From: Aminobacter anthyllidis
GTDB lineage: Bacteria; Pseudomonadota; Alphaproteobacteria; Rhizobiales; Rhizobiaceae
DNA: 64,000 nt
Direction of reading: 5' to 3'
Assembly (NCBI RefSeq): GCF_018555685.1
Contig: NZ_JAFLWW010000004.1
Coordinates: forward strand, 186,001 to 250,000
Shown here: piece by piece, positions 1 to 64,000 of the stretch
Numbering within the stretch: position 1 is the stretch's first letter
How the letters are laid out: every line of letters begins with the position of its first letter
Translations under genes and position numbers: made by a program
The notes under the pieces: generated by a model
Databases searched by the model: none
Told to the model about the DNA's origin: nothing
The model's input: only the letters and a program-made list of their open reading frames with translations

Positions 1-24
1 ATCATGGGTAAGCCCTGGGGCTGA
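1..24 (+). CDS. 3' end of an upstream gene, probably LivH-type permease (partial)
   Basis: Only the last seven codons (IMGKPWG) and a TGA stop are inside the window. The residues fit the C-terminal end of a LivH-type permease, which often ends RPQG followed by a few residues. The stop lies 7 bases before livM, as expected in a livH-livM-livG-livF operon. The identity rests on context; the sequence alone is too short to prove it. Confidence 0.45.
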   Translation: MMGKPWG

Positions 25-31
25 GACGACC

Positions 32-1066
32 ATGCAAAAGACAATCTCCATGCCGAATGTGAACCTGCCCCAAAGCGTGCAGCGAAGCTCCGCGCTTAAG
101 CCCATCGGGCTGGGGCTCTTGATCGCGGCGGCCTATTTCATCGCCATTCCGCTGGTCTTTGGTGCCAACGGCTACCTGCTCAACGTGTTCACCACCATGG
201 CCGCCGTCAGCTTCATCAGCTTCGGCGTCTGGCTGACCTTCGCTATTGGCCGAATCAATCTTGCCCAGGCGGGATTTGCGCTGATCGGTGCCTATGTCAC
301 CGCCATCCTGGTGTCGCGTCTCGGCGTCTCGTTCTGGATCTGCCTGCCGCTCTCGGGAGCCGTCGCGGCCCTGCTCGGCGGACTGATCGGCTGGCCGGTG
401 CTGCGCCTCAAGGGCGTCTACTTCGCGATGATTACCCTGTGTATCACCGAGGCCTGCCGGCTGACCGCCCTGAGCTTTCCGGCACTCACTAGGGGTGCGC
501 AAGGCATTGTCGACCTGCCGCTTCCAGGCGAACTGTCGCTGTTCGGGCTGACCATCATTCCCGCCTTTGAAAAGGGCGCGCGGCTGCCGTTCTTCTATCT
601 AGCCGGCACGCTGATGCTGCTCGGACTCGGGTTCATGTGGTTGCTCGATACCAGCCGAGTCGGTGCGGTGTTCCGCTCGCTCAGGCAAAACGAGGATCTC
701 GCTTCCAGCCTGGGGATCAACGTCGCCAAGTACCGCGTCGTCGCCTTCATGGTGAGCTGCTTCTACGCGGGCGTTGGCGGCGCCTTTTTCGCCACGCTCC
801 AGCAGAACGTCTACCCGACCACCTTCCAGGTCCTCGATAGCGTCTACTTCATGGTCTACTGCTTCGTCGGCGGCCTGGAATTCGTCATCGGTCCATTGGT
901 CGGGGCGCTGGTGATGATGATCAGCTTCGAATTGCTGCACGAATTCCAGCGCTATCAGACTGTCATCTTCTCCGGGCTGATGATCCTGTGCATCCTGTTG
1001 ATGCCGAACGGAATCCTGAGCGTCGTCAATCGCTCCGGCAAGCCGGAGGAGGCAACCAATGCTTGA
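32..1066 (+). CDS. livM: Branched-chain amino acid-type ABC transporter permease LivM
   Basis: Inner-membrane permease of the HAAT (LivM) family, 344 aa, with about eight to ten hydrophobic segments and the cytoplasmic coupling region near residues 215-260 (QNEDLASSLGINVAKYR followed by a Gly/Ala-rich helix). That region, with the charged loop before the Gly-rich helix, is typical of LivM. It overlaps livG by 8 bases, so the two are translationally coupled. Downstream neighbours are allantoin-type catabolic genes, so the cargo is more likely allantoin, a hydantoin or another ureide than a branched-chain amino acid. That substrate assignment is inference from gene order. Confidence 0.9.
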   Translation: MQKTISMPNVNLPQSVQRSSALKPIGLGLLIAAAYFIAIPLVFGANGYLLNVFTTMAAVSFISFGVWLTFAIGRINLAQAGFALIGAYVTAILVSRLGVSFWICLPLSGAVAALLGGLIGWPVLRLKGVYFAMITLCITEACRLTALSFPALTRGAQGIVDLPLPGELSLFGLTIIPAFEKGARLPFFYLAGTLMLLGLGFMWLLDTSRVGAVFRSLRQNEDLASSLGINVAKYRVVAFMVSCFYAGVGGAFFATLQQNVYPTTFQVLDSVYFMVYCFVGGLEFVIGPLVGALVMMISFELLHEFQRYQTVIFSGLMILCILLMPNGILSVVNRSGKPEEATNA

Positions 1067-1829
1067 AGTTCGCGGACTGACCAAGATCTTCGGTGGGTTG
1101 ACGGCAGTGAAGGATCTGAACTTCACGCTAGATGCGGGAGAGATTCTTTCCATCATCGGCCCCAATGGCGCCGGCAAAAGCACCTGCTTCAAGCTGATCG
1201 CCTCCTTCCTCAACCCGACGACTGGCACCGTCCGTTTCAACGGCAAGGACATTACCGGCATCGGACCGCATGCGGTGGCTCGCCACGGCATAGTGCGGAC
1301 GTTCCAGGAAAACACCAGTTTTCAGGACATGACCGTGCGCGAAGCGGTGCTGCTCGGTTACCAGAAGGATTGTAAGGCCTCGCTGGCCGGCATGATCTTC
1401 CGGTCGCCACGAGCCAGGAGAGACGAGCGCGAGGCCGGCGACTATGCCGATCACGTGCTCGACATGCTCGGTATGACAGGCCTGGCCAATACGGTTTCGG
1501 CGGCCTTGCCGCACGGCATGCTGCGCAATCTCGGCATCGCGGTGGCACTTGCGGCCAGACCCAAGCTCATCCTGCTCGATGAGCCGTTCGCCGGCCTAAA
1601 CTCGGACGAGACCAAGCGCGGCGTCGAGCTGATCCGCAAGATCCGCGACGATGGCGTCACGCCCATCCTGGTCGAGCACGACATGACCGCGGTCATGTCG
1701 GTCAGCGAGCGCATTGTGGTTGTCAGTTTCGGCAGCAAGATCGCCGAGGGAACGCCGGCGGAGATCCAGCAGAACGAGAAGGTCATTGAAGCCTATCTCG
1801 GTGCCGAAGACACGGAGATCGGGCTATGA
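1059..1829 (+). CDS. livG: ABC transporter ATP-binding protein LivG
   Basis: Cytoplasmic ATPase of the Liv-type importer, 256 aa. Walker A is GPNGAGKST near residue 34 and Walker B is LILLDEP near residue 170, followed by the H-loop in LVEHDM. The signature motif is unusual: where LivG proteins carry something like LSYGQQRRLEIA, this one reads LPHGMLRNLGIA, so the LSGGQ-equivalent is degraded. Because LivG/LivF form a heterodimer, one weak composite site may be tolerated. It overlaps livM by 8 bases and livF by 4. Confidence 0.92.
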   Translation: MLEVRGLTKIFGGLTAVKDLNFTLDAGEILSIIGPNGAGKSTCFKLIASFLNPTTGTVRFNGKDITGIGPHAVARHGIVRTFQENTSFQDMTVREAVLLGYQKDCKASLAGMIFRSPRARRDEREAGDYADHVLDMLGMTGLANTVSAALPHGMLRNLGIAVALAARPKLILLDEPFAGLNSDETKRGVELIRKIRDDGVTPILVEHDMTAVMSVSERIVVVSFGSKIAEGTPAEIQQNEKVIEAYLGAEDTEIGL

Positions 1830-2542
1830 GCGCGCAATTCTCGATCCGGGACTTGGCTGTGTCCTATGGCAGGGTTCGCGCCGTGAAGGGCGTCTCCCTG
1901 ACCGCCGGCGAGGGACAGATCATTTCCCTCATTGGCGCCAATGGCGCCGGCAAGTCTTCCATCCTTCGCGCTATCACGGGTCTGACCGCGCCTGAGAGCG
2001 GCGAGATCTGGTTCGACGGCGAGCGGATCGACGGCAAGGGACCCGACCAGATCGTGGCGCGCGGCGTGGCAATGGTTCCGGAAGGGCGGCGTATCTTCCC
2101 GTTCATGAGCGTACGTGACAACCTTTTGATGGGAGCGTATCGCCGCAAGGACAATGCCGGTGTCGCGTCGGATCTCGAAGGCATCCTGACGCGGTTCCCT
2201 CGCCTGCGTGAACGCATCAGGCAGCAGGCCGGCAGCCTGTCCGGCGGCGAACAGCAGATGGTGGCGATCGGCCGCGCGCTGATGTCCAAGCCGCGGCTTT
2301 TGCTGCTGGACGAGCCGTCGCTCGGCATCGCACCGATCATCGTGCGCGAGATTGCCCGTTTCATCACCAGCATCAACCGGGACAACGGCGTCAGTGTCAT
2401 TCTTGTCGAACAGAACTCGCGCATGGCGCTCAAGCTCTCCAGCCACTCCTACGTGCTCGAGACAGGCAAGATCGCCTTGTCGGGGCCGTCGCACGAACTG
2501 GCCGAGAATGACGACGTTCGTCGTGCCTATCTCGGCGGCTAG
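1826..2542 (+). CDS. livF: ABC transporter ATP-binding protein LivF
   Basis: Second ATPase of the importer, 238 aa. Walker A is GANGAGKSS, the signature is canonical (LSGGEQQMVAIGRAL) and Walker B is LLLLDEPSLG; the H-loop lies in ILVEQN. The start ATG overlaps the livG stop (ATGA), which supports this start. It pairs with the LivG that has the weak signature, so this subunit supplies the intact signature motif. Confidence 0.93.
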   Translation: MSAQFSIRDLAVSYGRVRAVKGVSLTAGEGQIISLIGANGAGKSSILRAITGLTAPESGEIWFDGERIDGKGPDQIVARGVAMVPEGRRIFPFMSVRDNLLMGAYRRKDNAGVASDLEGILTRFPRLRERIRQQAGSLSGGEQQMVAIGRALMSKPRLLLLDEPSLGIAPIIVREIARFITSINRDNGVSVILVEQNSRMALKLSSHSYVLETGKIALSGPSHELAENDDVRRAYLGG

Positions 2543-2551
2543 GGGCAGGTC

Positions 2552-3295
2552 ATGAAGATCGAGATCATCAATCCGACGACCACCGCGGCCTTTGCGAGGA
2601 AAAACCTGGCGGCCGCGCAAGGCGTCGCCTCGCCGGGTACCGAGATTCTGTCAGTGTCGGTCAAGAGCGGGCCACCGTCGATCGAAAGCCACTACGACGA
2701 GGCGCTCAGCACGATTGGCATCCTGGAAACGATCCGCGAGGGCGAGGCAGCTGGCGTCGACGGCTATGTCATCGCCTGCTTCGGCGACCCAGGCTATCTC
2801 GCCGCTCGCGAGATCGCGCGGGGGCCGGTGATAGGCATTGCCGAGGCGGCCTTCCATGTCGCCAGCATCGTGGCGACCCGCTTCTCGGTGGTCACCACGC
2901 TCGCCCGCAGCAAGATCATCTGCGAGCACCTGCTGCAGGTCCACGGCTTCGAGCACCAGTGCCGAAAGGTCAGGGCCTGCGGGCTCGAGGTTCTCAAACT
3001 CGAGGAGACCGGCATGGCGGCCTGCCGCGACATCGTCGAGGAATGCCGCCGCGCTGTCGCCGAAGACGATATCGGCGCCATCGTGCTCGGCTGCGCCGGC
3101 ATGGCCGACCTGGCCGAGCATATCCAAGAGCAGATCGGCGTTCCGGTCATCGAAGGCGTCACCGCCGCAACCAAGCTGGTCGAAGGCATCGTTGCCCTGA
3201 GGCTCGGCACCAGCAAGTTCGGCGACCTTGCCTATCCGTTGCCCAAGCGGCTGAGCGGATCAGTCAAGCATCTTGAAATCGCACCGCGCGACTAG
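2552..3295 (+). CDS. hpxA: Aspartate/glutamate/hydantoin racemase family protein (allantoin racemase-like)
   Basis: Cofactor-independent racemase of the Asp/Glu/hydantoin racemase superfamily, 247 aa. The two catalytic cysteines are visible in ACFGDPG (about residue 75) and LGCAGM (about residue 180), the paired-Cys layout of HyuE and HpxA. HpxA interconverts the enantiomers of allantoin, and HyuE those of 5-substituted hydantoins. The next two genes look like allantoinase and allantoate amidohydrolase, which favours allantoin. The gene starts 9 bases after livF, so transport and catabolism are probably one operon. The exact substrate is unproven. Confidence 0.8.
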   Translation: MKIEIINPTTTAAFARKNLAAAQGVASPGTEILSVSVKSGPPSIESHYDEALSTIGILETIREGEAAGVDGYVIACFGDPGYLAAREIARGPVIGIAEAAFHVASIVATRFSVVTTLARSKIICEHLLQVHGFEHQCRKVRACGLEVLKLEETGMAACRDIVEECRRAVAEDDIGAIVLGCAGMADLAEHIQEQIGVPVIEGVTAATKLVEGIVALRLGTSKFGDLAYPLPKRLSGSVKHLEIAPRD

Positions 3296-3339
3296 GCCGG
3301 CGTCAGTCTCCGTCCGGATCAGGTAGAAAGGATCGAACA

Positions 3340-4248
3340 ATGTCTTACCCCCGCGATATGATCGGCTACGGCAATCGGCCGCCGATGGCCAACTGGCCGA
3401 ACGGCGCCAAGCTTGCGCTGCAGTTCATCGTCGCCTTCGAGGAGGGTTCGGAAAACTGCGTCCTCCACGGCGATGCCCATTCGGAGAACTTCATCTCCGA
3501 CATCATCGGCGCACCACAGCTCTTCGGCGTGCGCAACATGAACATGGAGTCACTCTACGAATATGGAACGCGCGTGGCGTTCTGGCGGGTGTTCGACGAG
3601 TTCAAGCAGCGCGGTATCAACACCACCGTGCTGGCGAACGGCCTGGCGCTGCAGCATTACCCTGAAGCCGGCAGGATCATGCACTCGCTTGGCCACGAGA
3701 TTGCCAGCCATGGCTGGAAGTGGATCGACCACCAGTGGATGGGCGAAGACACCGAACGCGCCCAGATGAAGCTTGCCATAGACACCATCACGCGCGTGAC
3801 CGGCGAACGACCAGTCGGCTGGTACACCGGCCGCTGCAGCCCCAACACGCTCAAACTGGTGGTCGAGGAGGGCGGCTTCCTCTACGATTCCGACACCTAT
3901 GCCGATGACCTGCCCTATTGGGAGAACGTCAACGGCAAGCAGCACCTGCGCATTCCCTACACGCTCGAAGCCAATGACATGCGCTTTGTGGCGGCTGCGG
4001 GCTTCAACTCCGGCGACCAGTACTTCACCTATCTCAAGGATACATTTGACGTCCTCTACCGCGAGAGCGACAGGACCCCGCGGATGATGTCGACCGGGCT
4101 CCATCTGCGCATCGTCGGTCGTCCCGGGCGCTGGGCGGCCTTCCTGCGCTTCCTCGACTACGTCCAGAAGCACGAAGGAGTCTGGATCTGCCGGCGCGAT
4201 GAAATCGCCCGCCACTGGCACAAGCATCATGCACCTGAGCGGCAGTAG
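3340..4248 (+). CDS. puuE: Allantoinase PuuE-type (polysaccharide-deacetylase fold)
   Basis: 302-aa NodB-fold protein matching the PuuE family, the metal-independent allantoinase that hydrolyses (S)-allantoin to allantoate. Supporting features are the N-terminal DMIGYGNRPP and WPNGAKLALQF segments, an EEGSE stretch, the IASHGWKWIDH region in place of the metal-binding HTxxH of true deacetylases, and GWYTGRCSPNT. The length fits the family (about 300 aa). It sits between a racemase and an allantoate amidohydrolase. A related polysaccharide-deacetylase-fold hydrolase acting on another cyclic ureide cannot be excluded. Confidence 0.85.
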   Translation: MSYPRDMIGYGNRPPMANWPNGAKLALQFIVAFEEGSENCVLHGDAHSENFISDIIGAPQLFGVRNMNMESLYEYGTRVAFWRVFDEFKQRGINTTVLANGLALQHYPEAGRIMHSLGHEIASHGWKWIDHQWMGEDTERAQMKLAIDTITRVTGERPVGWYTGRCSPNTLKLVVEEGGFLYDSDTYADDLPYWENVNGKQHLRIPYTLEANDMRFVAAAGFNSGDQYFTYLKDTFDVLYRESDRTPRMMSTGLHLRIVGRPGRWAAFLRFLDYVQKHEGVWICRRDEIARHWHKHHAPERQ

Positions 4249-4273
4249 AGGCGCAGCGGCCCGGGAACGCATC

Positions 4274-5521
4274 ATGTCGAACTATCTCAGCGAGACCGAC
4301 GCCGGGCAGCGCATCATGCGGCGCTGCAACGAGCTTGGCAGCATCAGCGTGCCGGGTGCTGGCGTGACGCGACTTTATCTTTCACAGCAACACCGCTCAG
4401 CCGCCGAAACCATTGCCGGATGGATGCGCGATGCCGGTATGGACGCGCGCATCGACGAGGCCGGCAACGTTGTCGGCCGCTACCATTCCGTGAGCGGCGG
4501 AGGCCCCTATCTCGTCACCGGCTCGCATATGGACAGCGTCGTCCATGCCGGCCGCTATGACGGCCCCCTCGGCGTGCTGACCTCGCTCGACTGCGTCGCC
4601 GTGCTCCATGGCCGTGGTCGCCGCCTGCCATTCGGCGTCGAAGTCGTCGCATTCGCCGACGAGGAGGGCACCCGGTTCAGGACGACGCTTGCCGGAAGCC
4701 GCGCGATCACCGGGCAGTTCGGCGACGACCTGCTGGACGCAACGGATGCCGACGGCCACAGCGTTCGCGAGGCAATGGTCGCGTTCGGGCTCGATCCCGG
4801 CGCCGTCGGCAATGCTGCCCACCGCCCCGACGAGGTGATCGGCTACGTCGAGCTGCATATCGAGCAGGGACCGGTACTGCAGGCGGCCAACCTGCCCGTC
4901 GGCGTGGTGACCGCGATCAGCGGACAGACGCGCGCGGTGATGCGGCTGAATGGAGCGGCCAATCATGCCGGCACGGTACCGATGGGCATGCGCAAGGATC
5001 CGCTTCTGGCCGCAAGCGAAATCGCGCTCGCGGTCGAGCGAATCGCCTCTGCCTATCCGGACACGGTCGGCACCGTCGGCTTCATCAAGGCGGAGCCCGG
5101 ATTGATCAACGTCATTCCAGGCGAGGTCTCGCTGACGGTCGACTTGCGTTCGCAGGTCGACGGCATTCGACACGCCGCCTTCGACGAGCTTGGAATCGCT
5201 GCCGGAAACATCGCGGCGCGGCGCGGCGTGGAGATCAACATCGACACGATACTCGATCTCCATTCATGCCCGTGCGCACCCGATTTCGTCGACCGCATCG
5301 CGACCGCGGTCGAAGCAGCCGGGGTGCGGCCCCTGCGCCTGCCAAGCGGCGCCGGCCATGACGGCATGGCGATGAGCACGATGACCGGCATCGGCATGAT
5401 CTTCGTCCGTTGCAAGGACGGCATCAGCCATTCGCCGGAAGAGTCGGTCACTGCCGAGGACGTCGCAACGGGAGCGGCCACGCTCCTGCATTTCATCGAG
5501 AATTTTCAGGGAAGACCCTAA
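4274..5521 (+). CDS. allC: Allantoate amidohydrolase / N-carbamoyl-L-amino-acid hydrolase (M20)
   Basis: Cytoplasmic binuclear-metal amidohydrolase of the AllC/HyuC group, 415 aa. Metal ligands are recognisable in GSHMDSV, the Asp of DGPLG, DEEGTRF, ELHIEQGP and the C-terminal CKDGISHSPEE; the lid domain contains SGQTRAVMR and NHAGTVPMGMRKD. A longer frame opens at 4199 inside puuE, but the family begins near MSNYLSE, so the ATG at 4274 is chosen. AllC releases ammonia and CO2 from allantoate to give ureidoglycine. N-carbamoyl amino acid hydrolysis is the alternative, because the two activities are hard to separate by sequence. Confidence 0.84.
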   Translation: MSNYLSETDAGQRIMRRCNELGSISVPGAGVTRLYLSQQHRSAAETIAGWMRDAGMDARIDEAGNVVGRYHSVSGGGPYLVTGSHMDSVVHAGRYDGPLGVLTSLDCVAVLHGRGRRLPFGVEVVAFADEEGTRFRTTLAGSRAITGQFGDDLLDATDADGHSVREAMVAFGLDPGAVGNAAHRPDEVIGYVELHIEQGPVLQAANLPVGVVTAISGQTRAVMRLNGAANHAGTVPMGMRKDPLLAASEIALAVERIASAYPDTVGTVGFIKAEPGLINVIPGEVSLTVDLRSQVDGIRHAAFDELGIAAGNIAARRGVEINIDTILDLHSCPCAPDFVDRIATAVEAAGVRPLRLPSGAGHDGMAMSTMTGIGMIFVRCKDGISHSPEESVTAEDVATGAATLLHFIENFQGRP

Positions 5522-6783
5522 TGGAACCGAACCCCATCGCAAAAAGTCCCGGCCTCGGTTCGGAGCGCCTGCTGGATTACGTCGGGGCGCATCGCGACGA
5601 CCAGGTGCGCATGCTGGCGGAACTCGTCAAGGTGCCGTCTGACAATCCGCCCGGGGACTGTGCGGCGCATGCCGATCGAGCTGCTCAGCTCTATGAAGCC
5701 TTGGGCTTCACGGTCGAGCGGCACAAGGTGCCCGACGCGCTGGTTGCGAGCGTCGGCATGATCAGTGCCACCAACCTGATCGTCCGGCACAGCTTTGGTC
5801 CCGGCCCGACCATCGCGCTCAACGCGCATGGCGACGTCGTGGCACCTGGCGAGGGCTGGACGGTCGATCCCTATGGCGCCGAGGTCAAGGATGGCTGGAT
5901 GTATGGCCGAGGCGTCGCGACCTCGAAATCCGACTTCGTCACCTACGCCTATGCGCTGTTGGCGCTGCGCTCGCTGGGCGAGAAGCTGTCGGGCACGATC
6001 GAAATTCACTTAACCTACGACGAGGAGGTTGGTGGCGACATCGGGCCGCTCTACCTTCTGCAGCAAGGGCTGACCAAGCCGGATTACGCGATCTGCGCCG
6101 GCCTGTCCTACGGTGTGGTCACTGCCCATAATGGCTGCCTGCATCTCGACATCGATGTCCGCGGCAAGTCTGCCCACGCGGCACGGCCTGAAACCGGCAT
6201 CGATGCGCTCGAGGCTGCAACCCACATCCTGAGCCGGCTCTATTCGCTGCGCTCAGGCTTTGCTGAGCAACGCTCTTCGGTCGAAGGCATCACCACGCCG
6301 TCGCTGGTCGTCGGGCTGATCTCTGGCGGCATCAACACCAATGTGGTTCCCGACAAGATCGTGATGCGCGTCGACCGCCGCATGATCCCGGAAGAGGACG
6401 GCCCGGCGGTGGCGCGCGACCTGATCGCCTTCATTGAGGCCACTGCGCGGGAGATGCCGGGCGTCGAATGCCATGTCCGCCAACTCATGCTGGCCAACCC
6501 GCTGAAGCCGCTCGAGGGACAGGCGCGCCTGGCTGGCGCCTTGCAGCGGCATGCTTCGGAACTCGTCGGCGAGACCGTGCCGACCCATGGCGTGCCGCTC
6601 TACACAGACGCGCGGCACTACAGCAACGCCGGCATTCCGACCGTGCTGTACGGCGCCGGTCCGCGGACGATGCTCGAGGCCAATGCGCACCGCGCCGATG
6701 AGAAGCTCAGGATCGATGACCTTGTCCTGGCGACCAATGTCGTGACGCTGGCCCTCTATGACATGCTCACCGGAAACGCCTGA
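5521..6783 (+). CDS. M20 family metallopeptidase/deacylase (ArgE/DapE-like)
   Basis: 420-aa M20 hydrolase. The metal-binding motifs are NAHGDVV, YGRGVATSKSD (a variant of GRGxxDMKGG), TYDEEVGG with the catalytic Glu, and a C-terminal His in EANAHRADE. The start ATG overlaps the previous stop (TAATG), which fixes the start against a longer frame opening at 5410. The position at the end of the ureide operon suggests it deacylates or decarbamoylates an intermediate such as an N-carbamoyl or ureido acid, but ArgE/DapE-like sequence does not reveal the substrate. Confidence 0.85.
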   Translation: MEPNPIAKSPGLGSERLLDYVGAHRDDQVRMLAELVKVPSDNPPGDCAAHADRAAQLYEALGFTVERHKVPDALVASVGMISATNLIVRHSFGPGPTIALNAHGDVVAPGEGWTVDPYGAEVKDGWMYGRGVATSKSDFVTYAYALLALRSLGEKLSGTIEIHLTYDEEVGGDIGPLYLLQQGLTKPDYAICAGLSYGVVTAHNGCLHLDIDVRGKSAHAARPETGIDALEAATHILSRLYSLRSGFAEQRSSVEGITTPSLVVGLISGGINTNVVPDKIVMRVDRRMIPEEDGPAVARDLIAFIEATAREMPGVECHVRQLMLANPLKPLEGQARLAGALQRHASELVGETVPTHGVPLYTDARHYSNAGIPTVLYGAGPRTMLEANAHRADEKLRIDDLVLATNVVTLALYDMLTGNA

Positions 6784-7031
6784 CGGTTGATGGGACAAGC
6801 CGCCTGAATATGGCTGACGGAGGCGGTCCGCCGATCGCCTTCTTGCCGGCTATGGCAGGGAACACGTGCGACTCCAGCTCATGGACACTCTCGGCCTGCG
6901 TAGTCGCGCCGCAGAGCCCGCGTTGCCTTTCCCGAGCGGTCAGGATATCTCTATGGGATTGGAAACAGTGGCGTTTCCCAAATCTCCCAAAACAGACTCC
7001 GCCCGGCTCGCGCCGATGACTGGGTATATTG

Positions 7032-7048
7032 TATTGACCGGCTCAATA
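7032..7048 (+). promoter_or_regulatory. Inverted repeat and promoter-like sequence in front of amiC
   Basis: A perfect 6-bp inverted repeat, TATTGA-CCGGC-TCAATA, lies 15 bases before the amiC ATG. It overlaps a TTGACC (7034-7039) that could act as a -35 box, with TATATC (7056-7061) 16 bases later; that would give a nearly leaderless transcript. An AGGTGG at 7049-7054 could be the ribosome binding site if transcription starts further upstream. It may equally be an operator or a 5'UTR hairpin. The rest of 6784-7031 holds nothing I recognise. Confidence 0.35.
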
Positions 7049-7063
7049 GGTGGCTTATATCGC

Positions 7064-8218
7064 ATGGCGAATGGTGACTGGCGGATTGGCGTCCTGTTTT
7101 CCAGCAGCGGGGTGACCGCTGCGGCCGAGACGGCCGAAGCGAACGCGACGCGCCTTGCGATCGAAGAGATCAATGCAGCGGGCGGTGTGCGCGGGCGACA
7201 GATAAACGCCGTCTTCTACGATCCGGAATGTTCGGCCAAGAAGTACCAGGAACTTGCTGTTCGCCTTCTCGCCGAGGATGGCATCAAGATCATTTTCGGA
7301 TGCTACATGTCGTCGGCCCGAAAAGCCGTCCTGCCTGAAATCGAAGCCTATCGCGGCATGCTGTTTTACCCGACCTTCTACGAGGGGTTCGAGTATTCGA
7401 CGCGTTGCTTTTATACCGGTTCGTCGTCGAACCAGAACGCAGTCCAGCTTGCGCGCTATTTGATCGAGAACTACGGCACACGTTTCCTGCTGGTCGGCTC
7501 GAACTACGTGTTTCCCTACGAGTACAACCGCGTCGTCATGGATTTGGTGACCAGGGCCAAGGGGACCATTCTCGACGAGATTTATGTGCCGGTCGAAGCG
7601 GTGCGCAAGGATTTCAACCGTGTCATCAAGCAGATCGGCAAGCTGAAGCCGGACATCGTGGTGTCGACCGTTGTCGGCACTGGCGCGGTCATGCTCTACG
7701 AGGCCTACAAGGAGGCCGGCTTCGACGTCGAGACGATGCCAATAGCCAGCCTGACGACGACCGAAGCCGAAGTTGCCGAGATGGCGCCTGATATCGCGGC
7801 GGGGCACCTGACGTCCGCGTCGTTCTTCGAAACGCTCGACACACCGCAGGCGCGGCGGTTCGTTTCGGCCTACAAGCAACGGTTTGGCGCCGATGCGCCA
7901 GTCACGGCGGGCGCCGAGGCTGCCTATTTTCAGGTCCATCTCTACGCCAAGGCCCTGGAACTGGCTGGCACGGACGAGCCGGAAGCGCTGGCCAAGCATC
8001 TCGCCGGGCTGGAGTTCGAAGCGCCGCAAGGGCGGATACGCATTGACCCCGACAACCACCATACGGAACTGTGGTCGCGCATCGGGCGAGTCAACGCGGA
8101 GGGCAAATTTGACGTTATCTGGCAGTCCGAGACGAGGATCAGGCCGGATCCTTATTTCGTCACTGCGTCATTCGATGATTGGATGAGCAAGCCCCATCAA
8201 CTGAAACGCAAAGCATAG
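7064..8218 (+). CDS. amiC: AmiC-like amide/urea sensor, negative regulator of AmiR
   Basis: 385-aa periplasmic-binding-protein-fold protein (Peripla_BP_6 type) without a signal peptide, so cytoplasmic; the length equals that of Pseudomonas AmiC. The frame is open from 6866, but homology starts at MANGDWRIGVLFSSSG, giving the ATG at 7064. Typical AmiC/UrtA landmarks are SSSG, EEINAAGGVRGR, IIFGCYMSSARKAVLP, FYPTFYEGFEYS and SSNQNAVQLA. AmiC holds AmiR inactive until a small amide binds. It resembles the UrtA encoded downstream, which supports urea or a short-chain amide as ligand. It is followed 13 bases later by amiR. Confidence 0.87.
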   Translation: MANGDWRIGVLFSSSGVTAAAETAEANATRLAIEEINAAGGVRGRQINAVFYDPECSAKKYQELAVRLLAEDGIKIIFGCYMSSARKAVLPEIEAYRGMLFYPTFYEGFEYSTRCFYTGSSSNQNAVQLARYLIENYGTRFLLVGSNYVFPYEYNRVVMDLVTRAKGTILDEIYVPVEAVRKDFNRVIKQIGKLKPDIVVSTVVGTGAVMLYEAYKEAGFDVETMPIASLTTTEAEVAEMAPDIAAGHLTSASFFETLDTPQARRFVSAYKQRFGADAPVTAGAEAAYFQVHLYAKALELAGTDEPEALAKHLAGLEFEAPQGRIRIDPDNHHTELWSRIGRVNAEGKFDVIWQSETRIRPDPYFVTASFDDWMSKPHQLKRKA

Positions 8219-8231
8219 CGGGTCGTTTTCG

Positions 8232-8840
8232 GTGCCAACCAGTATTCTCCACGATCTGAAGGGCTTGCGCGTCCAAGTCATCCATCCGCCGGATCAGGCG
8301 GGGCTGGCCTTGGTCGAGCATCTCAGGCGCATCGGCTGCAGCTGCGAGACGACCTGGCCTTTGCCCGACGCAATAAGCCCCTCCGCGGTGGTGGTGCTCG
8401 TTTCAATCGAGCAGGAGAACCGCGACAAGATCCTGAGCCTGTTTCGGCCCGTGCAGCCGTCCGATCCCGCCTTGGTGGCGGTGGTGACCTATGAGGATCC
8501 GAGCACGCTGCAGGTGGTGCTGGAGTGCGGGGCGCTGGCGGTTATCGAGCGGCCGATCCGCCCGTTCGGCCTGCTGACCAATTTGACCATCGCGCGCGCG
8601 CTCTGGCTCGAGCGGCAGAATGCCAGCAAGCGTATCCGCAAGCTGGAGCGGAAGCTGGCCGGTAACAACCGCATCCTGCGTGCGAAGAATATTCTGATGG
8701 AAACGCAAGGCCTTAGCGAGCAGGATGCGTATGAGAACATTCGCCGGCAAGCGATGGCGAAACGCGTTCCGATGGACGATCTGGCGAGCGCGATCATCAA
8801 CGCGCATGAGCTCTTGACGTACAAGGATATGCGTGACTAG
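8232..8840 (+). CDS. amiR: AmiR-like ANTAR-domain transcription antiterminator
   Basis: 202-aa RNA-binding regulator. Residues 1-125 form a pseudo-receiver domain lacking an obvious phospho-acceptor pocket; a charged coiled coil (KRIRKLERKL) follows, then a C-terminal ANTAR domain at about 140-195 with the family pattern AKNILM, SEQDAYENIRRQAM and a final ASAIINAHEL helix. The start is a GTG 13 bases after amiC, with no in-frame ATG nearby matching the family. ANTAR proteins bind paired hairpins in leader RNA and prevent formation of an intrinsic terminator; such hairpins lie directly downstream. No amidase gene is adjacent, only urea transporter and urease genes. Confidence 0.87.
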   Translation: MPTSILHDLKGLRVQVIHPPDQAGLALVEHLRRIGCSCETTWPLPDAISPSAVVVLVSIEQENRDKILSLFRPVQPSDPALVAVVTYEDPSTLQVVLECGALAVIERPIRPFGLLTNLTIARALWLERQNASKRIRKLERKLAGNNRILRAKNILMETQGLSEQDAYENIRRQAMAKRVPMDDLASAIINAHELLTYKDMRD

Positions 8841-8843
8841 TAT
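8814..8843 (+). promoter_or_regulatory. Candidate promoter for the urt/ure leader transcript
   Basis: TTGACG (8814-8819) and TAGTAT (8838-8843) are separated by 18 bases and overlap the last codons of amiR. A start around 8850 would place the leader stem-loops at the very 5' end of the transcript. This is a consensus match by eye only (5 of 6 and 4 of 6 bases). Read-through from the amiC promoter could also feed the leader. Confidence 0.4.
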
Positions 8844-8854
8844 GAAACATAATT

Positions 8855-8926
8855 GACGCCGGGTGAAGCTTGGCGTCGATACGGTGTGAGACAATGTGGT
8901 CTGCACCGAGTGGCTATGTAGCCCGC
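8855..8926 (+). ncRNA. ANTAR-type leader RNA: stem-loops P0, P1 and P2
   Basis: Three consecutive stem-loops. P0 (8855-8877) pairs GACGCCGGG with CTTGGCGTC. P1 (8882-8908) has 10 bp, CGGTGT-AGAC against GTCT-GCACCG, with one bulged G at 8888 and a six-base loop AATGTG (8893-8898): A at position 1 and G at position 4, the hallmark of ANTAR-bound hexaloops. P2 (8910-8926) pairs GTGGC with GCC-GC (one bulged C) around TATGTA, keeping the loop core ATGT and the G at position 4 but not the A at position 1. The 3' arm of P2 is also the 5' arm of the following terminator, so P2 and terminator exclude each other. Inferred ligand: the AmiR encoded just upstream. Confidence 0.68.
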
Positions 8927-8963
8927 AAACTCCTTATCGGAGTTGGCGGGCTTTTTTGTTTTT
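8920..8963 (+). terminator. Intrinsic terminator/attenuator before the urt operon
   Basis: AGCCCGC (8920-8926) pairs with GCGGGCT (8946-8952), and inside it AACTCC (8928-8933) pairs with GGAGTT (8939-8944) around TTATC, with one A/G mismatch. A run of T follows (8952-8957, then G and five more T). It is a strong Rho-independent terminator lying between amiR and urtA, in the position expected for a regulated attenuator. Its 5' arm is sequestered when P2 forms. Confidence 0.85.
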
Positions 8964-9344
8964 CGGCTTCCGACAAGGCCGTTGGCAGCCGTTGGTTCGA
9001 TCTGCAGCACTTCTTGACGCTCGTTGGTCAGCGCATGCGAACGCGTGCGCGACATCGCCTTTGCTCGGCGGCGGCTCGCCTCGATTTCGGTCGGGTCTGT
9101 CGCTTCCTGCCTGGAGATTATTGCGATTGTAGAAGAACAAATGAGTAATTCATCGAAATAGTGAATTGCATTATTGCTCGCCATTTGTGATAGCGAGGGG
9201 TTCTATTTAAACACTTGTTTTGAGGAGGGAAAAATATACTAAAAACTGTTGCTTATTATAATTTTCTAATACAGCCTGTAGTTGGTCGCGAATGGGGCGG
9301 CTTCACAAAAAATCAAACGCACAACGATGCGAACAGGAGGACCA
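8964..9344 (+). other. Long untranslated leader between attenuator and urtA
   Basis: About 380 bases without a credible gene. The second half (about 9130-9290) is far more AT-rich than its surroundings. It contains an inverted repeat AATTCA/TGAATT (9147-9152 and 9162-9167), a CTCGC/GCGAG stem (9177-9197) and a perfect TATAAT (9257-9262) without an obvious -35, so a second, attenuator-independent promoter is possible. An AGGAGG at 9335-9340 is the urtA ribosome binding site. Confidence 0.5.
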
Positions 9345-10592
9345 ATGAAGAACCATGATAGGCGTACCTTTCTGAAAGTGTCGGGCCTCGCGGCTGTAGG
9401 ATTGGCCGCTCCGGCGATCCTGCGTCTCGGCGACAAGGCCTGGGCAGCCGACGAGATTCCCGTCGGCATCATGTATTCGCTGACCGGGACCACGGCGATC
9501 GTCGAGAAATCGATGAACCAGTGCGCCCAGATGGCAATTGACGAAATCAACGCCAAGGGCGGTGTCCTTGGCCGCAAGCTGCGCGCGATCATCGAGGATC
9601 CGGCGTCCGAACCGCGCATCTACAGTGAAAAGGCGCGCAAGCTCACGATCGAGGACCAGGTTCCCGTGATCTTCGGCTGCTATACCACCGCAAGCCGTAA
9701 GGCGGTCCTGCCGGTCGTCGAACGGCGCAAGGGCTTGCTGGTCTGGCCGACCTGGTATGAAGGCGAGGAGTGCTCCAAGAACGTGCTCTATGCTGGCTCC
9801 GCTGTGCCCAATCAGCAGTTGGAAAATTCGCTTCCGTGGCTGCAGAAGAGCCTTGGCAAGAACAAGGTCTTTATCGTCGGCTCCGACTATGCCTTCCCAC
9901 GCGGCATGGCCAAGACGTCGAAGACGATCTGCGAAAAGATCGGCATGCAGGTCGTCGGTGACGAGTACCTGCCGCTCGGCCACACCGAATGGGCGTCGAT
10001 GGTCTCCAAGATCGGCTCCAGCGGCGCCGATGTGATCTTCTCCAACGTCGTCGGCGACTCGATCGTCGCCTTCTACAGGGAGCTGCGCAACCAGGGTTAC
10101 GACTTTGACAAGCTGCCCTTGTGTTCGTCGACAACGACGGAAGTCGAAATCAAGGCGATGGGTCCCGAATATGCGCTCGGCAGCTACGTCTCGCTGCCCT
10201 ATTTCCAGACGGTCGACACGCCTCAGAACAAGGTGTTCGTCGAGGCCTTCAAGGCCTATGCAGGCGCCGATGCCGTTACCCACGCCGCGATGGAGGCGGT
10301 CTATGTCGGTGTCAACATGTGGGCGATGGCCGCGGAAAAGGCAGGCGACCTTGCGCCGGAAGCGATCGTGGCAAGTGCCGGAGGGCTGTCCTTCGACGCA
10401 CCGCAGGGCAAGGTCACCATCGACCCCGACAACCTGCACAGCTACCTGACGCCGCGCATCGGCAAGACCCGCGCCGACGGCCTGCTCGATATCGTCGACC
10501 AGTATGCCGAACCGCTAGTGCCGCTGCCGTACTCAAGCGTCGGCGAGACGGCGGAGAAGCGGGTCTGCACGACGAGCGGCGCAACGCTCTAG
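9345..10592 (+). CDS. urtA: Urea ABC transporter substrate-binding protein UrtA-like
   Basis: 415-aa periplasmic binding protein with a Tat-type signal (DRRTFLKVSG followed by a hydrophobic stretch to AWAA). UrtA landmarks are MYSLTGTTAIVEKS, PVIFGCYTTASRKAVLP, WPTWYEGEECSKNV and AVPNQQL. The start is the ATG at 9345, preceded by AGGAGG; a frame opening at 9282 adds only leader sequence. It would deliver urea, or a small amide, to UrtBCDE. It is related to the AmiC sensor encoded upstream, so the sensor and transporter may share ligands. A strong hairpin follows the stop. Confidence 0.87.
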   Translation: MKNHDRRTFLKVSGLAAVGLAAPAILRLGDKAWAADEIPVGIMYSLTGTTAIVEKSMNQCAQMAIDEINAKGGVLGRKLRAIIEDPASEPRIYSEKARKLTIEDQVPVIFGCYTTASRKAVLPVVERRKGLLVWPTWYEGEECSKNVLYAGSAVPNQQLENSLPWLQKSLGKNKVFIVGSDYAFPRGMAKTSKTICEKIGMQVVGDEYLPLGHTEWASMVSKIGSSGADVIFSNVVGDSIVAFYRELRNQGYDFDKLPLCSSTTTEVEIKAMGPEYALGSYVSLPYFQTVDTPQNKVFVEAFKAYAGADAVTHAAMEAVYVGVNMWAMAAEKAGDLAPEAIVASAGGLSFDAPQGKVTIDPDNLHSYLTPRIGKTRADGLLDIVDQYAEPLVPLPYSSVGETAEKRVCTTSGATL

Positions 10593-10608
10593 TCACGGAC
10601 TGCCAGCT

Positions 10609-10635
10609 GTGCCGGCGCGGATCCTGCGCCGGCAC
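10609..10635 (+). repeat. Perfect 10-bp hairpin in the urtA-urtB junction
   Basis: GTGCCGGCGC (10609-10618) and GCGCCGGCAC (10626-10635) form a perfect stem with a seven-base loop GGATCCT, 17 bases after the urtA stop. There is no T-run, so it is not a simple terminator. Hairpins in this position usually protect the upstream message from 3' exonucleases and raise binding protein over permease. Confidence 0.75.
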
Positions 10636-10663
10636 GCCCCCGACCAACGCGGATGGAAGCGGC

Positions 10664-11554
10664 ATGGAAACTTTTGTCATCGGCCTGAGCATCGCATCGA
10701 TATTGTTCATGGTCGCCCTCGGCCTGGCGATCATCTACGGCACCATGAACGTCATCAATCTCGCCCATGGCGAGATGGTGATGATCGGCGCCTACACCAC
10801 GGTGCTGGCAACCAAGCATCTCGGCTTCAACATCTATCTCTGCCTGCCGCTGGCGTTCCTGGTGACGGCGACATTCGGGCTGATCATCGAGCGCACCGTC
10901 GTGCGTAGGCTCTATGGCCGGCTGCTCGACACCTTGCTGGCGACGTGGGGCATCGCGCTCATCCTGCAGCAGCTCATCCGGATTCACTTCGGGCTCGGGC
11001 TGTTCGGTGTCGAGATCGACGGGCTTGGCTCGGATCTGCAGAACGTCCCAGTCCCCGCCGAATTGCAGCAGGCCTTTCAACTCTTCGGCGCCAACATTCC
11101 CGTCTATCGGGCCTTCGTATTCGTCGCCGCACTGGCACTGGGCGCCATCACCTGGCTCCTGATGTTCAGGACGCGTTTCGGCAGCCAATTGCGCGCCGTT
11201 TCGGTCGCCCGGAACACAGCCGCTGCCTGCGGTATCAACGACAAGCGCGTCAACATGCTGGCCTTCGCCTATGGCTCCGGCCTCGCCGGCATCGCTGGCG
11301 TTCTGGTGTCGGGGTTCAAGACCGTTTCGCCTGACATGGGCACGCCCTATGTCGTCGACGCCTTCCTCGTTGTCGTCGCCGGCGGCGTCGGCCATCTGCT
11401 CGGCACCTTCGCCTCGGCAGGCATTCTCGGCGAAGTACAGAGCTTCGTCGCCACCTGGGCAAATGACGTCTACGGACGAACTGTCCTGTTTGCCGTCGTG
11501 ATCTTCATTCTCCTCTTCAAGCCTCAGGGTCTCTTCGTCACGAAGAGCCGCTGA
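10664..11554 (+). CDS. urtB: Urea ABC transporter permease UrtB-like (LivH family)
   Basis: 296-aa inner-membrane permease. The N-terminus METFVIGLSIASILFMVALG leads into the LivH hallmark IYGTMNVINLAHGEMVMIGAY. Later segments include RFGSQLRAVSVARNTAAACG, the cytoplasmic coupling loop, and a C-terminal FKPQGLFV. The frame extends back to 10121 inside urtA, but only the ATG at 10664 gives a normal LivH start. It is followed by urtC after 13 bases. Confidence 0.9.
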   Translation: METFVIGLSIASILFMVALGLAIIYGTMNVINLAHGEMVMIGAYTTVLATKHLGFNIYLCLPLAFLVTATFGLIIERTVVRRLYGRLLDTLLATWGIALILQQLIRIHFGLGLFGVEIDGLGSDLQNVPVPAELQQAFQLFGANIPVYRAFVFVAALALGAITWLLMFRTRFGSQLRAVSVARNTAAACGINDKRVNMLAFAYGSGLAGIAGVLVSGFKTVSPDMGTPYVVDAFLVVVAGGVGHLLGTFASAGILGEVQSFVATWANDVYGRTVLFAVVIFILLFKPQGLFVTKSR

Positions 11555-11567
11555 GCTTGGCTGCAAC

Positions 11568-12686
11568 ATGGACGAGCGCATGACATACCGCACCGCTTCC
11601 ATCATCGCCTACATCGTCTTCTTCGCCGTTGTGCTGGCGCTTCCGCTGGTGCTCAACAGCTTCTGGACCAACCGCGTCGCGATCTACCTGGTCTATTCGA
11701 TCTGCGCGATCGGCATCAGCATGTCGTGGGGCTATGCCGGCATACTGAGCCTCGGCCAGGGCCTGTTCTTCGGCATGGGCGCCTACATGCTGGCGATGTC
11801 GCTGACCCTCGCCGTGCCGGACAACAACCCGGTACCGCAGCTGATGCTGCTCAACATGGAGCCGGATGCGGTTCGCGATCTCTGCTGCGTCACGACAGGC
11901 TCCTTCCTATGGATCCCGTTCCGGTCGGTTGCCGTCGGCATGATCGCGGGGATCGTCGTGCCTTGCATCCTGGCCGCCGGCATCGGCTACGTTATGTTCA
12001 AGCGGCGTACGACAGGCGTCTATGTCAGCATCATCACGCTGGCCTTCGCGTTGATCGGTCAGTTGCTCATCATCAACAACCAGCCGCTGACCGGCGGCTT
12101 CAACGGCTTGGCTGATCTGGCGCTGCTGGAGATCGGCGGCTTTGAGTTCGACCCCTACGGACCGAGCGCCTATTATGCTGTCGCGTTCACGCTGATCGTG
12201 GTGATCCTGCTCGCCCGCTACATGCTGGCCGGACGCATCGGCCAAGTGCTCAAGGCCATTCGCGAAGACGAGGCGCGCGCCCGCTACCTCGGCTACGACG
12301 TCGAGAACTACAAGCTCTTCATCTTCTGCGTGTCTGCCGGCGTCGCGGGCCTGGCTGGAATGCTGTTCACGCTTACCTCGGAGTTCGCCACGCCGTCGCT
12401 GATGGCGACGTCGCTCAGCATCTCGATGGTGATCTGGGCCGCGACCGGCGGTCGCGCATCCCTGCTCGGCGCCTGCATCGGCGCGCTGATCGTCAATTTC
12501 GTCGGCTCGCTTGCCAGCGAAAGCGCGACCTTCCAGCCGGTGTGGCCGATCATCCTTGGGCTGCTGTTCGTCGTCGTCGTGCTGTTCATGCCGAACGGGA
12601 TTGCTGGGATTTTCAAAGCCTTCATCGAACGCTCCGGCAAGGCCGAGCGCTTCGCTAAGGCAGAGCTTTCGGCAAGGGAGGCGTGA
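11568..12686 (+). CDS. urtC: Urea ABC transporter permease UrtC-like (LivM family)
   Basis: 372-aa permease with about ten membrane segments. LivM/UrtC features are SMSWGYAGILSLGQGLFFGM near residue 55, an internal hydrophilic insert (about residues 85-115, with two adjacent Cys), ITLAFALIGQLLIINNQPLT, and the coupling region AIREDEARARYLGYDVENYK. A second possible start five codons in (MTYRTAS) cannot be ruled out. It is followed by urtD after 3 bases. Confidence 0.9.
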   Translation: MDERMTYRTASIIAYIVFFAVVLALPLVLNSFWTNRVAIYLVYSICAIGISMSWGYAGILSLGQGLFFGMGAYMLAMSLTLAVPDNNPVPQLMLLNMEPDAVRDLCCVTTGSFLWIPFRSVAVGMIAGIVVPCILAAGIGYVMFKRRTTGVYVSIITLAFALIGQLLIINNQPLTGGFNGLADLALLEIGGFEFDPYGPSAYYAVAFTLIVVILLARYMLAGRIGQVLKAIREDEARARYLGYDVENYKLFIFCVSAGVAGLAGMLFTLTSEFATPSLMATSLSISMVIWAATGGRASLLGACIGALIVNFVGSLASESATFQPVWPIILGLLFVVVVLFMPNGIAGIFKAFIERSGKAERFAKAELSAREA

Positions 12687-12689
12687 ACG

Positions 12690-13484
12690 ATGAATGCCGT
12701 CCATAAGACATCACACGTGGCAGCCGCTTCGGCGGCGCCCATCTTGCGGACTCGGAACCTGACGGTTCGCTTTGACGAATTTCCCGCCGTGCGCGACGTC
12801 GACCTGTCGATCGCCGATGGCGAACTCAGGGTGATCATCGGCGCCAATGGCGCCGGCAAGTCGACCTTGCTGGATCTGCTGTGTGGCAAGACCTTGCCCT
12901 CCGAGGGTGAGATCTGGCTGCATGACCGCAACATCACCGGCATCGGCGAGGCGGCCATCGCCCGCAGTGGTGTGGGTCGCAAGTTCCAGACGCCGACGGT
13001 GTTCAAGGACATGACGGTGCTTGAAAATCTCCAGGTGGCGAGCAGTCGCCGGGTCCGCGTGTTCCAGAACCTCTTCGAGCGGGTGAAGTCAGGGCCGAGC
13101 GACAAGGAGATCGCGGTTGCCGAGCGGACCGGCTTGCTTGGCTCGATGAAGCGCAAGGCATCGGAGCTGTCGCACGGCCAGCTGCAGTGGCTCGAACTGG
13201 CGATGGTACTGAGCCAGGACCCCAAGATTATCCTGCTCGACGAACCCGCCGCCGGCATGACGGCGGCTGAAACCGACAAGACGGCCGAGCTGCTGCTTGA
13301 TCTCGCTGGCGGCCATACGGTGCTGGTGATCGAACACGACATGGCCTTCGTCCGCCGCATCTGCCGGACCATCACGGTGATGCACCAGGGGGCTGTACTT
13401 GCCGAGGGAACTGCGGAGGAGATCGAATGCAATCCCGCAGTGATCGAGGCCTATCTTGGATCGGCGACGCTCAGCCATGCTTAA
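12690..13484 (+). CDS. urtD: Urea ABC transporter ATP-binding protein UrtD
   Basis: 264-aa ATPase. Walker A is GANGAGKST, Walker B is IILLDEPAAGM, and the signature is LSHGQLQWLELAM; the SHGQxQWLE form is characteristic of UrtD rather than ordinary LivG. The first 25 residues are a low-complexity leader before ILRTRNLTVRF. The stop overlaps the urtE start by 8 bases. Confidence 0.92.
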   Translation: MNAVHKTSHVAAASAAPILRTRNLTVRFDEFPAVRDVDLSIADGELRVIIGANGAGKSTLLDLLCGKTLPSEGEIWLHDRNITGIGEAAIARSGVGRKFQTPTVFKDMTVLENLQVASSRRVRVFQNLFERVKSGPSDKEIAVAERTGLLGSMKRKASELSHGQLQWLELAMVLSQDPKIILLDEPAAGMTAAETDKTAELLLDLAGGHTVLVIEHDMAFVRRICRTITVMHQGAVLAEGTAEEIECNPAVIEAYLGSATLSHA

Positions 13485-14172
13485 GTTCAAAGACCTCAAT
13501 GTGTTCTACGGAACCAGCCATATCATCCACGATCTCAACCTTGAAATCCGCAAGGGCGAGGTCTTCTGCATCATGGGCCGTAACGGCGTTGGCAAGACGA
13601 CGCTGTTGCGCAGCTTGCTCGGCATCGGCGTGCAGACCAAAGGCGGCATCGAGCTCGACGGAGCAGAGATCAGCCGCGATCTTACCTATCAGCGGGCGCG
13701 GCGCGGCATCGGCTACGTCCCGCAGGGGCGCGAGATCGTGCCCGGGCTCAGCGTGCTCGACAACATCTTGCTTGGCTGCAACGCGCGGGCGGATGGACAG
13801 ACGTCGGTGCCGCCACTGGTCTGGACGCTGTTTCCTTTCCTGAAGGACCATCTCAACCGGCGCGGCACCAACCTCTCGGGTGGCCAGCAGCAGCAGCTGG
13901 CGATTGCCCGTGCGCTCGCCACCGATCCGAGCATTCTTGTTCTTGACGAACCAACAGAGGGCATCCAGCCAAACATCGTCGAGCACATCGAACAGGCGAT
14001 CGTGTCGCTCAATCGGGATTATGGTTTGACCATCATTCTCGTCGAGCAGAAGATACGCTTTGCGCGCACCGCTGCGCATCGGTTTGCCATCCTTGAAAAA
14101 GGTCAGATCGCGGCGGCCGGTCAAACCGCCGATCTCAGCAATGAACTGATCCACAAGCACATGAGCTTGTAG
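13477..14172 (+). CDS. urtE: Urea ABC transporter ATP-binding protein UrtE
   Basis: 231-aa ATPase of the LivF/UrtE family starting MLKFKDLNVFYG. Walker A is GRNGVGKTT, the signature is LSGGQQQQLAIARAL and Walker B is ILVLDEPTEGIQP, all typical of UrtE. A longer frame starting at 13456 lies inside urtD; the ATG at 13477 is chosen because it matches the family and gives the usual short overlap. Confidence 0.92.
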   Translation: MLKFKDLNVFYGTSHIIHDLNLEIRKGEVFCIMGRNGVGKTTLLRSLLGIGVQTKGGIELDGAEISRDLTYQRARRGIGYVPQGREIVPGLSVLDNILLGCNARADGQTSVPPLVWTLFPFLKDHLNRRGTNLSGGQQQQLAIARALATDPSILVLDEPTEGIQPNIVEHIEQAIVSLNRDYGLTIILVEQKIRFARTAAHRFAILEKGQIAAAGQTADLSNELIHKHMSL

Positions 14173-14244
14173 TGCTGCCGCGTACTTATGCCTGCCGGAC
14201 ACCGACTACGCCCACCATGGGTTCAGCGCAGAAAGGTTACTGAG

Positions 14245-14697
14245 ATGCTCCGAGTTGAAACTGTGCTTGGCAGCCGAAACGATCCGGCCTTGCATGAGGC
14301 GATCCACCATCTCGAGCATCACCATGCCGTGGAGTTCGTGACTGTGGCCGTCGGCGATCTCGACCGGCGGCGGCTGATGGCGCGAACCGACAAGGGCGAG
14401 GAGGTGGCAATCACTTTGCCACGCGACCAGAAGCTTCATGACGGTGCAGTGCTTGTGCTCGACCATCATCGCGCGGTGATCGTGCGCGCTGGGGAGCAGC
14501 GCTGGCTGAGGTTCACCCCGCGTTCGGCCAGCGATGCGCTGGAACTAGGCTACCACGCCGGCAATCTTCACTGGCGTGTCCGCTTCGACGGCGACGACCT
14601 CCTCGTTGCTCAGGATGGGCCTGCTTCGGCTTATGCCGCGCGCGTCGATCCGCTTATCTCAAGCGGCCGCGTCGAGATGAGCGAGGTCGCCGAATGA
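14245..14697 (+). CDS. ureE: Urease accessory protein UreE (nickel chaperone)
   Basis: 150-aa nickel-carrying chaperone that donates Ni to the UreDFG-apourease complex. Recognisable are the N-terminal peptide-binding part and GYHAGNLHWRVRF, the UreE metal-site region, with its His. There is no His-rich C-terminal tail; the protein ends at VEMSEVAE, so nickel storage is not expected. An internal HHLEHHH run near residues 21-27 could add metal binding. The ATG at 14245 is preferred to a longer frame opening at 14188. The stop overlaps the ureF start (ATGA). Confidence 0.88.
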   Translation: MLRVETVLGSRNDPALHEAIHHLEHHHAVEFVTVAVGDLDRRRLMARTDKGEEVAITLPRDQKLHDGAVLVLDHHRAVIVRAGEQRWLRFTPRSASDALELGYHAGNLHWRVRFDGDDLLVAQDGPASAYAARVDPLISSGRVEMSEVAE

Positions 14698-15377
14698 ACC
14701 AGCCATCGATACAATTGCTCGTCGCTCTCCAGCACGCCGACGGGCAGTTCCCGTCAGGAGGATTTGCCTTCTCGCAAGGGCTCGAGGCGTCGTCATCGCT
14801 AGCCGGCAAGCTGGGCGTGTTCGAATTCGCTGGCTTCGTCGACACCCAGATTCGCCATCGCTGGGCCAATGCGGACCGTGTCGCGCTGGTGCGGGCTTTT
14901 CGACTTGCCGGCGACCTCGACGCGCTTGCCGAGCTGGACCGCGAGGTCGAAGCCTCGACCTTCGTGGAGGGACTGCGGTCGGGCTCGCGCCGCAACGGTG
15001 CTGCTCTTCTGACCACCCACGGACGCTTGGGGACGAAGGGGGCAGCGGCCTATCGCGCGATGGTTCGCGATGGCCGGGCCAGCGGTCATCTTGCTGTCGT
15101 GCAGGGTCTTGCGTGGCAGGCAATCGGCCTCGACGAGGCGACGGCTGTTGCGATCGGCGGCTACCAGATGGTCGCCTCGCTGGGGACAGCCGCGGTGCGG
15201 CTCGGCTTGATTGGCGCCATCGACGCGCAGGCTTCGATCGCCCGGGCGCTGCCCGAGGTCGAAGCGGCGGCTTGCAGGCCTGTCGCCGACGATGAAGCGT
15301 TGCGTTCGTTCGCGCCCCTTTGTGAGATCGCGGTCGCGATGCACGGCGCTTCGGGCCAGCGCCTGTTTTCCAATTGA
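14694..15377 (+). CDS. ureF: Urease accessory protein UreF
   Basis: 227-aa all-helical chaperone that forms the UreD-UreF-UreG activation complex. The N-terminal motif HADGQFPSGGFAFSQGLEAS is diagnostic for UreF (equivalent to DSxxPxGxFxxSxGLE). It begins in an ATGA overlap with ureE and precedes the structural genes, an order different from the common ureDABCEFG. Confidence 0.9.
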   Translation: MNQPSIQLLVALQHADGQFPSGGFAFSQGLEASSSLAGKLGVFEFAGFVDTQIRHRWANADRVALVRAFRLAGDLDALAELDREVEASTFVEGLRSGSRRNGAALLTTHGRLGTKGAAAYRAMVRDGRASGHLAVVQGLAWQAIGLDEATAVAIGGYQMVASLGTAAVRLGLIGAIDAQASIARALPEVEAAACRPVADDEALRSFAPLCEIAVAMHGASGQRLFSN

Positions 15378-15392
15378 TGAGGAGCGCACGCC

Positions 15393-16088
15393 ATGCTGCT
15401 GACCCCAACCGAACTTGAACGCCTGACGATCTACACGGCGGCCGAACTTGCGCGCAAACGCCGGGCCAAAGGCCTGTTGCTCAACTATCCTGAAGCCGTT
15501 GCCATCATCTCCGACGAGATTCTCGAGGGCGCCAGGGAAGGGCGCTCGGTTGCGGACATGATGTCGTTCGGTTCCGCCATCCTGACCCAGGCCGAGGTCA
15601 TGCCCGGCGTGGCGGCAATGCTGCCAATGCTGCAGATCGAGGCGACGTTCCGCGACGGCACCAAGCTGGTCACCGTGCATGAGCCGCTACGGCCGGCAGC
15701 CGGTGCCGCGGCCGACGATCTCGAGCCCGGCGCAATCATCACCGAAGACGGCGACATCGAGCTGAACGCCGGGCGCCGCAAGCTCACGCTGAAGGTCGTC
15801 AATACCGGCGACCGACCGGTGCAGATCGGCAGCCACTACCATTTCTTCGAGGTCAACAAGGCGCTCGACTTCGACCGCGCGGCTGCCTTCGGCATGCGCC
15901 TCGACATTGCCGCGGGCACCGCCGTGCGCTTCGAGCCGGGACAGGAGAAGGATGTTCCGCTCACCACCTTCGGCGGGCAGCAACAGCTCTCCGGCCTCAA
16001 CGGGCTATCGAATGGCTCAGCCGACGATGCGGCGGTGAAGGCCGCTGCGCTTGAAAACGCCCGCGCCCGCGGCTTCCGCGGCGCCTGA
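15393..16088 (+). CDS. ureAB: Fused urease gamma-beta subunit
   Basis: 231 aa. Residues 1-100 are the gamma subunit ([60 protein letters not shown]); after a short linker, residues about 110-231 are the beta subunit ([55 protein letters not shown] end). Most bacteria encode these separately as ureA and ureB. A continuous gamma-beta chain is the Helicobacter-type arrangement. No stop or frameshift separates the parts, so the fusion looks real. It lies 14 bases ahead of ureC. Confidence 0.93.
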
Positions 16089-16102
16089 GGGGAGGAACGA
16101 TC

Positions 16103-17815
16103 ATGGCAATCCTTTCACGCCGCGACTATGCGGCAATGTATGGCCCAACCACCGGTGACGGTTTTCGTCTCGGCGACACCTCGCTGGTTGCCGTCGTCGA
16201 AAAGGACTTCGCGGTGTATGGCGACGAGTGCCTGCATGGCGGCGGCAAGACCTTGCGCGACGGAGCCGGCCTTGCCGCTGGCGTCACCAGTGCTGAAGGC
16301 GCGCTCGACTTCCTGTTGTGCAACGTCACCGTGATCGATGCCGTCGTCGGCATCGTCAAGGGCGATCTCGGCATCCGCGATGGCAAGATCGTTGGCATAG
16401 GCAAGGCCGGCAATCCGGCCATCATGGACGGTGTAGATCCACGCCTGATCGTGTCGGCGGCAACCACGGTGCGCGACTGCGAGGGCCTGATTGCCACTGC
16501 GGGTGCGCTCGACGTGCATGTGCATTTCGACAGCGCGCAACTGTGCGATCATGCCATTGCCTCGGGCATCACCACGATGCTCGGCGGTTCGCTCGGACCG
16601 ATCACCGTGGGCATCGATTGCGGCGGTCCGTTCAATGTCGGCAAGATGCTGCAGGCAGCCGAAGAGTGGCCGATCAATTTCGGCTTCCTCGGCCGCGGCA
16701 ATTCGCACAAGCCGGCCTCGCTTGTCGAGCAGATCGAAACCGGTTGCCTTGGCCTCAAGCTGCATGAGGACTGGGGTACGATGCCGGCCTCAATCGACAC
16801 CTGCCTGACGGTTGCCGATCAGCTCGACTTCCCGGTCCAGATCCACACCGACACGCTGAACGAATCCGGCTTCCTCGAGGATACGCTCGCCGCTATCAAC
16901 GGCCGCACCATCCACATGTACCACACCGAAGGTGCCGGCGGCGGCCATGCGCCCGACATCATCAGCGTTGCCGGCGTGCCGTGGTGCCTGCCGTCTTCGA
17001 CCAACCCGACCAACCCCTACACCGTCAATACCTTCGACGAACACCTCGACATGACGATGGTGTGCCATCACCTCAATCCGGCGATTCCGGAAGATGTCGC
17101 CTTCGCCGAAAGCCGCATCCGCGCCCAGACCATCGCGGCAGAAGATATCCTGCACGACATTGGCGCCATCTCGATGCTTGGCTCCGACAGCCAGGGCATG
17201 GGCCGCATCAACGAGGTGATCTGCCGCACCTGGCAGCTCGCCGACAAGATGAAGAAGCAGCGCGGCCGCCTGCCCGAGGAGGCGACGCGCTTTGGCGACA
17301 ACGAACGCATCAAGCGCTACGTCGCCAAATACACCATCAATGCGGCCCGCACTTTCGGCATCGCCGAACATGTTGGCTCGCTCGAGGATGGCAAGATGGC
17401 CGACATCGTGATCTGGCGGCCAGCGTTCTTCGGCATCAAGCCGGAGCTGGTGATCAAGGGGGGCTTCATTGCCTGGGGCGTAATGGGCGACAGTGCCGCC
17501 TCGCTGATGACCTGCGAGCCACTTTTGCTGCGCCCGCAATGGGGTGCTTTCGGCCGCGCCAAGCAGGCGCTTTCGGCGTGCTTCGTCAATCCGCTGGCCA
17601 TCGACCGGGGCCTTGCCGCGACGCTCGACCTCAAGAAGGCCCTGCTGCCGTCGCGCGGCAATCGTGCCCTGTCGAAGAAGGACATGCTGCACAACGATGC
17701 CTGCCCCAACATCCGCGTCGATCCGCAGACTTTCGACGTCTTTGTCGACGGCGAACTGGCAACCTGCGAGCCGGCGCACGAACTGCCGCTGACCCAACGC
17801 TACATGCTGAGGTGA
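16103..17815 (+). CDS. ureC: Urease alpha (catalytic) subunit UreC, divergent
   Basis: 570-aa amidohydrolase with a bi-nickel centre. All expected ligands are present: H139 and H141 (DVHVHF), K219 to be carbamylated (GLKLHEDWG), H221 in the same motif, H248 ([11 protein letters not shown]), H282 (GAGGGHAPD) and D362 (SDSQ); the flap Cys and His are C321 and H322 (MVCHHL). Several segments differ from classical UreC: GGSLGPI (161-167) replaces [15 protein letters not shown] replaces SDSQAMGR, and [12 protein letters not shown] replaces DINASIPTPQPV. It is therefore an active-looking but divergent urease. Urea is the likely substrate; an altered preference is possible. Confidence 0.92.
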
Positions 17816-17819
17816 CACC

Positions 17820-18467
17820 ATGGACACCAGGACGTCTTCCCTTTCACAGTTGCCCTCGCGTGTGGGTGCTGCCCGCATCGGCATTGGCGGCCCCGTCGGC
17901 TCCGGCAAGACAGCGCTGATCGAACGGTTGATCCCGGCTTTTGCGGCACGCGGCGTGTCGCTGGCGATCGTCACAAACGATCTGGTAACGGCCGAGGACG
18001 CCGAGCGCATCCGCCGCTCGGGCCTGATCGACCCGGCGCGTGTCGCCGCCGTTGAAGCAGGTGCCTGTCCGCACACGGTGATACGCGAGGACCCAACGCT
18101 CAACATCGCCGCCGCCGATGACCTGGAAGCCCTGTTTCCGGATGTCGAGCTGATCCTGATCGAGAGTGGTGGCGACAACTTGGCCTCGACCTTCTCACTC
18201 GACCTTGTCGACTGGTGGATGTTCGTGATCGACGTCGCCGGCGGCGACGACATTCCGCGCAAGAACGGCCCCGGCGTCCTCAAATGCGATCTGCTGGTCG
18301 TCAACAAGACCGATCTCGCCCCTTATGTCGGCGTCGATCTCGCGGCGATGGCAGCGCAAGCCGCGACCGCGCGGGCTGGCAGGCCGATGGCGCTCACCAA
18401 TTGCCGCAGCAATGACGGGGTAGACGCGATTGCCGACCGCATTGTCTCGGACGTGTTGTTCAGATGA
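17820..18467 (+). CDS. ureG: Urease accessory GTPase UreG
   Basis: 215-aa SIMIBI-class GTPase that drives nickel insertion. The P-loop is [11 protein letters not shown] near residue 23; [14 protein letters not shown] carries the metal-binding Cys-Pro-His; [16 protein letters not shown] and [12 protein letters not shown] (NKxD guanine specificity) follow. It overlaps ureD by 4 bases. Confidence 0.94.
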
Positions 18468-19339
18468 CGAGCCACTGGCCCCAACCGCGTACCGCTCCAA
18501 CCCTGCAGCCAACTCGGCCCGGCGCGCGCAGCGGCCGCTTCGAGCTTGTGCTGTCCCGCCACGGCGCACGCACGCATATCGGCCGCCAGTACGTTTCCTA
18601 CCCGTTCCACATGACGCGGCCGTTTGCGCTCGATGCCGCCATCCCGTCGCTGCTCACGGTCTATCAGCAGTCTTCGTCGGGCGGGCTGTATCGCGACGAC
18701 AGGCTTTCGAGTTGTTTCGATGTCGGTGCGGGTGCCGCCGGCCACGTCACCACACAGGCCGCGACAGTGGTGCACGACTGCCATGGTCAGCCGGCGCACC
18801 AGAGGACAGAGATCATCCTGGCGGATGGTGCGTTCCTGGCGCTGACGCCCGATCAGTTGGTGCTATTTCCCGGTGCCGCCTGTTCGAGCCTCACTCAGGC
18901 CAGGCTCGCGCCTGGCGCCGTTCTGCTGTTATCCGACGCCTTCGCTTGGCACGACCCCGAAGGCCGCGGCCGCCCTTTCGAGCGACTGGAGGCGAGAGTC
19001 GACATTCTCGACGCCGACGGCCGGCTGCTCGTGCGCGACAATCTCGAAATCGTCGGAGCGGACCTCGCCGGGACAGCATCGCCCGTCGGCGGCTGGAAGG
19101 TCGTGTCCAACTTCATGCTTGTCGGCGCACCCGACCGGCTTCCCACAGCCGACGAACTTGCCGCCCTTAGCCGGCCGGAACGCCAGGTCACAGGCATCAC
19201 CGTGCTCCCCAACGGAGCTGGCTGGGGCGTACGCTGCCTGGCGGCTGACGCCATTGCGGCACGCGGCATCGCCGAAAGCCTGTTTATGCTCGCCGTCGCG
19301 GCGGCCTTCGGGCAGCAACCCGTGCCGCGGCGCAAATGA
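18464..19339 (+). CDS. ureD: Urease accessory protein UreD
   Basis: 291-aa UreD/UreH scaffold that links UreF-UreG to apourease. Family features: [19 protein letters not shown] near the N-terminus, [20 protein letters not shown] and a beta-helix-like body, and [12 protein letters not shown] at the C-terminus. Being last of the chaperones rather than first in the operon is unusual relative to the common ureD-first order. Confidence 0.9.
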
Positions 19340-19384
19340 GTACGTCTTCGTGTCAGACCCATTGTCGATGAAAGGAAGCAGATC

Positions 19385-19987
19385 ATGAATACCAGGTTTT
19401 TTGCAAGGACAGCGGCACTGACCGCCTTCGCACTGGCGCCAAGCCTTGCCAGTGCCCATACCGGTCTCGGGCATGTCGATGGCTTCGCCCACGGCTTTAC
19501 CCATCCGCTGGGCGGGCTCGACCATGTGCTCGCCATGGTGATGGTTGGCCTGTTCGCGTCCCAGCTTGGTGGGCGGGCGCGCTGGCTGGTGCCGGCAAGT
19601 TTTGTATCGGTGATGGTGCTTGGCGGCATGCTTGGCCTTGCCGGCATTGCCATTCCCTTCGTCGAACTCGGTATCGGACTTTCCATCGTCGTCCTTGGCG
19701 GTGTTGTTGCATTCAACCTTCAAGCTGGAGTAGCGGCCGCCATGGCGCTGGTCGGCTTCTTTGCCGTCTTTCATGGCTATGCCCATGGTGCGGAGATGCC
19801 GGAGAGTGCCAGTGGTCTGGCCTATGGTTTGGGCTTTGTGCTGGCGACTGCAGCGCTGCACGCGGCCGGTCTTGGCTGTGGCTTGCTGCTCGATGGAAAA
19901 GAAAGCGCGAAAGGGGCGCTCTTCGTTCGTTCGCTCGGCGCGGTGGCAGCCATTGCCGGCGTCGGAGTGGTGAGCGGCCTCGTCTGA
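19385..19987 (+). CDS. ureJ: HupE/UreJ family nickel transporter
   Basis: 200-aa membrane protein with a signal peptide (about residues 1-24, ending SLASA) followed by His-rich HTGLGHVDGFAHGFTHPLGG and about six membrane segments. The HPLGGLDHVLAM and FHGYAHGAEMP motifs define HupE/UreJ, thought to move nickel for hydrogenase or urease. It lies 45 bases after ureD in a urease operon, so the role is nickel supply to urease. Confidence 0.9.
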   Translation: MNTRFFARTAALTAFALAPSLASAHTGLGHVDGFAHGFTHPLGGLDHVLAMVMVGLFASQLGGRARWLVPASFVSVMVLGGMLGLAGIAIPFVELGIGLSIVVLGGVVAFNLQAGVAAAMALVGFFAVFHGYAHGAEMPESASGLAYGLGFVLATAALHAAGLGCGLLLDGKESAKGALFVRSLGAVAAIAGVGVVSGLV

Positions 19988-20045
19988 GAGGCCGTCTGCT
20001 ACGGCGCGAGCCTGGCGGCACGCAATGCTCAACGGAGGTGCCACG

Positions 20046-21140
20046 ATGAATGCTTCAATCCCCCTACACCAAGCTCGGCCCGTTGGCTTCCCTGAAAAGG
20101 GCGGGGCTGGGCTTGGCCGGAAAGCCAGTGCGGTTCCGCTGCAACAGGACCCGCACGCCGTTCGTGTGCCGGGGGAGAACGAGCTGCAGGCCGCGATAGG
20201 CCGGGAGGTACGGGCCTGTCGCAAGCGTCACGGCATGACGGCAACCGAGCTTGCCTGTGCCGCCAACATCTCGGTCGGCATGATGTCGAAGATCGAAAAC
20301 GGTGTCATCTCGGCGTCGCTGACCACGCTGCAAGCCTTGTCACAGGCGTTGGGCGTGCCGATGACCGCGCTGCTCAGAAGCTTCGAGGAGGAGCGCAGCG
20401 CGGTGTTCGTCCGGGCTGGAACCGGGGTCGAGGTGGAACGGCGCGGCACACGCGCCGGTCATCATTACAATCTGCTCGGCTACATCGGCTCCGCATCCAG
20501 CGCAGTGTCCGTCGAGCCTTACCTCATCACGCTTGCCAGTCACACCGACACATTCCCGCTGTTCCAGCACGCGGGAATGGAGTTCCTTTATCTGCTTGAA
20601 GGCGAGATCACCTATCGCCACGGCTCGACGCTCTATCACATGGCCCCAGGTGACAGCCTCTTCTTCGAAGCCGACACGCCGCATGGCCCCGAGCAGCTGT
20701 CAAAGCTGCCGGTCCGGTTCCTGTCGATCATCTCCTATCCGCTGGCGGAGAGGAGTGACGCCTTATCGCGCTTGTGCCTGTACCACCGTCACCGCGATCA
20801 TGTGAAATGCGTCCTCTGCGGTGCAGCCGCGAGAGAGGTCGTTGGCCGGCTTAGCGAGGCCTTGCAGGATCGGGCCGATGGCATCTGCCCCACCGATGCG
20901 CTGGGCGATCTTGTAGCCGATGTTGGCGGCGTCGAGATTGGGAAAGACAAAGACATTGGCTTCGCCGTGCAAGGCCGAGTTGGGCGCCTTGGAGGCGCTG
21001 ACGGCCTCGACGAAGGCGGTGTCGAACTGCAGTTCGCCGTCGATGACGAGATCGGGGTCGGCGGCGTGTGCCAAGCGTGTCGCCTCGACGACCTTCGAGA
21101 CGCGTTCATGGGCAGCGCTGCCGTTGGTCGAAAACGATAG
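20046..21140 (+). CDS. XRE-family regulator with cupin domain; C-terminal extension antisense to pta
   Basis: Residues 45-110 are an XRE helix-turn-helix (REVRACRKRHGMTATELA, NISVGMMSKIENG). Residues 150-235 are a cupin (FPLFQHAGMEFLYLLEGEI, YHMAPGDSLFFEADTPHGP) ending near LSIISYPLAE. Relatives stop about there (about 225-240 aa). This frame runs on for another 125 codons across the opposite strand of pta, giving 364 aa. A TGA lies one base out of frame at 20756-20758, so a one-base indel or a lost stop is likely. The ribosome site GGAGGTG precedes the ATG. The regulated gene is unknown; urease and taurine genes flank it. Confidence 0.7.
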   Translation: MNASIPLHQARPVGFPEKGGAGLGRKASAVPLQQDPHAVRVPGENELQAAIGREVRACRKRHGMTATELACAANISVGMMSKIENGVISASLTTLQALSQALGVPMTALLRSFEEERSAVFVRAGTGVEVERRGTRAGHHYNLLGYIGSASSAVSVEPYLITLASHTDTFPLFQHAGMEFLYLLEGEITYRHGSTLYHMAPGDSLFFEADTPHGPEQLSKLPVRFLSIISYPLAERSDALSRLCLYHRHRDHVKCVLCGAAAREVVGRLSEALQDRADGICPTDALGDLVADVGGVEIGKDKDIGFAVQGRVGRLGGADGLDEGGVELQFAVDDEIGVGGVCQACRLDDLRDAFMGSAAVGRKR

Positions 21141-21761
21141 CATCGCAACCTTGGCAGCTCCACCCGCCAGCGCCTGGTAGGAGCGAGCTGACATCCGCGC
21201 GATGTCGGCCAGGCCGGCGGCATCGGGGTCGACGACAAGGCCACAATCGGCGAAGACGAAGGCTCCCTTCTTGGCGTGGTGCGGTTGGCACAGCATCATC
21301 AGGAAGAAGCTCGACACCAGGCCAACGCCGGGTGCACGACCGATCGTCTGAAGCGCAGCGCGAACGGTGTCGGCGGTGGTGGCAACTGCCCCGCCGACCG
21401 TGCCGTCGCCCTCGCCCTCGCGCACCATCATGGCGGCAAAGATCAATGGCGAGCGCAGCGCTCCGACCGCCGCTGCCTCATCGACGCCCTTGGCCTTGCG
21501 CAGCTCGTGGTAGGCAGCGGCGAGCCGGGAGGCGAGGGGCGAAGCTTGCGGGTCCTCGATACGGAATTCCTGCGGGTCCGCACCAACGTCGGCCAGCCGC
21601 CGCTCGATGACGCCGCGATTGCCGACCAGCGTGATTTCGGCGATGCCTTCGCGCCTGGCCCGGACCGCCGCCTCGACGATGCGCGGGTCCTCGCCTTCGG
21701 CGAGCACGATGCGCCTGGGTGCCTGTTTCGCGGTCTCGATGATGCGTTCCAGCGGTTTCAT
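20763..21761 (-). CDS. pta: Phosphate acetyltransferase (Pta)
   Basis: 332-aa phosphotransacetylase. Matching segments include RIVLAEGEDPRIVEAA, TVGGAVATTADTVRAAL, FADCGLVVDPDAAGLADIA, KVAMLSFSTNGSA and NVFVFPNLDAANIGYKI. In taurine catabolism it converts the acetyl phosphate made by Xsc to acetyl-CoA. It is the last gene of the tau-xsc operon; its start overlaps the exporter stop (TGATG). Its 3' half is overlapped by the runaway frame of the XRE-cupin gene on the other strand. Confidence 0.92.
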   Translation of the reverse strand: MKPLERIIETAKQAPRRIVLAEGEDPRIVEAAVRARREGIAEITLVGNRGVIERRLADVGADPQEFRIEDPQASPLASRLAAAYHELRKAKGVDEAAAVGALRSPLIFAAMMVREGEGDGTVGGAVATTADTVRAALQTIGRAPGVGLVSSFFLMMLCQPHHAKKGAFVFADCGLVVDPDAAGLADIARMSARSYQALAGGAAKVAMLSFSTNGSAAHERVSKVVEATRLAHAADPDLVIDGELQFDTAFVEAVSASKAPNSALHGEANVFVFPNLDAANIGYKIAQRIGGADAIGPILQGLAKPANDLSRGCTAEDAFHMIAVTVVQAQAR

Positions 21762-22798
21762 CAGGCGTGCCCCAGATAGTAGATGCCAGCGAGAATGAAG
21801 AGGCCGATGAAGATGGTCTCGGCGACGATCAGGGCGACAGCGTCGCCGCCGACTTCGAGCACGCGGCGCAGCGACGTCTTCATGCCGACAGCGACGATGC
21901 CGGCGAGCAGTGCCCAGCGCGACGCTTCCATGCCGACCTTAGATACTGCTTCGGGAACGAGGCCGAACGAGTTGGCAGCGGCAAGGATGAGGAAGGCGAT
22001 GACGAAGCCCGGCAGCAGCGGCGGGCGCTTGCCGGTCTCACCTGCCGGCTGGGGAACATTGCGCGTGGCGATGGAGAAGATCAGCACGACCGGTGCGAGC
22101 ATGGTGACGCGGATCAGCTTGACCAGCGTTGCCGTTTCGCCGGCCTCCGGCGATACCGAAAAGCCGGCGCCGACGACCTGTGCGACATCGTGGATGGTGC
22201 CGCCGAAGAAGATGCCGGTGGCTCTAGCATCGAGCCCCATCGTCTGTGCGATGATCGGATAGGCGATCATGGCGAGCGTCGACAGCACTGTCACCGACAG
22301 CACGGTGAAGATCAGGTTACGTTCGGCGAACTCGTTCTTGGGCAGCACCGCGGCAATCGCCATGGCAGCGGAAGCGCCGCAAATGGCGACCGATCCACTG
22401 GTCAGCAGTGCCAGCCGCCAGCCGCGACCGAGCAGCTTGGCCGCGATCAGGCCAAAGACGATGGTCGCGGCAATGGCAGCGACGAGCAGCAGGATGGTGC
22501 CGGCGCCGAGCCCGACAAGCAGGTCGACGCTGATGCGCATGCCGAGCAAAGCGACGCCGATGCGCAGCACCTTCTTGGCGCAGAAGTCGATGCCGGCGAC
22601 GCAGCGACCTTCCTCCGACAGGAAGTGGAAGGCGATGCCGAGCAGCAGCGCCATCAGCATAGCCGGCGCCCCGTAGTGGTCGGATAGGAACTGGGCGGCA
22701 ATCGCCACGGCACCGGTGACCGCGAGGCCAGGCCAGTAGGTCTGCACCACCGAAGGCAGGCCATTGAAGCGTTGGGTTGCGGCGGCGGTGTTCATCAA
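21761..22798 (-). CDS. YeiH/PSE-family putative sulfate (sulfite) exporter
   Basis: 345-aa membrane protein with about ten segments. Family features are FLSEEGRCVAGIDFCAKKVLRIGVALLG, SGSVAICGASAAMAIAAVLP and GTIHDVAQVVGAGFSVSPEAG. YeiH-family (putative sulfate exporter) proteins often accompany xsc and pta, where Xsc releases sulfite that must leave the cell. The role here follows from that context; the ion exported is not visible in the sequence. It differs from the TauE/TauZ exporter used in other taurine operons. Confidence 0.85.
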   Translation of the reverse strand: MMNTAAATQRFNGLPSVVQTYWPGLAVTGAVAIAAQFLSDHYGAPAMLMALLLGIAFHFLSEEGRCVAGIDFCAKKVLRIGVALLGMRISVDLLVGLGAGTILLLVAAIAATIVFGLIAAKLLGRGWRLALLTSGSVAICGASAAMAIAAVLPKNEFAERNLIFTVLSVTVLSTLAMIAYPIIAQTMGLDARATGIFFGGTIHDVAQVVGAGFSVSPEAGETATLVKLIRVTMLAPVVLIFSIATRNVPQPAGETGKRPPLLPGFVIAFLILAAANSFGLVPEAVSKVGMEASRWALLAGIVAVGMKTSLRRVLEVGGDAVALIVAETIFIGLFILAGIYYLGHA

Positions 22799-22871
22799 TT
22801 CATTCCCAGATCACTGAGCATTGCGGTCTGCCCGCCCGGCGGAACCGGGCAGGCGAGGGGGTGTCGCCAGG

Positions 22872-24647
22872 TCAGGCGAGCTGCTGCGGCCGCATGTCGG
22901 AACGCTCGATGCCGGCAACCGGCACCGGCTTCTTCATCGCGTCGCGGCGGAAAGGCTCGCCGAGCTCCTGGTTGAGGATGACCTCAACGAAGGTGGTCAC
23001 GCCCTTGGTCTGATCCTCGATCGCCTTGTGAAGTGCCGCGGTCAGCGCTGCCGGCGTGTCGGCGACGACGCCTTTCAGCCCGCAGCCATCGGCGATCTTG
23101 GCGTAGCTGAGGTTGGGATTGAGCTCGGTACCGACGAAGTTGTTGTCGTACCACAGCGTCGTGTTGCGCTTTTCGGCGCCCCACTGGTAGTTGCGGAAGA
23201 TCACCATGGTGATCGCCGGCCAGCCTTCGCGGCCGATCGCGCCCATCTCGTTCATCGAGATACCGAAGGCGCCGTCGCCGGCAAAGCCGACCACCGGCAC
23301 GTCGGGACGGCCGATCTTGGCGCCGACGATCGACGGGAAGCCGTAGCCGCAAGGGCCGAACATGCCCGGTGCGAGATACTTTCGGCCCTGTTCGAAGCTT
23401 GGATAGGCGTTGCCGATGGCGCAGTTGTTGCCAATGTCGGTGGAGATGATCGCTTCCTTGGGCAGGGCTGCCTGGATGGCGCGCCAGGCCTGGCGCGGCG
23501 ACATGCGGTCTGCTTCGCGCAGACGGGCTGTAGCGTTCCACTCGGTGCCGACGTCGTCATCCTCGTGGTCCATCGACGACAGCTGCTGCAGCCAGGCCGA
23601 GCGGGTCTGGTGGATCGCCGCCTTGCGCTGCTCGCGACCCTCATTGCCGGCTGACGGGGTCAGCTGCTCGAGGATTTGGCGGGCGACCTGCTTGGCATCA
23701 CCGCAGATGCCGACTGATACCTTCTTGGTCAGGCCGATGCGGTCGGCATTGATGTCGACCTGGATGATCGAAGCGTTCTTGGGCCAGTAGTCGATGCCGT
23801 AGCCGGGCAGGGTCGAGAACGGGTTGAGGCGGGTGCCGAGCGCCAGCACAACGTCTGCCTTGGCGATCAGCTCCATCGCTGCCTTCGAGCCGTTGTAGCC
23901 GAGCGGGCCCGCGGCAAGACGATGGCTGCCGGGGAAGGCGTCATTGTGCTGGTAGCCGCAGCAGACCGGCGCGTCGAGGCGTTCGGCCAGCGCCATCGAA
24001 TCCGCGATGGCTTCGCCGATGACGACGCCGGCACCGTTGAGGATGACCGGGAATTTCGCCTCGGAAAGCAACTTCGCTGCCTGGGCGATGGCCTGCTGCC
24101 CGCCCGATGGCCGCTCGAGCCTGACGATGCTCGGCAGGTCGACGTCGATGACGTGGGTCCAGTAGTCGCGCGGGATGTTGATCTGCGCCGGCGCGCAGCC
24201 ACGCCAGGCCTTCTCGATCACCCGATTGAGCACTTCGGGAATGCGCGAGGGGTCGCGCACCTCTTCCTGGTAGCAGACCATCTCCTCGAACATTGCCATC
24301 TGGTCGACCTCCTGGAAGCCGCCCTGGCCGATGGTTTTGTTGGATGCCTGCGGGGTCACCATCAGCATCGGCGTGTGGTTCCAGTAGGCGGTCTTCATCG
24401 CGGTGATGAAGCCGGTGACGCCGGGACCGTTCTGGCCGATGGCCATCGCCATGGTGCCGGTGGCTCGGCTGAAGCCGTCGCACATCATGCCGGCATTGGT
24501 CTCATGGGCGCAGTCCCAGAATTTGATGCCGGCCTTGGGGAACAGGTCCGACACCGGCATCATGGCCGAGCCAATGATGCCGAAGGCATGTTCGATGCCG
24601 TGCATCTGGAGGACTTTGACGAATGCTTCTTCGGTGGTCATCTTCAT
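22872..24647 (-). CDS. xsc: Sulfoacetaldehyde acetyltransferase Xsc
   Basis: 591-aa ThDP enzyme that cleaves sulfoacetaldehyde with phosphate to acetyl phosphate and sulfite. N-terminal MTTEEAFVKVLQMHGIEHAF and AHETNAGMMCDGFSRAT hold the catalytic Glu region; the ThDP/Mg motif runs from VGFAGDGAFGISMNEMGA to the Asn of RNYQWGAEKRN. An open frame continues upstream to 25301 inside the next gene; the ATG at 24647 (MKMTTEEAF) is the family start, after an AAGGAACC ribosome site. It lies between tauY and the exporter gene. Confidence 0.94.
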   Translation of the reverse strand: MKMTTEEAFVKVLQMHGIEHAFGIIGSAMMPVSDLFPKAGIKFWDCAHETNAGMMCDGFSRATGTMAMAIGQNGPGVTGFITAMKTAYWNHTPMLMVTPQASNKTIGQGGFQEVDQMAMFEEMVCYQEEVRDPSRIPEVLNRVIEKAWRGCAPAQINIPRDYWTHVIDVDLPSIVRLERPSGGQQAIAQAAKLLSEAKFPVILNGAGVVIGEAIADSMALAERLDAPVCCGYQHNDAFPGSHRLAAGPLGYNGSKAAMELIAKADVVLALGTRLNPFSTLPGYGIDYWPKNASIIQVDINADRIGLTKKVSVGICGDAKQVARQILEQLTPSAGNEGREQRKAAIHQTRSAWLQQLSSMDHEDDDVGTEWNATARLREADRMSPRQAWRAIQAALPKEAIISTDIGNNCAIGNAYPSFEQGRKYLAPGMFGPCGYGFPSIVGAKIGRPDVPVVGFAGDGAFGISMNEMGAIGREGWPAITMVIFRNYQWGAEKRNTTLWYDNNFVGTELNPNLSYAKIADGCGLKGVVADTPAALTAALHKAIEDQTKGVTTFVEVILNQELGEPFRRDAMKKPVPVAGIERSDMRPQQLA

Positions 24648-24694
24648 TTCATGGTTCCTTTCGATGGGGCAGGTCTGGTCTGGCCTTGGGAGGG

Positions 24695-26095
24695 CTAGAG
24701 GATTTCGTCCTTGAGGTAATACCAGCGGTACATTCCCCACTGTCCAAGCCGCCGGAACGGTGTCAGCAAACCGTGGCTCGGCAGCGGGGAGGTGAAGATC
24801 GGCAGGTCGAGTTCGCCGCCCTTGCCGGCGACCATTTGGGCCATGCGGCGGCCGGCCTGGGCAGAGTACATGACGCCGTTGCCGCCATAACCCATGGCGT
24901 AGAACAGCTGCTGTTTCGGGTCCGGGCGGAAGACGCGCGGCATCATGTCGTGACTGACATCGACCCAGCCCCACCAGGAATAATCGACCTCGATGCCGCG
25001 CAGGATCGGGAACTTGCGGTAGAGCCCTTCGAGCAGGCGATCGAGGTGCTTTGGATTGATCGCGTCGCGCCCGGTAATGGCGCTGCGGCTGCCGATCTGT
25101 ATACGGCCGTCCGGCAACATCCGGTAATAGTGGCGCAGCGTCCGCGTGTCGGTCAGCGGAATGTGTGTCCGGAAGTTCAGCTCCTGCCGTTCGCCTGATG
25201 TCAGCGGCCGGGTGACGATAGAGTTGGACAGGATCGGCATCAGCCGGTGCCGGGTCACGTCGTGCAGGCCGGGCGAAGTGTAGCCGGCGGTGGCGATGCA
25301 AACGGCCCGGGCGCGGACCACACCGCCCGGCGTGCGCAGATGGTGGACGCCACCCTTGAGTTCGCTGCCGAGCACGGGGCTCGACGTGTGCACCTTGGCG
25401 CCGAGCTTGCGGGCCAACCTGAGATAACCAAAGGCGAGCTTGGCGGCATGGATGCCCATGCCGTCGGGTTCATACATCGCGCCCTTGGCTTCGGCATCGC
25501 GGACAAAGTCGCTGTGGACTTCGTCACGGCCGATCATGCGGGCGCGGTAGCCGAACACCTCGTTGAGCAGGCGCGTTTCCTTCTCCAGCGCCGGCAGCAC
25601 CTTGTCGCGATGGGCGATGTAGAGATGGCCGCCGTCCTGTGGATCGCAGTCGATCTCTGGCGAACGGATCAGGTCGCGAAACAGGTCGAAGGCTTCGGCG
25701 ATCTCGACATGCATTTTCTTGGCGACATCGACGCCCCAGCGCTCGATCCACTGGGAACGCTTGAGGCGTCCTGCGGAAATCTGCGCCTGGCCGCCATTGC
25801 GCGTGCTGCAACCCCAGGCGACGCCATTGGCTTCGAGCACTGTCGCCTTGATGCCGTGCTCCTTGGCCAGATGAATGGCGCAGGACAGGCCTGTGTAGCC
25901 CGAGCCGATGATTGCGATATCGACGTCGATGTCTTGTGTGACAGGACCGTCGTCCTCCGGCTGTGGGCCGGCAGTGGCGATCCAGTAGGTTGGCGCATAG
26001 TCCTTGCCAGCGCCCGGATTGGCCGCATGAACCGGATCGTAGGCCGGATCGAAGGGCTTTCTGGTTGCGGTGGGCCGTGTGAGCTGATGTTCCAT
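24695..26095 (-). CDS. tauY: Taurine dehydrogenase large subunit TauY (FAD oxidoreductase)
   Basis: 466-aa DadA/GlyD-type FAD enzyme. The dinucleotide fold is IAIIGSGYTGLSCAIHLAKE near residue 60; the substrate domain includes RNGGQAQISAGRLKRSQW and SWWGWVDVSHDMMPRV. TauY with the small TauX oxidatively deaminates taurine to sulfoacetaldehyde, passing electrons to the respiratory chain. The gene sits directly after tauX and before xsc. A longer frame to 26263 is inside tauX, so the ATG at 26095 is used. Amine oxidases of this family act on many substrates, but context is strong. Confidence 0.88.
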   Translation of the reverse strand: MEHQLTRPTATRKPFDPAYDPVHAANPGAGKDYAPTYWIATAGPQPEDDGPVTQDIDVDIAIIGSGYTGLSCAIHLAKEHGIKATVLEANGVAWGCSTRNGGQAQISAGRLKRSQWIERWGVDVAKKMHVEIAEAFDLFRDLIRSPEIDCDPQDGGHLYIAHRDKVLPALEKETRLLNEVFGYRARMIGRDEVHSDFVRDAEAKGAMYEPDGMGIHAAKLAFGYLRLARKLGAKVHTSSPVLGSELKGGVHHLRTPGGVVRARAVCIATAGYTSPGLHDVTRHRLMPILSNSIVTRPLTSGERQELNFRTHIPLTDTRTLRHYYRMLPDGRIQIGSRSAITGRDAINPKHLDRLLEGLYRKFPILRGIEVDYSWWGWVDVSHDMMPRVFRPDPKQQLFYAMGYGGNGVMYSAQAGRRMAQMVAGKGGELDLPIFTSPLPSHGLLTPFRRLGQWGMYRWYYLKDEIL

Positions 26096-26118
26096 CTGCC
26101 GATCCTTTCGACCCGTGC

Positions 26119-26511
26119 TCAGCCTCTGGCCGGCGCCGGGATCAGCGGCCGGTTCTTGCGGAATGCCTGCTTGCGCACGAGCTTGCCGCCGCTGAGCGTG
26201 AACAGGTCGCAGCCTTCCGCCTCGACGCGGCTGCCGTCGGCGTTGGTGCCCGAGAAGGTCCATTCGGACACAGCGCGGTCGCCATGGACGAAGTGGCTGT
26301 GATGGGCCCAGTGCGCGTCGGGCATCGCCTTCCAGACACCACTGAAGGCAGAGGCGATGGCTTCGGCGCCTTCGAAGCGGGTGCCGAAGACTTCGGATCC
26401 GGCAACGCCGTTGAAGACGCAGTCCTCGGCGAAGAAGCGCATGACGCCTTCGATGTCGTGCCGGTTAAAGGCGTCGAACAGGTTGGCAAGGTCGTCGGCG
26501 GTGAGCGCCAT
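26119..26511 (-). CDS. tauX: Taurine dehydrogenase small subunit TauX (SnoaL-like fold)
   Basis: 130 aa beginning MALTADDLANLFDAFNRHDI, with RFFAEDCVFNGVAGSEVFGT and AFRKNRPLIP. It is a SnoaL/NTF2-like cone-fold protein of the size of TauX. Immediately ahead of tauY in an otherwise complete taurine operon, it is the expected partner. The ATG at 26511 is preferred over frame-opening codons upstream because the homologous fold starts there. On its own the sequence would only be called a SnoaL-like protein. Confidence 0.82.
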   Translation of the reverse strand: MALTADDLANLFDAFNRHDIEGVMRFFAEDCVFNGVAGSEVFGTRFEGAEAIASAFSGVWKAMPDAHWAHHSHFVHGDRAVSEWTFSGTNADGSRVEAEGCDLFTLSGGKLVRKQAFRKNRPLIPAPARG

Positions 26512-26659
26512 GTCGTGATCCTCGTGTCTTTCATGGCGATGCCGAGCAGGCATGGCTTCGCCGTGGCCGGACAAGCCGGCAAACTGGTTCTGGTCTGTTG
26601 GTCGTTGCAGGTCTGAGATCAGCCGGGCGGTGAAGTCGCCAGGTGCGCGAGCCTTGCCA

Positions 26660-27487
26660 TCAGATCTTGCCCTTCCAGGGGATCAGCGCCTTCTCCAGGT
26701 AACGGAGCATCAGGTCGAAGGCGAAGGCGAAGATCCCGATCACGATGATGCCCATGATAACGGTGTCGCTGGCGAGGTATTCGGCGGCGTTGAGCACCAT
26801 GAAGCCGAGACCCCTGTGGGCGGCGACCATTTCAGCCGCGACGAGCGTGGTCCAGCCAACGCCGATGCCGATGCGCATGCCGGTGAATATCTCGGGCAGG
26901 GCTGCCTTGAGGATCACCTGGGAAATGACCTGGGCGCGGGTGGCGCCCATGGCGTAGGCGGCGTGGATCTGTTCGGTCGAGACCGAGCGGACACCCGCCC
27001 GGGCGGCGATCGCCATCGGTGCGAAGATTGCGAGATAGATCAGGAACACCTTTGGGAATTCACCGATGCCGAGCCAGATGATGATCAGTGGCAGGTAGGC
27101 GAGCGGCGGCAGCGGCCGGTAGAATTCGATGATCGGGTCGAAGAGGCCGCGCACCACGCGGTTGACGCCCATCAGGATGCCGATCGGCACGGCAGTCAAC
27201 AACGCCAGGAAGAAGGCGCCGAGCACGCGGCCGAGGCTTGCCAGCGTATGCTGCACAAGCGTCGAATTGGAGACGCCTTCGGTCATGGCGATGACGAACT
27301 TGTCCCAGACGGCGAGCGGCGAGGGCAGGAACAGTGGCTTGACCCAGCCCATCTCGGTGATCAGCAGCCACAGGCCGAACAGCACCAGCGCCGTGATCAG
27401 GCTGATATGCCCGCTCATGCCGTCGCCTGGCGCACCGTAGATCTTGCCGGGGCGAACGGACTTGGCTCGGGAGAGGCGCTCAAGCAT
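26660..27487 (-). CDS. tauC: Taurine ABC transporter permease TauC
   Basis: 275-aa inner-membrane permease of the BPD/SsuC-TauC family with about six segments; the EAA coupling loop is [25 protein letters not shown] split over the cytoplasmic side, and WPTLVAAE-like [12 protein letters not shown] follows. The start ATG at 27487 overlaps the tauB stop by 8 bases, which is why the longer frame is rejected. It ends 148 bases before tauX. Confidence 0.9.
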
Positions 27488-28292
27488 GGAGAAGTTCCGG
27501 GTTGCCGGACTGGCGCTCGTCGCCATAGATGATGCCAAGGATTTGCTCGCGCATGTCGATGAAATCGCGGCTGGATTTGATTGCACGTGCGTTGCCCTCC
27601 TCGAGGAAGCGCCGATTGAAATCGAGCTCATAGGTGTGGGTGATGCGGCCCGGACGCGGCGACATGACGATCAGCCGGGAGCCGAGGAACAGCGCCTCTT
27701 CGACGCTGTGGGTGATGAAGAAGAACATCTTGTTGGTGAGCTGCCACACTTTGAGCAGCAACTCCTGGATGGTTTCGCGGGTCAGCGCATCAAGTGCTGC
27801 CATCGGCTCGTCCATCAAAAGCATGGCCGGATCGCAGGTCAGCGCCCGGGCGATGCCGACGCGCTGCTGCATGCCACCGGAGAGGTGGTAGATCATGTGG
27901 CGGTGAAAATCCTGCAGGCCGACAAGGGCCAGGTTCTTGGTCGCCAGCTCACGCCGGGTCGCCTTGTCGACGCCGCGCAGCTTGAGCCCGAATTCGGTGT
28001 TGTCGATGACGTTGAGCCAGGGCAGCAGGGCGTGCTTCTGGAAGACGACGCCGCGGTCTGCGCCGGGTCCGACGACCTGCCGGCCACCAAGCGTGATGTC
28101 GCCGTCTGTCGGCGTCATGAAGCCGGCCATCAGGTTGAGCAGCGTGGTCTTACCACAGCCGGAGGCACCGAGTGCGACGACGAAGTCACCGCTTTTGACC
28201 TCGAGGTTCACGCCCTTGAGCGCGATCACTGCCTGGTCGGAGTAGAGGCCTGGATAGGTCAGGCTGACATTGCTGACGTTGAGGGTTTCCAT
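27480..28292 (-). CDS. tauB: Taurine ABC transporter ATP-binding protein TauB
   Basis: 270-aa ATPase of the nitrate/sulfonate/taurine group. Walker A is GASGCGKTT, the signature is [15 protein letters not shown], Walker B is [12 protein letters not shown], and [15 protein letters not shown] is the H-loop region typical of SsuB/TauB. It energises import together with TauC. Confidence 0.92.
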
Positions 28293-28338
28293 CGCGTCGA
28301 GCCTTTCGAAGAAAATGCAATCGAGGGTGGAGGAGGGT

Positions 28339-28367
28339 GCCGCCGGCGCAGCGAAGCGTCCGGCGGC
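28339..28367 (-). repeat. Strong hairpin in the tauA-tauB junction
   Basis: GCCGCCGG (28339-28346) pairs with CCGGCGGC (28360-28367), and inside it CGC (28347-28349) pairs with GCG (28356-28358) next to one bulged T. It sits 10 bases after the tauA stop codon in the direction of transcription. No T-run follows, so it more likely stabilises the tauA message or partly reduces read-through into tauB. Confidence 0.7.
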
Positions 28368-28377
28368 TCGCCCGGTG

Positions 28378-29397
28378 TTACTTGGACGCGTCCTTGGCGT
28401 AGCTACTGTTGACGAACGGCGCGTAGTCGTCGAGCGCTTTGTCGATCTGCTTCTGTGCGACGAGGAACTTGGCGCTTTCGTTCAGCGCCTTGATGGCGCC
28501 GCCGCCCAGCCAGGTGTCCGAGGCCTGTTCCTCGGCGTTGGGGAAAGACAGCAGGTTGAGCGCTTCGACAGCACCAGCGCCGTCGCCGCCGATCAGCTTG
28601 ACGATACCCTGCACCTGCGGCGAGTCCGCCGTCCAGGCAGCCTTGTTCTTGTTGTAGTCGGCATAGGAGTCGGCCAGTACCTTGGTAAAGGCCGCCATGA
28701 ACTTCGGGTTCTCCGTTGCCCATTTCTTGTCGGCCACAAGCCCATCGAAGGTCGGCACCGACGCGGCACCGATGACTTCGGAGTCAGCGATTGTCTTGCC
28801 GTTCTTGAGCAGTTCGGTGAGTGCCGGCGGCCAAACATAGGCGGCGTCGATGTCGCCGCGCTGCCAGGCTGCGATGATCTGCGGTGGCTTCATGTTGAGG
28901 ATGTTGACCTCGCGCGGATCGACCTTCCACACCTGCTCAAGACCGACGAGAAGGTGGAAGTGCGATGTCGAGACAAACGGAACGCCGACATTCTTGCCCT
29001 TGAGGTCTTCCGGCTTTTCGATGCCCGAGCCGTTGCGTACGACGAGCGCTTCCGACTTGCCGATATTGTCGAGGATCCAGAACAGTTCAAGTTCGACGCC
29101 GCGGGTGGCGGCGGCGGTGGTGCCAGTCGAGCCGATGACGCCAATCGGCACGTTGCCTGAGGCGAGGGCGGTGGAGATGTCACCGCCAGAGCTGAACTGG
29201 CGCCAGTCGATGGTGTAGCCGGCCTCCTTGGCGGCTGCGTCGAAGCGGCCGTCGGCGATCGCTGTGACGAACGGACCTACAATCTGCTGGTAGCCGACCA
29301 CGACTGTCGTTTCGGCGTAGGCGAGACAGGAAGTGAAGACGCCGGCCGCGACGGTTGCGGCACTGGCCAAATGTTTGAAATGCTTAAAGTGTATCAT
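28378..29397 (-). CDS. tauA: Taurine ABC transporter substrate-binding protein TauA
   Basis: 339-aa periplasmic protein with a signal peptide (about residues 1-28, ending CLAYA). TauA features are [38 protein letters not shown] and [19 protein letters not shown]. It delivers taurine to TauBC. First gene of the minus-strand tau operon, divergent from tauR; a GAGGGTAAC ribosome site precedes the ATG. Confidence 0.92.
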
Positions 29398-29506
29398 CGT
29401 TACCCTCTTGTTTTGTTAGCCACCGGTTGTTCCGGGAACTTGCCGGCTTTGATGCCGGTCTTGGTTCTGACTAACAGGGTTAAATGAGACACGCCGATTG
29501 CCTTAT

Positions 29507-29537
29507 ATCCAGATTGGAAGTTGAATGAATCCAGATT
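29507..29537 (+). promoter_or_regulatory. Candidate TauR operator: 9-bp direct repeat
   Basis: ATCCAGATT occurs twice, at 29507-29515 and 29529-29537, 22 bases apart start to start (about two helical turns). MocR-type regulators typically bind direct repeats in the promoter shared with the divergent operon. On the minus strand the core reads AATCTGGAT, containing CTGGA as in the TauR boxes I recall from Rhodobacter. The second copy ends 19 bases before the tauR ATG, which suggests autoregulation as well. Confidence 0.55.
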
Positions 29538-29556
29538 TAACGCGAGTGGGGAGACC

Positions 29557-31035
29557 ATGGCTCAGGCGACCGTCTCGGAAACGATCTTCTTCCTTGACCG
29601 GACGAGTCGCATCGGTCTGCAGGCGCAGATCCGCGAAACGGTCGTCTCCGCCGTGTTGTCTGGTCGGTTGCAGCCGGGTGCTCAACTGCCCTCGACACGC
29701 AAGCTTGCGGAATATCTGAACATTTCGCGCATCACCGTGACGCTTGCCTATCAAGAATTGGCGTCACAGGGTTATGTCGAAACGGCCAGCCGAAGCTCGT
29801 ATCGTGTTGCCGGCAATCCGCCGACAAGCGGGCTTGAAGCGGCGACATCCGATACCGGCGCCGACGAGATCGATTGGTCGTCGAAGCTGTGCAAGAGCTT
29901 CATCGTCGCCAAACAGATGCGCAAACCGCTCGACTGGCGGCGCTATCCCTATCCGTTCCTCTATGGCCAGATGGACCCGTCGCTGTTCGATCTTGGGGCC
30001 TGGCGCGACTGTGCCCGGCGCGCGCTGGCGCGCGAGGATTTTGAGCTCATGGCCGGCGATTTTGCCGCCGCAGACGATGTGCAACTGGTCAACTACATCT
30101 GCTCCAGGACGCTGCCCAGCCGCGGCATCCGTGCGACGCCGGACGAGATCCTGGTGACAGTGGGGGCGCAGAACGCGCTCTGGATCGTCACCCAGCTGCT
30201 GCTGCGGCAGGGTGCGCATGCGGTGTGCGAAAACCCCTGCCACCCTGACATGAGCGCGTCGCTGAAGCTGAGTGGTGCCGATGTCACGGCCATCGACGTC
30301 GACAAGGAAGGTCTGCCACCGGCGGCGCTGCCAGGTAAAGTCGACGCGGTTTTCGTCACGCCCAGCCACCATTCGCCGACCGGTGCCACCATGCCCGTCG
30401 AACGCCGTGCCGCACTCCTGGCCGCCGCCGCCGCCGAGGACTTCATCATAGTCGAGGACGACTACGAGTTCGAGATGAGCTTCCTGGCGCCGCCGTCGCC
30501 GGCGCTCAAGTCATTCGACCGCACCGGTCGGGTGTTTTACATAGGCAGCTTTTCCAAGTCCCTGTTTCCCGGCCTGCGGTTGGGCTATCTCGTGGCACCG
30601 GCGCCCGTCATCCGCGAGGCACGGGCGTTGCGGGCACTGATGCTGCGCCACCCGCCCGGCCATCTGCAGCGCACGGCAGCCTACTTCCTGGCGCTCGGCC
30701 ATCACGATGCGGTGCTGCATCGCATGCGCAGCGAGTATCACAAGCGCCACATCGTCATGGCCGAGGCATTGCAGCACGAAGGCTTCATTATCGCTGGTTC
30801 ATCAGCCTTTGGCGGCACCTCGTTCTGGGTCGCGGGACCCGAGGGGTTGGACGCCGATCTCTTGATGAACGAACTCAGGCAGGATGGGGTGCTGATCGAA
30901 TCCGGCTCGCCCTTCTTTCCTGATGCGGACGGTCCGTGCCGGTTCTTCCGCATGGGCTATTCATCCATCCCGCGCGCTAACATCGCCGAGGGCGTGTCGC
31001 GGACGGCTGCCCGCATGAAATGGCTGCTCGCATGA
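29557..31035 (+). CDS. tauR: Taurine-responsive MocR-family regulator TauR
   Basis: 492-aa fusion of an N-terminal GntR winged helix (about residues 15-85: RIGLQAQIRETVVSAVLSGRL, STRKLAEYLNISRITVTLAY) with a C-terminal aminotransferase fold-type I domain. The PLP lysine region is GSFSKSLFPGLRLGYLV and the Asp is in IVEDDYEFEM. TauR activates taurine genes. A TTG start at 29521 would lengthen it by 12 residues but falls inside the candidate operator, so the ATG at 29557 is preferred. It is divergent from tauA. Confidence 0.88.
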   Translation: MAQATVSETIFFLDRTSRIGLQAQIRETVVSAVLSGRLQPGAQLPSTRKLAEYLNISRITVTLAYQELASQGYVETASRSSYRVAGNPPTSGLEAATSDTGADEIDWSSKLCKSFIVAKQMRKPLDWRRYPYPFLYGQMDPSLFDLGAWRDCARRALAREDFELMAGDFAAADDVQLVNYICSRTLPSRGIRATPDEILVTVGAQNALWIVTQLLLRQGAHAVCENPCHPDMSASLKLSGADVTAIDVDKEGLPPAALPGKVDAVFVTPSHHSPTGATMPVERRAALLAAAAAEDFIIVEDDYEFEMSFLAPPSPALKSFDRTGRVFYIGSFSKSLFPGLRLGYLVAPAPVIREARALRALMLRHPPGHLQRTAAYFLALGHHDAVLHRMRSEYHKRHIVMAEALQHEGFIIAGSSAFGGTSFWVAGPEGLDADLLMNELRQDGVLIESGSPFFPDADGPCRFFRMGYSSIPRANIAEGVSRTAARMKWLLA

Positions 31036-31392
31036 GGTCACCACTCTGAGAACGCCCCCCGTCGTGACACCGGCTGCCAGGACGTTGTCACGTCTGAACA
31101 GGACAGTAAGGGCTCGGCACCGAGTCGGCGCGATAAGTACACTCTGCGACGGCTGTCCAGAGGTGGTACAGCGAGCTGCCGGGAATCGCCCGCGACATGG
31201 GTGGCCTTCGAGGTCGAAGCAATCTCACCAAGTGCCGAGGGGCGTGTCCGACAGGTAACTTTCGAACAGCGCGCTCGCGACTTCGTCAGCACCGATGCCG
31301 CCTGCATTGCCGACCGGCCGCCAGGATGCGTCGTCCTCAGGCTGAGAGACTGCCACTGTTGAGCTAAGCTCTCCCGATGGCTGTTTGTCGAG
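31036..31392. other. Intergenic stretch without a confident gene
   Basis: Between tauR and the convergent PaaK-like gene I recognise no gene or terminator. A 43-codon minus-strand frame (31225-31356, GTG start after GGGAGAG) reads like real protein (DDASWRPVGNAGGIGAD) but has no family I know; it may be a remnant. Confidence 0.4.
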
Positions 31393-32631
31393 TTATGCGA
31401 CCAGCCGCTCGTCGGCGATGACCTTCCCGTCATTGGGTAGGCTGCCGGGAGCAACGATCTCGACAGTTCCTCGCATTCTGGTCGCGGCCTGGAGTGCGGC
31501 CTCGAGCTCCGCCTGCAGTCCATCTCCCGACGTCGCGGCCTCGGCCTTGAGCAACATCACATCCTGCTCGGCCTCGCGGCTGACGACGAGGCGGAGGCGG
31601 CCCAGCATAGGAAATTTTCGACCGATCGCGGCGATCTGGGCCGGGTCAACGAACATGCCCTTGACCTTGGTGCGCTGGTCGGCGCGGCCCATCCAACCGG
31701 CGAGCCGCATGTTGGTGCGGCCGCAGGCGCTGGGGCCGGGCAGCACACGCGACAGATCGCCGGTGCCGAAACGTAGCAGTGGATAGTCGGCGGTGAGGCG
31801 GGTAACGACAACTTCGCCAACCTCGCCATCGGCAGCGGCCTCGTCGGTGCCCGGGCGCACGATCTCGACGATCAGCCCCTCGTTGACCACAAGACCCGAG
31901 CGCGCCGAAGTCTCATAGGCGGCGACACCAAGTTCGGCGCTGGCATAAGCCTGATAGGCATCGATGCCGGCGCCGGCGATCTCCTGCTGCAGCGAGGCCG
32001 GGAACGCGGCACCAGAAACCACGGCGTGGCGGAAGGGGCTGGCGGTGCCAGTGGCGGCCATGCGGTCGATCAATATCTTCAGGAAGTCCGGCGTGCCGAT
32101 GTATCCGGTCGGCTTGAGCACCCCGATCGCCTCGACCTGCTGGTCGGTATTGCCGACGCCGGCCGGGATGACCGCACAGCCAAGCGCATGTGCCCCCGAC
32201 TCCATCATGTGCCCGCCCGGCGTCAGATGATAGCTGAAGGCGTTATGGACGATGTCTTCCTTGCGCATGCCGGATGCGAACAGGGCACGCGCGGAACCCC
32301 ACCAGTCGTCGCCGCGGCCTTCGGGATCGAAGATCGGCCCAGGTGAGACGAGCAGGCGCTTCAGCGTGCCAGGCTTGACGGGCGACAGGCCGGCGAAGGG
32401 CGGATTCTTGGCCTGGAGTGCCAAGAGATCACCCTTGCGGATGACCGGGACCCGCTGCAGCGCAGCGCGGTCTACGAGGGTATCTGTGGCAACGCCCTCG
32501 AGCTGTTGCCGCAGTGCTGCGGCACCGGCCTGCGCCTCATTGAGGAGCGAACGCAGCCTGGCAAAAAGTGCCGTCTCGCGGGAGGCCGGATCCTGGATTT
32601 CTCCGGCATCGTAATGTGCGTTCGTCACCAT
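31393..32631 (-). CDS. PaaK-like phenylacetate-CoA ligase family protein
   Basis: 412-aa ANL-superfamily adenylate-forming protein of the PaaK type (coenzyme F390 synthetase/phenylacetate-CoA ligase). Visible: AFSYHLTPGGHMMESGAHALG and PTGYIGTPDFLKILI in the N-terminal part, the YASAELGVAAYE motif that binds the adenylate, and the GWMGRADQRTKVKGMFVDP hinge before the small C-terminal domain. It probably activates an aromatic acid to its CoA thioester after import by the adjacent ABC system. The substrate is unknown. Confidence 0.8.
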   Translation of the reverse strand: MVTNAHYDAGEIQDPASRETALFARLRSLLNEAQAGAAALRQQLEGVATDTLVDRAALQRVPVIRKGDLLALQAKNPPFAGLSPVKPGTLKRLLVSPGPIFDPEGRGDDWWGSARALFASGMRKEDIVHNAFSYHLTPGGHMMESGAHALGCAVIPAGVGNTDQQVEAIGVLKPTGYIGTPDFLKILIDRMAATGTASPFRHAVVSGAAFPASLQQEIAGAGIDAYQAYASAELGVAAYETSARSGLVVNEGLIVEIVRPGTDEAAADGEVGEVVVTRLTADYPLLRFGTGDLSRVLPGPSACGRTNMRLAGWMGRADQRTKVKGMFVDPAQIAAIGRKFPMLGRLRLVVSREAEQDVMLLKAEAATSGDGLQAELEAALQAATRMRGTVEIVAPGSLPNDGKVIADERLVA

Positions 32632-32711
32632 GGTTCACCTAGATTCTTGACAATGAGGCTCACGTGCTCGGCGGGTGTGACCGCGCCCGGCATGCCTGCG
32701 AATGACGCACT

Positions 32712-33548
32712 TCACGCCAGCCAGCGCTTGCGCCGCTTGTAGCTCTTGACCTCGCGGAACGACTTGCGGCCCTCGCCACCGATGCCGAGGTAGAATTCCT
32801 TGACGTCCTCGTTGTCGCGCAGGGACGCAGCATCGCCATCCATGACGATGCGGCCGGTCTCCATGATGTAGCCGTAGGTGGCGTATTTCAGCGCCATGTT
32901 GGTGTTCTGCTCGGCCACCAGGAATGACACGCCCTGCTTGCTGTTCAGGTCCTTCACGATCTCAAAAATCTCGTCGACGACCTGCGGTGCCAGCCCCATC
33001 GATGGCTCGTCGAGCAGGATCATCTTGGGCCGGCTCATCATGGCGCGGCCAATGGCGCACATCTGCTGCTCGCCGCCCGAGGTATAGCCGGCCATCGACG
33101 AGCGCCGCTGCCTCAGCCGGGGGAAGTAGTCGTAGATCATCTCGAGGTCGGCGCGGATGGCGCGGTTGCCGTCGCGCCGCGTGAAGGCGCCGGTGAGCAG
33201 GTTCTCCTCAATGCTGAGATGGCCGAAGCAGTGGCGCCCTTCCATCACCTGGATGCAGCCGCGCCGCACCAGTTCGTTCGGGCTGAGGCGGTCGACGCGG
33301 TCGCCGTTGAACTCGATCGAGCCTTTGGTCACCTCGCCGCGCTCGGCATGCAGAAGGTTCGAGATCGCCTTCAGCGTTGTCGTCTTGCCGGCGCCATTGG
33401 CACCGAGGATAGCGACGATGCCACCCTGGGGCACTGCGAGCGATACGCCCTTGAGGACGAGGATGACGTGATCGTAGATCACCTCGATGTTGTTTACCGT
33501 CAGCATCGGCCGGGCCGGTTCGACCGCTTTGGAAGCATGTTCAGACAT
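32712..33548 (-). CDS. livF: Liv-type ABC transporter ATP-binding protein (LivF)
   Basis: 278-aa ATPase. Walker A is GANGAGKTT, the signature is TSGGEQQMCAIGRAM and Walker B is MILLDEPSMGL. The extended basic C-terminus (REVKSYKRRKRWLA) is typical of the LivF associated with acyl-CoA synthetase/PaaK clusters. The frame opens upstream at 33647, but MSEHASKA at 33548 is the sensible start, directly after a hairpin. Confidence 0.9.
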   Translation of the reverse strand: MSEHASKAVEPARPMLTVNNIEVIYDHVILVLKGVSLAVPQGGIVAILGANGAGKTTTLKAISNLLHAERGEVTKGSIEFNGDRVDRLSPNELVRRGCIQVMEGRHCFGHLSIEENLLTGAFTRRDGNRAIRADLEMIYDYFPRLRQRRSSMAGYTSGGEQQMCAIGRAMMSRPKMILLDEPSMGLAPQVVDEIFEIVKDLNSKQGVSFLVAEQNTNMALKYATYGYIMETGRIVMDGDAASLRDNEDVKEFYLGIGGEGRKSFREVKSYKRRKRWLA

Positions 33549-33567
33549 CAGCAAGCTCCGGGGCATC

Positions 33568-33593
33568 GTCCCTTCCCCATCAGGGGAAGGGAC
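33568..33593 (-). repeat. Perfect 11-bp palindrome in the binding protein-livF junction
   Basis: GTCCCTTCCCC (33568-33578) pairs perfectly with GGGGAAGGGAC (33583-33593) around ATCA. It lies just after the binding-protein stop in the direction of transcription and has no T-run. The sequence resembles CCCTTCCCC-type palindromes scattered in rhizobial genomes, so it may be a dispersed repeat as well as an mRNA-stabilising hairpin. Confidence 0.75.
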
Positions 33594-33610
33594 TGGGTTC
33601 AGGGTCAGCC

Positions 33611-34939
33611 TCAGGAGGCGTCGCAGGCCTCGGAACGGGCCGGCCACGGCGCGTTCTTTTCAGCATAGGCCTTGGCGTCGGCATCGAGCAGCGGACCGAC
33701 CTTGTCGCTCAGTGGAGCGATATAGTCGGACACCTTCTCGTAGGTGGTGCCGTTCCAGCTCTGGACGAAGGTCGAGAAGTGACCGTTGTGGTCGGCGCAG
33801 GAGAGCTTGACCGCGCTGGTGAAGCCTTCGAGGCCGATTTCCTTGAGCCGTGCCTCGTCGATGTTGAGGCCTTCCAGTCCGCGGCGGACGTCCTCGCCGG
33901 TGACGACCTTGTTGCCGGTGATTTCCTGGGCCTTGCGGATCGCCTCGGCAATAAGCATCGAGTTGTAGATGCCGCGGTTGTAGAGGACCTGGCCGACCTT
34001 GTCCTTGCCCGATACCTGGCTCTTGCCGGCATCGACGACGTGCTTCTGGATGTCGGCTAGAAGCGGGAAGTCCGCGCCCACGGCATGCCAGTTCAGCGTC
34101 TTGAAGCCCTTGGCGCCATCGCCGGCACCCTTGGCGTCATCCTCGCTCGGCCACCAGATCGAGATGAACTTCTCCATCGGGTAGTTGGTCTTCACCGCTT
34201 CCTTGACGGCGGTGGCGTTCAGGGCGCCCCAGCCATAGAGGATCATGTAGTCAGGCTTGTCGCGCCGTACGCTCAGCCACTGCGACGACTGGTTCTGCAT
34301 GTCGGCGGCGGCAACCGGATACAACTTGGCTTCAAAGCCGAGTTCTTTCGACAGCTGTTCGATCAGCGGCAGCGGCTCGCGGCCGAAGCTGGCGTCGAGA
34401 TAGATGTAGCCGATCTTCTTGCCTTTGAGCTTCTCGACGCCACCGCCTTCCTGGGTGGCGATGTATTGCAGGATCTGGGTGAAGCCGTCCCAGTAGGTCG
34501 CCGGCGGGTTGAAGATCCAGGGGAAGGTGTCGCCCTTGGCCGATGCCGAAAGGCCGTAGGCCATCGACAATACGGGGATCTTGTCCACGGCCGCCTTGGG
34601 GATCAGCGGCAAGGTTATGCCGGTCGACCACGGATTGACGATCACCGGCTTCTTGGGTTTCACCGACTCGTAGCATTCGAGGCCCTTCTTGGTGTCGTAG
34701 CCGGTCTCGCATTCCTCGACGATCAGCTTGACGCCGCCGATGCCGCCGTCGCGCTCGTTGAGAAGCGTCAGGTAGTCATGCATGCCGTTGGCGATAGGTG
34801 TGCCGGAGCCGGCAAACGGGCCGGTGCGGTAGGTGAACAGCGGCACGTAGATCGAGTCCTCGGCCTGCGCATCATGGACGGCCGGCAAGGTCAGCGATGC
34901 TGCTGCAGAAAGTGCGTACAACCAGTTCTTGAGCGACAT
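33611..34939 (-). CDS. Liv-type ABC transporter substrate-binding protein
   Basis: 442-aa periplasmic binding protein (Peripla_BP_6) with a signal peptide (about residues 1-26, ending HDAQA). It reads SIYVPLFTYRTGPFAGSGTP, then VNPWSTGITLPLIPKAAVDK and IGYIYLDASFGREPLP, as in binding proteins encoded beside long-chain acyl-CoA synthetase-like genes in proteobacterial aromatic-acid clusters. The cargo is probably an aromatic or other hydrophobic carboxylate rather than leucine; this is inferred from neighbours. Confidence 0.87.
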   Translation of the reverse strand: MSLKNWLYALSAAASLTLPAVHDAQAEDSIYVPLFTYRTGPFAGSGTPIANGMHDYLTLLNERDGGIGGVKLIVEECETGYDTKKGLECYESVKPKKPVIVNPWSTGITLPLIPKAAVDKIPVLSMAYGLSASAKGDTFPWIFNPPATYWDGFTQILQYIATQEGGGVEKLKGKKIGYIYLDASFGREPLPLIEQLSKELGFEAKLYPVAAADMQNQSSQWLSVRRDKPDYMILYGWGALNATAVKEAVKTNYPMEKFISIWWPSEDDAKGAGDGAKGFKTLNWHAVGADFPLLADIQKHVVDAGKSQVSGKDKVGQVLYNRGIYNSMLIAEAIRKAQEITGNKVVTGEDVRRGLEGLNIDEARLKEIGLEGFTSAVKLSCADHNGHFSTFVQSWNGTTYEKVSDYIAPLSDKVGPLLDADAKAYAEKNAPWPARSEACDAS

Positions 34940-34987
34940 TTCGTTCTCCTCCCTTACTTCTGTGCATTTCCGTCTTGTGGGCAGCCC

Positions 34988-36064
34988 CTAGTAAGGGAAG
35001 GGCCACACACGAAGCTTCTGCTTGGCGATCTGCCAGAGCCGCGCGAGGCCGTGCGGTTCGACGATCAGGAAAAAGATGATGAGCCCGCCGACGATCAGAT
35101 ACGTCAGGTGCTCCACTGTTGCGGCGGCAATCGGCAGGCCAAGCGCTTCGGGCAACATGCGGATGACGATCGGCAGGATGTGGATCAGCGCGGCGCCGAA
35201 GAAGCTGCCGATCATCGAGCCCAGGCCGCCGATGATGACCATGAACAGAAGCAGGAACGACAGCTTGATGTCGAAGGCCGACGGTTCCGCGGCACCAAGC
35301 CACAAGAAGACCATCAGCGCGCCCGAAACCCCGCAGTAGAAGGACGAAACCGCGAAGGCCAGAAGCTTTGCCGGCAACAGGCGGATGCCCATCAACTGCG
35401 CTGCGATGTCCATGTCGCGCACCGCCATCCAGGTGCGGCCGATCCTGCCATGGACGATGTTCGAGGCAAGCAGCGTCATGACAACGACGATGGCGAGCAC
35501 CACCAGGTAGCGCGTGACAGGCGTGGCAGAGGGGCCGGTGATGGCGATGCCGAACAGCGTACGTGCTGGCACTTCGATGGCTCCCGACGGATTGTCGTTG
35601 TAGAGCCAGCTGATGCGCACGAAGCACCACTGCAGGAAGAACTGCGCGGCAAGCGTTGCGACAGCGAGGTAGAAACCCTTGATGCGCAGCGACGGCAGGC
35701 CAAACAGCACGCCGACACCTGCGGCGAAGAAGCCCGAGCAGAGGATCCAGACCAGGATGTTGACGCCTGGAAAGATCGTCGAGAGCTTGTAGGCCGAATA
35801 GGCGCCGACACCCATGAAGGCGGCCGAGCCGAGGGAGAGCAGCCCGGTGTAGCCGACCAGGATGTTGATCCCGATCGCGCCGAGCGACAGGATCAGGAAC
35901 GGAACCATCACCGACGCGAGCAGAAATTCGTTGCCGAACAACGGCACGACGACGAAGGCGACGAGCAGGATAATGGCCAGGCCGATCCTATCCTGCAGGA
36001 TCGGGAACACCGCCTGGTCGGCCGCGTAGCTTTGCTTGAACTGGCCCGTCTCGCGATAGAACAT
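34988..36064 (-). CDS. livM: Liv-type ABC transporter permease LivM
   Basis: 358-aa permease. The soluble N-terminus (about 30 residues) precedes the first membrane segment; NILVGYTGLLSLGSAAFMGVGAY is the LivM core motif (shown in two halves, about residues 88-110), and WMAVRDMDIAAQLMGIRLLP is the coupling loop. C-terminal EPHGLARLWQ is normal for the family. It is 4 bases downstream of livH. Confidence 0.9.
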   Translation of the reverse strand: MFYRETGQFKQSYAADQAVFPILQDRIGLAIILLVAFVVVPLFGNEFLLASVMVPFLILSLGAIGINILVGYTGLLSLGSAAFMGVGAYSAYKLSTIFPGVNILVWILCSGFFAAGVGVLFGLPSLRIKGFYLAVATLAAQFFLQWCFVRISWLYNDNPSGAIEVPARTLFGIAITGPSATPVTRYLVVLAIVVVMTLLASNIVHGRIGRTWMAVRDMDIAAQLMGIRLLPAKLLAFAVSSFYCGVSGALMVFLWLGAAEPSAFDIKLSFLLLFMVIIGGLGSMIGSFFGAALIHILPIVIRMLPEALGLPIAAATVEHLTYLIVGGLIIFFLIVEPHGLARLWQIAKQKLRVWPFPY

Positions 36065-36068
36065 GGTG

Positions 36069-37043
36069 TCAGATCCGCTCGATTATCTTGTCGCCGAACA
36101 GGCCCTGCGGCCGGTACAGCAGGAACAGCAGGGCAATGGCGTAGGCAAACCAGCTCTCGATGCCGCCGCCGAGCAGCGGGCCCCAGTAGAACTCGCCGAG
36201 CTTCTCGCCGATGCCGATGATCAGCCCGCCAACGATGGCGCCAGGCACCGAGGTGAGGCCGCCGAGCACCAGCACCGGCAGTGCCTTCAGCGCCACGATC
36301 TCGAGCGCGAAGGAGACGTCGGAGCGGGCGCCCCACATGATGCCGGTCACCAGCGCGACCAGGCCTGCGGCGAACCACACGATCACCCAGATCTGGTTGA
36401 GCGAAATGCCAACCGAAAGAGCTGCCTTATGGCTGTCGGCCACTGCACGCAAAGCCCGGCCAATGCGGGTCTTCTGGAAGAACAAAGCGAGCCCGGCGAT
36501 CATCACCGAGGCGATGACAGCTGCGGCGATGTCGATCTTCTGGAAGCTGACCATGCCGCCGAGCATCTCGACATCGACCGAACCGCTCGGCAGAAACAGT
36601 TCGCTGGCGATCATCTGCTTGGGATCGCCGCCAAACACCATCTCGCCAAAGCCGATCAGCATATAGGTGATGCCGAACGTCGCCATGAACAGGATGATGT
36701 CGGGCTGGTTGACCAGCGGCCGCAGCACGACGCGTTCGATCAGCATGGCCAGCACGAACATCACGCCCGCGGTCAATATCAGCGCGACGAAGGCAGCCGT
36801 GTGTCCGGAAAACCCGTAGGCCGAGAATTTCTCGTAGAAACCGACGAGGGTGAGTGCCGAAAACACCACCATGATGCCCTGGGCGAAGTTGAACACGCCC
36901 GACGCCTTGAAGATGAGCACGAAGCCAAGTGCGATCAGCGCGTAGAGCACGCCCGATACCAGCCCCTCCCAAAGGGTCTGGACCAGCAGGTCGGGCATCT
37001 GCGCCATCTGCACGAAGGGGTCGATGAAGATGTTGTACAGCAT
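36069..37043 (-). CDS. livH: Liv-type ABC transporter permease LivH
   Basis: 324-aa permease starting MLYNIFIDPFVQMAQ. LivH hallmark segments are VLIFKASGVFNFAQGIMVVF near residue 50, RALRAVADSHKAALSVGISL (coupling loop), and a C-terminal RPQGLFGDKI. An in-frame ATG 11 codons earlier (37076) is possible but adds a polar tail unlike relatives. Confidence 0.9.
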   Translation of the reverse strand: MLYNIFIDPFVQMAQMPDLLVQTLWEGLVSGVLYALIALGFVLIFKASGVFNFAQGIMVVFSALTLVGFYEKFSAYGFSGHTAAFVALILTAGVMFVLAMLIERVVLRPLVNQPDIILFMATFGITYMLIGFGEMVFGGDPKQMIASELFLPSGSVDVEMLGGMVSFQKIDIAAAVIASVMIAGLALFFQKTRIGRALRAVADSHKAALSVGISLNQIWVIVWFAAGLVALVTGIMWGARSDVSFALEIVALKALPVLVLGGLTSVPGAIVGGLIIGIGEKLGEFYWGPLLGGGIESWFAYAIALLFLLYRPQGLFGDKIIERI

Positions 37044-37154
37044 CTGTTCCCCCTCAGCCGATCCAGCAGGCGGCACGCGCCTGCCGGCAAGTTGTGCTGA
37101 CTGTGCGTCTCGTGTTCATGCGGAATTTCTCTCCTGCACCAGACACCGTCATGG

Positions 37155-37934
37155 CTAATGCCCCACGCCAAGATAGGCTTCGATGACCTTGGGGTCGGCC
37201 TTGACCACCTCGGGCGTGCCGTCGGCGATCTTGTGCCCGTATTCGAGAACCACCACGCGGTCGGACAGGTCCATCACCACGCCCATGTCGTGCTCGATAA
37301 GGGCGATGGTGGTGCCGAAATGCTTGTTGAGGTCGAGGATGTAGCGGCACATATCCTCCTTTTCTTCGATGTTCATGCCGGCCATCGGCTCGTCGAGGAG
37401 GAGAAGTTCCGGCTCCATCGCGAGCGCGCGGCCAAGCTCGACGCGCTTCTGCAGGCCGTAGGGCAGCTTGCCGACCGGCGTCTTGCGGATCGACTCGATC
37501 TGCAGGAAGTCGATGATGTCTTCGACCACGCGCCGGTGCTCGATCTCCTCGCGCATCGCCGGCCCGTAACGCAGCATCTGCCAGAAGAGCCCGCGGTGCA
37601 TCTTCAGCGTGCGGCCGACCATGATGTTGTCGAGCGTTGTCATGCCGCGAAACAGCGCGACGTTCTGGAAAGTGCGGGCAATGCCTTGGCTCGCGGCCTG
37701 GTAGGGCCGCATGCGCGGACGGGTCTTGCCCTTGTAGGTGATGCGGCCGTGCTGTGGATGGTAAAAGCCGTTGACCACATTCAGCATCGAGGTCTTGCCG
37801 GCGCCGTTGGGACCGATGATGGCGCGGATCTCACCCTTGCGGATGTCGAATGAGACGTCGGTGATGGCCTTGACCCCGCCGAACGACAAGGACACGCCAT
37901 CGACCGAAAGCAAAGTTTCCGATGCGGCGTTCAT
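37155..37934 (-). CDS. livG: Liv-type ABC transporter ATP-binding protein LivG
   Basis: 259-aa ATPase. Walker A is GPNGAGKTS, the signature is LPYGLQKRVELGRAL, Walker B is LLLLDEPMAGM and the H-loop is LIEHDMG. Its start overlaps the stop of the acyl-CoA synthetase gene by 4 bases, so the ligase gene is first in this operon and is co-translated with the transporter. Confidence 0.92.
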   Translation of the reverse strand: MNAASETLLSVDGVSLSFGGVKAITDVSFDIRKGEIRAIIGPNGAGKTSMLNVVNGFYHPQHGRITYKGKTRPRMRPYQAASQGIARTFQNVALFRGMTTLDNIMVGRTLKMHRGLFWQMLRYGPAMREEIEHRRVVEDIIDFLQIESIRKTPVGKLPYGLQKRVELGRALAMEPELLLLDEPMAGMNIEEKEDMCRYILDLNKHFGTTIALIEHDMGVVMDLSDRVVVLEYGHKIADGTPEVVKADPKVIEAYLGVGH

Positions 37935-39904
37935 GCGGCGGCTCCAAGCTTCGCAGGTGCTGCAACCTTGGCATCGGCGATGCGCACGCGCGCCGAGATG
38001 ACGCCCTTGCGGCCATCTTCGAAGGTCACCTCTGTCGAGATGTCGGCGGCTTCAGTGCCGTTGTAGAGCGCGTCGATCAACGGCTTGTAGCGTTCGGCGA
38101 TGAAGCTGCGACGGACCTTTTGCGTGCGCGTCATCTCGCCATCATCGGCGTCGAGTTCCTTGTGCAGGATCAGGAAACGCTTGATCTGCGCCGCAGCCAT
38201 ACGCGGCTCGGCGGCGAGCGCCCGGTTCACCTCGGCGACATGCCCGGTGAACATTTCATAGACCTCGGGACGCTGCGCCAGTTCCTGGTAGGAGCCGTAG
38301 GCGATGTTCTTGCGTTCCGCCCAGTTGCCGACGGCCGTCAGGTCGATATTGAGCATGACGGTGGCGAAGTCGCGGTCCTGCCCGAAGGCCACGGCCTCCT
38401 TGATGTTGGGAAAGAACTTCAGCTTGTTTTCGATGTATTTTGGCGCGAACAGCGCGCCCGAGCTCAGCTTGCCGACGTCCTTGGCGCGGTCGATGATGGT
38501 CAGGTGGCCGTCGGGATCGAAGAAACCGGCATCGCCAGTCTTCACATAACCGTCCGCCGTGACCGTTTCGGCCGTCCGTTCAGCATCCTTGTAGTAGCCG
38601 GCGAACTGGCCCGGCGAGCGATAGAGCACCTCTCCATCGTCCGCAATGCGGATGTCGACATTGGGCGTCGCCGGTCCCACCGTGCCGGCGCGGATCTGCC
38701 CGTCCGGCTGAGCCGTGACATAGAGGAAGGCTTCGGTCTGGCCGTAGAGCTGTTTCAGGTTGAGCCCGAGCGAGCGGTAAAAGGAAAACAGATCCGGCCC
38801 TATGGCTTCGCCCGCGGTGTAGGCGACGCGAATGCGGGAGAAGCCAAGCACGTTCTTGAGCGGCGCATAGACCAGCAGATTTCCGATCGCGTAGCCAATG
38901 CGGGCGCCAATCGGGACCTTCTTGCCGTCGAGGATCTTTTCGCCCCAGCGCTTCGCAACGCCGATGAAGTAGTTGAACATGCCACGCTTGAGTGCGCCGG
39001 CATCTTCCATGCGGATGGTGATCCGGGTCAGCAGCGTCTCGAACACGCGTGGCGGCGCGAAGTAGAAGCTCGGGCCGATCTCCTGGGTGTCCGCTTCCGC
39101 CGTTTCCCTGCTTTCGGGGCAGGCGATGCAAAAACCCGCGACCAGCGATTGGGCATAATTGAGATAGTGATCGCCGACCCAGGCAAGGGGCAGGTAGGCG
39201 AGCACTTCGTCGCGGTCGGTCAGCTTGTCGAAGGCGACAGTGTCGCGCGCGGCGGCGATCGAGCCGCCAGCGGTCAGCAGGACGCCCTTGGAACGGCCTG
39301 TCGTGCCCGAGGTGTAGAGGATGATCGAGATGTCGCTGGCTTGGCCATTGTCCCGGGCGGCATCGATGGTGGCGGCAACCCCAGGATCGGCCGCCAGCCG
39401 GTCGCGCCCCTTTGCGATGACATCGTTGATCGCGTGGAGCCGGCTGTGGTCGTAGTCGCGCAGTCCGCGCGGCTCGTCGTAAATCACAGTACGCAGCTTT
39501 GGCACGCGATCCTGGACCGAGATCAGCTTATCGACCTGCTCCTGATCCTGCACCGCTGCAAAAGCGACGTCGGCATGGTCGAGCACATAGGCCATCTCAT
39601 CGGCAACCGCGTCGGCGTAAACAGGCACGGGGATGGCGCCCAGCCACTGTGCGGCGAGAATGGTCCAGTACATTGCCGGCCGGTTTTCGCCGATGACGGC
39701 GATTGTCGCGCCGCGCTCGAGCCCCAGCTGCTGCAACCCGGCAGCGTAGGCGCGGATCGTCTCGGTCAGCTCGCTCCAGTTCCACGTCCGCCAGATGCCG
39801 AGGTCCTTGTGGCGCATCGCCGGGCGGCCCGGCCGCACCAGTGCATGCTCACACAACAGCTTGGCAAACGTATCGCGTTCGCGCGTCTCGCTCGCTTGTG
39901 CCAA
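37931..39904 (-). CDS. AMP-dependent (long-chain type) acyl-CoA synthetase
   Basis: ANL-family ligase of about 657 aa. P-loop motif ILYTSGTTGRSKGVLL near residue 190 (counting from the chosen start), the YGQTEAF adenylate motif, and GYVKTGDAGFFDPDGHLTII with the hinge. The frame is open to an ATG at 40018, but homology begins near AQASETRERDTF; a TTG at 39904 sits 7 bases behind GGGAGG and is chosen, while a GTG at 39910 is too close to that site. Proteins of this type next to Liv ABC genes activate imported fatty or aromatic acids. The substrate is not determined. Confidence 0.85.
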   Translation of the reverse strand: MAQASETRERDTFAKLLCEHALVRPGRPAMRHKDLGIWRTWNWSELTETIRAYAAGLQQLGLERGATIAVIGENRPAMYWTILAAQWLGAIPVPVYADAVADEMAYVLDHADVAFAAVQDQEQVDKLISVQDRVPKLRTVIYDEPRGLRDYDHSRLHAINDVIAKGRDRLAADPGVAATIDAARDNGQASDISIILYTSGTTGRSKGVLLTAGGSIAAARDTVAFDKLTDRDEVLAYLPLAWVGDHYLNYAQSLVAGFCIACPESRETAEADTQEIGPSFYFAPPRVFETLLTRITIRMEDAGALKRGMFNYFIGVAKRWGEKILDGKKVPIGARIGYAIGNLLVYAPLKNVLGFSRIRVAYTAGEAIGPDLFSFYRSLGLNLKQLYGQTEAFLYVTAQPDGQIRAGTVGPATPNVDIRIADDGEVLYRSPGQFAGYYKDAERTAETVTADGYVKTGDAGFFDPDGHLTIIDRAKDVGKLSSGALFAPKYIENKLKFFPNIKEAVAFGQDRDFATVMLNIDLTAVGNWAERKNIAYGSYQELAQRPEVYEMFTGHVAEVNRALAAEPRMAAAQIKRFLILHKELDADDGEMTRTQKVRRSFIAERYKPLIDALYNGTEAADISTEVTFEDGRKGVISARVRIADAKVAAPAKLGAAA

Positions 39905-40121
39905 AGGCACGCCTCCCGTTCGTTCCCTCGTAGGTCGCCGGGTGTTCCCGGTCGTTGGATGGAAGCTCGCAACCTTGGCAGGCTTTTTCAAGGGCTGGCT
40001 TGACAGACAGGGCGCCAATGTTCAGTCTTGGCTACCGGCCTTGTATGCCTGCGCTGGAAAAATCCTCATAACATATTGAATTTATTGACTTCAGGTGTCG
40101 GGCATTCGTGTGCAAGACGCG

Positions 40122-40808
40122 CTACTCGCCGTAGCCGCGCAGCTTTTCCAGATCCAGGATCGTCACGCCGCCGCTTTCGTTGCGGATCAATCCGGCCTTT
40201 TCCAGTTCCTGCAGGATTCGGTTGGCGACAGGCCGCGACACGCCGGCCAGCAGACCGATCTCCTCCTGGCTGATGTCGATGTGTGAACCAACGAAGGGAC
40301 TAATTACCGGGTTGAACAACGAGGCCAGGCTGCGTGCCACCTTGCCGGTCGAATCGAGCGTTCGATCATGCTCGACCTGGGCGATGAATTGCCCAAGCCG
40401 CTCATTGATGAGCCGCACCAGCAGCCGGTCGAAGGCGACGCTGTTTTCGAACAGCCAGAAAAATGTTGAGCGGTTGAGCAGCGCCACCTGCGTGCGGCGC
40501 AGGGCAAGGACGTCATACTGGCGCGGCTCGCCCTTGAGCAGCGACCCCTCGCCAAACCAGCAGCTCGGCGGCAGCCCGGCATAGGTCACGGCCTTGCCCG
40601 AGGTGGTGATCGAACCCAGCCGCAGCAGTCCGCTGACCACGCCGATCCAGTTGTCGATGCGATCGCCGCGATGGATGAAATAGGTCCCCGGCTCAAGCAT
40701 GCGCAGCATGATGCCGCGACGCGCACGCTCACGCTCATCCTCCGGCAGTTCCCGCGCCCAGAATACCGACGCCAGAAATTGCTCCGAGCTTATCACGCGC
40801 GCTCCCAC
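40122..40808 (-). CDS. Crp/Fnr family transcriptional regulator
   Basis: 228 aa: an N-terminal cyclic-nucleotide-binding-type beta-roll (MLEPGTYFIHRGDRIDNWIG, WFGEGSLLKG) and a C-terminal winged helix (HIDISQEEIGLLAGVSRPVANRILQELE split at its turn). The FNR iron-sulfur cysteines at the N-terminus are absent, so it is not an oxygen-sensing FNR. It lies behind the promoter of the ligase-ABC operon and is transcribed the same way, so control of that operon is plausible. Confidence 0.85.
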   Translation of the reverse strand: MGARVISSEQFLASVFWARELPEDERERARRGIMLRMLEPGTYFIHRGDRIDNWIGVVSGLLRLGSITTSGKAVTYAGLPPSCWFGEGSLLKGEPRQYDVLALRRTQVALLNRSTFFWLFENSVAFDRLLVRLINERLGQFIAQVEHDRTLDSTGKVARSLASLFNPVISPFVGSHIDISQEEIGLLAGVSRPVANRILQELEKAGLIRNESGGVTILDLEKLRGYGE

Positions 40809-41277
40809 TCTTCATGACGGAGTTGTGCGTACCATGTCTTTGGGGCGCTCGCCATGCCGCGGGACTTGCCCGTCAATGTCCCACACAGGCTTGTCGGTCA
40901 TGCCTTTTGGGAATGTTAGCGGCTGCTCAAGGAATGGCAGGGACATCGTCCGGATCGACTATGCCAACAGTGCAGAAGTCATTGTAGGCATGATCCGCTA
41001 CGGCATCGATTGGACAAAGGTGCCTGGCCGATCAGCCCGACCGCGGAGGAGCCCCAAGGGGAGCGGATCGTGGCGCAGATCGCATCGAGGGGAGGGTATC
41101 GATGAAAGCTGTCTTGCATTCGCGTGGCCGACAAACAGGCCCGACGCCTCGTACCATTGGCATTGACCGGCGTTGAGCCGGCTTCTCGTCGATTGGCGGT
41201 GCCAGCTTCGCGGAAATCAACAAGCGCTCCGCGATCGGATCTCCAGCTTGATGCTCTCATGCATTGGCAAGGATTGA
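40809..41277. other. Intergenic stretch without a recognisable gene
   Basis: About 470 bases between the Crp/Fnr gene and the next plus-strand gene. Short frames are present (for example a 24-codon one from 41102) but none resembles a family I know. No repeat, terminator or transposon end was evident. Confidence 0.4.
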
Positions 41278-41970
41278 ATGGAAATGGTTGAAGACATTCA
41301 TGCGCATGGAATAAATCTTGTTAACAAATACACTGAGTTCTTCTTCAGTGAATTGAAGAATATGTTCACGGTTGAAGCTGAAAGTACTGGGTGGCCGGCA
41401 CAGCAGCCAAGATCGACCGGCGCTGTGACCCGAGCCCCAGCGGCGCAGCCACCGAGCAGCATTTCTGCTGAGCTGCCTGATCTTGCCTCGCAATTTATCC
41501 GTGCCCTCGCTGTCGAGGCCTCCCGCCAGTGCCTAGCGAATGAGGGCGGGGATCCCGGAATGCTGGCGCAGCCTTCGGTCCTTGCGATGTCGCCGGCCCA
41601 ACCCCGTGGCGGGGATCTCGACTCCATGACCATCGAAGAGTGGGCAGGCCGGGTCGCGGGCGCCACCTATCTGGAAGAGAATCTGCGCATACCGCGCTCC
41701 ACCCTGCATCGGTGGTTTCGTTGCAACGAGGTCATCGCGTTGCGAAAGGGGCGGCAACGTCACGTATTCCCCCTGGCGCAGTTCGTCGACGGAAGGCCTG
41801 CGTCGGGCATTCGCGAAGTGCTGGCGCACATCACGCATCCGCGGCAGGCCTGGCATTGGATGATACACCCCTCGCCGATGCTCAACGGTCGGACCCCGAT
41901 CGAATTGCTCAAGCAGGATCTGGTCGACGACGTCGTTTCCGCCGCGAAAGAGCATTCACTAGCGTCATAA
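41278..41970 (+). CDS. Xre/MbcA/ParS-type toxin-binding-domain protein (orphan)
   Basis: 230 aa. Residues 1-110 are poorly conserved, Pro/Ala/Ser-rich and probably flexible. Residues about 115-170 hold a helix-turn-helix-like part (YLEENLRIPRSTLHRWFRCN) and residues 185-225 the C-terminal antitoxin-like domain (HPRQAWHWMIHPSPMLNGR, TPIELLKQDLVDDVVSAA). In ParDE-unrelated RES-Xre and MbcTA modules this domain binds the toxin, but no RES or MbcT toxin is adjacent, so it is probably an orphan regulator. Confidence 0.68.
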   Translation: MEMVEDIHAHGINLVNKYTEFFFSELKNMFTVEAESTGWPAQQPRSTGAVTRAPAAQPPSSISAELPDLASQFIRALAVEASRQCLANEGGDPGMLAQPSVLAMSPAQPRGGDLDSMTIEEWAGRVAGATYLEENLRIPRSTLHRWFRCNEVIALRKGRQRHVFPLAQFVDGRPASGIREVLAHITHPRQAWHWMIHPSPMLNGRTPIELLKQDLVDDVVSAAKEHSLAS

Positions 41971-42284
41971 GTTTCGAGCGCCTGCCTGCCGGATCGAAGT
42001 GGTGTCCGTTCTTTATGTATAAATGACGTTCCATTTGTGCCGTTTGTGTTTGTTGTTTCATTTGTACAGTATTGTTGTTGTTTTAATATCACTAGTCGTT
42101 TAGATTCATCGAATTTTTGACGAAGTGTTGAATTTGGTTGTTTATCAATCAATCCAGTTGTGGATATTCAAACTCACCGGAAACGCCATATCACAAAATG
42201 TTTCTGGCAGATCGGCACTGAATGTACTTTCAATATAAGAAAGTACTCTGTGTCATTTGAATCAATTCTACTGGAGGTTGGATA
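41971..42284 (+). promoter_or_regulatory. AT-rich porin promoter region
   Basis: About 310 bases, markedly AT-rich relative to both neighbours, with a T/G-rich tract (42015-42085). It must contain the porin promoter. The clearest element is the inverted repeat at 42224-42246. GGAGG (42273-42277) is the porin ribosome binding site. I could not settle on one -35/-10 pair. Confidence 0.5.
42224..42246 (+). repeat. Inverted repeat upstream of the porin gene
   Basis: GTACTTTC (42224-42231) and GAAAGTAC (42239-42246) are perfect 8-bp arms around AATATAA, 38 bases before the porin ATG. It may be an operator or a 5'UTR hairpin that affects porin message stability. There is no T-run. Confidence 0.55.
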
Positions 42285-43364
42285 ATGAATATCAAGAGCG
42301 TTCTTCTTGGCTCTGCTGCGGCCCTGCTCGCCGTCTCTGGCGCCCGTGCGGCCGACGCTGTCGTCGTCGCCGAGCCGGAGCCGATGGAATATGTCCGCAT
42401 CTGCGACGTATACGGCGCGGGCTTCTACTACATCCCCGGCACCGAGACCTGCCTCAAGGTAGGCGGCCTGGTTCGCTACCAGATCGATTGGGCTGACTCC
42501 GACAATGGCTGGAAGAAGTACTCGGCGGCCCGCCTCAAGCTCGATGCCCGTTCTGAGACCGAATACGGCACGTTCCGCCGCTACATCGAACTGCATTGGC
42601 AGAACAATGGCGGCGAGTTCGGTACCACCTCGACCACGCCGAGGCCGTACACCGACACGACTGACATGTGGATCCGCTATGCGTACTTCGAGGTTGGTGG
42701 CCTGATGATCGGCCGCAACGACACGCTGTTCGACGGCGGCGTCGACGGCGAGTTCGACAAGGGTGGCGGCAACTTCATCAACCAGATCCGTTACACCTTC
42801 GACGCCGGCAACGGCATCGCCGTGTCGGTCGGCCTGGAAGAGGAAGACAACAACTTCGACTACGTGCCGCTCGTCACCGGCAAGGTGTCGATTGCCCAGG
42901 GCTGGGGTTCGGTCAACCTGTACGCCGCCTATGATGACCGCTTCTCCGAGTTCGCTCTGAAGGGCATCGTCAATGTCAAGGCAACCGATGCCCTGACGCT
43001 GCAGGCAATCGCGACCTATGAGTCGGGTGCGACCTGGCTCGGCCTGCTTGGCCCGTACTCGGGCTACGACTGGTCGATCGGCGGCTACGTGAAGTACCAG
43101 GTCAACGCAAGCCTGTCGGTCGGTGCCGGCGGCCAGTACTTCGGTGACCGTCACGTTGGCAACTTCGCCACCGGCCAGACCGTCGACCTGAACGCCAACG
43201 ACTGGGCCATCGGCGCGGTTATCGACTACAAGATCGTCGAGAACCTGAACGCCAAGCTGGCCCTCAACTATAACGACGGCGACAGCTACAAGGACAATCC
43301 GCTTACCGCCGTTAAGGAAGACGGCTCGTTCTCGGGCTTCCTGCGTCTCGACGCTTCGTTCTGA
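42285..43364 (+). CDS. Alphaproteobacterial outer-membrane porin (Porin_2 family)
   Basis: 359-aa outer-membrane beta-barrel. Signal peptide MNIKSVLLGSAAALLAVSGA cleaved after ARA; the mature start ADAVVVAEPEPMEYVRICD and the segment GFYYIPGTETCLKVGGLVRY are typical of rhizobial RopA/Omp2b-like porins. Alternating hydrophobic/hydrophilic strands run to a C-terminal Phe (RLDASF), the outer-membrane sorting signal. General uptake of small hydrophilic solutes is expected. A good intrinsic terminator follows. Confidence 0.93.
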   Translation: MNIKSVLLGSAAALLAVSGARAADAVVVAEPEPMEYVRICDVYGAGFYYIPGTETCLKVGGLVRYQIDWADSDNGWKKYSAARLKLDARSETEYGTFRRYIELHWQNNGGEFGTTSTTPRPYTDTTDMWIRYAYFEVGGLMIGRNDTLFDGGVDGEFDKGGGNFINQIRYTFDAGNGIAVSVGLEEEDNNFDYVPLVTGKVSIAQGWGSVNLYAAYDDRFSEFALKGIVNVKATDALTLQAIATYESGATWLGLLGPYSGYDWSIGGYVKYQVNASLSVGAGGQYFGDRHVGNFATGQTVDLNANDWAIGAVIDYKIVENLNAKLALNYNDGDSYKDNPLTAVKEDGSFSGFLRLDASF

Positions 43365-43383
43365 TCTGCTGAACTGATCTTGG

Positions 43384-43418
43384 CAAACCCGGCTTCCAGT
43401 CGCCGGGTTTGTCTTTTT
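43384..43418 (+). terminator. Intrinsic terminator after the porin gene
   Basis: CAAACCCGGC (43384-43393) pairs with GCCGGGTTTG (43402-43411), perfect 10 bp around TTCCAGTC, followed by TCTTTTT. It lies 19 bases after the porin stop. Confidence 0.85.
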
Positions 43419-43520
43419 CCGGCGCTGTCGCTGGGAATTTTCGGGACGACTGTCTCGAATTTCGTGAATACTTCTTGCTATGCGTGACATATAACAGGCC
43501 AAGCGCAGCGGAAGAACAGC

Positions 43521-44285
43521 ATGAGACGGTCGAACCAGGACAATGACGACGAGCAAGGATCCTCGTCAACGGTAAAAAGCGTCGAGGTCGCGGTCCAGAT
43601 TCTCGATGCGCTGGCCGACGCGCCGGGTCCGGTGCGCGTGACCGAGCTAGCTCGCTCGCTCGACATGACCAAAGCGAGGGTATCGCGGCATTTGCAGACG
43701 TTGACCCGGCTTGGCCTTGTCGACCATGCCCGCGAGGGCGAAGGCTACGTCTTCGGCCGCAAGCTGTTCAAGTTCGGCCGAGCCGCAGTCTACCGCAGCA
43801 ATGTCGTCGAGATTGCGCGACCCTATCTCAATGAGCTTTGCGCCCAGACCGGCCATACCGCTTTGCTGACAACGCCGATCAAGGGCGGCGCGATGGTCGT
43901 GCACGCGGTGCCCAACCCGTTCGAGCCGGGTATCATGGTGCAGCCTGGCATGGTGCTGAGCTTGCCGGGATCGCCGGCAGCCCGGCTGTTTTATTATTTC
44001 GAAAACAAGAAGCCGGTGCCGCCGCGGGTGGTGGAGAACCTGTCGGCCTATGGCGTCGATTTCGAAACCGACACGCGCGGCAACGGGCTTGGCGGCATCG
44101 CCGCGCCGATCTTCGAGGCCGACGGCCAGATCTGTGCCTCGTTGGGTGTCATCCTGTCTTCTTCGCTGCTCGTTCCCGAGCCGGACGTCCAGTTGCTCTC
44201 GACCGTGAGGTCGGTCGCCAGCGAAATCCAGAGGCGTTACGCCGACGGTGTCAACCCGCCGCTGATGCCACGGCAATCAAGCTGA
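43521..44285 (+). CDS. IclR-family transcriptional regulator
   Basis: 254 aa: a winged helix at about residues 18-80 (SVEVAVQILDALADAPGPVR, LDMTKARVSRHLQTLTRLGL) and an IclR effector domain at about 95-240 (PYLNELCAQTGHTALLTTP, GLGGIAAPIFEADGQICASL). IclR proteins often control aromatic catabolism, and the convergent Rieske oxygenase operon next door and the divergent 48.2-48.5 kb promoter are plausible targets. Confidence 0.85.
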   Translation: MRRSNQDNDDEQGSSSTVKSVEVAVQILDALADAPGPVRVTELARSLDMTKARVSRHLQTLTRLGLVDHAREGEGYVFGRKLFKFGRAAVYRSNVVEIARPYLNELCAQTGHTALLTTPIKGGAMVVHAVPNPFEPGIMVQPGMVLSLPGSPAARLFYYFENKKPVPPRVVENLSAYGVDFETDTRGNGLGGIAAPIFEADGQICASLGVILSSSLLVPEPDVQLLSTVRSVASEIQRRYADGVNPPLMPRQSS

Positions 44286-44332
44286 TCACGATGTTGCCGG
44301 CGCGCAGGTAAACCTCCGAGCCGGCAGCTCGA

Positions 44333-45508
44333 TCACGCCCTGGGTACGACGCGCGATCCGGCCTCGAGCTCGACCAGCGCCTTGGCCCGTTCGAAGACGA
44401 CGCCAATCGGATCCTTGCCATTGGCGACCGCGTCGACCTGCTGGCGCAGGACACGGCGCAGCATGCCGATGCCCTGGTCGGTCGAGGTCAGGTTTTCTTC
44501 CGAGTGGTAGGTGATCGGCCCCTGGCCGACTTGCGCCTCGTAGTCGCCCGGCAGCTTCTGGTGCTCCTGCTCCGACAATTCGTGCCAGAGCTTGCCGGCA
44601 TACTTCGAACGGATCTTGGCCAGCGTGCCGGCTTCGCTGACGCGGCCGACCGAATAGATGCGAAACGACGTGTCGTCCATCGGCAGGACCCAACCTAGCA
44701 GGCTACACGGACCGTCGACGGTTGCGACGGGACTTGCCACCGCGCGCACGGTCGGCAGAACGGCCTCGGTGATGCGCTGGTGCTCGCCGGCTTCTAGGTC
44801 GCGCAGCTGCAGGCTGGAGACGCCGCGCGGCGTGTAGTGGAACGTCACGCGCGGCATCAGGCTCATCTTGGAATTGAACTGGTCGCCGCTGAAGGAACCG
44901 TGCAGGATCGGCACGTGGAAGGGATCAAGCACGTTTTCATAGTGCTGGAGCCAGTTGCAATCGACGATGACAGGCCCGCCGCTGCCGATGCTGCTGTCGT
45001 CGGTTTCGAGAAACTGGCCGGCTTCGAGCTTCTCCAGCACGTCATAGCTCGGCAGCACTGGCTTGCGGTCGAGAGGGCCCATATACGCAAAGATCAGGCC
45101 GTACTTCTCCTCGACCGGGTAATGCGGCTGGCGGACTTGGCCGCGCGTCTTTGCGCCCATTTCAGGCTCGCAGGGCTGCTCCAGGCAGTTGCCTTCGGTG
45201 TCGAACAGCCAGCCGTGATAGCAGCAGCGAATACCAGTTTCCTCGACCCGTCCGTAATAGAGCGATGCGCCGCGATGGGCGCAACGTGGGTGCACAAGAC
45301 CGGGTCGACCGGTACCGTCGCGAAACAGGATGAGCTCTTCGCCCAGCGCCATGATTTTTCGCGGTGCGGCCGTGGCGTCTTCCGACAGGCCGACTGGGTG
45401 CCAGTAGCGGCGAAGCATCTCGCCCATCGGTGTTCCGCGCCTGACTTCGGTCAACTCGGCGAAGTATGTCGGTTTCGGCAAGGTGTAGGCCGATCCGTCT
45501 TTGGTCAT
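44333..45508 (-). CDS. Rieske ring-hydroxylating oxygenase, large subunit (phthalate dioxygenase-like)
   Basis: 391-aa oxygenase. The Rieske [2Fe-2S] ligands are in CAHRGASLYYG and CCYHGW (CxH...CxxH, about residues 75-98). The mononuclear-iron triad is in ENVLDPFHVPILHGSF, with the bridging Asp and two His. It resembles single-component large subunits such as phthalate 4,5-dioxygenase or aryl O-demethylases. With the reductase gene upstream in the same operon it would hydroxylate or demethylate an aromatic acid; the substrate is open. Ribosome site AGGGGAGG precedes the ATG. Confidence 0.88.
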   Translation of the reverse strand: MTKDGSAYTLPKPTYFAELTEVRRGTPMGEMLRRYWHPVGLSEDATAAPRKIMALGEELILFRDGTGRPGLVHPRCAHRGASLYYGRVEETGIRCCYHGWLFDTEGNCLEQPCEPEMGAKTRGQVRQPHYPVEEKYGLIFAYMGPLDRKPVLPSYDVLEKLEAGQFLETDDSSIGSGGPVIVDCNWLQHYENVLDPFHVPILHGSFSGDQFNSKMSLMPRVTFHYTPRGVSSLQLRDLEAGEHQRITEAVLPTVRAVASPVATVDGPCSLLGWVLPMDDTSFRIYSVGRVSEAGTLAKIRSKYAGKLWHELSEQEHQKLPGDYEAQVGQGPITYHSEENLTSTDQGIGMLRRVLRQQVDAVANGKDPIGVVFERAKALVELEAGSRVVPRA

Positions 45509-45522
45509 TGCAGGTTCCTCCC

Positions 45523-46500
45523 CTAGCGGTCGAGCCGCAGCAGCGCTGTCGTGGCGCGTGAACAGCAGATCATCATCGTGTTTCCCGCCGCGCGCTCGGT
45601 GTCGCTGAGCACCTTGTCGCGATGGTCGGGCACACCCTCCAGAACGCGGGTTTCACAGGTACCGCAGACTCCGTTGCGGCACGACGAGGGGGCGTGCACC
45701 CCGGCCTGTTCGAGCGCGTCGAGAATTGTCTGGTCAGCACCAATCTGGATGGAGAGCCCCGACTTGTTAAGGACGACCGTGAAGCCGCCATCGTCGGCGG
45801 CTGGTACGCTCGGCGTGAAAGATTCCGAATGCACCGTCGAGGGATCCCGGGACGAAGCGGCGTCCAGGAACGCATCCAGCATCGGCGCGGGACCGCAACA
45901 ATACAGCTGGGCCTCCGGCGCTGCCTGAGCGACGATCCTGGCGATATCGAGCAGGCCATCGTTTTCGCTGTCGACATGAATGCGGACATTGTCGCCGAGC
46001 ATGGAAAGTTCGTCGAAAAGCGCGCATTCGGCCCGTGAGCGCACTGCATAGTGCAGTGTCCAGCCGGCCCGGGCCTCGTGCAACTGTCGCGCCATGGCGA
46101 GCAGGGGCGTGATGCCGATGCCGCCGGCGATCAGGATCGAAGCGGCTTTGGTGTCCGCAAGCGCGAAGGTCGAGCGCGGCCGCGAGATCCTGATGCGATC
46201 GCCTGGCCGGGCGCTTGCATGCAGCCAGCGCGAACCGCCGCGCGTTGCCCGGTCGAGTGCGACGGCGATGCGGTAGTATGAAGCATCCGGCGCGCCGATC
46301 AGTGAATATTGCCGCACCAGCCCATCGGGCAGATGGACATCGATATGGGCGCCAGCTTCGAAGGAAGGCAGAGGCGCGCCATTGAGGTGCCTTAGGTCGT
46401 ACGAAAGGACCGTGGGCGTTTCGTAGGAAATCCGACGCACGATCACCTCGATCGTCGCGTCGGTTGTCTGCTGGTGACCGTCGTTCATGTCAGCGGCCAT
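45523..46500 (-). CDS. Oxygenase reductase, FMN/NADH plus plant-type [2Fe-2S] ferredoxin (PDR/VanB type)
   Basis: 325 aa. An FMN/FAD-binding barrel (GLVRQYSLIGAPD), an NAD domain (IAGGIGITPLLAMARQL, YCCGPAPMLDAF), then a C-terminal ferredoxin with the Cys cluster in CRNGVCGTCETRVLEG plus a later Cys. This FMN-NAD-[2Fe-2S] order defines the phthalate dioxygenase reductase/VanB class. It passes electrons from NADH to the adjacent Rieske oxygenase, whose gene follows 14 bases later. Confidence 0.9.
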   Translation of the reverse strand: MAADMNDGHQQTTDATIEVIVRRISYETPTVLSYDLRHLNGAPLPSFEAGAHIDVHLPDGLVRQYSLIGAPDASYYRIAVALDRATRGGSRWLHASARPGDRIRISRPRSTFALADTKAASILIAGGIGITPLLAMARQLHEARAGWTLHYAVRSRAECALFDELSMLGDNVRIHVDSENDGLLDIARIVAQAAPEAQLYCCGPAPMLDAFLDAASSRDPSTVHSESFTPSVPAADDGGFTVVLNKSGLSIQIGADQTILDALEQAGVHAPSSCRNGVCGTCETRVLEGVPDHRDKVLSDTERAAGNTMMICCSRATTALLRLDR

Positions 46501-46561
46501 CCCAAAGCCGTATCAAGGAAGGGCCCGGCCGCGCGTCCGCGGATGCCGGGCCTGGTGAGAT

Positions 46562-48208
46562 TTAGCCCAGAGGGTTGGCTGGTGGCGTAACGGGCGAGGG
46601 CACAAAGGGGTGGATCAGCGCCCAGGGGCTCGGCATTTCGCTGACCGAGACGGCAATCAGGGCAGGCCCCTTGCTATCTTTTGCCCGTGTCAGCGCGGCG
46701 TGAAGCCCAGACGGCGAGTCCACCTTTTCAAAGGGCAGGCCAAAGGCGCTTGCCAGATGGGCGAAGTCGGGATTGGCAAGCTCGACGGCGAAGGTGTCAC
46801 CGAAGGTGCGCTGCTGGATGCGGCGTACATTGCCGTAGTGCCCGTCGACGAACACCACGACAGACATGTTGCAGCCGTCGCGTGCCAGTGTCGCCAGTTC
46901 CTGCATGCCCCAGCCGAAGCCGCCGTCGCCATTGAGCGAAACCACGCGCCGGTCTGGATTGCCGTGGGCAGCGCCGAGTGCTGTGTTGAAGCCGTAGCCC
47001 AGCGTGCCCTGGTAGCCAGGGGTGACGTAGGAGTTGGCGGCATGGACCGGGAAGGCGATGTTGGAGAAGTAGCCGACCTGGGTCAGTTCGCTGACCAGGA
47101 TGTCGTCATCGGCCATGCTGGAACGAATGGCCCTGACATAGTCGGTCTGCGGCTGGATCGCGTCGGTCTGCGATGCCGACCAGGCCTTGACCTTGCCAAT
47201 CTTGTCGGTTGACGAGGCGCGTGTTTCGGACGGCAGTGCCGCGAGCAGTGCTTCGGCGGCGGCGGTCGCGTCTGACAGCACCAGGCAGCCCGGCGCGCGT
47301 GGCGCTCCGGAAGCGCCCGCATCAACATTGACATAGATGTATCTGGTGTCGCCGCTGGCATGGGTCGGCTTGGCGATGCCGTCGATGAACCGGGTCCCGA
47401 CCGCAACGATCACGTCGGCATGCGGGAACACCGCGCGTCCGCCAAGTGATGTCAGGGCAAGCGGGTGGTTGTCATCAAGCAGGCCGCGTGCGCCATCGGT
47501 CATGACGACAGGCGCCTGCAGCCGCTCGGCGAGGGCTTGGATGGCCTTGCCGGCACCGGATGCGGCGGCACCGCCGCCGACCTGGATGACGGGGAACTTC
47601 GCCTGGGCCAGGATTGCGGCCGCTTCCTCGATGGTGTTCGGCTGCGGTTCGAGGCGATTGAATTCGGCGCGCTGCAGGATTGTCGTCACGCCCTTGGCCT
47701 GCAGCACGTCGGGCGGCAGTTCGATGGCGACCGGGCGCGGATGGCCCGAGCGCAACTGCACGAAGGCTTCGTGGACGAGCGCGGGCACGTCTTCGGGGCG
47801 ATGCGCGATGCCATGCCACTTGGTCAGCGACTTGAGGATGCCGCTTTGGTCGGGAATCTCGTGCAGCATGCCATGCTTCTGGCCGATCAGGGTCGAGGGA
47901 ATCTGGCCTGAGATGCAGAGCACGCGCGAACTGCAGGCGTAGGCGGTGGCGAGGCCGGAAAGCGCGTTGAGCACGCCGGGGCCGGGCACGACCATGAAAA
48001 CGCCTTCACGGCCGGTGGTGCGGGCATAGCCGTCGGCCATGTAGGACGTCGCCTGTTCATGACGCGGCATGATGTAGCGAATGCGGTCCGGCTGGCTGCG
48101 GATCGCGTCCACCGCCCAGTCGAGCTGAATGCCGGGAATGCCGAAGATGTCGGTCACGCCTTCTTCGAGGAGCTGCGCAACCAGTGCCTGTCCTCCGGTC
48201 AGCTCCAT
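46562..48208 (-). CDS. ThDP-dependent enzyme (acetolactate synthase/benzoylformate decarboxylase superfamily)
   Basis: 548-aa three-domain ThDP enzyme. The catalytic Glu is in MPRHEQATSYMADGYART (about residue 50) and the ThDP/Mg motif runs from LNGDGGFGWGMQELATLA to the Asn of VDGHYGNVRR. It could be a 2-oxo acid decarboxylase or a carboligase. The frame extends to 48325, but the family starts at MELTGGQALVAQL (48208); a GTG seven codons earlier is also possible. It is first in the operon with the oxygenase pair, divergent from an aromatic aminotransferase gene, which suggests decarboxylation of an aromatic 2-oxo acid. Confidence 0.78.
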   Translation of the reverse strand: MELTGGQALVAQLLEEGVTDIFGIPGIQLDWAVDAIRSQPDRIRYIMPRHEQATSYMADGYARTTGREGVFMVVPGPGVLNALSGLATAYACSSRVLCISGQIPSTLIGQKHGMLHEIPDQSGILKSLTKWHGIAHRPEDVPALVHEAFVQLRSGHPRPVAIELPPDVLQAKGVTTILQRAEFNRLEPQPNTIEEAAAILAQAKFPVIQVGGGAAASGAGKAIQALAERLQAPVVMTDGARGLLDDNHPLALTSLGGRAVFPHADVIVAVGTRFIDGIAKPTHASGDTRYIYVNVDAGASGAPRAPGCLVLSDATAAAEALLAALPSETRASSTDKIGKVKAWSASQTDAIQPQTDYVRAIRSSMADDDILVSELTQVGYFSNIAFPVHAANSYVTPGYQGTLGYGFNTALGAAHGNPDRRVVSLNGDGGFGWGMQELATLARDGCNMSVVVFVDGHYGNVRRIQQRTFGDTFAVELANPDFAHLASAFGLPFEKVDSPSGLHAALTRAKDSKGPALIAVSVSEMPSPWALIHPFVPSPVTPPANPLG

Positions 48209-48330
48209 AGGTTCGTACTTCCCGCTCACGCCGCTCTTCTCCGATTGGTTTTGATCGCAGGACAGGCTCTGACCCAAGGCCGTCTTGCCAGCCGAGGAGT
48301 GTCCCAAAACCCTGCGAATAGTCACATGAA

Positions 48331-48359
48331 ATGTAAAGTCGTCTCATAATGCGTTACAT
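48331..48359 (-). promoter_or_regulatory. Candidate operator upstream of the ThDP/oxygenase operon
   Basis: GTCTCATAATGCG (48341-48353) is repeated almost exactly near the divergent gene (48516-48528). It is flanked here by ATGTAA (48331-48336) and TTACAT (48354-48359), a perfect 6-bp inverted repeat. The rest of the 337-bp divergent region (48209-48545) shows no gene. Confidence 0.45.
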
Positions 48360-48515
48360 CGTCTCGCTAGTCAACGACAAAACGCGACACTCAATCCAAG
48401 TTGGGACCCACTCCGGCTGCCTGTCGTGTAACATCAGGAAAAATGCTAGAGGACGCGCGCCACAAGAGGTCGGCTTGATGAGTCCGAGTTGACCACGTTT
48501 AAAATGCGCGATAAA

Positions 48516-48532
48516 GTCTCATAATACGAGAC
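48516..48532 (+). promoter_or_regulatory. Candidate operator upstream of the aminotransferase gene
   Basis: GTCTC-ATAATAC-GAGAC is a palindrome with 5-bp arms, ending 13 bases before the ATG. Its left 10 bases are identical to the motif at 48341. A protein bound here would block transcription or translation start of the aminotransferase gene. The nearby IclR regulator is a candidate, but no evidence links them beyond location. Confidence 0.45.
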
Positions 48533-48545
48533 AATTGAGGGTGAT

Positions 48546-49730
48546 ATGTTTTCAAATCTCTCCACGCCGACGGCCGATCCGCTGCTCGGGATGATGCAGC
48601 AGTTCCGCGACGACCCGAGCGCCGACAAGGTCGACCTCGGCATCGGCATCTACAAGGACGGGCAAGGCAACGCACCGGTGCTGGCGACGGTCAAGCAGGC
48701 GGAAGCTTTCCTGGTGGAGAGCCAGAAATCGAAGGCCTATGTCTCCTCGGCCGGCAATGAAGACTACAACCGCCTGACCCGGGAGCTGATCTTCGGCGCC
48801 AACAGCGGCCTGCTTGCACGGTCGCAGGCAATCCAGACGCCAGGCGGTACGGGAGCGTTGCGTGTCGCGGGCGATTTCGCCAATCGCCTGAAGCCCGGCT
48901 GCAAAGTGTTCCTGCCGAATCCAACCTGGCCGAACCATCCCTCGCTGCTGGCGGCTGCTGGCCTCGAAGTGGTCAGCTATCCCTACTACGACGTGGCTTC
49001 GGGCAAGTTGCAGTTCGACCGGATGATCGAAGCGTTGCGCGCCGCGGGTCCCGGCGACCTGGTGTTGTTCCATGGCTGCTGCCACAATCCTGGCGGCGCC
49101 GATCCGAGCCTGGCGCAATGGGCAGAGATTGCCGAATTGCTCGCATCGACCGGCGCTATGCCGCTGATCGATCTTGCCTATCTCGGTTTTGGCGATGGGC
49201 TGGACGAGGATGCTGCAGGCGTGCGCCTCCTCGCCGAGCGCCTGCCGGAAATGCTGATAGCCAGCTCCTATTCGAAGAACTTCGCGGTCTATCGCGAGCG
49301 CGTCGGCGCGCTTACCCTGGTCGCCAAGGACGAAACCACCGCCAGGCACGCGCATGGTCACCTGCTGCCGGTCGTCCGCACCAACTACTCGATGCCGCCG
49401 GATCACGGCGCATCGGTCGTCGCCCATATTCTCGGCAATGCGGCTCTACGCAAGACCTGGGAAGGCGAGGTCGCCGAAATGCGCGAACGCATCAACGGCA
49501 TGCGCACCAAGCTGGTGTCGGCACTTGCCGGCCGCACCACGCGCGACTTTGGCTTTCTTGGCGAGCAGCGCGGCATGTTCGCCATGCTTGGCATCACCCC
49601 TGCAGATGCCGAGCGGATGAAGGTCGATCACCATGTCCACATCACCAGCTCGGGCCGCGTCAACGTTGCCGGCCTGACCGACAAGAACGTTGGCCATGTC
49701 GCCAATGCCATCGTGGCCGTCTGCGGCTGA
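48546..49730 (+). CDS. Aromatic amino acid aminotransferase (AspC/TyrB class I)
   Basis: 394-aa PLP enzyme of aminotransferase class Ia. DKVDLGIGIYKDGQGNAPVL near the N-terminus, QTPGGTGALRVAGDF, NPTWPNHPSLLAAAGLEV, and SSYSKNFAVYRERVGALTLV with the PLP lysine match TyrB/AspC. It transaminates aromatic amino acids or aspartate. Divergence from the ThDP/oxygenase operon with a shared operator-like motif suggests it feeds a 2-oxo acid into that pathway. The ribosome site GAGGGTG supports the start. Confidence 0.87.
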   Translation: MFSNLSTPTADPLLGMMQQFRDDPSADKVDLGIGIYKDGQGNAPVLATVKQAEAFLVESQKSKAYVSSAGNEDYNRLTRELIFGANSGLLARSQAIQTPGGTGALRVAGDFANRLKPGCKVFLPNPTWPNHPSLLAAAGLEVVSYPYYDVASGKLQFDRMIEALRAAGPGDLVLFHGCCHNPGGADPSLAQWAEIAELLASTGAMPLIDLAYLGFGDGLDEDAAGVRLLAERLPEMLIASSYSKNFAVYRERVGALTLVAKDETTARHAHGHLLPVVRTNYSMPPDHGASVVAHILGNAALRKTWEGEVAEMRERINGMRTKLVSALAGRTTRDFGFLGEQRGMFAMLGITPADAERMKVDHHVHITSSGRVNVAGLTDKNVGHVANAIVAVCG

Positions 49731-49770
49731 GATAGTCGACGGCGGGCTCTGGTCCGTGTGAATGAAAGAA

Positions 49771-49807
49771 GGGCGGCGTTCCATCGGAGCGCCGCCCTTT
49801 CGTTTTG
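49771..49807. terminator. Bidirectional intrinsic terminator
   Basis: GGGCGGCG (49771-49778) pairs with CGCCGCCC (49790-49797); inside, TTCC pairs with GGAG (one T/G wobble) around ATC, a 12-bp stem. T-rich sequence follows on the plus strand and A-rich sequence (AATGAAAGAA) precedes it, so it can stop transcription from both the aminotransferase and pobA sides. Confidence 0.85.
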
Positions 49808-49858
49808 TAGATTGCAGCCGGGACCGGCGCGTTGCCGTGGCCCGGACCTGGCCGCGTG

Positions 49859-51034
49859 TCAGATCTCGTAAGGTAGGCCGAGCTGGGCCTTGCGCAGCCG
49901 CTGCTGGCCGATCTCGGTGTTCCCCCAGTGATTGAGCGTCTGGTACTGCATTCTGGTCTGGAAGCTCGTCTGTCCTGGGAAGATGTGCAGGGCCTCGCAC
50001 ATCGAGCAGGCCCAGTGAACGGTCGGCCAGATTCGGCGCAGGCACATCTCCGAATAGCTATCGAGCAGGGCGGAGTCGTTGGACTTCAGCAAACGCCTGA
50101 TGGCCTCAGCCATGATGCGCGCGTCGCCAACGGCGAGGTTCAGGCCCTTGCCGCCGCTTGGCGGCACGATGTGTGCGGCGTCGCCGGCAATGGCCAGCCG
50201 GCCGTGGCGCATCTTTTCGCAGACGTAGCCGCGCAGGCGAGCCACCGAGCGCTCGATGATCGGACCGCGATTGAGCTGCGCGGCTGTACCGTCGTCCATG
50301 CGGATGTCGAGTTCGTCCCAGATCTGCTGATCGCTCATCGCATTGGGATCGGCGTCGGGCTCGACCTGCAGATAGAGCCGGCCGACCGAGGCCGAGCGGG
50401 CGGAGGCGACGGCCAGGCCGCGCGTCGAATGGGCAAAGCCGCGACGGGCGGCAAGAGGTGCCGCCTCAGCCAGGATGCCGAGCCATGCAAATGGATACTC
50501 GGTCAGGAACACATATTCGTCCGATCCCGGAATGTGCCTGCGGCTGACGCCATGATAACCGTCGCAACCAGCGATGAACTGGCACTCCAGTACCTTGTCT
50601 TCGCCATTGTGGCGGTAGTGGATGCGGGGGGCGTCTCCCTCGATGCCTTCGAGCTGCGACACGGCCGCTTCGAAGATGATCGGTAGGCCGTCGGCCTCGC
50701 GCTGGAGAATCAGGTCCTCGACGATCTTCTGTTGGCCATATGTCGTCAGGTGCCGCCCGGTGCCATCGTCAAGCGAGATGTCGGCTTTCTGCTTGTCCCA
50801 GCACAACTGCATCGAGCGCATCGGAATGCCCTCGCGATTGAGGCGTTCGCCCATGCCGTAAGTTCGCAACGTGTCGACGGTGCCCGATTCAAGAACGCCG
50901 GCCCGCACGCGCTCGAGCACATAGGCCCGCGTGCGGCGTTCCAGGATCACCGAGTCGATGCCGTTGAGCTGGAGGATACGCGCCACGAGCAGGCCGGCTG
51001 GCCCCGCGCCGATGATACCGACCTGAGTTTTCAT
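49859..51034 (-). CDS. pobA: 4-hydroxybenzoate 3-monooxygenase PobA
   Basis: 391-aa class A flavoprotein hydroxylase. MKTQVGIIGAGPAGLLVARI is the FAD fold, ERVRAGVLESGTVDTL and AGCDGYHGVSRRHIPG are PobA signatures, AIAGDAAHIVPPSGGKGLNL is the second FAD motif, and the end GLPYEI matches PobA. It converts 4-hydroxybenzoate to protocatechuate with NAD(P)H and oxygen. The frame reaches 51046 but MKTQVGI at 51034 is the family start. Last gene of the large minus-strand aromatic operon; the normal divergent pobR is not here. Confidence 0.92.
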   Translation of the reverse strand: MKTQVGIIGAGPAGLLVARILQLNGIDSVILERRTRAYVLERVRAGVLESGTVDTLRTYGMGERLNREGIPMRSMQLCWDKQKADISLDDGTGRHLTTYGQQKIVEDLILQREADGLPIIFEAAVSQLEGIEGDAPRIHYRHNGEDKVLECQFIAGCDGYHGVSRRHIPGSDEYVFLTEYPFAWLGILAEAAPLAARRGFAHSTRGLAVASARSASVGRLYLQVEPDADPNAMSDQQIWDELDIRMDDGTAAQLNRGPIIERSVARLRGYVCEKMRHGRLAIAGDAAHIVPPSGGKGLNLAVGDARIMAEAIRRLLKSNDSALLDSYSEMCLRRIWPTVHWACSMCEALHIFPGQTSFQTRMQYQTLNHWGNTEIGQQRLRKAQLGLPYEI

Positions 51035-51080
51035 GAGTTCACCCATTGCTGCTTGCTAGGTTGCGGCGCCGTTGCCGGCG

Positions 51081-51749
51081 TCAGTATTCGAGGCCCTTGT
51101 CCTTCAGGCGCTCGCGCAGATTGAAGAGATCGAGGCTGAGAACGCCCTTGGCCAGTTCCGTGCGTTTGGCTTCCTCGTCGGCGATGCGACGTTCGGAAAG
51201 TTGCGCAACGGTATCGGCCAGTTGGCGCGGGATGATCACGACGCCATCGTCGTCGGCGACGACGACATCGCCAGGATTGACGACCGCACCGGCGCACGAG
51301 ACCGGCACGTTGACCGAACCGATCGTTTCCTTGACCGTGCCCTGGGCGCAGATCGCCGTCGACCAGACCGGGAACTTCATCTGGGTCAGGTCGCGGATGT
51401 CGCGGACGCCCGCGTCGATGACGAGGCCGACGCCGCCGCGCGCCATGACGGAGGTCGCCAGAAGGTCGCCGAAATAGCCGGCGTCGGAAGGCGAGAACGG
51501 CGCAACGACAAGGATGTCGCCCGGCTTGATCAGTTCGATCGCCACATGGATCATCCAGTTGTCGCCGGGTGGTACCAGCACGGTGACGGCACTTCCGGCG
51601 ATGGCCGCACCCGGATAGATCGGCCGCATCCGTGAACTCATCAGGCCGGTCCGGCCTAGAGCTTCATGGGTGGTGGCGACGCCGGCCTTGGCCAGCCGGG
51701 TGATTGTCGCGCTGTCGGCGCGCTCGATGTTGCGGACGACCTTGTTCAT
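51081..51749 (-). CDS. ligK: 4-carboxy-4-hydroxy-2-oxoadipate aldolase (LigK/GalC; RraA fold)
   Basis: 222 aa. [59 protein letters not shown] and [11 protein letters not shown] agree closely with the CHA aldolase/oxaloacetate decarboxylase family. The enzyme splits 4-carboxy-4-hydroxy-2-oxoadipate to pyruvate and oxaloacetate, the last step of protocatechuate 4,5-cleavage and gallate pathways. It is the best match of three tandem RraA-family genes, overlapping the previous one by 4 bases. Confidence 0.87.
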
Positions 51750-52402
51750 GGCTGGCGCGTCTGCAGCGAGTGGTAACGGTACTTCACGCGGGCGTCGCGC
51801 AGCGACATGCCCTCGGTGATGGCTTTCCGGATGGCGTTCTCGGCGGTGGCGATCTCGTCGGCGAGGTAGAGAACCTGCTCGGCGCGCTCGCTCGGAATGA
51901 CGACGACGCCGTCGGCGTCACCGACGAGAATGTCGCCTTGGCGAACCAGCGCACCGCCGATCTCAACGGTGATGCCGGTGGCGTCGACCTGGACGCGGTC
52001 CTTGCCGGTCTTCATCGAATAGCTGCGCGAATAGATCGGATAGCCAAGCCTGAGGCAAAGGTCGACATCGCGACAGGCGCCGTCGATGACAGTGCCGGCG
52101 AGGCCCTTATGGCTTGCCAGCTGGGTCATGATATCGCCCCAGACGGTGCAATCCTCACGGCCGCGATTGTCGAGCACGACGACCGTTCCAGCTGGAAGGT
52201 CATCGATGAAGTCGCCGACATTGCCGGGAGCCAGCACATCGACCGGGACATAGCGGACGGTGAAGGCGCGGCCGACAAGCCTGAACTTGTGGTCGCGCGG
52301 CTTGATGCCCCGGCAGACGCCCTCGATGCCGAGCCGGTCCATAGCGTCGGAAAGGGTGGCGCAGTCGTGTTTGCCGGCGCGTTCTACGGCCTGGTCGGTC
52401 AT
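51746..52402 (-). CDS. RraA-family protein (second of three tandem paralogues)
   Basis: 218 aa of the RraA/LigK fold. [20 protein letters not shown] begins the fold; [20 protein letters not shown] carries the metal/substrate-binding RD region, and [10 protein letters not shown] the loop near the C-terminus. Less like the true CHA aldolase than its neighbour: it lacks PPGDNW. It may be a dimethylmenaquinone methyltransferase-like misnamed family member, an oxaloacetate decarboxylase or an isomerase of the same pathway. Overlaps both neighbours by 4 bases (ATGA). Confidence 0.72.
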
Positions 52403-53061
52403 GGCATAACCTCGAGCATGTCTTCGTAATCGGCGCCGAGCACCTGGGAGACCGGCTTGCCGGTCTTCAGCGCCTCGACCATCAGGCGTTCCTTGGCGGC
52501 GATGCGCTCGGCGGTCCGGATCACCTTCTCTGCATTGTCTGCGGCAATGAACACCGCACCCGAACCGTCCGAGATGACGTAGTCGCCGGGGGTGATCGTC
52601 ACCGTGTCGATGGTCACCGGCACGTTGGTTGCGACTTCGTGGACGCGGCCACGCGCCGTACGTACCGTGGTCGCCCGGGCAAAAATTGGAAAGTCGAGCC
52701 CGTTGGCTTCGTCCACGTCACGCAACGGTCCATCGACGATCACGCCCTGAATGCCGGCAAGGCGCGCGGCCTGGGTCAGCACCCCGCCCCAGCCGCCGGC
52801 GTCGATGCCGGGATGGGAAACGACGATCAGCGAGTTGGCGTCACCGGCTTCGATGGCGCGGGCGCCGAGATGCACCTTGGGCGCGCCCGCTGGTGCCGGA
52901 CCCTCGGCGAGGGCGACGGTGACGACGCGTCCGGCCACGACGCCCCCACCGGAGCGGCGGGCGATGCCGGTGACGGCACCGGTCAGCCCGAGCGCGTCGA
53001 GCGCATCGGAGACCGAGCAGGCATCAAGTTGGCGCAGCCGTTCAAGTAACTCCGCGCTCAT
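52399..53061 (-). CDS. RraA-family protein (first of three tandem paralogues)
   Basis: 220 aa starting MSAELLERLRQLDACSVSDA. RraA-fold features are VIVDGPLRDVDEANGLDFPI and YVISDGSGAVFI, with VSHPGIDAGGWGGVL in place of the PPGDNWMIH segment of LigK. The ATG at 53061 overlaps the dioxygenase stop, which fixes the start against a longer frame. The reaction is not predictable from sequence; aldolase or decarboxylase chemistry on a 2-oxo dicarboxylate is the family norm. Confidence 0.7.
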   Translation of the reverse strand: MSAELLERLRQLDACSVSDALDALGLTGAVTGIARRSGGGVVAGRVVTVALAEGPAPAGAPKVHLGARAIEAGDANSLIVVSHPGIDAGGWGGVLTQAARLAGIQGVIVDGPLRDVDEANGLDFPIFARATTVRTARGRVHEVATNVPVTIDTVTITPGDYVISDGSGAVFIAADNAEKVIRTAERIAAKERLMVEALKTGKPVSQVLGADYEDMLEVMP

Positions 53062-54074
53062 GACTTGACGCCCCACCAGTACATGCCTTGCGCGGTGCCG
53101 GTGCCGGCAGGCGAACGGTAGCAAGGGACGTAGGCCACTTCATGGAACTCGGTATCGTAGGCTTCCATGACACCAGCGGTGGTGATCCAGCTCTTCATTT
53201 CCGAGGTGCCCGACTGGAGTTCCGAGAGCGGGATGTTCTTGAGGAACTCGGCATCCTTTTCGCGCATTGCCTGCATGAAGCGGGCATCCCAGTCCTCGTC
53301 GATGGTGAAGTGGCTCATGCCGCCCGAACCGAAGACAACAACGCGTGCGTCGCTGTTCCAGCAGCGGATGGCCTCGCCGACGACCTGGCCGAACTTGTAG
53401 GAGCGCTTTGCCGTCGGCTGGTTCGGCGGGAAGAAGGTGTTCTGGTAGATCGGAACGTTGGGGATGACCTTGTCGCGCATCACCTGGCGGTAGATGTGGC
53501 CGAAGGCGTGGCTGATGCCCGTCGTGCGCGGATTGTGCGTCGGAAGCTTGGGCGACACGGTGATGTCGAACTCGTTTTCGACCAGATTGCCGATGATGTG
53601 CTTGGCGAGCTCCGGCACCGTATCGTATTCGCGGTACTCTTCCGGTGCGTGGCCGGCCTCGCCCTCGGCGACACCCGGCGGCATCAGGCGGCGGCCCTCT
53701 TCGGTGGCCGGATGATGGCGGATCTTGTCGCCGTAATAGATCATGTAGGGCGGGCTCAGGTCCTCGCCGTAGATCTCGTGCTGGTCGTTGCCGAAGATGA
53801 TGGCGACGTCGGCCTTCATGGCGTCGAAGGCGTCGGCCAGGCGTTCGCTGGCAACGTGGCACTTTTCATAGTTGGCGGTCATCGCCTCCATGGTGCTGCG
53901 TTCGGCCAGGTTCTCGTCCTTGCGCAGTTCGCAGAGCTGGTCGAACGAGTAGACGCCGCCGCGGAACGGGTGCATGCGCGTCCGATCCGACTGGACGCGC
54001 AGCAGCCACTTGTCAGGCGTGGTGTGCAGTTGCGGCCCGTGAGCCGTGCAGATGAATCCGACTATTTTCGCCAT
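53058..54074 (-). CDS. LigB-type extradiol ring-cleavage dioxygenase
   Basis: 338-aa class III extradiol dioxygenase. GFICTAHGPQL (His13 region), IIFGNDQHEIYGED, and VVFGSGGMSHFTIDEDWD with the catalytic His and acidic ligand outline the non-haem Fe(II) site. It is longer than LigB (about 300 aa) and has no fused LigA domain; no separate ligA is next to it. The likely substrates are protocatechuate or gallate-like trihydroxy acids, because LigJ- and LigK-type enzymes follow the ring cleavage. Overlaps the next gene by 4 bases. Confidence 0.82.
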   Translation of the reverse strand: MAKIVGFICTAHGPQLHTTPDKWLLRVQSDRTRMHPFRGGVYSFDQLCELRKDENLAERSTMEAMTANYEKCHVASERLADAFDAMKADVAIIFGNDQHEIYGEDLSPPYMIYYGDKIRHHPATEEGRRLMPPGVAEGEAGHAPEEYREYDTVPELAKHIIGNLVENEFDITVSPKLPTHNPRTTGISHAFGHIYRQVMRDKVIPNVPIYQNTFFPPNQPTAKRSYKFGQVVGEAIRCWNSDARVVVFGSGGMSHFTIDEDWDARFMQAMREKDAEFLKNIPLSELQSGTSEMKSWITTAGVMEAYDTEFHEVAYVPCYRSPAGTGTAQGMYWWGVKS

Positions 54075-54124
54075 AGGGTAGCCTCCATGTTTGCCAAGGC
54101 TGCGCTTCAGGTGACCTGGGTTGT

Positions 54125-55150
54125 TCAGGCTTCGATTTTGAAAAGCCGCGCGGCATTGCCGCCCAGGATTGCCTTGCGTTCATCATCCGAGATGAACGAC
54201 AGACCGTTGATGTGTGGGATGATGGTGTCGAAGGTCTCGCCGGTTTCCGGATCGATGGACGAGCCGACGCCGGGCATTTCCGCGCCGTAAAGGCACTGCG
54301 AAGCGCCGACCACCTTGACCAGCAGTTCGATCGCCTCGCGCGAGTAGAGCACGGTGTCGAAGTAAAGCTTCTGCAGCCGGTCGCGGAAACGCACGCCTGA
54401 CGTCGACATGCCGTTGCGCGGCACCGTGGTCGCATCGAAGCGGCCGAGCTGGTAGGGGATCGCGCCGCCGCCATGGCTGACCAGGATCTTGAGCTCAGGG
54501 AAGTCTTCCAACACGGTCGACTTGCACAGCCCGTAGACGGCGGTGGTCTCTTCATTGATGAAGTGCAGCGAGTAGGGCTCGCGTTCGGGCGACCGTGAGC
54601 TCGCCGAATGGATATGGCCGACGACGTCGAGTTCGCACAGCTTCTCGTAGAGCGGGTACCAGTAGCGGTCGCCCATCGGCGGCGCCATGCGGCCATTGTT
54701 TTCGAACGGATCGGGATTGATCAGGCAACCGCGGAAGCCGAACTCCTTCACGCAGCGTTCGAGTTCCGGCAGCGCCTCGGTGATTGGGCTGTCGCCGGTC
54801 TGCGGCAGGCCGGCAACGCCATAGAAGCGCTCGGGATACAGCGCGCATTCCTGTGCGATGATGTCGTTGGCGTATTCGACGTACCAGTGCACGAGCTTCT
54901 TGGGCTCTTCCGAATGCATGAGCTGGAACGGGCGTGGCGACAAAAGCTGGATGTCGACGCCGGCCTGGTCAAGACAGGCGAGGTGACCCATCGGCGCCAT
55001 TTCGACGCGGTTGAACGCCTGTTCCAGCGCTTCATTGGAGACCGGCGGCGCCTTGCGGCCATGCGCGCCGCGATGCGACAGGATGCTGGCCTTGTAGGCG
55101 GGAAGCTGATGCGGCACAGCCATGTGTGCGTGACAATCGATGATCTTCAT
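54125..55150 (-). CDS. ligJ: 4-oxalomesaconate hydratase LigJ-type (amidohydrolase superfamily)
   Basis: 341 aa, the same length as LigJ. The metal site begins with IIDCHAHM (HxH); PELERCVKEFGFRGCLINPDP, GDRYWYPLYEKLCELDVVGH, VSHGGGAIPYQLGRFD and YGAEMPG align with LigJ. LigJ hydrates 4-oxalomesaconate to CHA, the substrate of LigK, encoded four genes on. The amidohydrolase superfamily also includes decarboxylases (LigW type), the main alternative. Confidence 0.8.
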   Translation of the reverse strand: MKIIDCHAHMAVPHQLPAYKASILSHRGAHGRKAPPVSNEALEQAFNRVEMAPMGHLACLDQAGVDIQLLSPRPFQLMHSEEPKKLVHWYVEYANDIIAQECALYPERFYGVAGLPQTGDSPITEALPELERCVKEFGFRGCLINPDPFENNGRMAPPMGDRYWYPLYEKLCELDVVGHIHSASSRSPEREPYSLHFINEETTAVYGLCKSTVLEDFPELKILVSHGGGAIPYQLGRFDATTVPRNGMSTSGVRFRDRLQKLYFDTVLYSREAIELLVKVVGASQCLYGAEMPGVGSSIDPETGETFDTIIPHINGLSFISDDERKAILGGNAARLFKIEA

Positions 55151-55191
55151 CGGGCACTCCAGAATTCCAGAAAGGTTCGCATTGGCCCGCC

Positions 55192-56853
55192 TCAGTTCGC
55201 CGAGGCGGCAGTGCCGGTGATGGTATCGAGCAGGGCGTTGGGGTCGGTCGGGCAGGCATCGCCGCGCCAGGCGACGTGCCTGTCGGGCCGCGACAGAACG
55301 AAGGCTTCGGCGTAGGGGCCTGAGCCATCCTTGCCGGGCACGACGTCTAGCAGCTTGATCGGGATCCCGCGTGCCGCCGCCGCCGCCATCAAGGGCTCTG
55401 CGTCCTGGCTAGGGTCGAACCGTAGCAAGGTGTAGTCGGGCCCCATCGCGTCATAGAGCGAGCGCTTGTCCGACAGCCAGATGTGCGGCGTGCGACAGCC
55501 TGGCACCGTTGATGGCGTGAAGTCGGCCATCGAATAAGCCGGCTGCGCCTGGCCGTCATAGGAGATGATCGGGGAGCGGTCGTAATAATATCCGAAGTTC
55601 AGTCCGCCGCAGCAATATTGCTGGACGTTGAGGTCGTAGATCTTGCGTCCCAGCACCTTGCGCGCTGCAGCACCAGCCGGCGTGTCGTCCTCGATGTCGG
55701 CGGGCACCACCTTGCGCTCCTTGGCCATGGCGTGTGCATGGTTCATCGCAAAGACAGAAACCTGCTCGGTGATCGGCTGGCGCTCGGCGGCATATGCGTC
55801 GAGCATGCCTGCATTGCCCCATCCAGCGATGTTGGCGGCGAGCAGCCAGCCCAGGCACTCGGCGTCGGCGATGCCGGCGTTCATGCCGTAGCCGGCGTAA
55901 GGCACCCAGAGATGTGCTGCATCACCGCAGATGAACGCCCGGCCCTTCTGGAAGCTGTCGGCGACCAGACGCCGCCCGAACCAGTCTTCGTTGGACAGGA
56001 CTTCGTAGGAAAAGTCCGGACCGACGCCGAGGATCTCGCGGATCGACCAGTCGCGGTCGACGCTGTCGAAATCCGGCTCGTCGTCGCGCAGGTAGTTGTG
56101 AACCAGCCAGGTTTCGCGGCCATCGATGGCGTAGACATTGCCGCTGCGCCGGGGGTTGAGCGAAAAGCTCGCCCATGCTGGGGCATCGTTCATCAGGCCG
56201 AGCAGTTGCGGTGCGCGGATGTAGGTCGACTGCACCCGCTGCACCACCGCATCGCCGACGAGTTTGGCACCGATGTCGCGGCGCACCTGCGAGCGGCCGC
56301 CGTCGCAACCGGCGAGATAGCGGGCTGCGATTGTCGTCTCTTCGCCGCTGTCGATGTTGCGAGCGGTGATCTGCACGCCGTCAGCGGTTTCGGTGTGCGA
56401 GAGATATTCGGTGCGGTTGAGCACGGTCAGACCGGGCATCGCCACCGCGTGCTCGAAGAGTATCGGCTCGAGGAAGAGTTGGTTGATCCGGTGCGGTGGC
56501 TCGGCCGTGGGCCAGTCGGTATCGGGGCCGCCGGTTGCCGTGAAGCGATCGCGGCGGCAGGGAATCGGGATACGGGTGATCGCCTTGCCGGTCATGCTGG
56601 TGCGGTAAGCGATGTCGTTGGCATAGTCGGCCGGCAGGCCGGCATTGCGGGCGGCGTCTGCGACGCCCAGGCGCCTCAGGATCTCCATCGACCGTGCCGA
56701 GACGTGATTGCATTTCACGTTCGGTGGCTCGCCACGATGGCGAGTTTCAAGCAGGGTCACGGCTACGCCGCGCTGCGCCAGGATCATGCCGAGCGTCAGC
56801 CCGACCGGACCCGCGCCGACGATGAGGACGTCCGTCTCGACCGCCGCGGTCAT
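55192..56853 (-). CDS. FAD-dependent aromatic monooxygenase (PheA/TfdB/MhpA family)
   Basis: 553-aa class A flavoprotein. LIVGAGPVGLTLGMILAQRG is the FAD fold, AGCDGGRSQVRRDIG the DG motif, and FICGDAAHLWVPYAGYGMNA the GD motif; about 150 C-terminal residues form the thioredoxin-like domain of this subgroup. It probably adds a hydroxyl to a phenolic acid before ring cleavage. The start overlaps the ferredoxin stop (ATGA). Substrate unknown. Confidence 0.85.
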   Translation of the reverse strand: MTAAVETDVLIVGAGPVGLTLGMILAQRGVAVTLLETRHRGEPPNVKCNHVSARSMEILRRLGVADAARNAGLPADYANDIAYRTSMTGKAITRIPIPCRRDRFTATGGPDTDWPTAEPPHRINQLFLEPILFEHAVAMPGLTVLNRTEYLSHTETADGVQITARNIDSGEETTIAARYLAGCDGGRSQVRRDIGAKLVGDAVVQRVQSTYIRAPQLLGLMNDAPAWASFSLNPRRSGNVYAIDGRETWLVHNYLRDDEPDFDSVDRDWSIREILGVGPDFSYEVLSNEDWFGRRLVADSFQKGRAFICGDAAHLWVPYAGYGMNAGIADAECLGWLLAANIAGWGNAGMLDAYAAERQPITEQVSVFAMNHAHAMAKERKVVPADIEDDTPAGAAARKVLGRKIYDLNVQQYCCGGLNFGYYYDRSPIISYDGQAQPAYSMADFTPSTVPGCRTPHIWLSDKRSLYDAMGPDYTLLRFDPSQDAEPLMAAAAARGIPIKLLDVVPGKDGSGPYAEAFVLSRPDRHVAWRGDACPTDPNALLDTITGTAASAN

Positions 56854-57260
56854 GGCCGGGTTTCCCCGACTGTCAGAACCACCTCGCCGTTGCTTACCTC
56901 GACCGGGATTGGGGTAAGCCCGACCGACTTGTCGATCGGATGACGGCCGGTAAGCATGTCGAACTCGAAGCCATGCCAGGGGCAGACGATATGCATCTGA
57001 TCCTTGGAAAAGCCGAGGCCGAGGCTCTTGCCGCTGTCAGCGACCTGCTCCAGCGTGCGGGGCATGATCTTGCCCTGACAGACCGGCCCACCCATGTGCG
57101 GGCAGATGTTGAGATAGGCCCGCACTTCCTCACCGATGAAATAGACGCCGATGCCGACGCCCTCCACTTCGATGACCATGCGCTGCCGGATCTTGAGCTC
57201 TTCGTGACGGCCCAGGACGACCTGCCGCGACGCACCTGTTGTCATTGCCGGCGCGCTCAC
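56850..57260 (-). CDS. Rieske-type [2Fe-2S] ferredoxin
   Basis: 136 aa. Rieske ligands are in CPHMGGPVCQG and CPWHGFEFDMLTG (CxH...CxxH). It could carry electrons to an oxygenase; the only oxygenase in the same operon is the flavoprotein next door, which does not normally need a ferredoxin, so its partner is unclear. The start is a GTG at 57260, five bases after AGGAGG and in a GTGA overlap with the previous stop; the frame is open further upstream. Confidence 0.82.
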   Translation of the reverse strand: MSAPAMTTGASRQVVLGRHEELKIRQRMVIEVEGVGIGVYFIGEEVRAYLNICPHMGGPVCQGKIMPRTLEQVADSGKSLGLGFSKDQMHIVCPWHGFEFDMLTGRHPIDKSVGLTPIPVEVSNGEVVLTVGETRP

Positions 57261-57568
57261 GATGCCCTCCTGAACCACATGGCCAGATCGAACACGTTGA
57301 GGTCGGCCGCTCGCAGCAATTCGCTCACCAGGACCGCCGTCTCGGTGGCGGTCAACGCGTCCTGAGCGACTGGCGGGAAGATCTTGTCCAACTTCTCGAC
57401 CTTGGCGGAATAAAGTCGTCCCAGCGCGGCGAGCGCCACGGCAATGTCGGCTTCGGTCACGCCGTCTAGAGACCCGGAGGTCAGGGCTTCGTCTGCCGCC
57501 GTCGCGATTGCCGCGGCCGCCGCGCTGAAACCAGCGCCATGTTCTGATGTTGTCATTGTCTGTGCCAC
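57257..57568 (-). CDS. Small conserved-looking protein of unknown function
   Basis: 103 aa. The first half is Ala-rich (AAAAAIATAADEAL), the second half helical (VALAALGRLYSAKVEKLD, AVLVSELLRAADLNVFDLAM). Translational overlap on both sides (TAGTG at the start, GTGA at the end) argues that it is real. The GTG start gives 103 aa; an ATG four codons in is possible. It is not clearly a LigA-type alpha subunit, although size and context made me check. Probably a partner of the amidohydrolase or ferredoxin. Confidence 0.65.
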   Translation of the reverse strand: MAQTMTTSEHGAGFSAAAAAIATAADEALTSGSLDGVTEADIAVALAALGRLYSAKVEKLDKIFPPVAQDALTATETAVLVSELLRAADLNVFDLAMWFRRAS

Positions 57569-58821
57569 TACGATGCGGTTTTAGGGCGATTGGCGAGCAC
57601 GTCCTCGGCCAGCGGCTTGCGGCGCGTGGTATCGAGGTTGAACAGTCGTGCGGCGTTGAGCCCGAGGATGTTGCGCTTGGCCTGCTCGGAGAGGAACGGG
57701 ATCGAACCGATGGTCGCCGGCGAATCCCAGTCCCAGTGTGGCCAATCCGACGAGTAGAGCAGCTGGGTCTCAGCGTTCATGGCTTCCATGGTCGCTTCGA
57801 GCAGCTTCATGTTGCCGCGTTCGAGCGGTTGGCTCGTGTAGTACATCTCGCGCATGTAATCGCTGGGCAGACGCTTGAGGCCGGGCGCCTCGCTGGGGCG
57901 CATCATCACTTCATGGTCGAGGCGCTGCATCAGGAATGGAATCCAGGCGAGACCGCTTTCGACCCACAGCATGTTGAGCTTGGGGAAGCGCTCGGGCATG
58001 GCGTTGATGATCCAGTTGGTCACATGGATCTGGTTGTAGTGGGTGAACGACAGCGCATGCATCGACAAGAAGCGGTTGAGCTGCGCGAAGGACGGATCGC
58101 CCCAATGGTAGCCGGAGTGGAAAGCCAGCGGCTTGCCCAGTTCCTGGATCATTGAATAGAGCCGCATGTAGCAGTCGTGATGCACCGGCTTGTTGCGCGT
58201 CGAGCAGACGGTGAAGCCGATGATGCCTTCGGTCGCGCCATACTGGGCGACCAGCTCCTCGCAGGCTTCCGGCGTATTGAAGGGCAGGTAGAGCAAGCCC
58301 TTCATGCGGGTGTCGATCGGCAGGATGCGCTCGATCATCCAACGGTTGAAGGCCTTGGCCAGCGCCACTTCAATCTCGTCCTGCGGGTGCATGCCGAGCA
58401 GCAGCATGGCGCTGGGGAAGACCACCTGGTAGTCGAGGCCCATGGCGTCCATCGAACGCCGCGCCGTCGAAATGAAGCGATGCACGCCGTCATCCTGCAC
58501 CGGTTCGCGGCGGCCTTGGTGGCCGATGCGGCCACCGACGCTTTGTAGTGACAGGCCGGGCGAGATGTTGAGCAGGGCGTTCGAACCGCCAAAGCCCTTG
58601 ACCTGGTGCTGGCCGATCTGGCGCAACACGTCATTGTCGATCAGGTCAATGATCTCGGACCAGAAATGGTCTTCCGAGACATGGGCATCGACATCGACGA
58701 TCAGGTAATCGTCGAAATTCTTCGCGGCCTGCCTGGTGGCGTGCGCCAGCACGTCGCGGGAGTCCGTCGAGCCGGTGATCTCACCGATTTCACGGAAATT
58801 GGGGATGGAGTTCTCGTTCAT
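57568..58821 (-). CDS. Amidohydrolase-superfamily protein (decarboxylase-like)
   Basis: 417-aa TIM-barrel metal hydrolase of the ACMSD/resorcylate decarboxylase clan (Amidohydro_2). Visible are VDVDAHVSEDHFW (variant HxE site), PLAFHSGYHWGDPSFAQLNR with a metal His, and LLYSSDWPHWDWDSP with the catalytic Asp. It may decarboxylate an aromatic carboxylic acid or hydrolyse a ring-cleavage product. It is 11 bases after the aldehyde dehydrogenase in the same operon. Confidence 0.8.
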   Translation of the reverse strand: MNENSIPNFREIGEITGSTDSRDVLAHATRQAAKNFDDYLIVDVDAHVSEDHFWSEIIDLIDNDVLRQIGQHQVKGFGGSNALLNISPGLSLQSVGGRIGHQGRREPVQDDGVHRFISTARRSMDAMGLDYQVVFPSAMLLLGMHPQDEIEVALAKAFNRWMIERILPIDTRMKGLLYLPFNTPEACEELVAQYGATEGIIGFTVCSTRNKPVHHDCYMRLYSMIQELGKPLAFHSGYHWGDPSFAQLNRFLSMHALSFTHYNQIHVTNWIINAMPERFPKLNMLWVESGLAWIPFLMQRLDHEVMMRPSEAPGLKRLPSDYMREMYYTSQPLERGNMKLLEATMEAMNAETQLLYSSDWPHWDWDSPATIGSIPFLSEQAKRNILGLNAARLFNLDTTRRKPLAEDVLANRPKTAS

Positions 58822-58832
58822 ACTGCTAAGCT

Positions 58833-60272
58833 TCAGCCTTGTGTCACGAATTTGGTCACGAGATAGCTATCGAGGCCTTCCGACCCACCTTCGGAGCCGT
58901 AGCCACTCTCCTTGACGCCGCCGAACGGGGTTTCGGGTGTCGTCAGCATCATGTTGTTGATGCCGACCATGCCGGACTCCAACTCGTCGCCGATGCGGGT
59001 GGCCGTGGTTGTGTCTCGCGTGAAGGCATAAGCAGACAGGCCGAAAGGCAGCCTGTTGGCCTCGGCGACGACTTCGTCGAAATCCTGGAAGCGGCGCGTC
59101 ACGGCGACCGGGCCGAATGGCTCCTCGTTCATGATCCGCGCCTCGTTCGGCACGTCGGTCAGGACTGTGGGCTGCCAGAAATAGCCGCGCTCGCCATGAC
59201 GTTCGCCGCCCAGTTCGATGCGTGCGCCGCAGCGTTCCGCATCCGAAACCAGGCTTTCCATGGCGCCGATGCGCCGGGCATTGGCCAGTGGGCCCATTTG
59301 CGTTTTCGGATCGAGGCCGTCGCCCAGCCTGAGTGACGCCGCGACGTCACGGAATTTGGCTACAAACCTGTCGTGGATCGACTCGTGCAGATAAAAGCGT
59401 GTTGGCGTGATGCAGATCTGGCCGGCATTTCGGTACTTCGACCGCGCCGTCATTTCGGCCGCCTTGTCGATGTCGGCGTCGGCAAAGACGATTGTCGGCG
59501 CATGGCCGCCGAGTTCGAGCGTCGCCGGTTTGACGCCGTCGGCCGCCAGCCTGGCGAGGTGCTTTCCGACGCGGGTCGATCCCGTGAACGAAATCTTCTT
59601 GATGACTGGCGATGCGATCAGGTGCGTAGAGATGTGGTCCGGCACGCCGAAGACGATGTTGAGCACGCCGTCCGGAAGGCCGGCATCCGCGAGCGCCTGA
59701 GCGATCGCTAGTGTCGGAGAGGGAGTTTCCTCGGCCGGCTTGGCGATACAGGAGCATCCGGCGGCGAGGGCCGCGGCGATCTTGCGCGCCGGGATGGTGA
59801 TGGGGAAATTCCACGGCGTGAACAGAGCGACGGGGCCAATGGGCTCGCGGAAGACAAGGCTGCGGACGCCTGACGTGCGCGAAGGTATGATGCGTCCGTA
59901 GGCACGACGGCCTTCCTCGGCGTACCAGTCGAAGATGTCGGCCGCGCCATGCACTTCTGCCATGGAGTCGCCGACAGGCTTGCCCTGTTCGAGTGTCATG
60001 AAGTGGGAAATGCTGGGTGCGCGTTCGCGCAGCAGAACCGCCGCTCGCCGCAAAATCGCGTAGCGCTCGAAGGCTGAGACCTTGCGCCAGGACCTGTAGG
60101 CGGCATTGGCCGCATCCAGGGCATTGTCCAGGTCGGCGGTGGTCGCAACCGGGATTTCTCCGACTGTTTCGCCGCTGGCGGGATTGATGACGGGCAGGAT
60201 TTCGCGATTGCTCGCCCTGATCCGCTCAGAACCGATCCACAGCGAGCGATCTATCTGACCTTCAATGATCAT
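58833..60272 (-). CDS. NAD(P)-dependent aldehyde dehydrogenase (SSADH/benzaldehyde-type)
   Basis: 479-aa ALDH. TPWNFPITIPARKIAAALAA, the general base Glu in LELGGHAPTIVF, and the catalytic Cys in RNAGQICITPTR are present, as is EEPFGPVAVTRRF. It is first in the long aromatic operon, so an aromatic aldehyde or a semialdehyde from ring cleavage is the likely substrate. The frame is open to 60950, but MIIEGQIDRSLW at 60272 is the family start, behind TGGAAT. Confidence 0.9.
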   Translation of the reverse strand: MIIEGQIDRSLWIGSERIRASNREILPVINPASGETVGEIPVATTADLDNALDAANAAYRSWRKVSAFERYAILRRAAVLLRERAPSISHFMTLEQGKPVGDSMAEVHGAADIFDWYAEEGRRAYGRIIPSRTSGVRSLVFREPIGPVALFTPWNFPITIPARKIAAALAAGCSCIAKPAEETPSPTLAIAQALADAGLPDGVLNIVFGVPDHISTHLIASPVIKKISFTGSTRVGKHLARLAADGVKPATLELGGHAPTIVFADADIDKAAEMTARSKYRNAGQICITPTRFYLHESIHDRFVAKFRDVAASLRLGDGLDPKTQMGPLANARRIGAMESLVSDAERCGARIELGGERHGERGYFWQPTVLTDVPNEARIMNEEPFGPVAVTRRFQDFDEVVAEANRLPFGLSAYAFTRDTTTATRIGDELESGMVGINNMMLTTPETPFGGVKESGYGSEGGSEGLDSYLVTKFVTQG

Positions 60273-60280
60273 ATTCCACT

Positions 60281-60299
60281 CAACTAATTGAAATTGTTG
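60281..60299. promoter_or_regulatory. Candidate operator between ALDH and GntR genes
   Basis: CAACTAATT-G-AAATTGTTG is a 19-bp imperfect palindrome (7 of 9 positions paired), 9 bases before the ALDH start. The 163-bp divergent region is otherwise AT-rich. A FadR-type GntR regulator is encoded on the other side, so it is a candidate for its site and for control of the aromatic operon. Confidence 0.4.
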
Positions 60300-60435
60300 A
60301 AGGCGAGAGCTCGTCTCCGCCGCTTTCAAAACATATGATAGTTTAAAAAAAATGGTCGTGCAATCGGCATTTTTCGCTTGATATTTGACTCGGAATGCTC
60401 TTTTTTGTCCTAAATATCTTATCAAAGGGATCGAC

Positions 60436-61212
60436 ATGCAAAAGGCACCAGATGCTGAGGGTAGCGGTCTTACCCAGATGGTCGGTCCGGCCGAGCGGCT
60501 GTGGTCTTCGGGCAAGCAGAGCACGCTGTCGGCGAACGTGATCGACCAGATCCGGACCGTGCTTTTTGCCGGTCGTCTCGCGCCTGGGGACCGTTTGGGC
60601 TCCGAGGCCTCGCTGGCGCTGCAGTTCGGCGTGAGCCGCATGACGATGCGCGATGCCCTGCGCTCGCTGCAGGCGTCAGGCGTGATTGAGGTCAAGGTTG
60701 GTATCAAGGGCGGGATCTTTGTCGCCGAAGGCAATTCGGAGCGGCTGGCAGAGACCATCGCCATCCAGCTGAAGCTGATCGGCATCGGTACCGAAGAACT
60801 GCTTGATACCCAGATTGCCATCGAAGTGATGGCGGCAGGCCTTGCCGCCAGCAACGCCAACAGCGCCGATATCAAGGCGCTGCACGAAGCGCTGGCCGAG
60901 GCCGAGCGGCTTGTCGACGACGCCGAGGAGTTCACATGGGCCGCGATCAATTTTCACGGCTGCGTTGTCGGGTGTTCGCACAATCGTGTGCTGACGGCTC
61001 AGTTCAGGGCGCTTAGTCACGTCCTGATGCCGCTTTATGTTCGCGGATCGTCGCCTGAAGTCGCTCGCCGCGCCGTGGCGTTCCAGCGTGCGCTGATCGC
61101 CTGCATCGAGGCACGTGAGCCGGATGCGGCGAGAAATCTCGTTTACGGACGCCTGCAGTTCGTCAAGTCGCGCCAATTGGGCGACCTGGCGAAGGGAGAA
61201 GCCGGCGAATGA
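60436..61212 (+). CDS. GntR/FadR-family transcriptional regulator
   Basis: 258 aa: a winged helix at about residues 35-100 (VIDQIRTVLFAGRLAPGDRL, ALQFGVSRMTMRDALRSLQA) and a helical FCD effector domain at about 115-245 with the metal-binding His pattern (NFHGCVVGCSHN). Divergent from the aldehyde dehydrogenase operon and ahead of a peptide-type ABC operon; either may be controlled. The ATG at 60436 follows AAAGGGA; the frame is open from 60385. Confidence 0.87.
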   Translation: MQKAPDAEGSGLTQMVGPAERLWSSGKQSTLSANVIDQIRTVLFAGRLAPGDRLGSEASLALQFGVSRMTMRDALRSLQASGVIEVKVGIKGGIFVAEGNSERLAETIAIQLKLIGIGTEELLDTQIAIEVMAAGLAASNANSADIKALHEALAEAERLVDDAEEFTWAAINFHGCVVGCSHNRVLTAQFRALSHVLMPLYVRGSSPEVARRAVAFQRALIACIEAREPDAARNLVYGRLQFVKSRQLGDLAKGEAGE

Positions 61213-61342
61213 CCATGGAGGAACGGTAAGGCCTGCGCCTTGCCGCTTTGGTTTCAAGCCGGGTGCAGAGGGGAATGCCTGCTGAACGCCGCAAGAGAAG
61301 CGACGTTGCAGGTGAATTTTTGCGAAAAAGGGAGTGAGGAAG

Positions 61343-62872
61343 ATGTTTACGATTTCGCGCCGGAGCCTGCTCAAGATTTCAGCGGCTTCGGGCCTGATGG
61401 CGGCATTGCCCGGTGGCGGCGCATGGGCGGCCGAGCCCAAGCGCGGCGGGCACCTTGTGGTGGCCAGCGGCGGTGCCTCGACGGCGGACTCGCTTGATCC
61501 GCGCACGTTTGGCTCGCCTTACACGGCCGTCATGTCTGGCATCACGTACAATTCGCTGATCGAGGTGCACGGTCTGGACATGGAGTTGCGTCCCGGCCTC
61601 GCCAAGAGCTGGGAGCCGTCCAATGGTGGCAAGACCTGGATCTTCGATCTGGTCGAGGGTGCGACGTTCCACAACGGCAAGGCCTTCACCAGCGAGGACG
61701 TGGTGTTCTCGCTGAAGCGCCATGCCGAAGAGGCATCGCGCTCCAACATGCGCGGCATCATCAAGGGTGTGGCCGATATCCGTGCCGACGGTCCGAACCG
61801 CGTCATCATCGACCTGCCCGAAGCCAACTACATGTTCCCTGCCATGCTGACGGCATTCTCGCTCGGCATCGTTCCGGCGGGAACAACCACCTTTGATGGC
61901 GTGGGCACCGGCCCCTACAAGCTGAAGAGGTTTTCGCCGGGCGAAGTTCTCGAAGCCGAGCGCAACGAGAACTACTTCAAGTCGGACGCGGCTTTCGTCG
62001 ACAGCCTCGAATTTCTCGCTATCAACGATGCTTCCGCGCTGGGCAGCGCGTTCCAGAGCGGCCAGATCCATCTGACCACGCTGCTCGACGCGCGCACCGC
62101 GCCGCTGATGCGCCAGATGCCGAACCTGAAGATCTACAACACCGAAGGTCGCGGCTTCATCTGCTTCAACATGCGCACCGACATGGCGCCGTTCGACAAT
62201 CCCGACATGCGCATGGCGCTCAAGCTCGCCGTCAACCGCCCCGACATGCTCGAGCGCGTTTCGGTGGGTGTCGGCCGCATCGCCAACGACACGCCGGTTG
62301 CGCCGAGCGACCCGGTCTTCGCCGCCGACCTGCCGCAGACGGAATACGATCCGAAACGCGCCAAGGAGCTGTTCGACAAGACCGGCTTCAAGGGTCCAAT
62401 CGTTTTGCAGACGTCGGAAGCGATCTCGTCGCGTGCCGTGGACATGGCTGTGATCTTCCAGGAGCACGCTGCCAAGGCGGGCATTCCGATCGAGGTCAAG
62501 CGCGAGCCTTCGGACGGCTACTGGGAAACCATCGTCGGCCAGACGCCGTTCCATGTCTCGGCCCGTTCCGACCGGCCGACGGCCGACGCGATTTTCTCGG
62601 TCGCCTTCCTCAGCACCTCGGGAAACAACGAGTGCAAGTGGGTGAACAAGGATTTCGACGCCGCCGTCATCGCGGCCCGTGCCGAACCCGACCTCGAAAA
62701 GCGCAAGGCCTTCTACGCGACCGCGCAGAAGATCTGCCGTGAGGATGGCGGAACCATCATTCCGTTCTTCTCGAGCACGGTTGAAGGCACGACCAGCGAT
62801 CTCGACGGTTTTGTGCCCTCGGCACTGCAGATGGCTGGTTACCGCGCCATCGAGCAGGTCTGGTTCGCCTGA
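61343..62872 (+). CDS. Dipeptide/oligopeptide-type ABC transporter substrate-binding protein
   Basis: 509-aa SBP_bac_5 protein with a Tat-like signal (ISRRSLLKISAASGL ending GGAWAAE). PGLAKSWEPSNGGKTWIFDL and FHNGKAFTSEDVVFSLKR are signature segments of DppA/OppA-type proteins, and the C-terminus reads MAGYRAIEQVWFA. It supplies the adjacent DppB/DppC permeases. Cargo could be a peptide, an opine or an aromatic conjugate. GGGAG eight bases before the ATG supports this start over a GTG three codons earlier. Confidence 0.9.
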   Translation: MFTISRRSLLKISAASGLMAALPGGGAWAAEPKRGGHLVVASGGASTADSLDPRTFGSPYTAVMSGITYNSLIEVHGLDMELRPGLAKSWEPSNGGKTWIFDLVEGATFHNGKAFTSEDVVFSLKRHAEEASRSNMRGIIKGVADIRADGPNRVIIDLPEANYMFPAMLTAFSLGIVPAGTTTFDGVGTGPYKLKRFSPGEVLEAERNENYFKSDAAFVDSLEFLAINDASALGSAFQSGQIHLTTLLDARTAPLMRQMPNLKIYNTEGRGFICFNMRTDMAPFDNPDMRMALKLAVNRPDMLERVSVGVGRIANDTPVAPSDPVFAADLPQTEYDPKRAKELFDKTGFKGPIVLQTSEAISSRAVDMAVIFQEHAAKAGIPIEVKREPSDGYWETIVGQTPFHVSARSDRPTADAIFSVAFLSTSGNNECKWVNKDFDAAVIAARAEPDLEKRKAFYATAQKICREDGGTIIPFFSSTVEGTTSDLDGFVPSALQMAGYRAIEQVWFA

Positions 62873-62890
62873 TACCAAGGACTGGACGGC

Positions 62891-63871
62891 ATGACTCTAT
62901 TCGCCAATTCCCCGGTGAAATCGTTCGTAGTAACCAGGGTTGCGTCTGGACTCGTGTCGATCTTCTTCATTTCGTTCCTGGTCTTTCTGGGAACGTCCAT
63001 GCTGCCGGGCGACGCAGCCAATGCGTTGCTCGGGCAGAATGCCACCCCTGAAACGGTCTTGGCCCTGCGTACCGAGCTGGGCCTCGACCAACCTTTGCCG
63101 GTGCGCTACTTCCATTGGCTTGGAAATGCGCTGCATGGCGATTTCGGAACTTCGCTTTCCAACTCCCAGCCGGTCATCAACCTGTTGGTGCCGCGGCTGA
63201 TCAACTCGCTGATCCTCGCTTTTTCGGCGGCGGCGATCGTGCTGCCGCTGGCCGTCGGCGTGGGGCTGCTCGCGGCGATCAACCGCGGCAAGGCGATCGA
63301 CACAGCGACGGGCTCGATCTCGGCGATCTTCCTGTCGATGCCGTCGTTTTTGATCGGCTACTTGCTGGTCTTCATTTTCGCCGTGAAGCTCGGGCTGTTC
63401 CCCCCTTTGTCGATGGTCCGCTCCAGCGCCAGCCTGCCGACCTGGATTTCGGCCCTGACCTTGCCGGTGCTGACTCTTGTGCTCGTCGCCCAGGCCCATG
63501 TGATGAAGCTCACCCGCGCCGCCGTGCTTGGCGTGATGAGCTCGGACTACATCCTGATGGCTGAGACCAAGGGCATCCCGCGCAACAGGATCATCCTCAA
63601 GCATGCTTTGCCAAATGCGCTGTCGCCGATCGTTTCGATCTGCATGATCACCATGGCCTACCTGATCGTCGACGTCGTGGTGATCGAAGCCGTGTTCAAC
63701 TATCCCGGCATGGGCAAGCTGATGGTCGACGCGGTTGCCTATCGCGACATCCCGATGGTGCTGGCCTGCGGTGTGTTGTTTTCAACGATCTTCATCTCGC
63801 TCAATTTTACCGCCGACCTTTTGGCCATGCTCGTCAATCCGCGGCAGCGCCTGCCCAAGAAGGGGAACTGA
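62891..63871 (+). CDS. Dipeptide-type ABC transporter permease (DppB)
   Basis: 326-aa inner-membrane permease with about six segments. DppB features are FLGTSMLPGDAANALLGQNA, LGLDQPLPVRYFHWLGNALH, FGTSLSNSQPV and the EAA loop ETKGIPRNRIILKHALPNAL. It starts 18 bases after the binding-protein gene and stops 3 bases before the next permease gene. Unlike the Liv- and Tau-type systems of this window, no hairpin separates it from its binding-protein gene. Confidence 0.92.
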   Translation: MTLFANSPVKSFVVTRVASGLVSIFFISFLVFLGTSMLPGDAANALLGQNATPETVLALRTELGLDQPLPVRYFHWLGNALHGDFGTSLSNSQPVINLLVPRLINSLILAFSAAAIVLPLAVGVGLLAAINRGKAIDTATGSISAIFLSMPSFLIGYLLVFIFAVKLGLFPPLSMVRSSASLPTWISALTLPVLTLVLVAQAHVMKLTRAAVLGVMSSDYILMAETKGIPRNRIILKHALPNALSPIVSICMITMAYLIVDVVVIEAVFNYPGMGKLMVDAVAYRDIPMVLACGVLFSTIFISLNFTADLLAMLVNPRQRLPKKGN

Positions 63872-63874
63872 ACC

Positions 63875-64000
63875 GTGTCGAGCAAAGTGACGCTGGGCGT
63901 TTCCGTGGCAGTTCTCGCAACGATGGCGGCTGCCGCCATCTTCGCGCCGGTACTTGCGCCCTTTCCACCAAATGAGATGGTTCATGCCGCATTCGACGCG
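63875..64000 (+). CDS. Dipeptide-type ABC transporter permease (DppC), 5' part only
   Basis: 42 codons from a GTG start, truncated by the window end. The sequence has one membrane segment (LGVSVAVLATMAAAAIFAPV) followed by LAPFPPNEM, exactly as the N-terminus of DppC-type permeases. AGGGG nine bases upstream serves as ribosome site. Confidence 0.8.
   Translation, partial: MSSKVTLGVSVAVLATMAAAAIFAPVLAPFPPNEMVHAAFDA

Follow-up and report, generated by a model that had tools for sequence, protein, structure and literature searches.

A probable AmiC/AmiR-type ANTAR antitermination leader before a urea transporter-urease operon in Aminobacter anthyllidis

In the window (the whole 64,000-nt stretch of Aminobacter anthyllidis DNA that was analyzed), a leader of stem-loops and an intrinsic terminator was observed between amiR and a urea transporter-urease operon. 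Judged from its sequence, it is highly probable that this is a cis-acting ANTAR antitermination leader through which AmiC/AmiR would govern urtABCDE-ureEF(AB)CGDJ. The genes, the anatomy and conservation of the leader, the synteny and the covariation of hairpins P1 and P3 (weaker in the terminator) were established directly.

Genes of the locus

All features described here are on the plus strand. The first gene, amiC (7064..8218), encodes an AmiC-like receptor (Pfam Peripla_BP_5, 9e-135) whose top solved relative was Pseudomonas aeruginosa AmiC (1pea, 330 bits); three urea-binding UrtA chains scored 201-206 bits and chain 8tg1 scored 277 bits. No signal peptide was seen by eye, and AmiC was taken to be a cytoplasmic receptor. 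Side by side with it, as in an AmiC/AmiR pair, amiR (8232..8840) encodes an AmiR_N pseudo-receiver (Pfam, 2e-34) followed by an ANTAR RNA-binding domain (6e-16), and its product matched 1qo0 AmiR at 2e-27. The ANTAR-protein gene, ending at 8840, adjoins the leader, which is the position of a cognate regulator of ANTAR leaders. Instead of the aliphatic amidase gene expected as an AmiC/AmiR target, urt and ure genes come next.

The transporter genes begin with a urtA-like gene (9345..10592) for the substrate-binding protein of a urea/amide ABC transporter, which scored 403.5 bits against TIGR03407 and so missed the cut-off of 492.75. The permease genes urtB (10664..11554, TIGR03409) and urtC (11568..12686, TIGR03408) and the ATPase genes urtD (12690..13484, TIGR03411) and urtE (13456..14172, TIGR03410) were all over their cut-offs. 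Thus, UrtB, UrtC, UrtD and UrtE satisfied the equivalog cut-offs of UrtABCDE, whereas UrtA failed both its cut-off and the urea-contact residues considered below. The open frame of urtE runs from a TTG, and the real start is probably slightly 3′ of it. Over their cut-offs, likewise, were the urease accessory gene ureE (14188..14697, NF009752), the fused urease gamma/beta gene ureAB (15393..16088, NF009671), the urease alpha gene ureC (16103..17815, TIGR01792) and ureG (17820..18467, TIGR00101); for UreAB, UreC and UreG, these were the NCBIfam equivalog/subfamily cut-offs by which urease membership was judged. The accessory gene ureF (14694..15377) was named from the UreF-family annotation of the A. 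aminovorans copy, and ureD (18464..19339) and the gene for a ureJ/hupE-type protein (19385..19987) were named from the annotation of the same copy, as the NCBIfam search at 1e-20 gave no match for these three. No amidase gene was recognized in the window operon. The initial annotation had given urtABCDE and ureEF(AB)CGDJ, not an amidase, as the regulated genes, and the NCBIfam cut-offs together with the A. aminovorans annotation bear this out, with UrtA under its cut-off.

The same genome has five ANTAR genes, four of them paired with AmiC-like receptors (the window, L043, L044 and L045); the fifth (L046), next to NasS, we take by eye to be NasT-like. Another urease (55%) lies unlinked elsewhere in this genome. 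Plasmids of approximately 520-580 kb carry the locus in other Aminobacter.

Anatomy of the leader

Twelve leaders were aligned (the window, L003 and L015-L024), seven of them from Aminobacter; L025 was too diverged and was omitted. A promoter-like TTGACG-N18-TAGTAT (8814..8843, boxes at 8814-8819 and 8838-8843) was found by a consensus scan. The promoter-like pair reported initially was therefore present, but not after amiR as claimed: it starts within amiR and runs over its end. TTGAC[G/C] was kept in all 12 sequences, and a TAnnnT box was seen by eye in 11 of them (absent from L021). The Leu codon at this site was TTG in 11/11 amiR genes compared with 42/283 other Leu codons, near relatives making up much of the amiR set.

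The leader RNA is expected to begin with hairpin P0 (8853..8879), which was found by folding. In P0, 89.5% of cells were paired and the covariation score was matched or beaten by 258/500 shuffles; as a covarying element P0 was rejected, nothing being above shuffles. Hairpin P1 (8882..8908) carries the hexaloop AATGTG (8893-8898) closed by GAC/GTC. As initially annotated, this is the ANTAR loop pattern with A at position 1 and G at position 4 (A1/G4); A1, G4 and the closing GAC/GTC were constant in 12/12 aligned loci, and the remaining loop bases varied. Four P1 pairs changed on both sides, compared with 0 or 1 in slid controls; four both-side pairs were attained by 21/500 shuffles and the score by 2/500.

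Hairpin P2 (8912..8923), GGC[TATGTA]GCC, has a 3-bp stem and a loop with U1, G4 and A6 (UNNGNA in 12/12). Compared with the published ANTAR consensus, G4 was present in 12/12 but position 1 was U rather than A in 12/12. An A1 in P2 was present in the relatives L025, L105-L107 and L136-L138, and the window leader was therefore filed as a variant that would act like the ANTAR family, not as a strict member. The P2 stem was identical in 12/12 leaders, so covariation cannot test it; the covariation check was thus clear for P1 and uninformative for P2.

The intrinsic terminator (8920..8963) consists of a stem-loop (8920-8952) and a U tract (8952-8963). Although 96.8% of cells were paired and three pairs changed on both sides (14/500 shuffles), the +1 slid control likewise gave three both-side pairs, and the covariation is weak. 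The 3′ arm of P2 (8921-8923) lies inside the 5′ arm of the terminator, so that the two structures are mutually exclusive; such an overlap is characteristic of ANTAR leaders and was kept in the aligned loci. The exclusivity had been noted initially, with a P2 arm of 8921-8926, and it stands with the shorter arm. The RNA from 8850 to 8958 folded at -55.4 kcal/mol compared with -32.4 ± 3.3 for 200 shuffles (z -7.1, none equal), and P0, P1, P2 and the terminator were all present after amiR, as had been described. Rfam gave nothing over its gathering scores in the window. Two weak matches within 8750-9350, to the Trp leader (19.4 bits) and SraG (21.8 bits), were under those scores and were rejected.

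A further hairpin, P3 (8970..8985), CCGAC[AAGGCC]GTTGG, lies 3′ of the terminator U tract and also has an A1/G4 hexaloop; it was missing from the initial list of hairpins. At least 5 bp formed in 14/15 spacers, and in L021, where the stem is weaker, A1/G4 is still there. The covariation score of P3 was 0.309 compared with 0.124 ± 0.034 for shuffles, attained by 0/500, with three both-side pairs in ten cells; slid controls scored at most 0.175, yet gave 2-4 both-side pairs at +1 to +3, and the P3 counts are inflated by relatedness. The motif GAC[ANNGNN]GTY was found at most 45 nt past the T run in 24/25 leaders of the clade of the window and of sister loci, a count that takes in near-copies and eight Aminobacter; the sole exception was Shinella L136. 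P3 was not found in 11 other leaders examined (L108, L109, L114-L121 and L123), for L108 and L123, which the leader pattern had missed, this was decided on inspection by eye. P1 and P3 have A1/G4 and the closing GAC/GTC(T) in common, as would follow from recognition of both by a single protein. A literature search on a third hairpin in ANTAR leaders gave nothing, and we regard the third A1/G4 hexaloop as new here. We consider it less likely that P3 is a DNA operator, as one stem pair was G-U in 10/13 distinct rows; such a pair fits into an RNA helix but would break a palindrome in DNA.

Conservation in relatives

In an AmiR scan of genome contigs, 11 loci were found, and the order amiC-amiR-urtA-E was seen in 11/11. 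A same-strand UreC with 93-99% identity lay downstream in 8 of the 10 alphaproteobacterial loci (L015, L017 and L019-L024); in the other two (L016 and L018), the contig stops before the ureC position. In Paracidovorax (L025), the sole UreC copy was unlinked (58%). A Shinella sumterensis plasmid has the order amiC-amiR-leader-ureEF(AB)CGDJ, without the transporter and with 217 bases between amiR and ureE; an amidase operon adjoins it, separate and in the opposite orientation. In Ancylobacter, the order was amiC-amiR-leader-urtA-E-amiE-ureEF(AB)CGD.

These arrangements bear on the possibility that the terminator is a plain terminator of the amiCR operon, that a separate promoter within the spacer 8963-9345 serves the urt and ure genes and that the hexaloops are coincidental. 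The 386-nt spacer contains an AT-rich stretch, an inverted repeat and a block conserved before urtA in Aminobacter, all of which would suit such a promoter. However, a consensus scan, which covers sigma-70-like sites only, found no plus-strand promoter in the spacer; the AT-rich repeat was lost in L020-L024, where a GGCCGCGA-GGGGCGGC-like piece alone recurs, in L023 and L024; and on the Shinella plasmid the gap from amiR to ureE is only 217 bases. The overlap of P1, P2 and terminator, the conserved A1/G4 and the covariation of P1 would all be unexpected for a plain terminator, and we consider this explanation very improbable compared with an antitermination leader.

AmiR profile matches were found in 67/385 genomes of the class and 152/398 of the phylum, counts that include further ANTAR proteins, NasT relatives among them. 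A survey of wide flanks took in 20 loci (L105-L124), the three own-genome loci besides the NasT-like one and nine plasmid regions; of the AmiR places over approximately 70 bits, those of G111, G594 (C46), G771, G714 and G660 lay outside it. AmiC/AmiR adjoined an aliphatic amidase in L109 (by NCBIfam) and in L122 and L123 (from likeness and a Pfam CN_hydrolase match), and a formamidase in L108. The other neighbors surveyed were further carbon-nitrogen hydrolases, urt-type transporters, peptide-type transporters and urease. Some loci, for example L112 and L113, had no evident target beside AmiC/AmiR, and L124 had no AmiC match. The P1 of the sister loci L025 and L105-L107 was without the A1/G4 loop, and the scan found no P1 A1/G4 loop in L137, L138 and L143.

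The leader was also sought by its RNA. A de novo scan for a P1 hexaloop, a P2 hexaloop and an overlapping terminator was positive in 17/26 regions behind amiR (missing 9/26) compared with 2/282 other 450-nt window strand-segments; L111-L113, L122 and L124, whose regions had earlier shown no terminator, were excluded. Across 397 genomes of the order, the P1-P2-T-run pattern matched ten places, one in each of ten genomes; as a control, the reversed pattern was matched 8 times, in 7 genomes. Because the control gave nearly as many matches, it is the genomic place rather than the number that carries weight. Six of the ten places were directly behind amiR: the one in the window itself, two in Labrys (matching L023 and L024), and three new leaders (G801, G794 and G894) with amiE and urease genes behind them, in G794 without urt. 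The remaining places (G877, G1052, G1034 and G1120) had no AmiR within 1.5 kb on either side.

A covariance search in relatives had been proposed at the outset, and a model built from the 12 leaders only does match leaders behind amiR. It matched the leader of L122, an amiE-amiC-amiR locus, at 30.2 bits, and also those of L105-L108, L114, L119, L120 and L025. False matches reached 29.7 bits (minus strand of the window terminator), 26.0 bits (L122 plus strand) and 26.9 bits (a plain terminator elsewhere). Since plain or antisense terminators attain 26-30 bits, model matches of 25-30 bits are no proof on their own. An AmiR regulon in the same genome was rejected on the inspected matches L126-L128, L126 being the window terminator in antisense and L127 and L128 resembling plain terminators; the weaker matches L129-L132 lay outside this inspection.

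Ligand, proposed mechanism and known systems

Eight conserved urea-contact residues of UrtA are given in the cited part of PMC10392092, and these positions were mapped via chain 8hic, which has all eight. The window UrtA-like protein has Y, T, W, W, E, Y, V and T at these positions and thus retains 2/8 (Glu146 and Tyr190), whereas the window AmiC retains 4/8 (Ser, Tyr141, Glu and Tyr190). With 6/8 residues differing in the UrtA-like protein, urea is no more than a plausible substrate of the transporter and a plausible ligand of AmiC.

At the tabulated pocket positions, the window AmiC differs from P. aeruginosa AmiC by Pro107 to Phe and Tyr152 to Phe. Residue 152 was Phe in 14/14 urease-linked rows and 0/28 others, and Phe107 was found in 10/10 urease-only rows and 0/4 amiE + urease rows. 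The table omits the near-copies L015-L017. L158-L160 were counted as urease-linked because urease genes were found in these loci, and L018 via 95% identity, its contig stopping before ureC; L108, whose operon has a formamidase and whose neighboring urease genes are on the opposite strand, was counted with the others. In the AmiC tree, the urease-linked rows form one clade (96/88) with the urease-only rows nested inside (100/98), so that each pocket change was probably one event. Phe152 aligns with UrtA Phe192, mutation of which had little effect on urea binding in the cited part of PMC10392092; Phe152 was therefore rejected as proof of urea binding.

The leader might work as proposed but with short amides (formamide or acetamide) as both inducer and transported substrate, urease being a mere companion. 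An amide inducer is conceivable because four relatives have amiE beside urease; relatives with the same transporter family have amiE or formamidase, and the AmiC and UrtA-like pockets are closer to AmiC than to urea-binding UrtA. Against this, the window operon has no recognized amidase gene, Phe107 separates the urease-only from the amiE + urease rows, and the amidase of Shinella sits in a separate, oppositely oriented operon. We regard short amides as a real possibility, held at less than even confidence. A literature search for FmdD with formamide and urea found nothing.

In the mechanism that we propose, transcription would start from the promoter in the 3′ end of amiR, and by default the nascent RNA would form P1 and then the terminator, stopping near 8958. 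By analogy with the P. aeruginosa pair, the cytoplasmic receptor AmiC would keep AmiR inactive and would free it on binding a small ligand that resembles an amide, urea being the likeliest. The freed AmiR would bind the P1 hexaloop and then P2, and AmiR-bound P2 would keep its own 3′ arm out of the terminator, which would let the polymerase read into the transporter and urease genes. P3, present only on read-through RNA, would be a third AmiR site. Being 3′ of the termination point, it can have no direct action on that terminator, and we think that, once antitermination has taken place, it may keep AmiR bound to the long leader, which is untranslated.

A different route, in which AmiR affects not the intrinsic terminator but RNA stability, translation or Rho-dependent termination, via P3 or some other site, is suggested by P3 having the A1/G4 hexaloop that is most constant in the clade and sister loci (24/25) and by the absence of A1/G4 from P1 in L025 and L105-L107. 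Such a route is unlikely, because the polymerase has to pass the terminator before P3 is transcribed and because all 12 aligned leaders preserve the overlap of P2 with the terminator. Returning to antitermination, we advance only tentatively the wider reading that this AmiC clade turned into a cytoplasmic urea receptor controlling urease through three ANTAR hexaloops, in a two-stage switch in which P1 would recruit AmiR, P2 would block the terminator and P3 would bind AmiR on the read-through RNA. If the proposed antitermination does operate, an enzyme central to nitrogen turnover in soil, urease, would be under a ligand-released RNA-binding protein, and an antitermination mechanism known from amide breakdown would extend to urea use. 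Within the clade, a natural series would lead from amidase + urease to urease only, the receptor pocket changing along with the target.

The dual-hairpin ANTAR motif was defined by Ramesh 2012 (PMC3369931), whose search model, in the part drawn on here, held A1/G4 in both loops; searches requiring A1/G4 in two loops could overlook U1-type sites. The two-hexaloop model given for ANTAR proteins in the cited part of PMC8934654 is likewise touched by the U1-type P2 and by the P3 behind the terminator. The initial annotation knew of no description of urea uptake and urease being controlled by this system. For urease this agrees with our finding no description of AmiC/AmiR control in the literature searched, which mostly lay outside subscription journals; for urea transporters it does not, as ANTAR RNA matches upstream of them were given as predictions by Ramesh 2012 in the passage cited (PMC3369931). 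Those predicted sites resemble the window leader in standing before urea transporter genes, but AmiC/AmiR, urease, the P2 variant and P3 are not named in that passage.

Among the closest known systems is the AmiC/AmiR amidase system of P. aeruginosa, described in part in the cited portions of PMC3369931 and PMC8934654. It has the same receptor and ANTAR regulator families and an amiE leader in which paired hairpins overlap with an intrinsic terminator. The window differs from it in that the target is a transporter and urease rather than an amidase, the leader is placed between amiR and the target, P2 has U1, P3 is added behind the terminator, and AmiC has Phe and Phe instead of Pro and Tyr at 107 and 152. 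EutV of Enterococcus faecalis and NasR of Klebsiella are described, in the parts of PMC3369931 and PMC8934654 drawn on, as following the same scheme of two hexaloops, in which P1 has A1/G4 and P2 overlaps the terminator; compared with these, the window regulator is a ligand-released AmiR, not a phosphorylated or nitrate-sensing protein, P2 deviates at position 1 and a third hexaloop is added. In the portion of PMC13209695 cited here, amiC/amiR occur with amiE and an ABC transporter in Klebsiella sp. KOS9 and with amiE in Pseudomonas veronii Yu15, whose chromosome has urtABCDE next to amiE and formamidase, there without amiC/amiR; a link of amiC/amiR to urease, as in the window, is absent from that description. 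Set beside these systems, the window would have an AmiC/AmiR-type ANTAR antitermination leader whose target is new, whose P2 is a variant and which has P3 in addition, and the mechanism is very likely that of antitermination.

Ureide genes and the region preceding urtA

The genes upstream of amiC (window positions 32-6783) encode a branched-chain-type ABC transporter, an Asp/Glu/hydantoin racemase, the allantoinase PuuE, an allantoate amidohydrolase and an ArgE/DapE deacylase. This gene set is one for ureide breakdown, a source of urea. Its last genes were found upstream of the amiC-amiR-urt loci of three relatives (L015-L017) and were not found in this position in others (L019-L024). The urease type of the window was also observed on a Methylobacterium plasmid (L140:3944-16630), where it adjoins urate/allantoin genes and a urtA gene; amiC and amiR were not found among the annotated genes of this plasmid region.

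The block preceding urtA (window positions 9232-9345) was conserved in Aminobacter and is a possible second control site. It contains an AT-rich inverted repeat (TATTA...TAATA), which was not kept in L020-L024.

Further AmiC/AmiR pairs in the A. anthyllidis genome

The contig that carries the window has a second amiC-amiR pair (L043:6203-14618), located upstream at a distance of approximately 20 kb and followed by genes for an alpha/beta hydrolase, a urt-like transporter and a UreE_N-domain protein. The hexaloops in the leader of this pair are poorly defined. The third pair (L044:12098-15062) has a leader with two hairpins (loops in brackets; P1, GCCCGC[ACCGAT]GCGGGC; P2, AGC[AAAAAA]GCT), after which comes an HTH-cupin regulator gene (52% identity to the regulator at the end of the window operon). 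In the fourth, AmiC/AmiR-like pair (L045:9213-11933), amiR is followed directly by an ABC permease gene, leaving no space for a leader.

Candidate hexaloop-terminator units at other loci

P2 loops of the UNNGNA kind, as in the window, were also found behind amiR in eight of eight loci (L114-L121) that carry carbon-nitrogen hydrolase genes; several of these loci had an additional A1 hexaloop hairpin upstream. In the more diverged Paracidovorax locus (L025:3770-3826), a hairpin with an AGTGAA hexaloop overlaps a terminator 5′ of amiC itself; this arrangement suggests autoregulation. Two amiE operons (L109 and L123) carry two candidate hexaloop-terminator units in tandem between amiR and the transporter gene.
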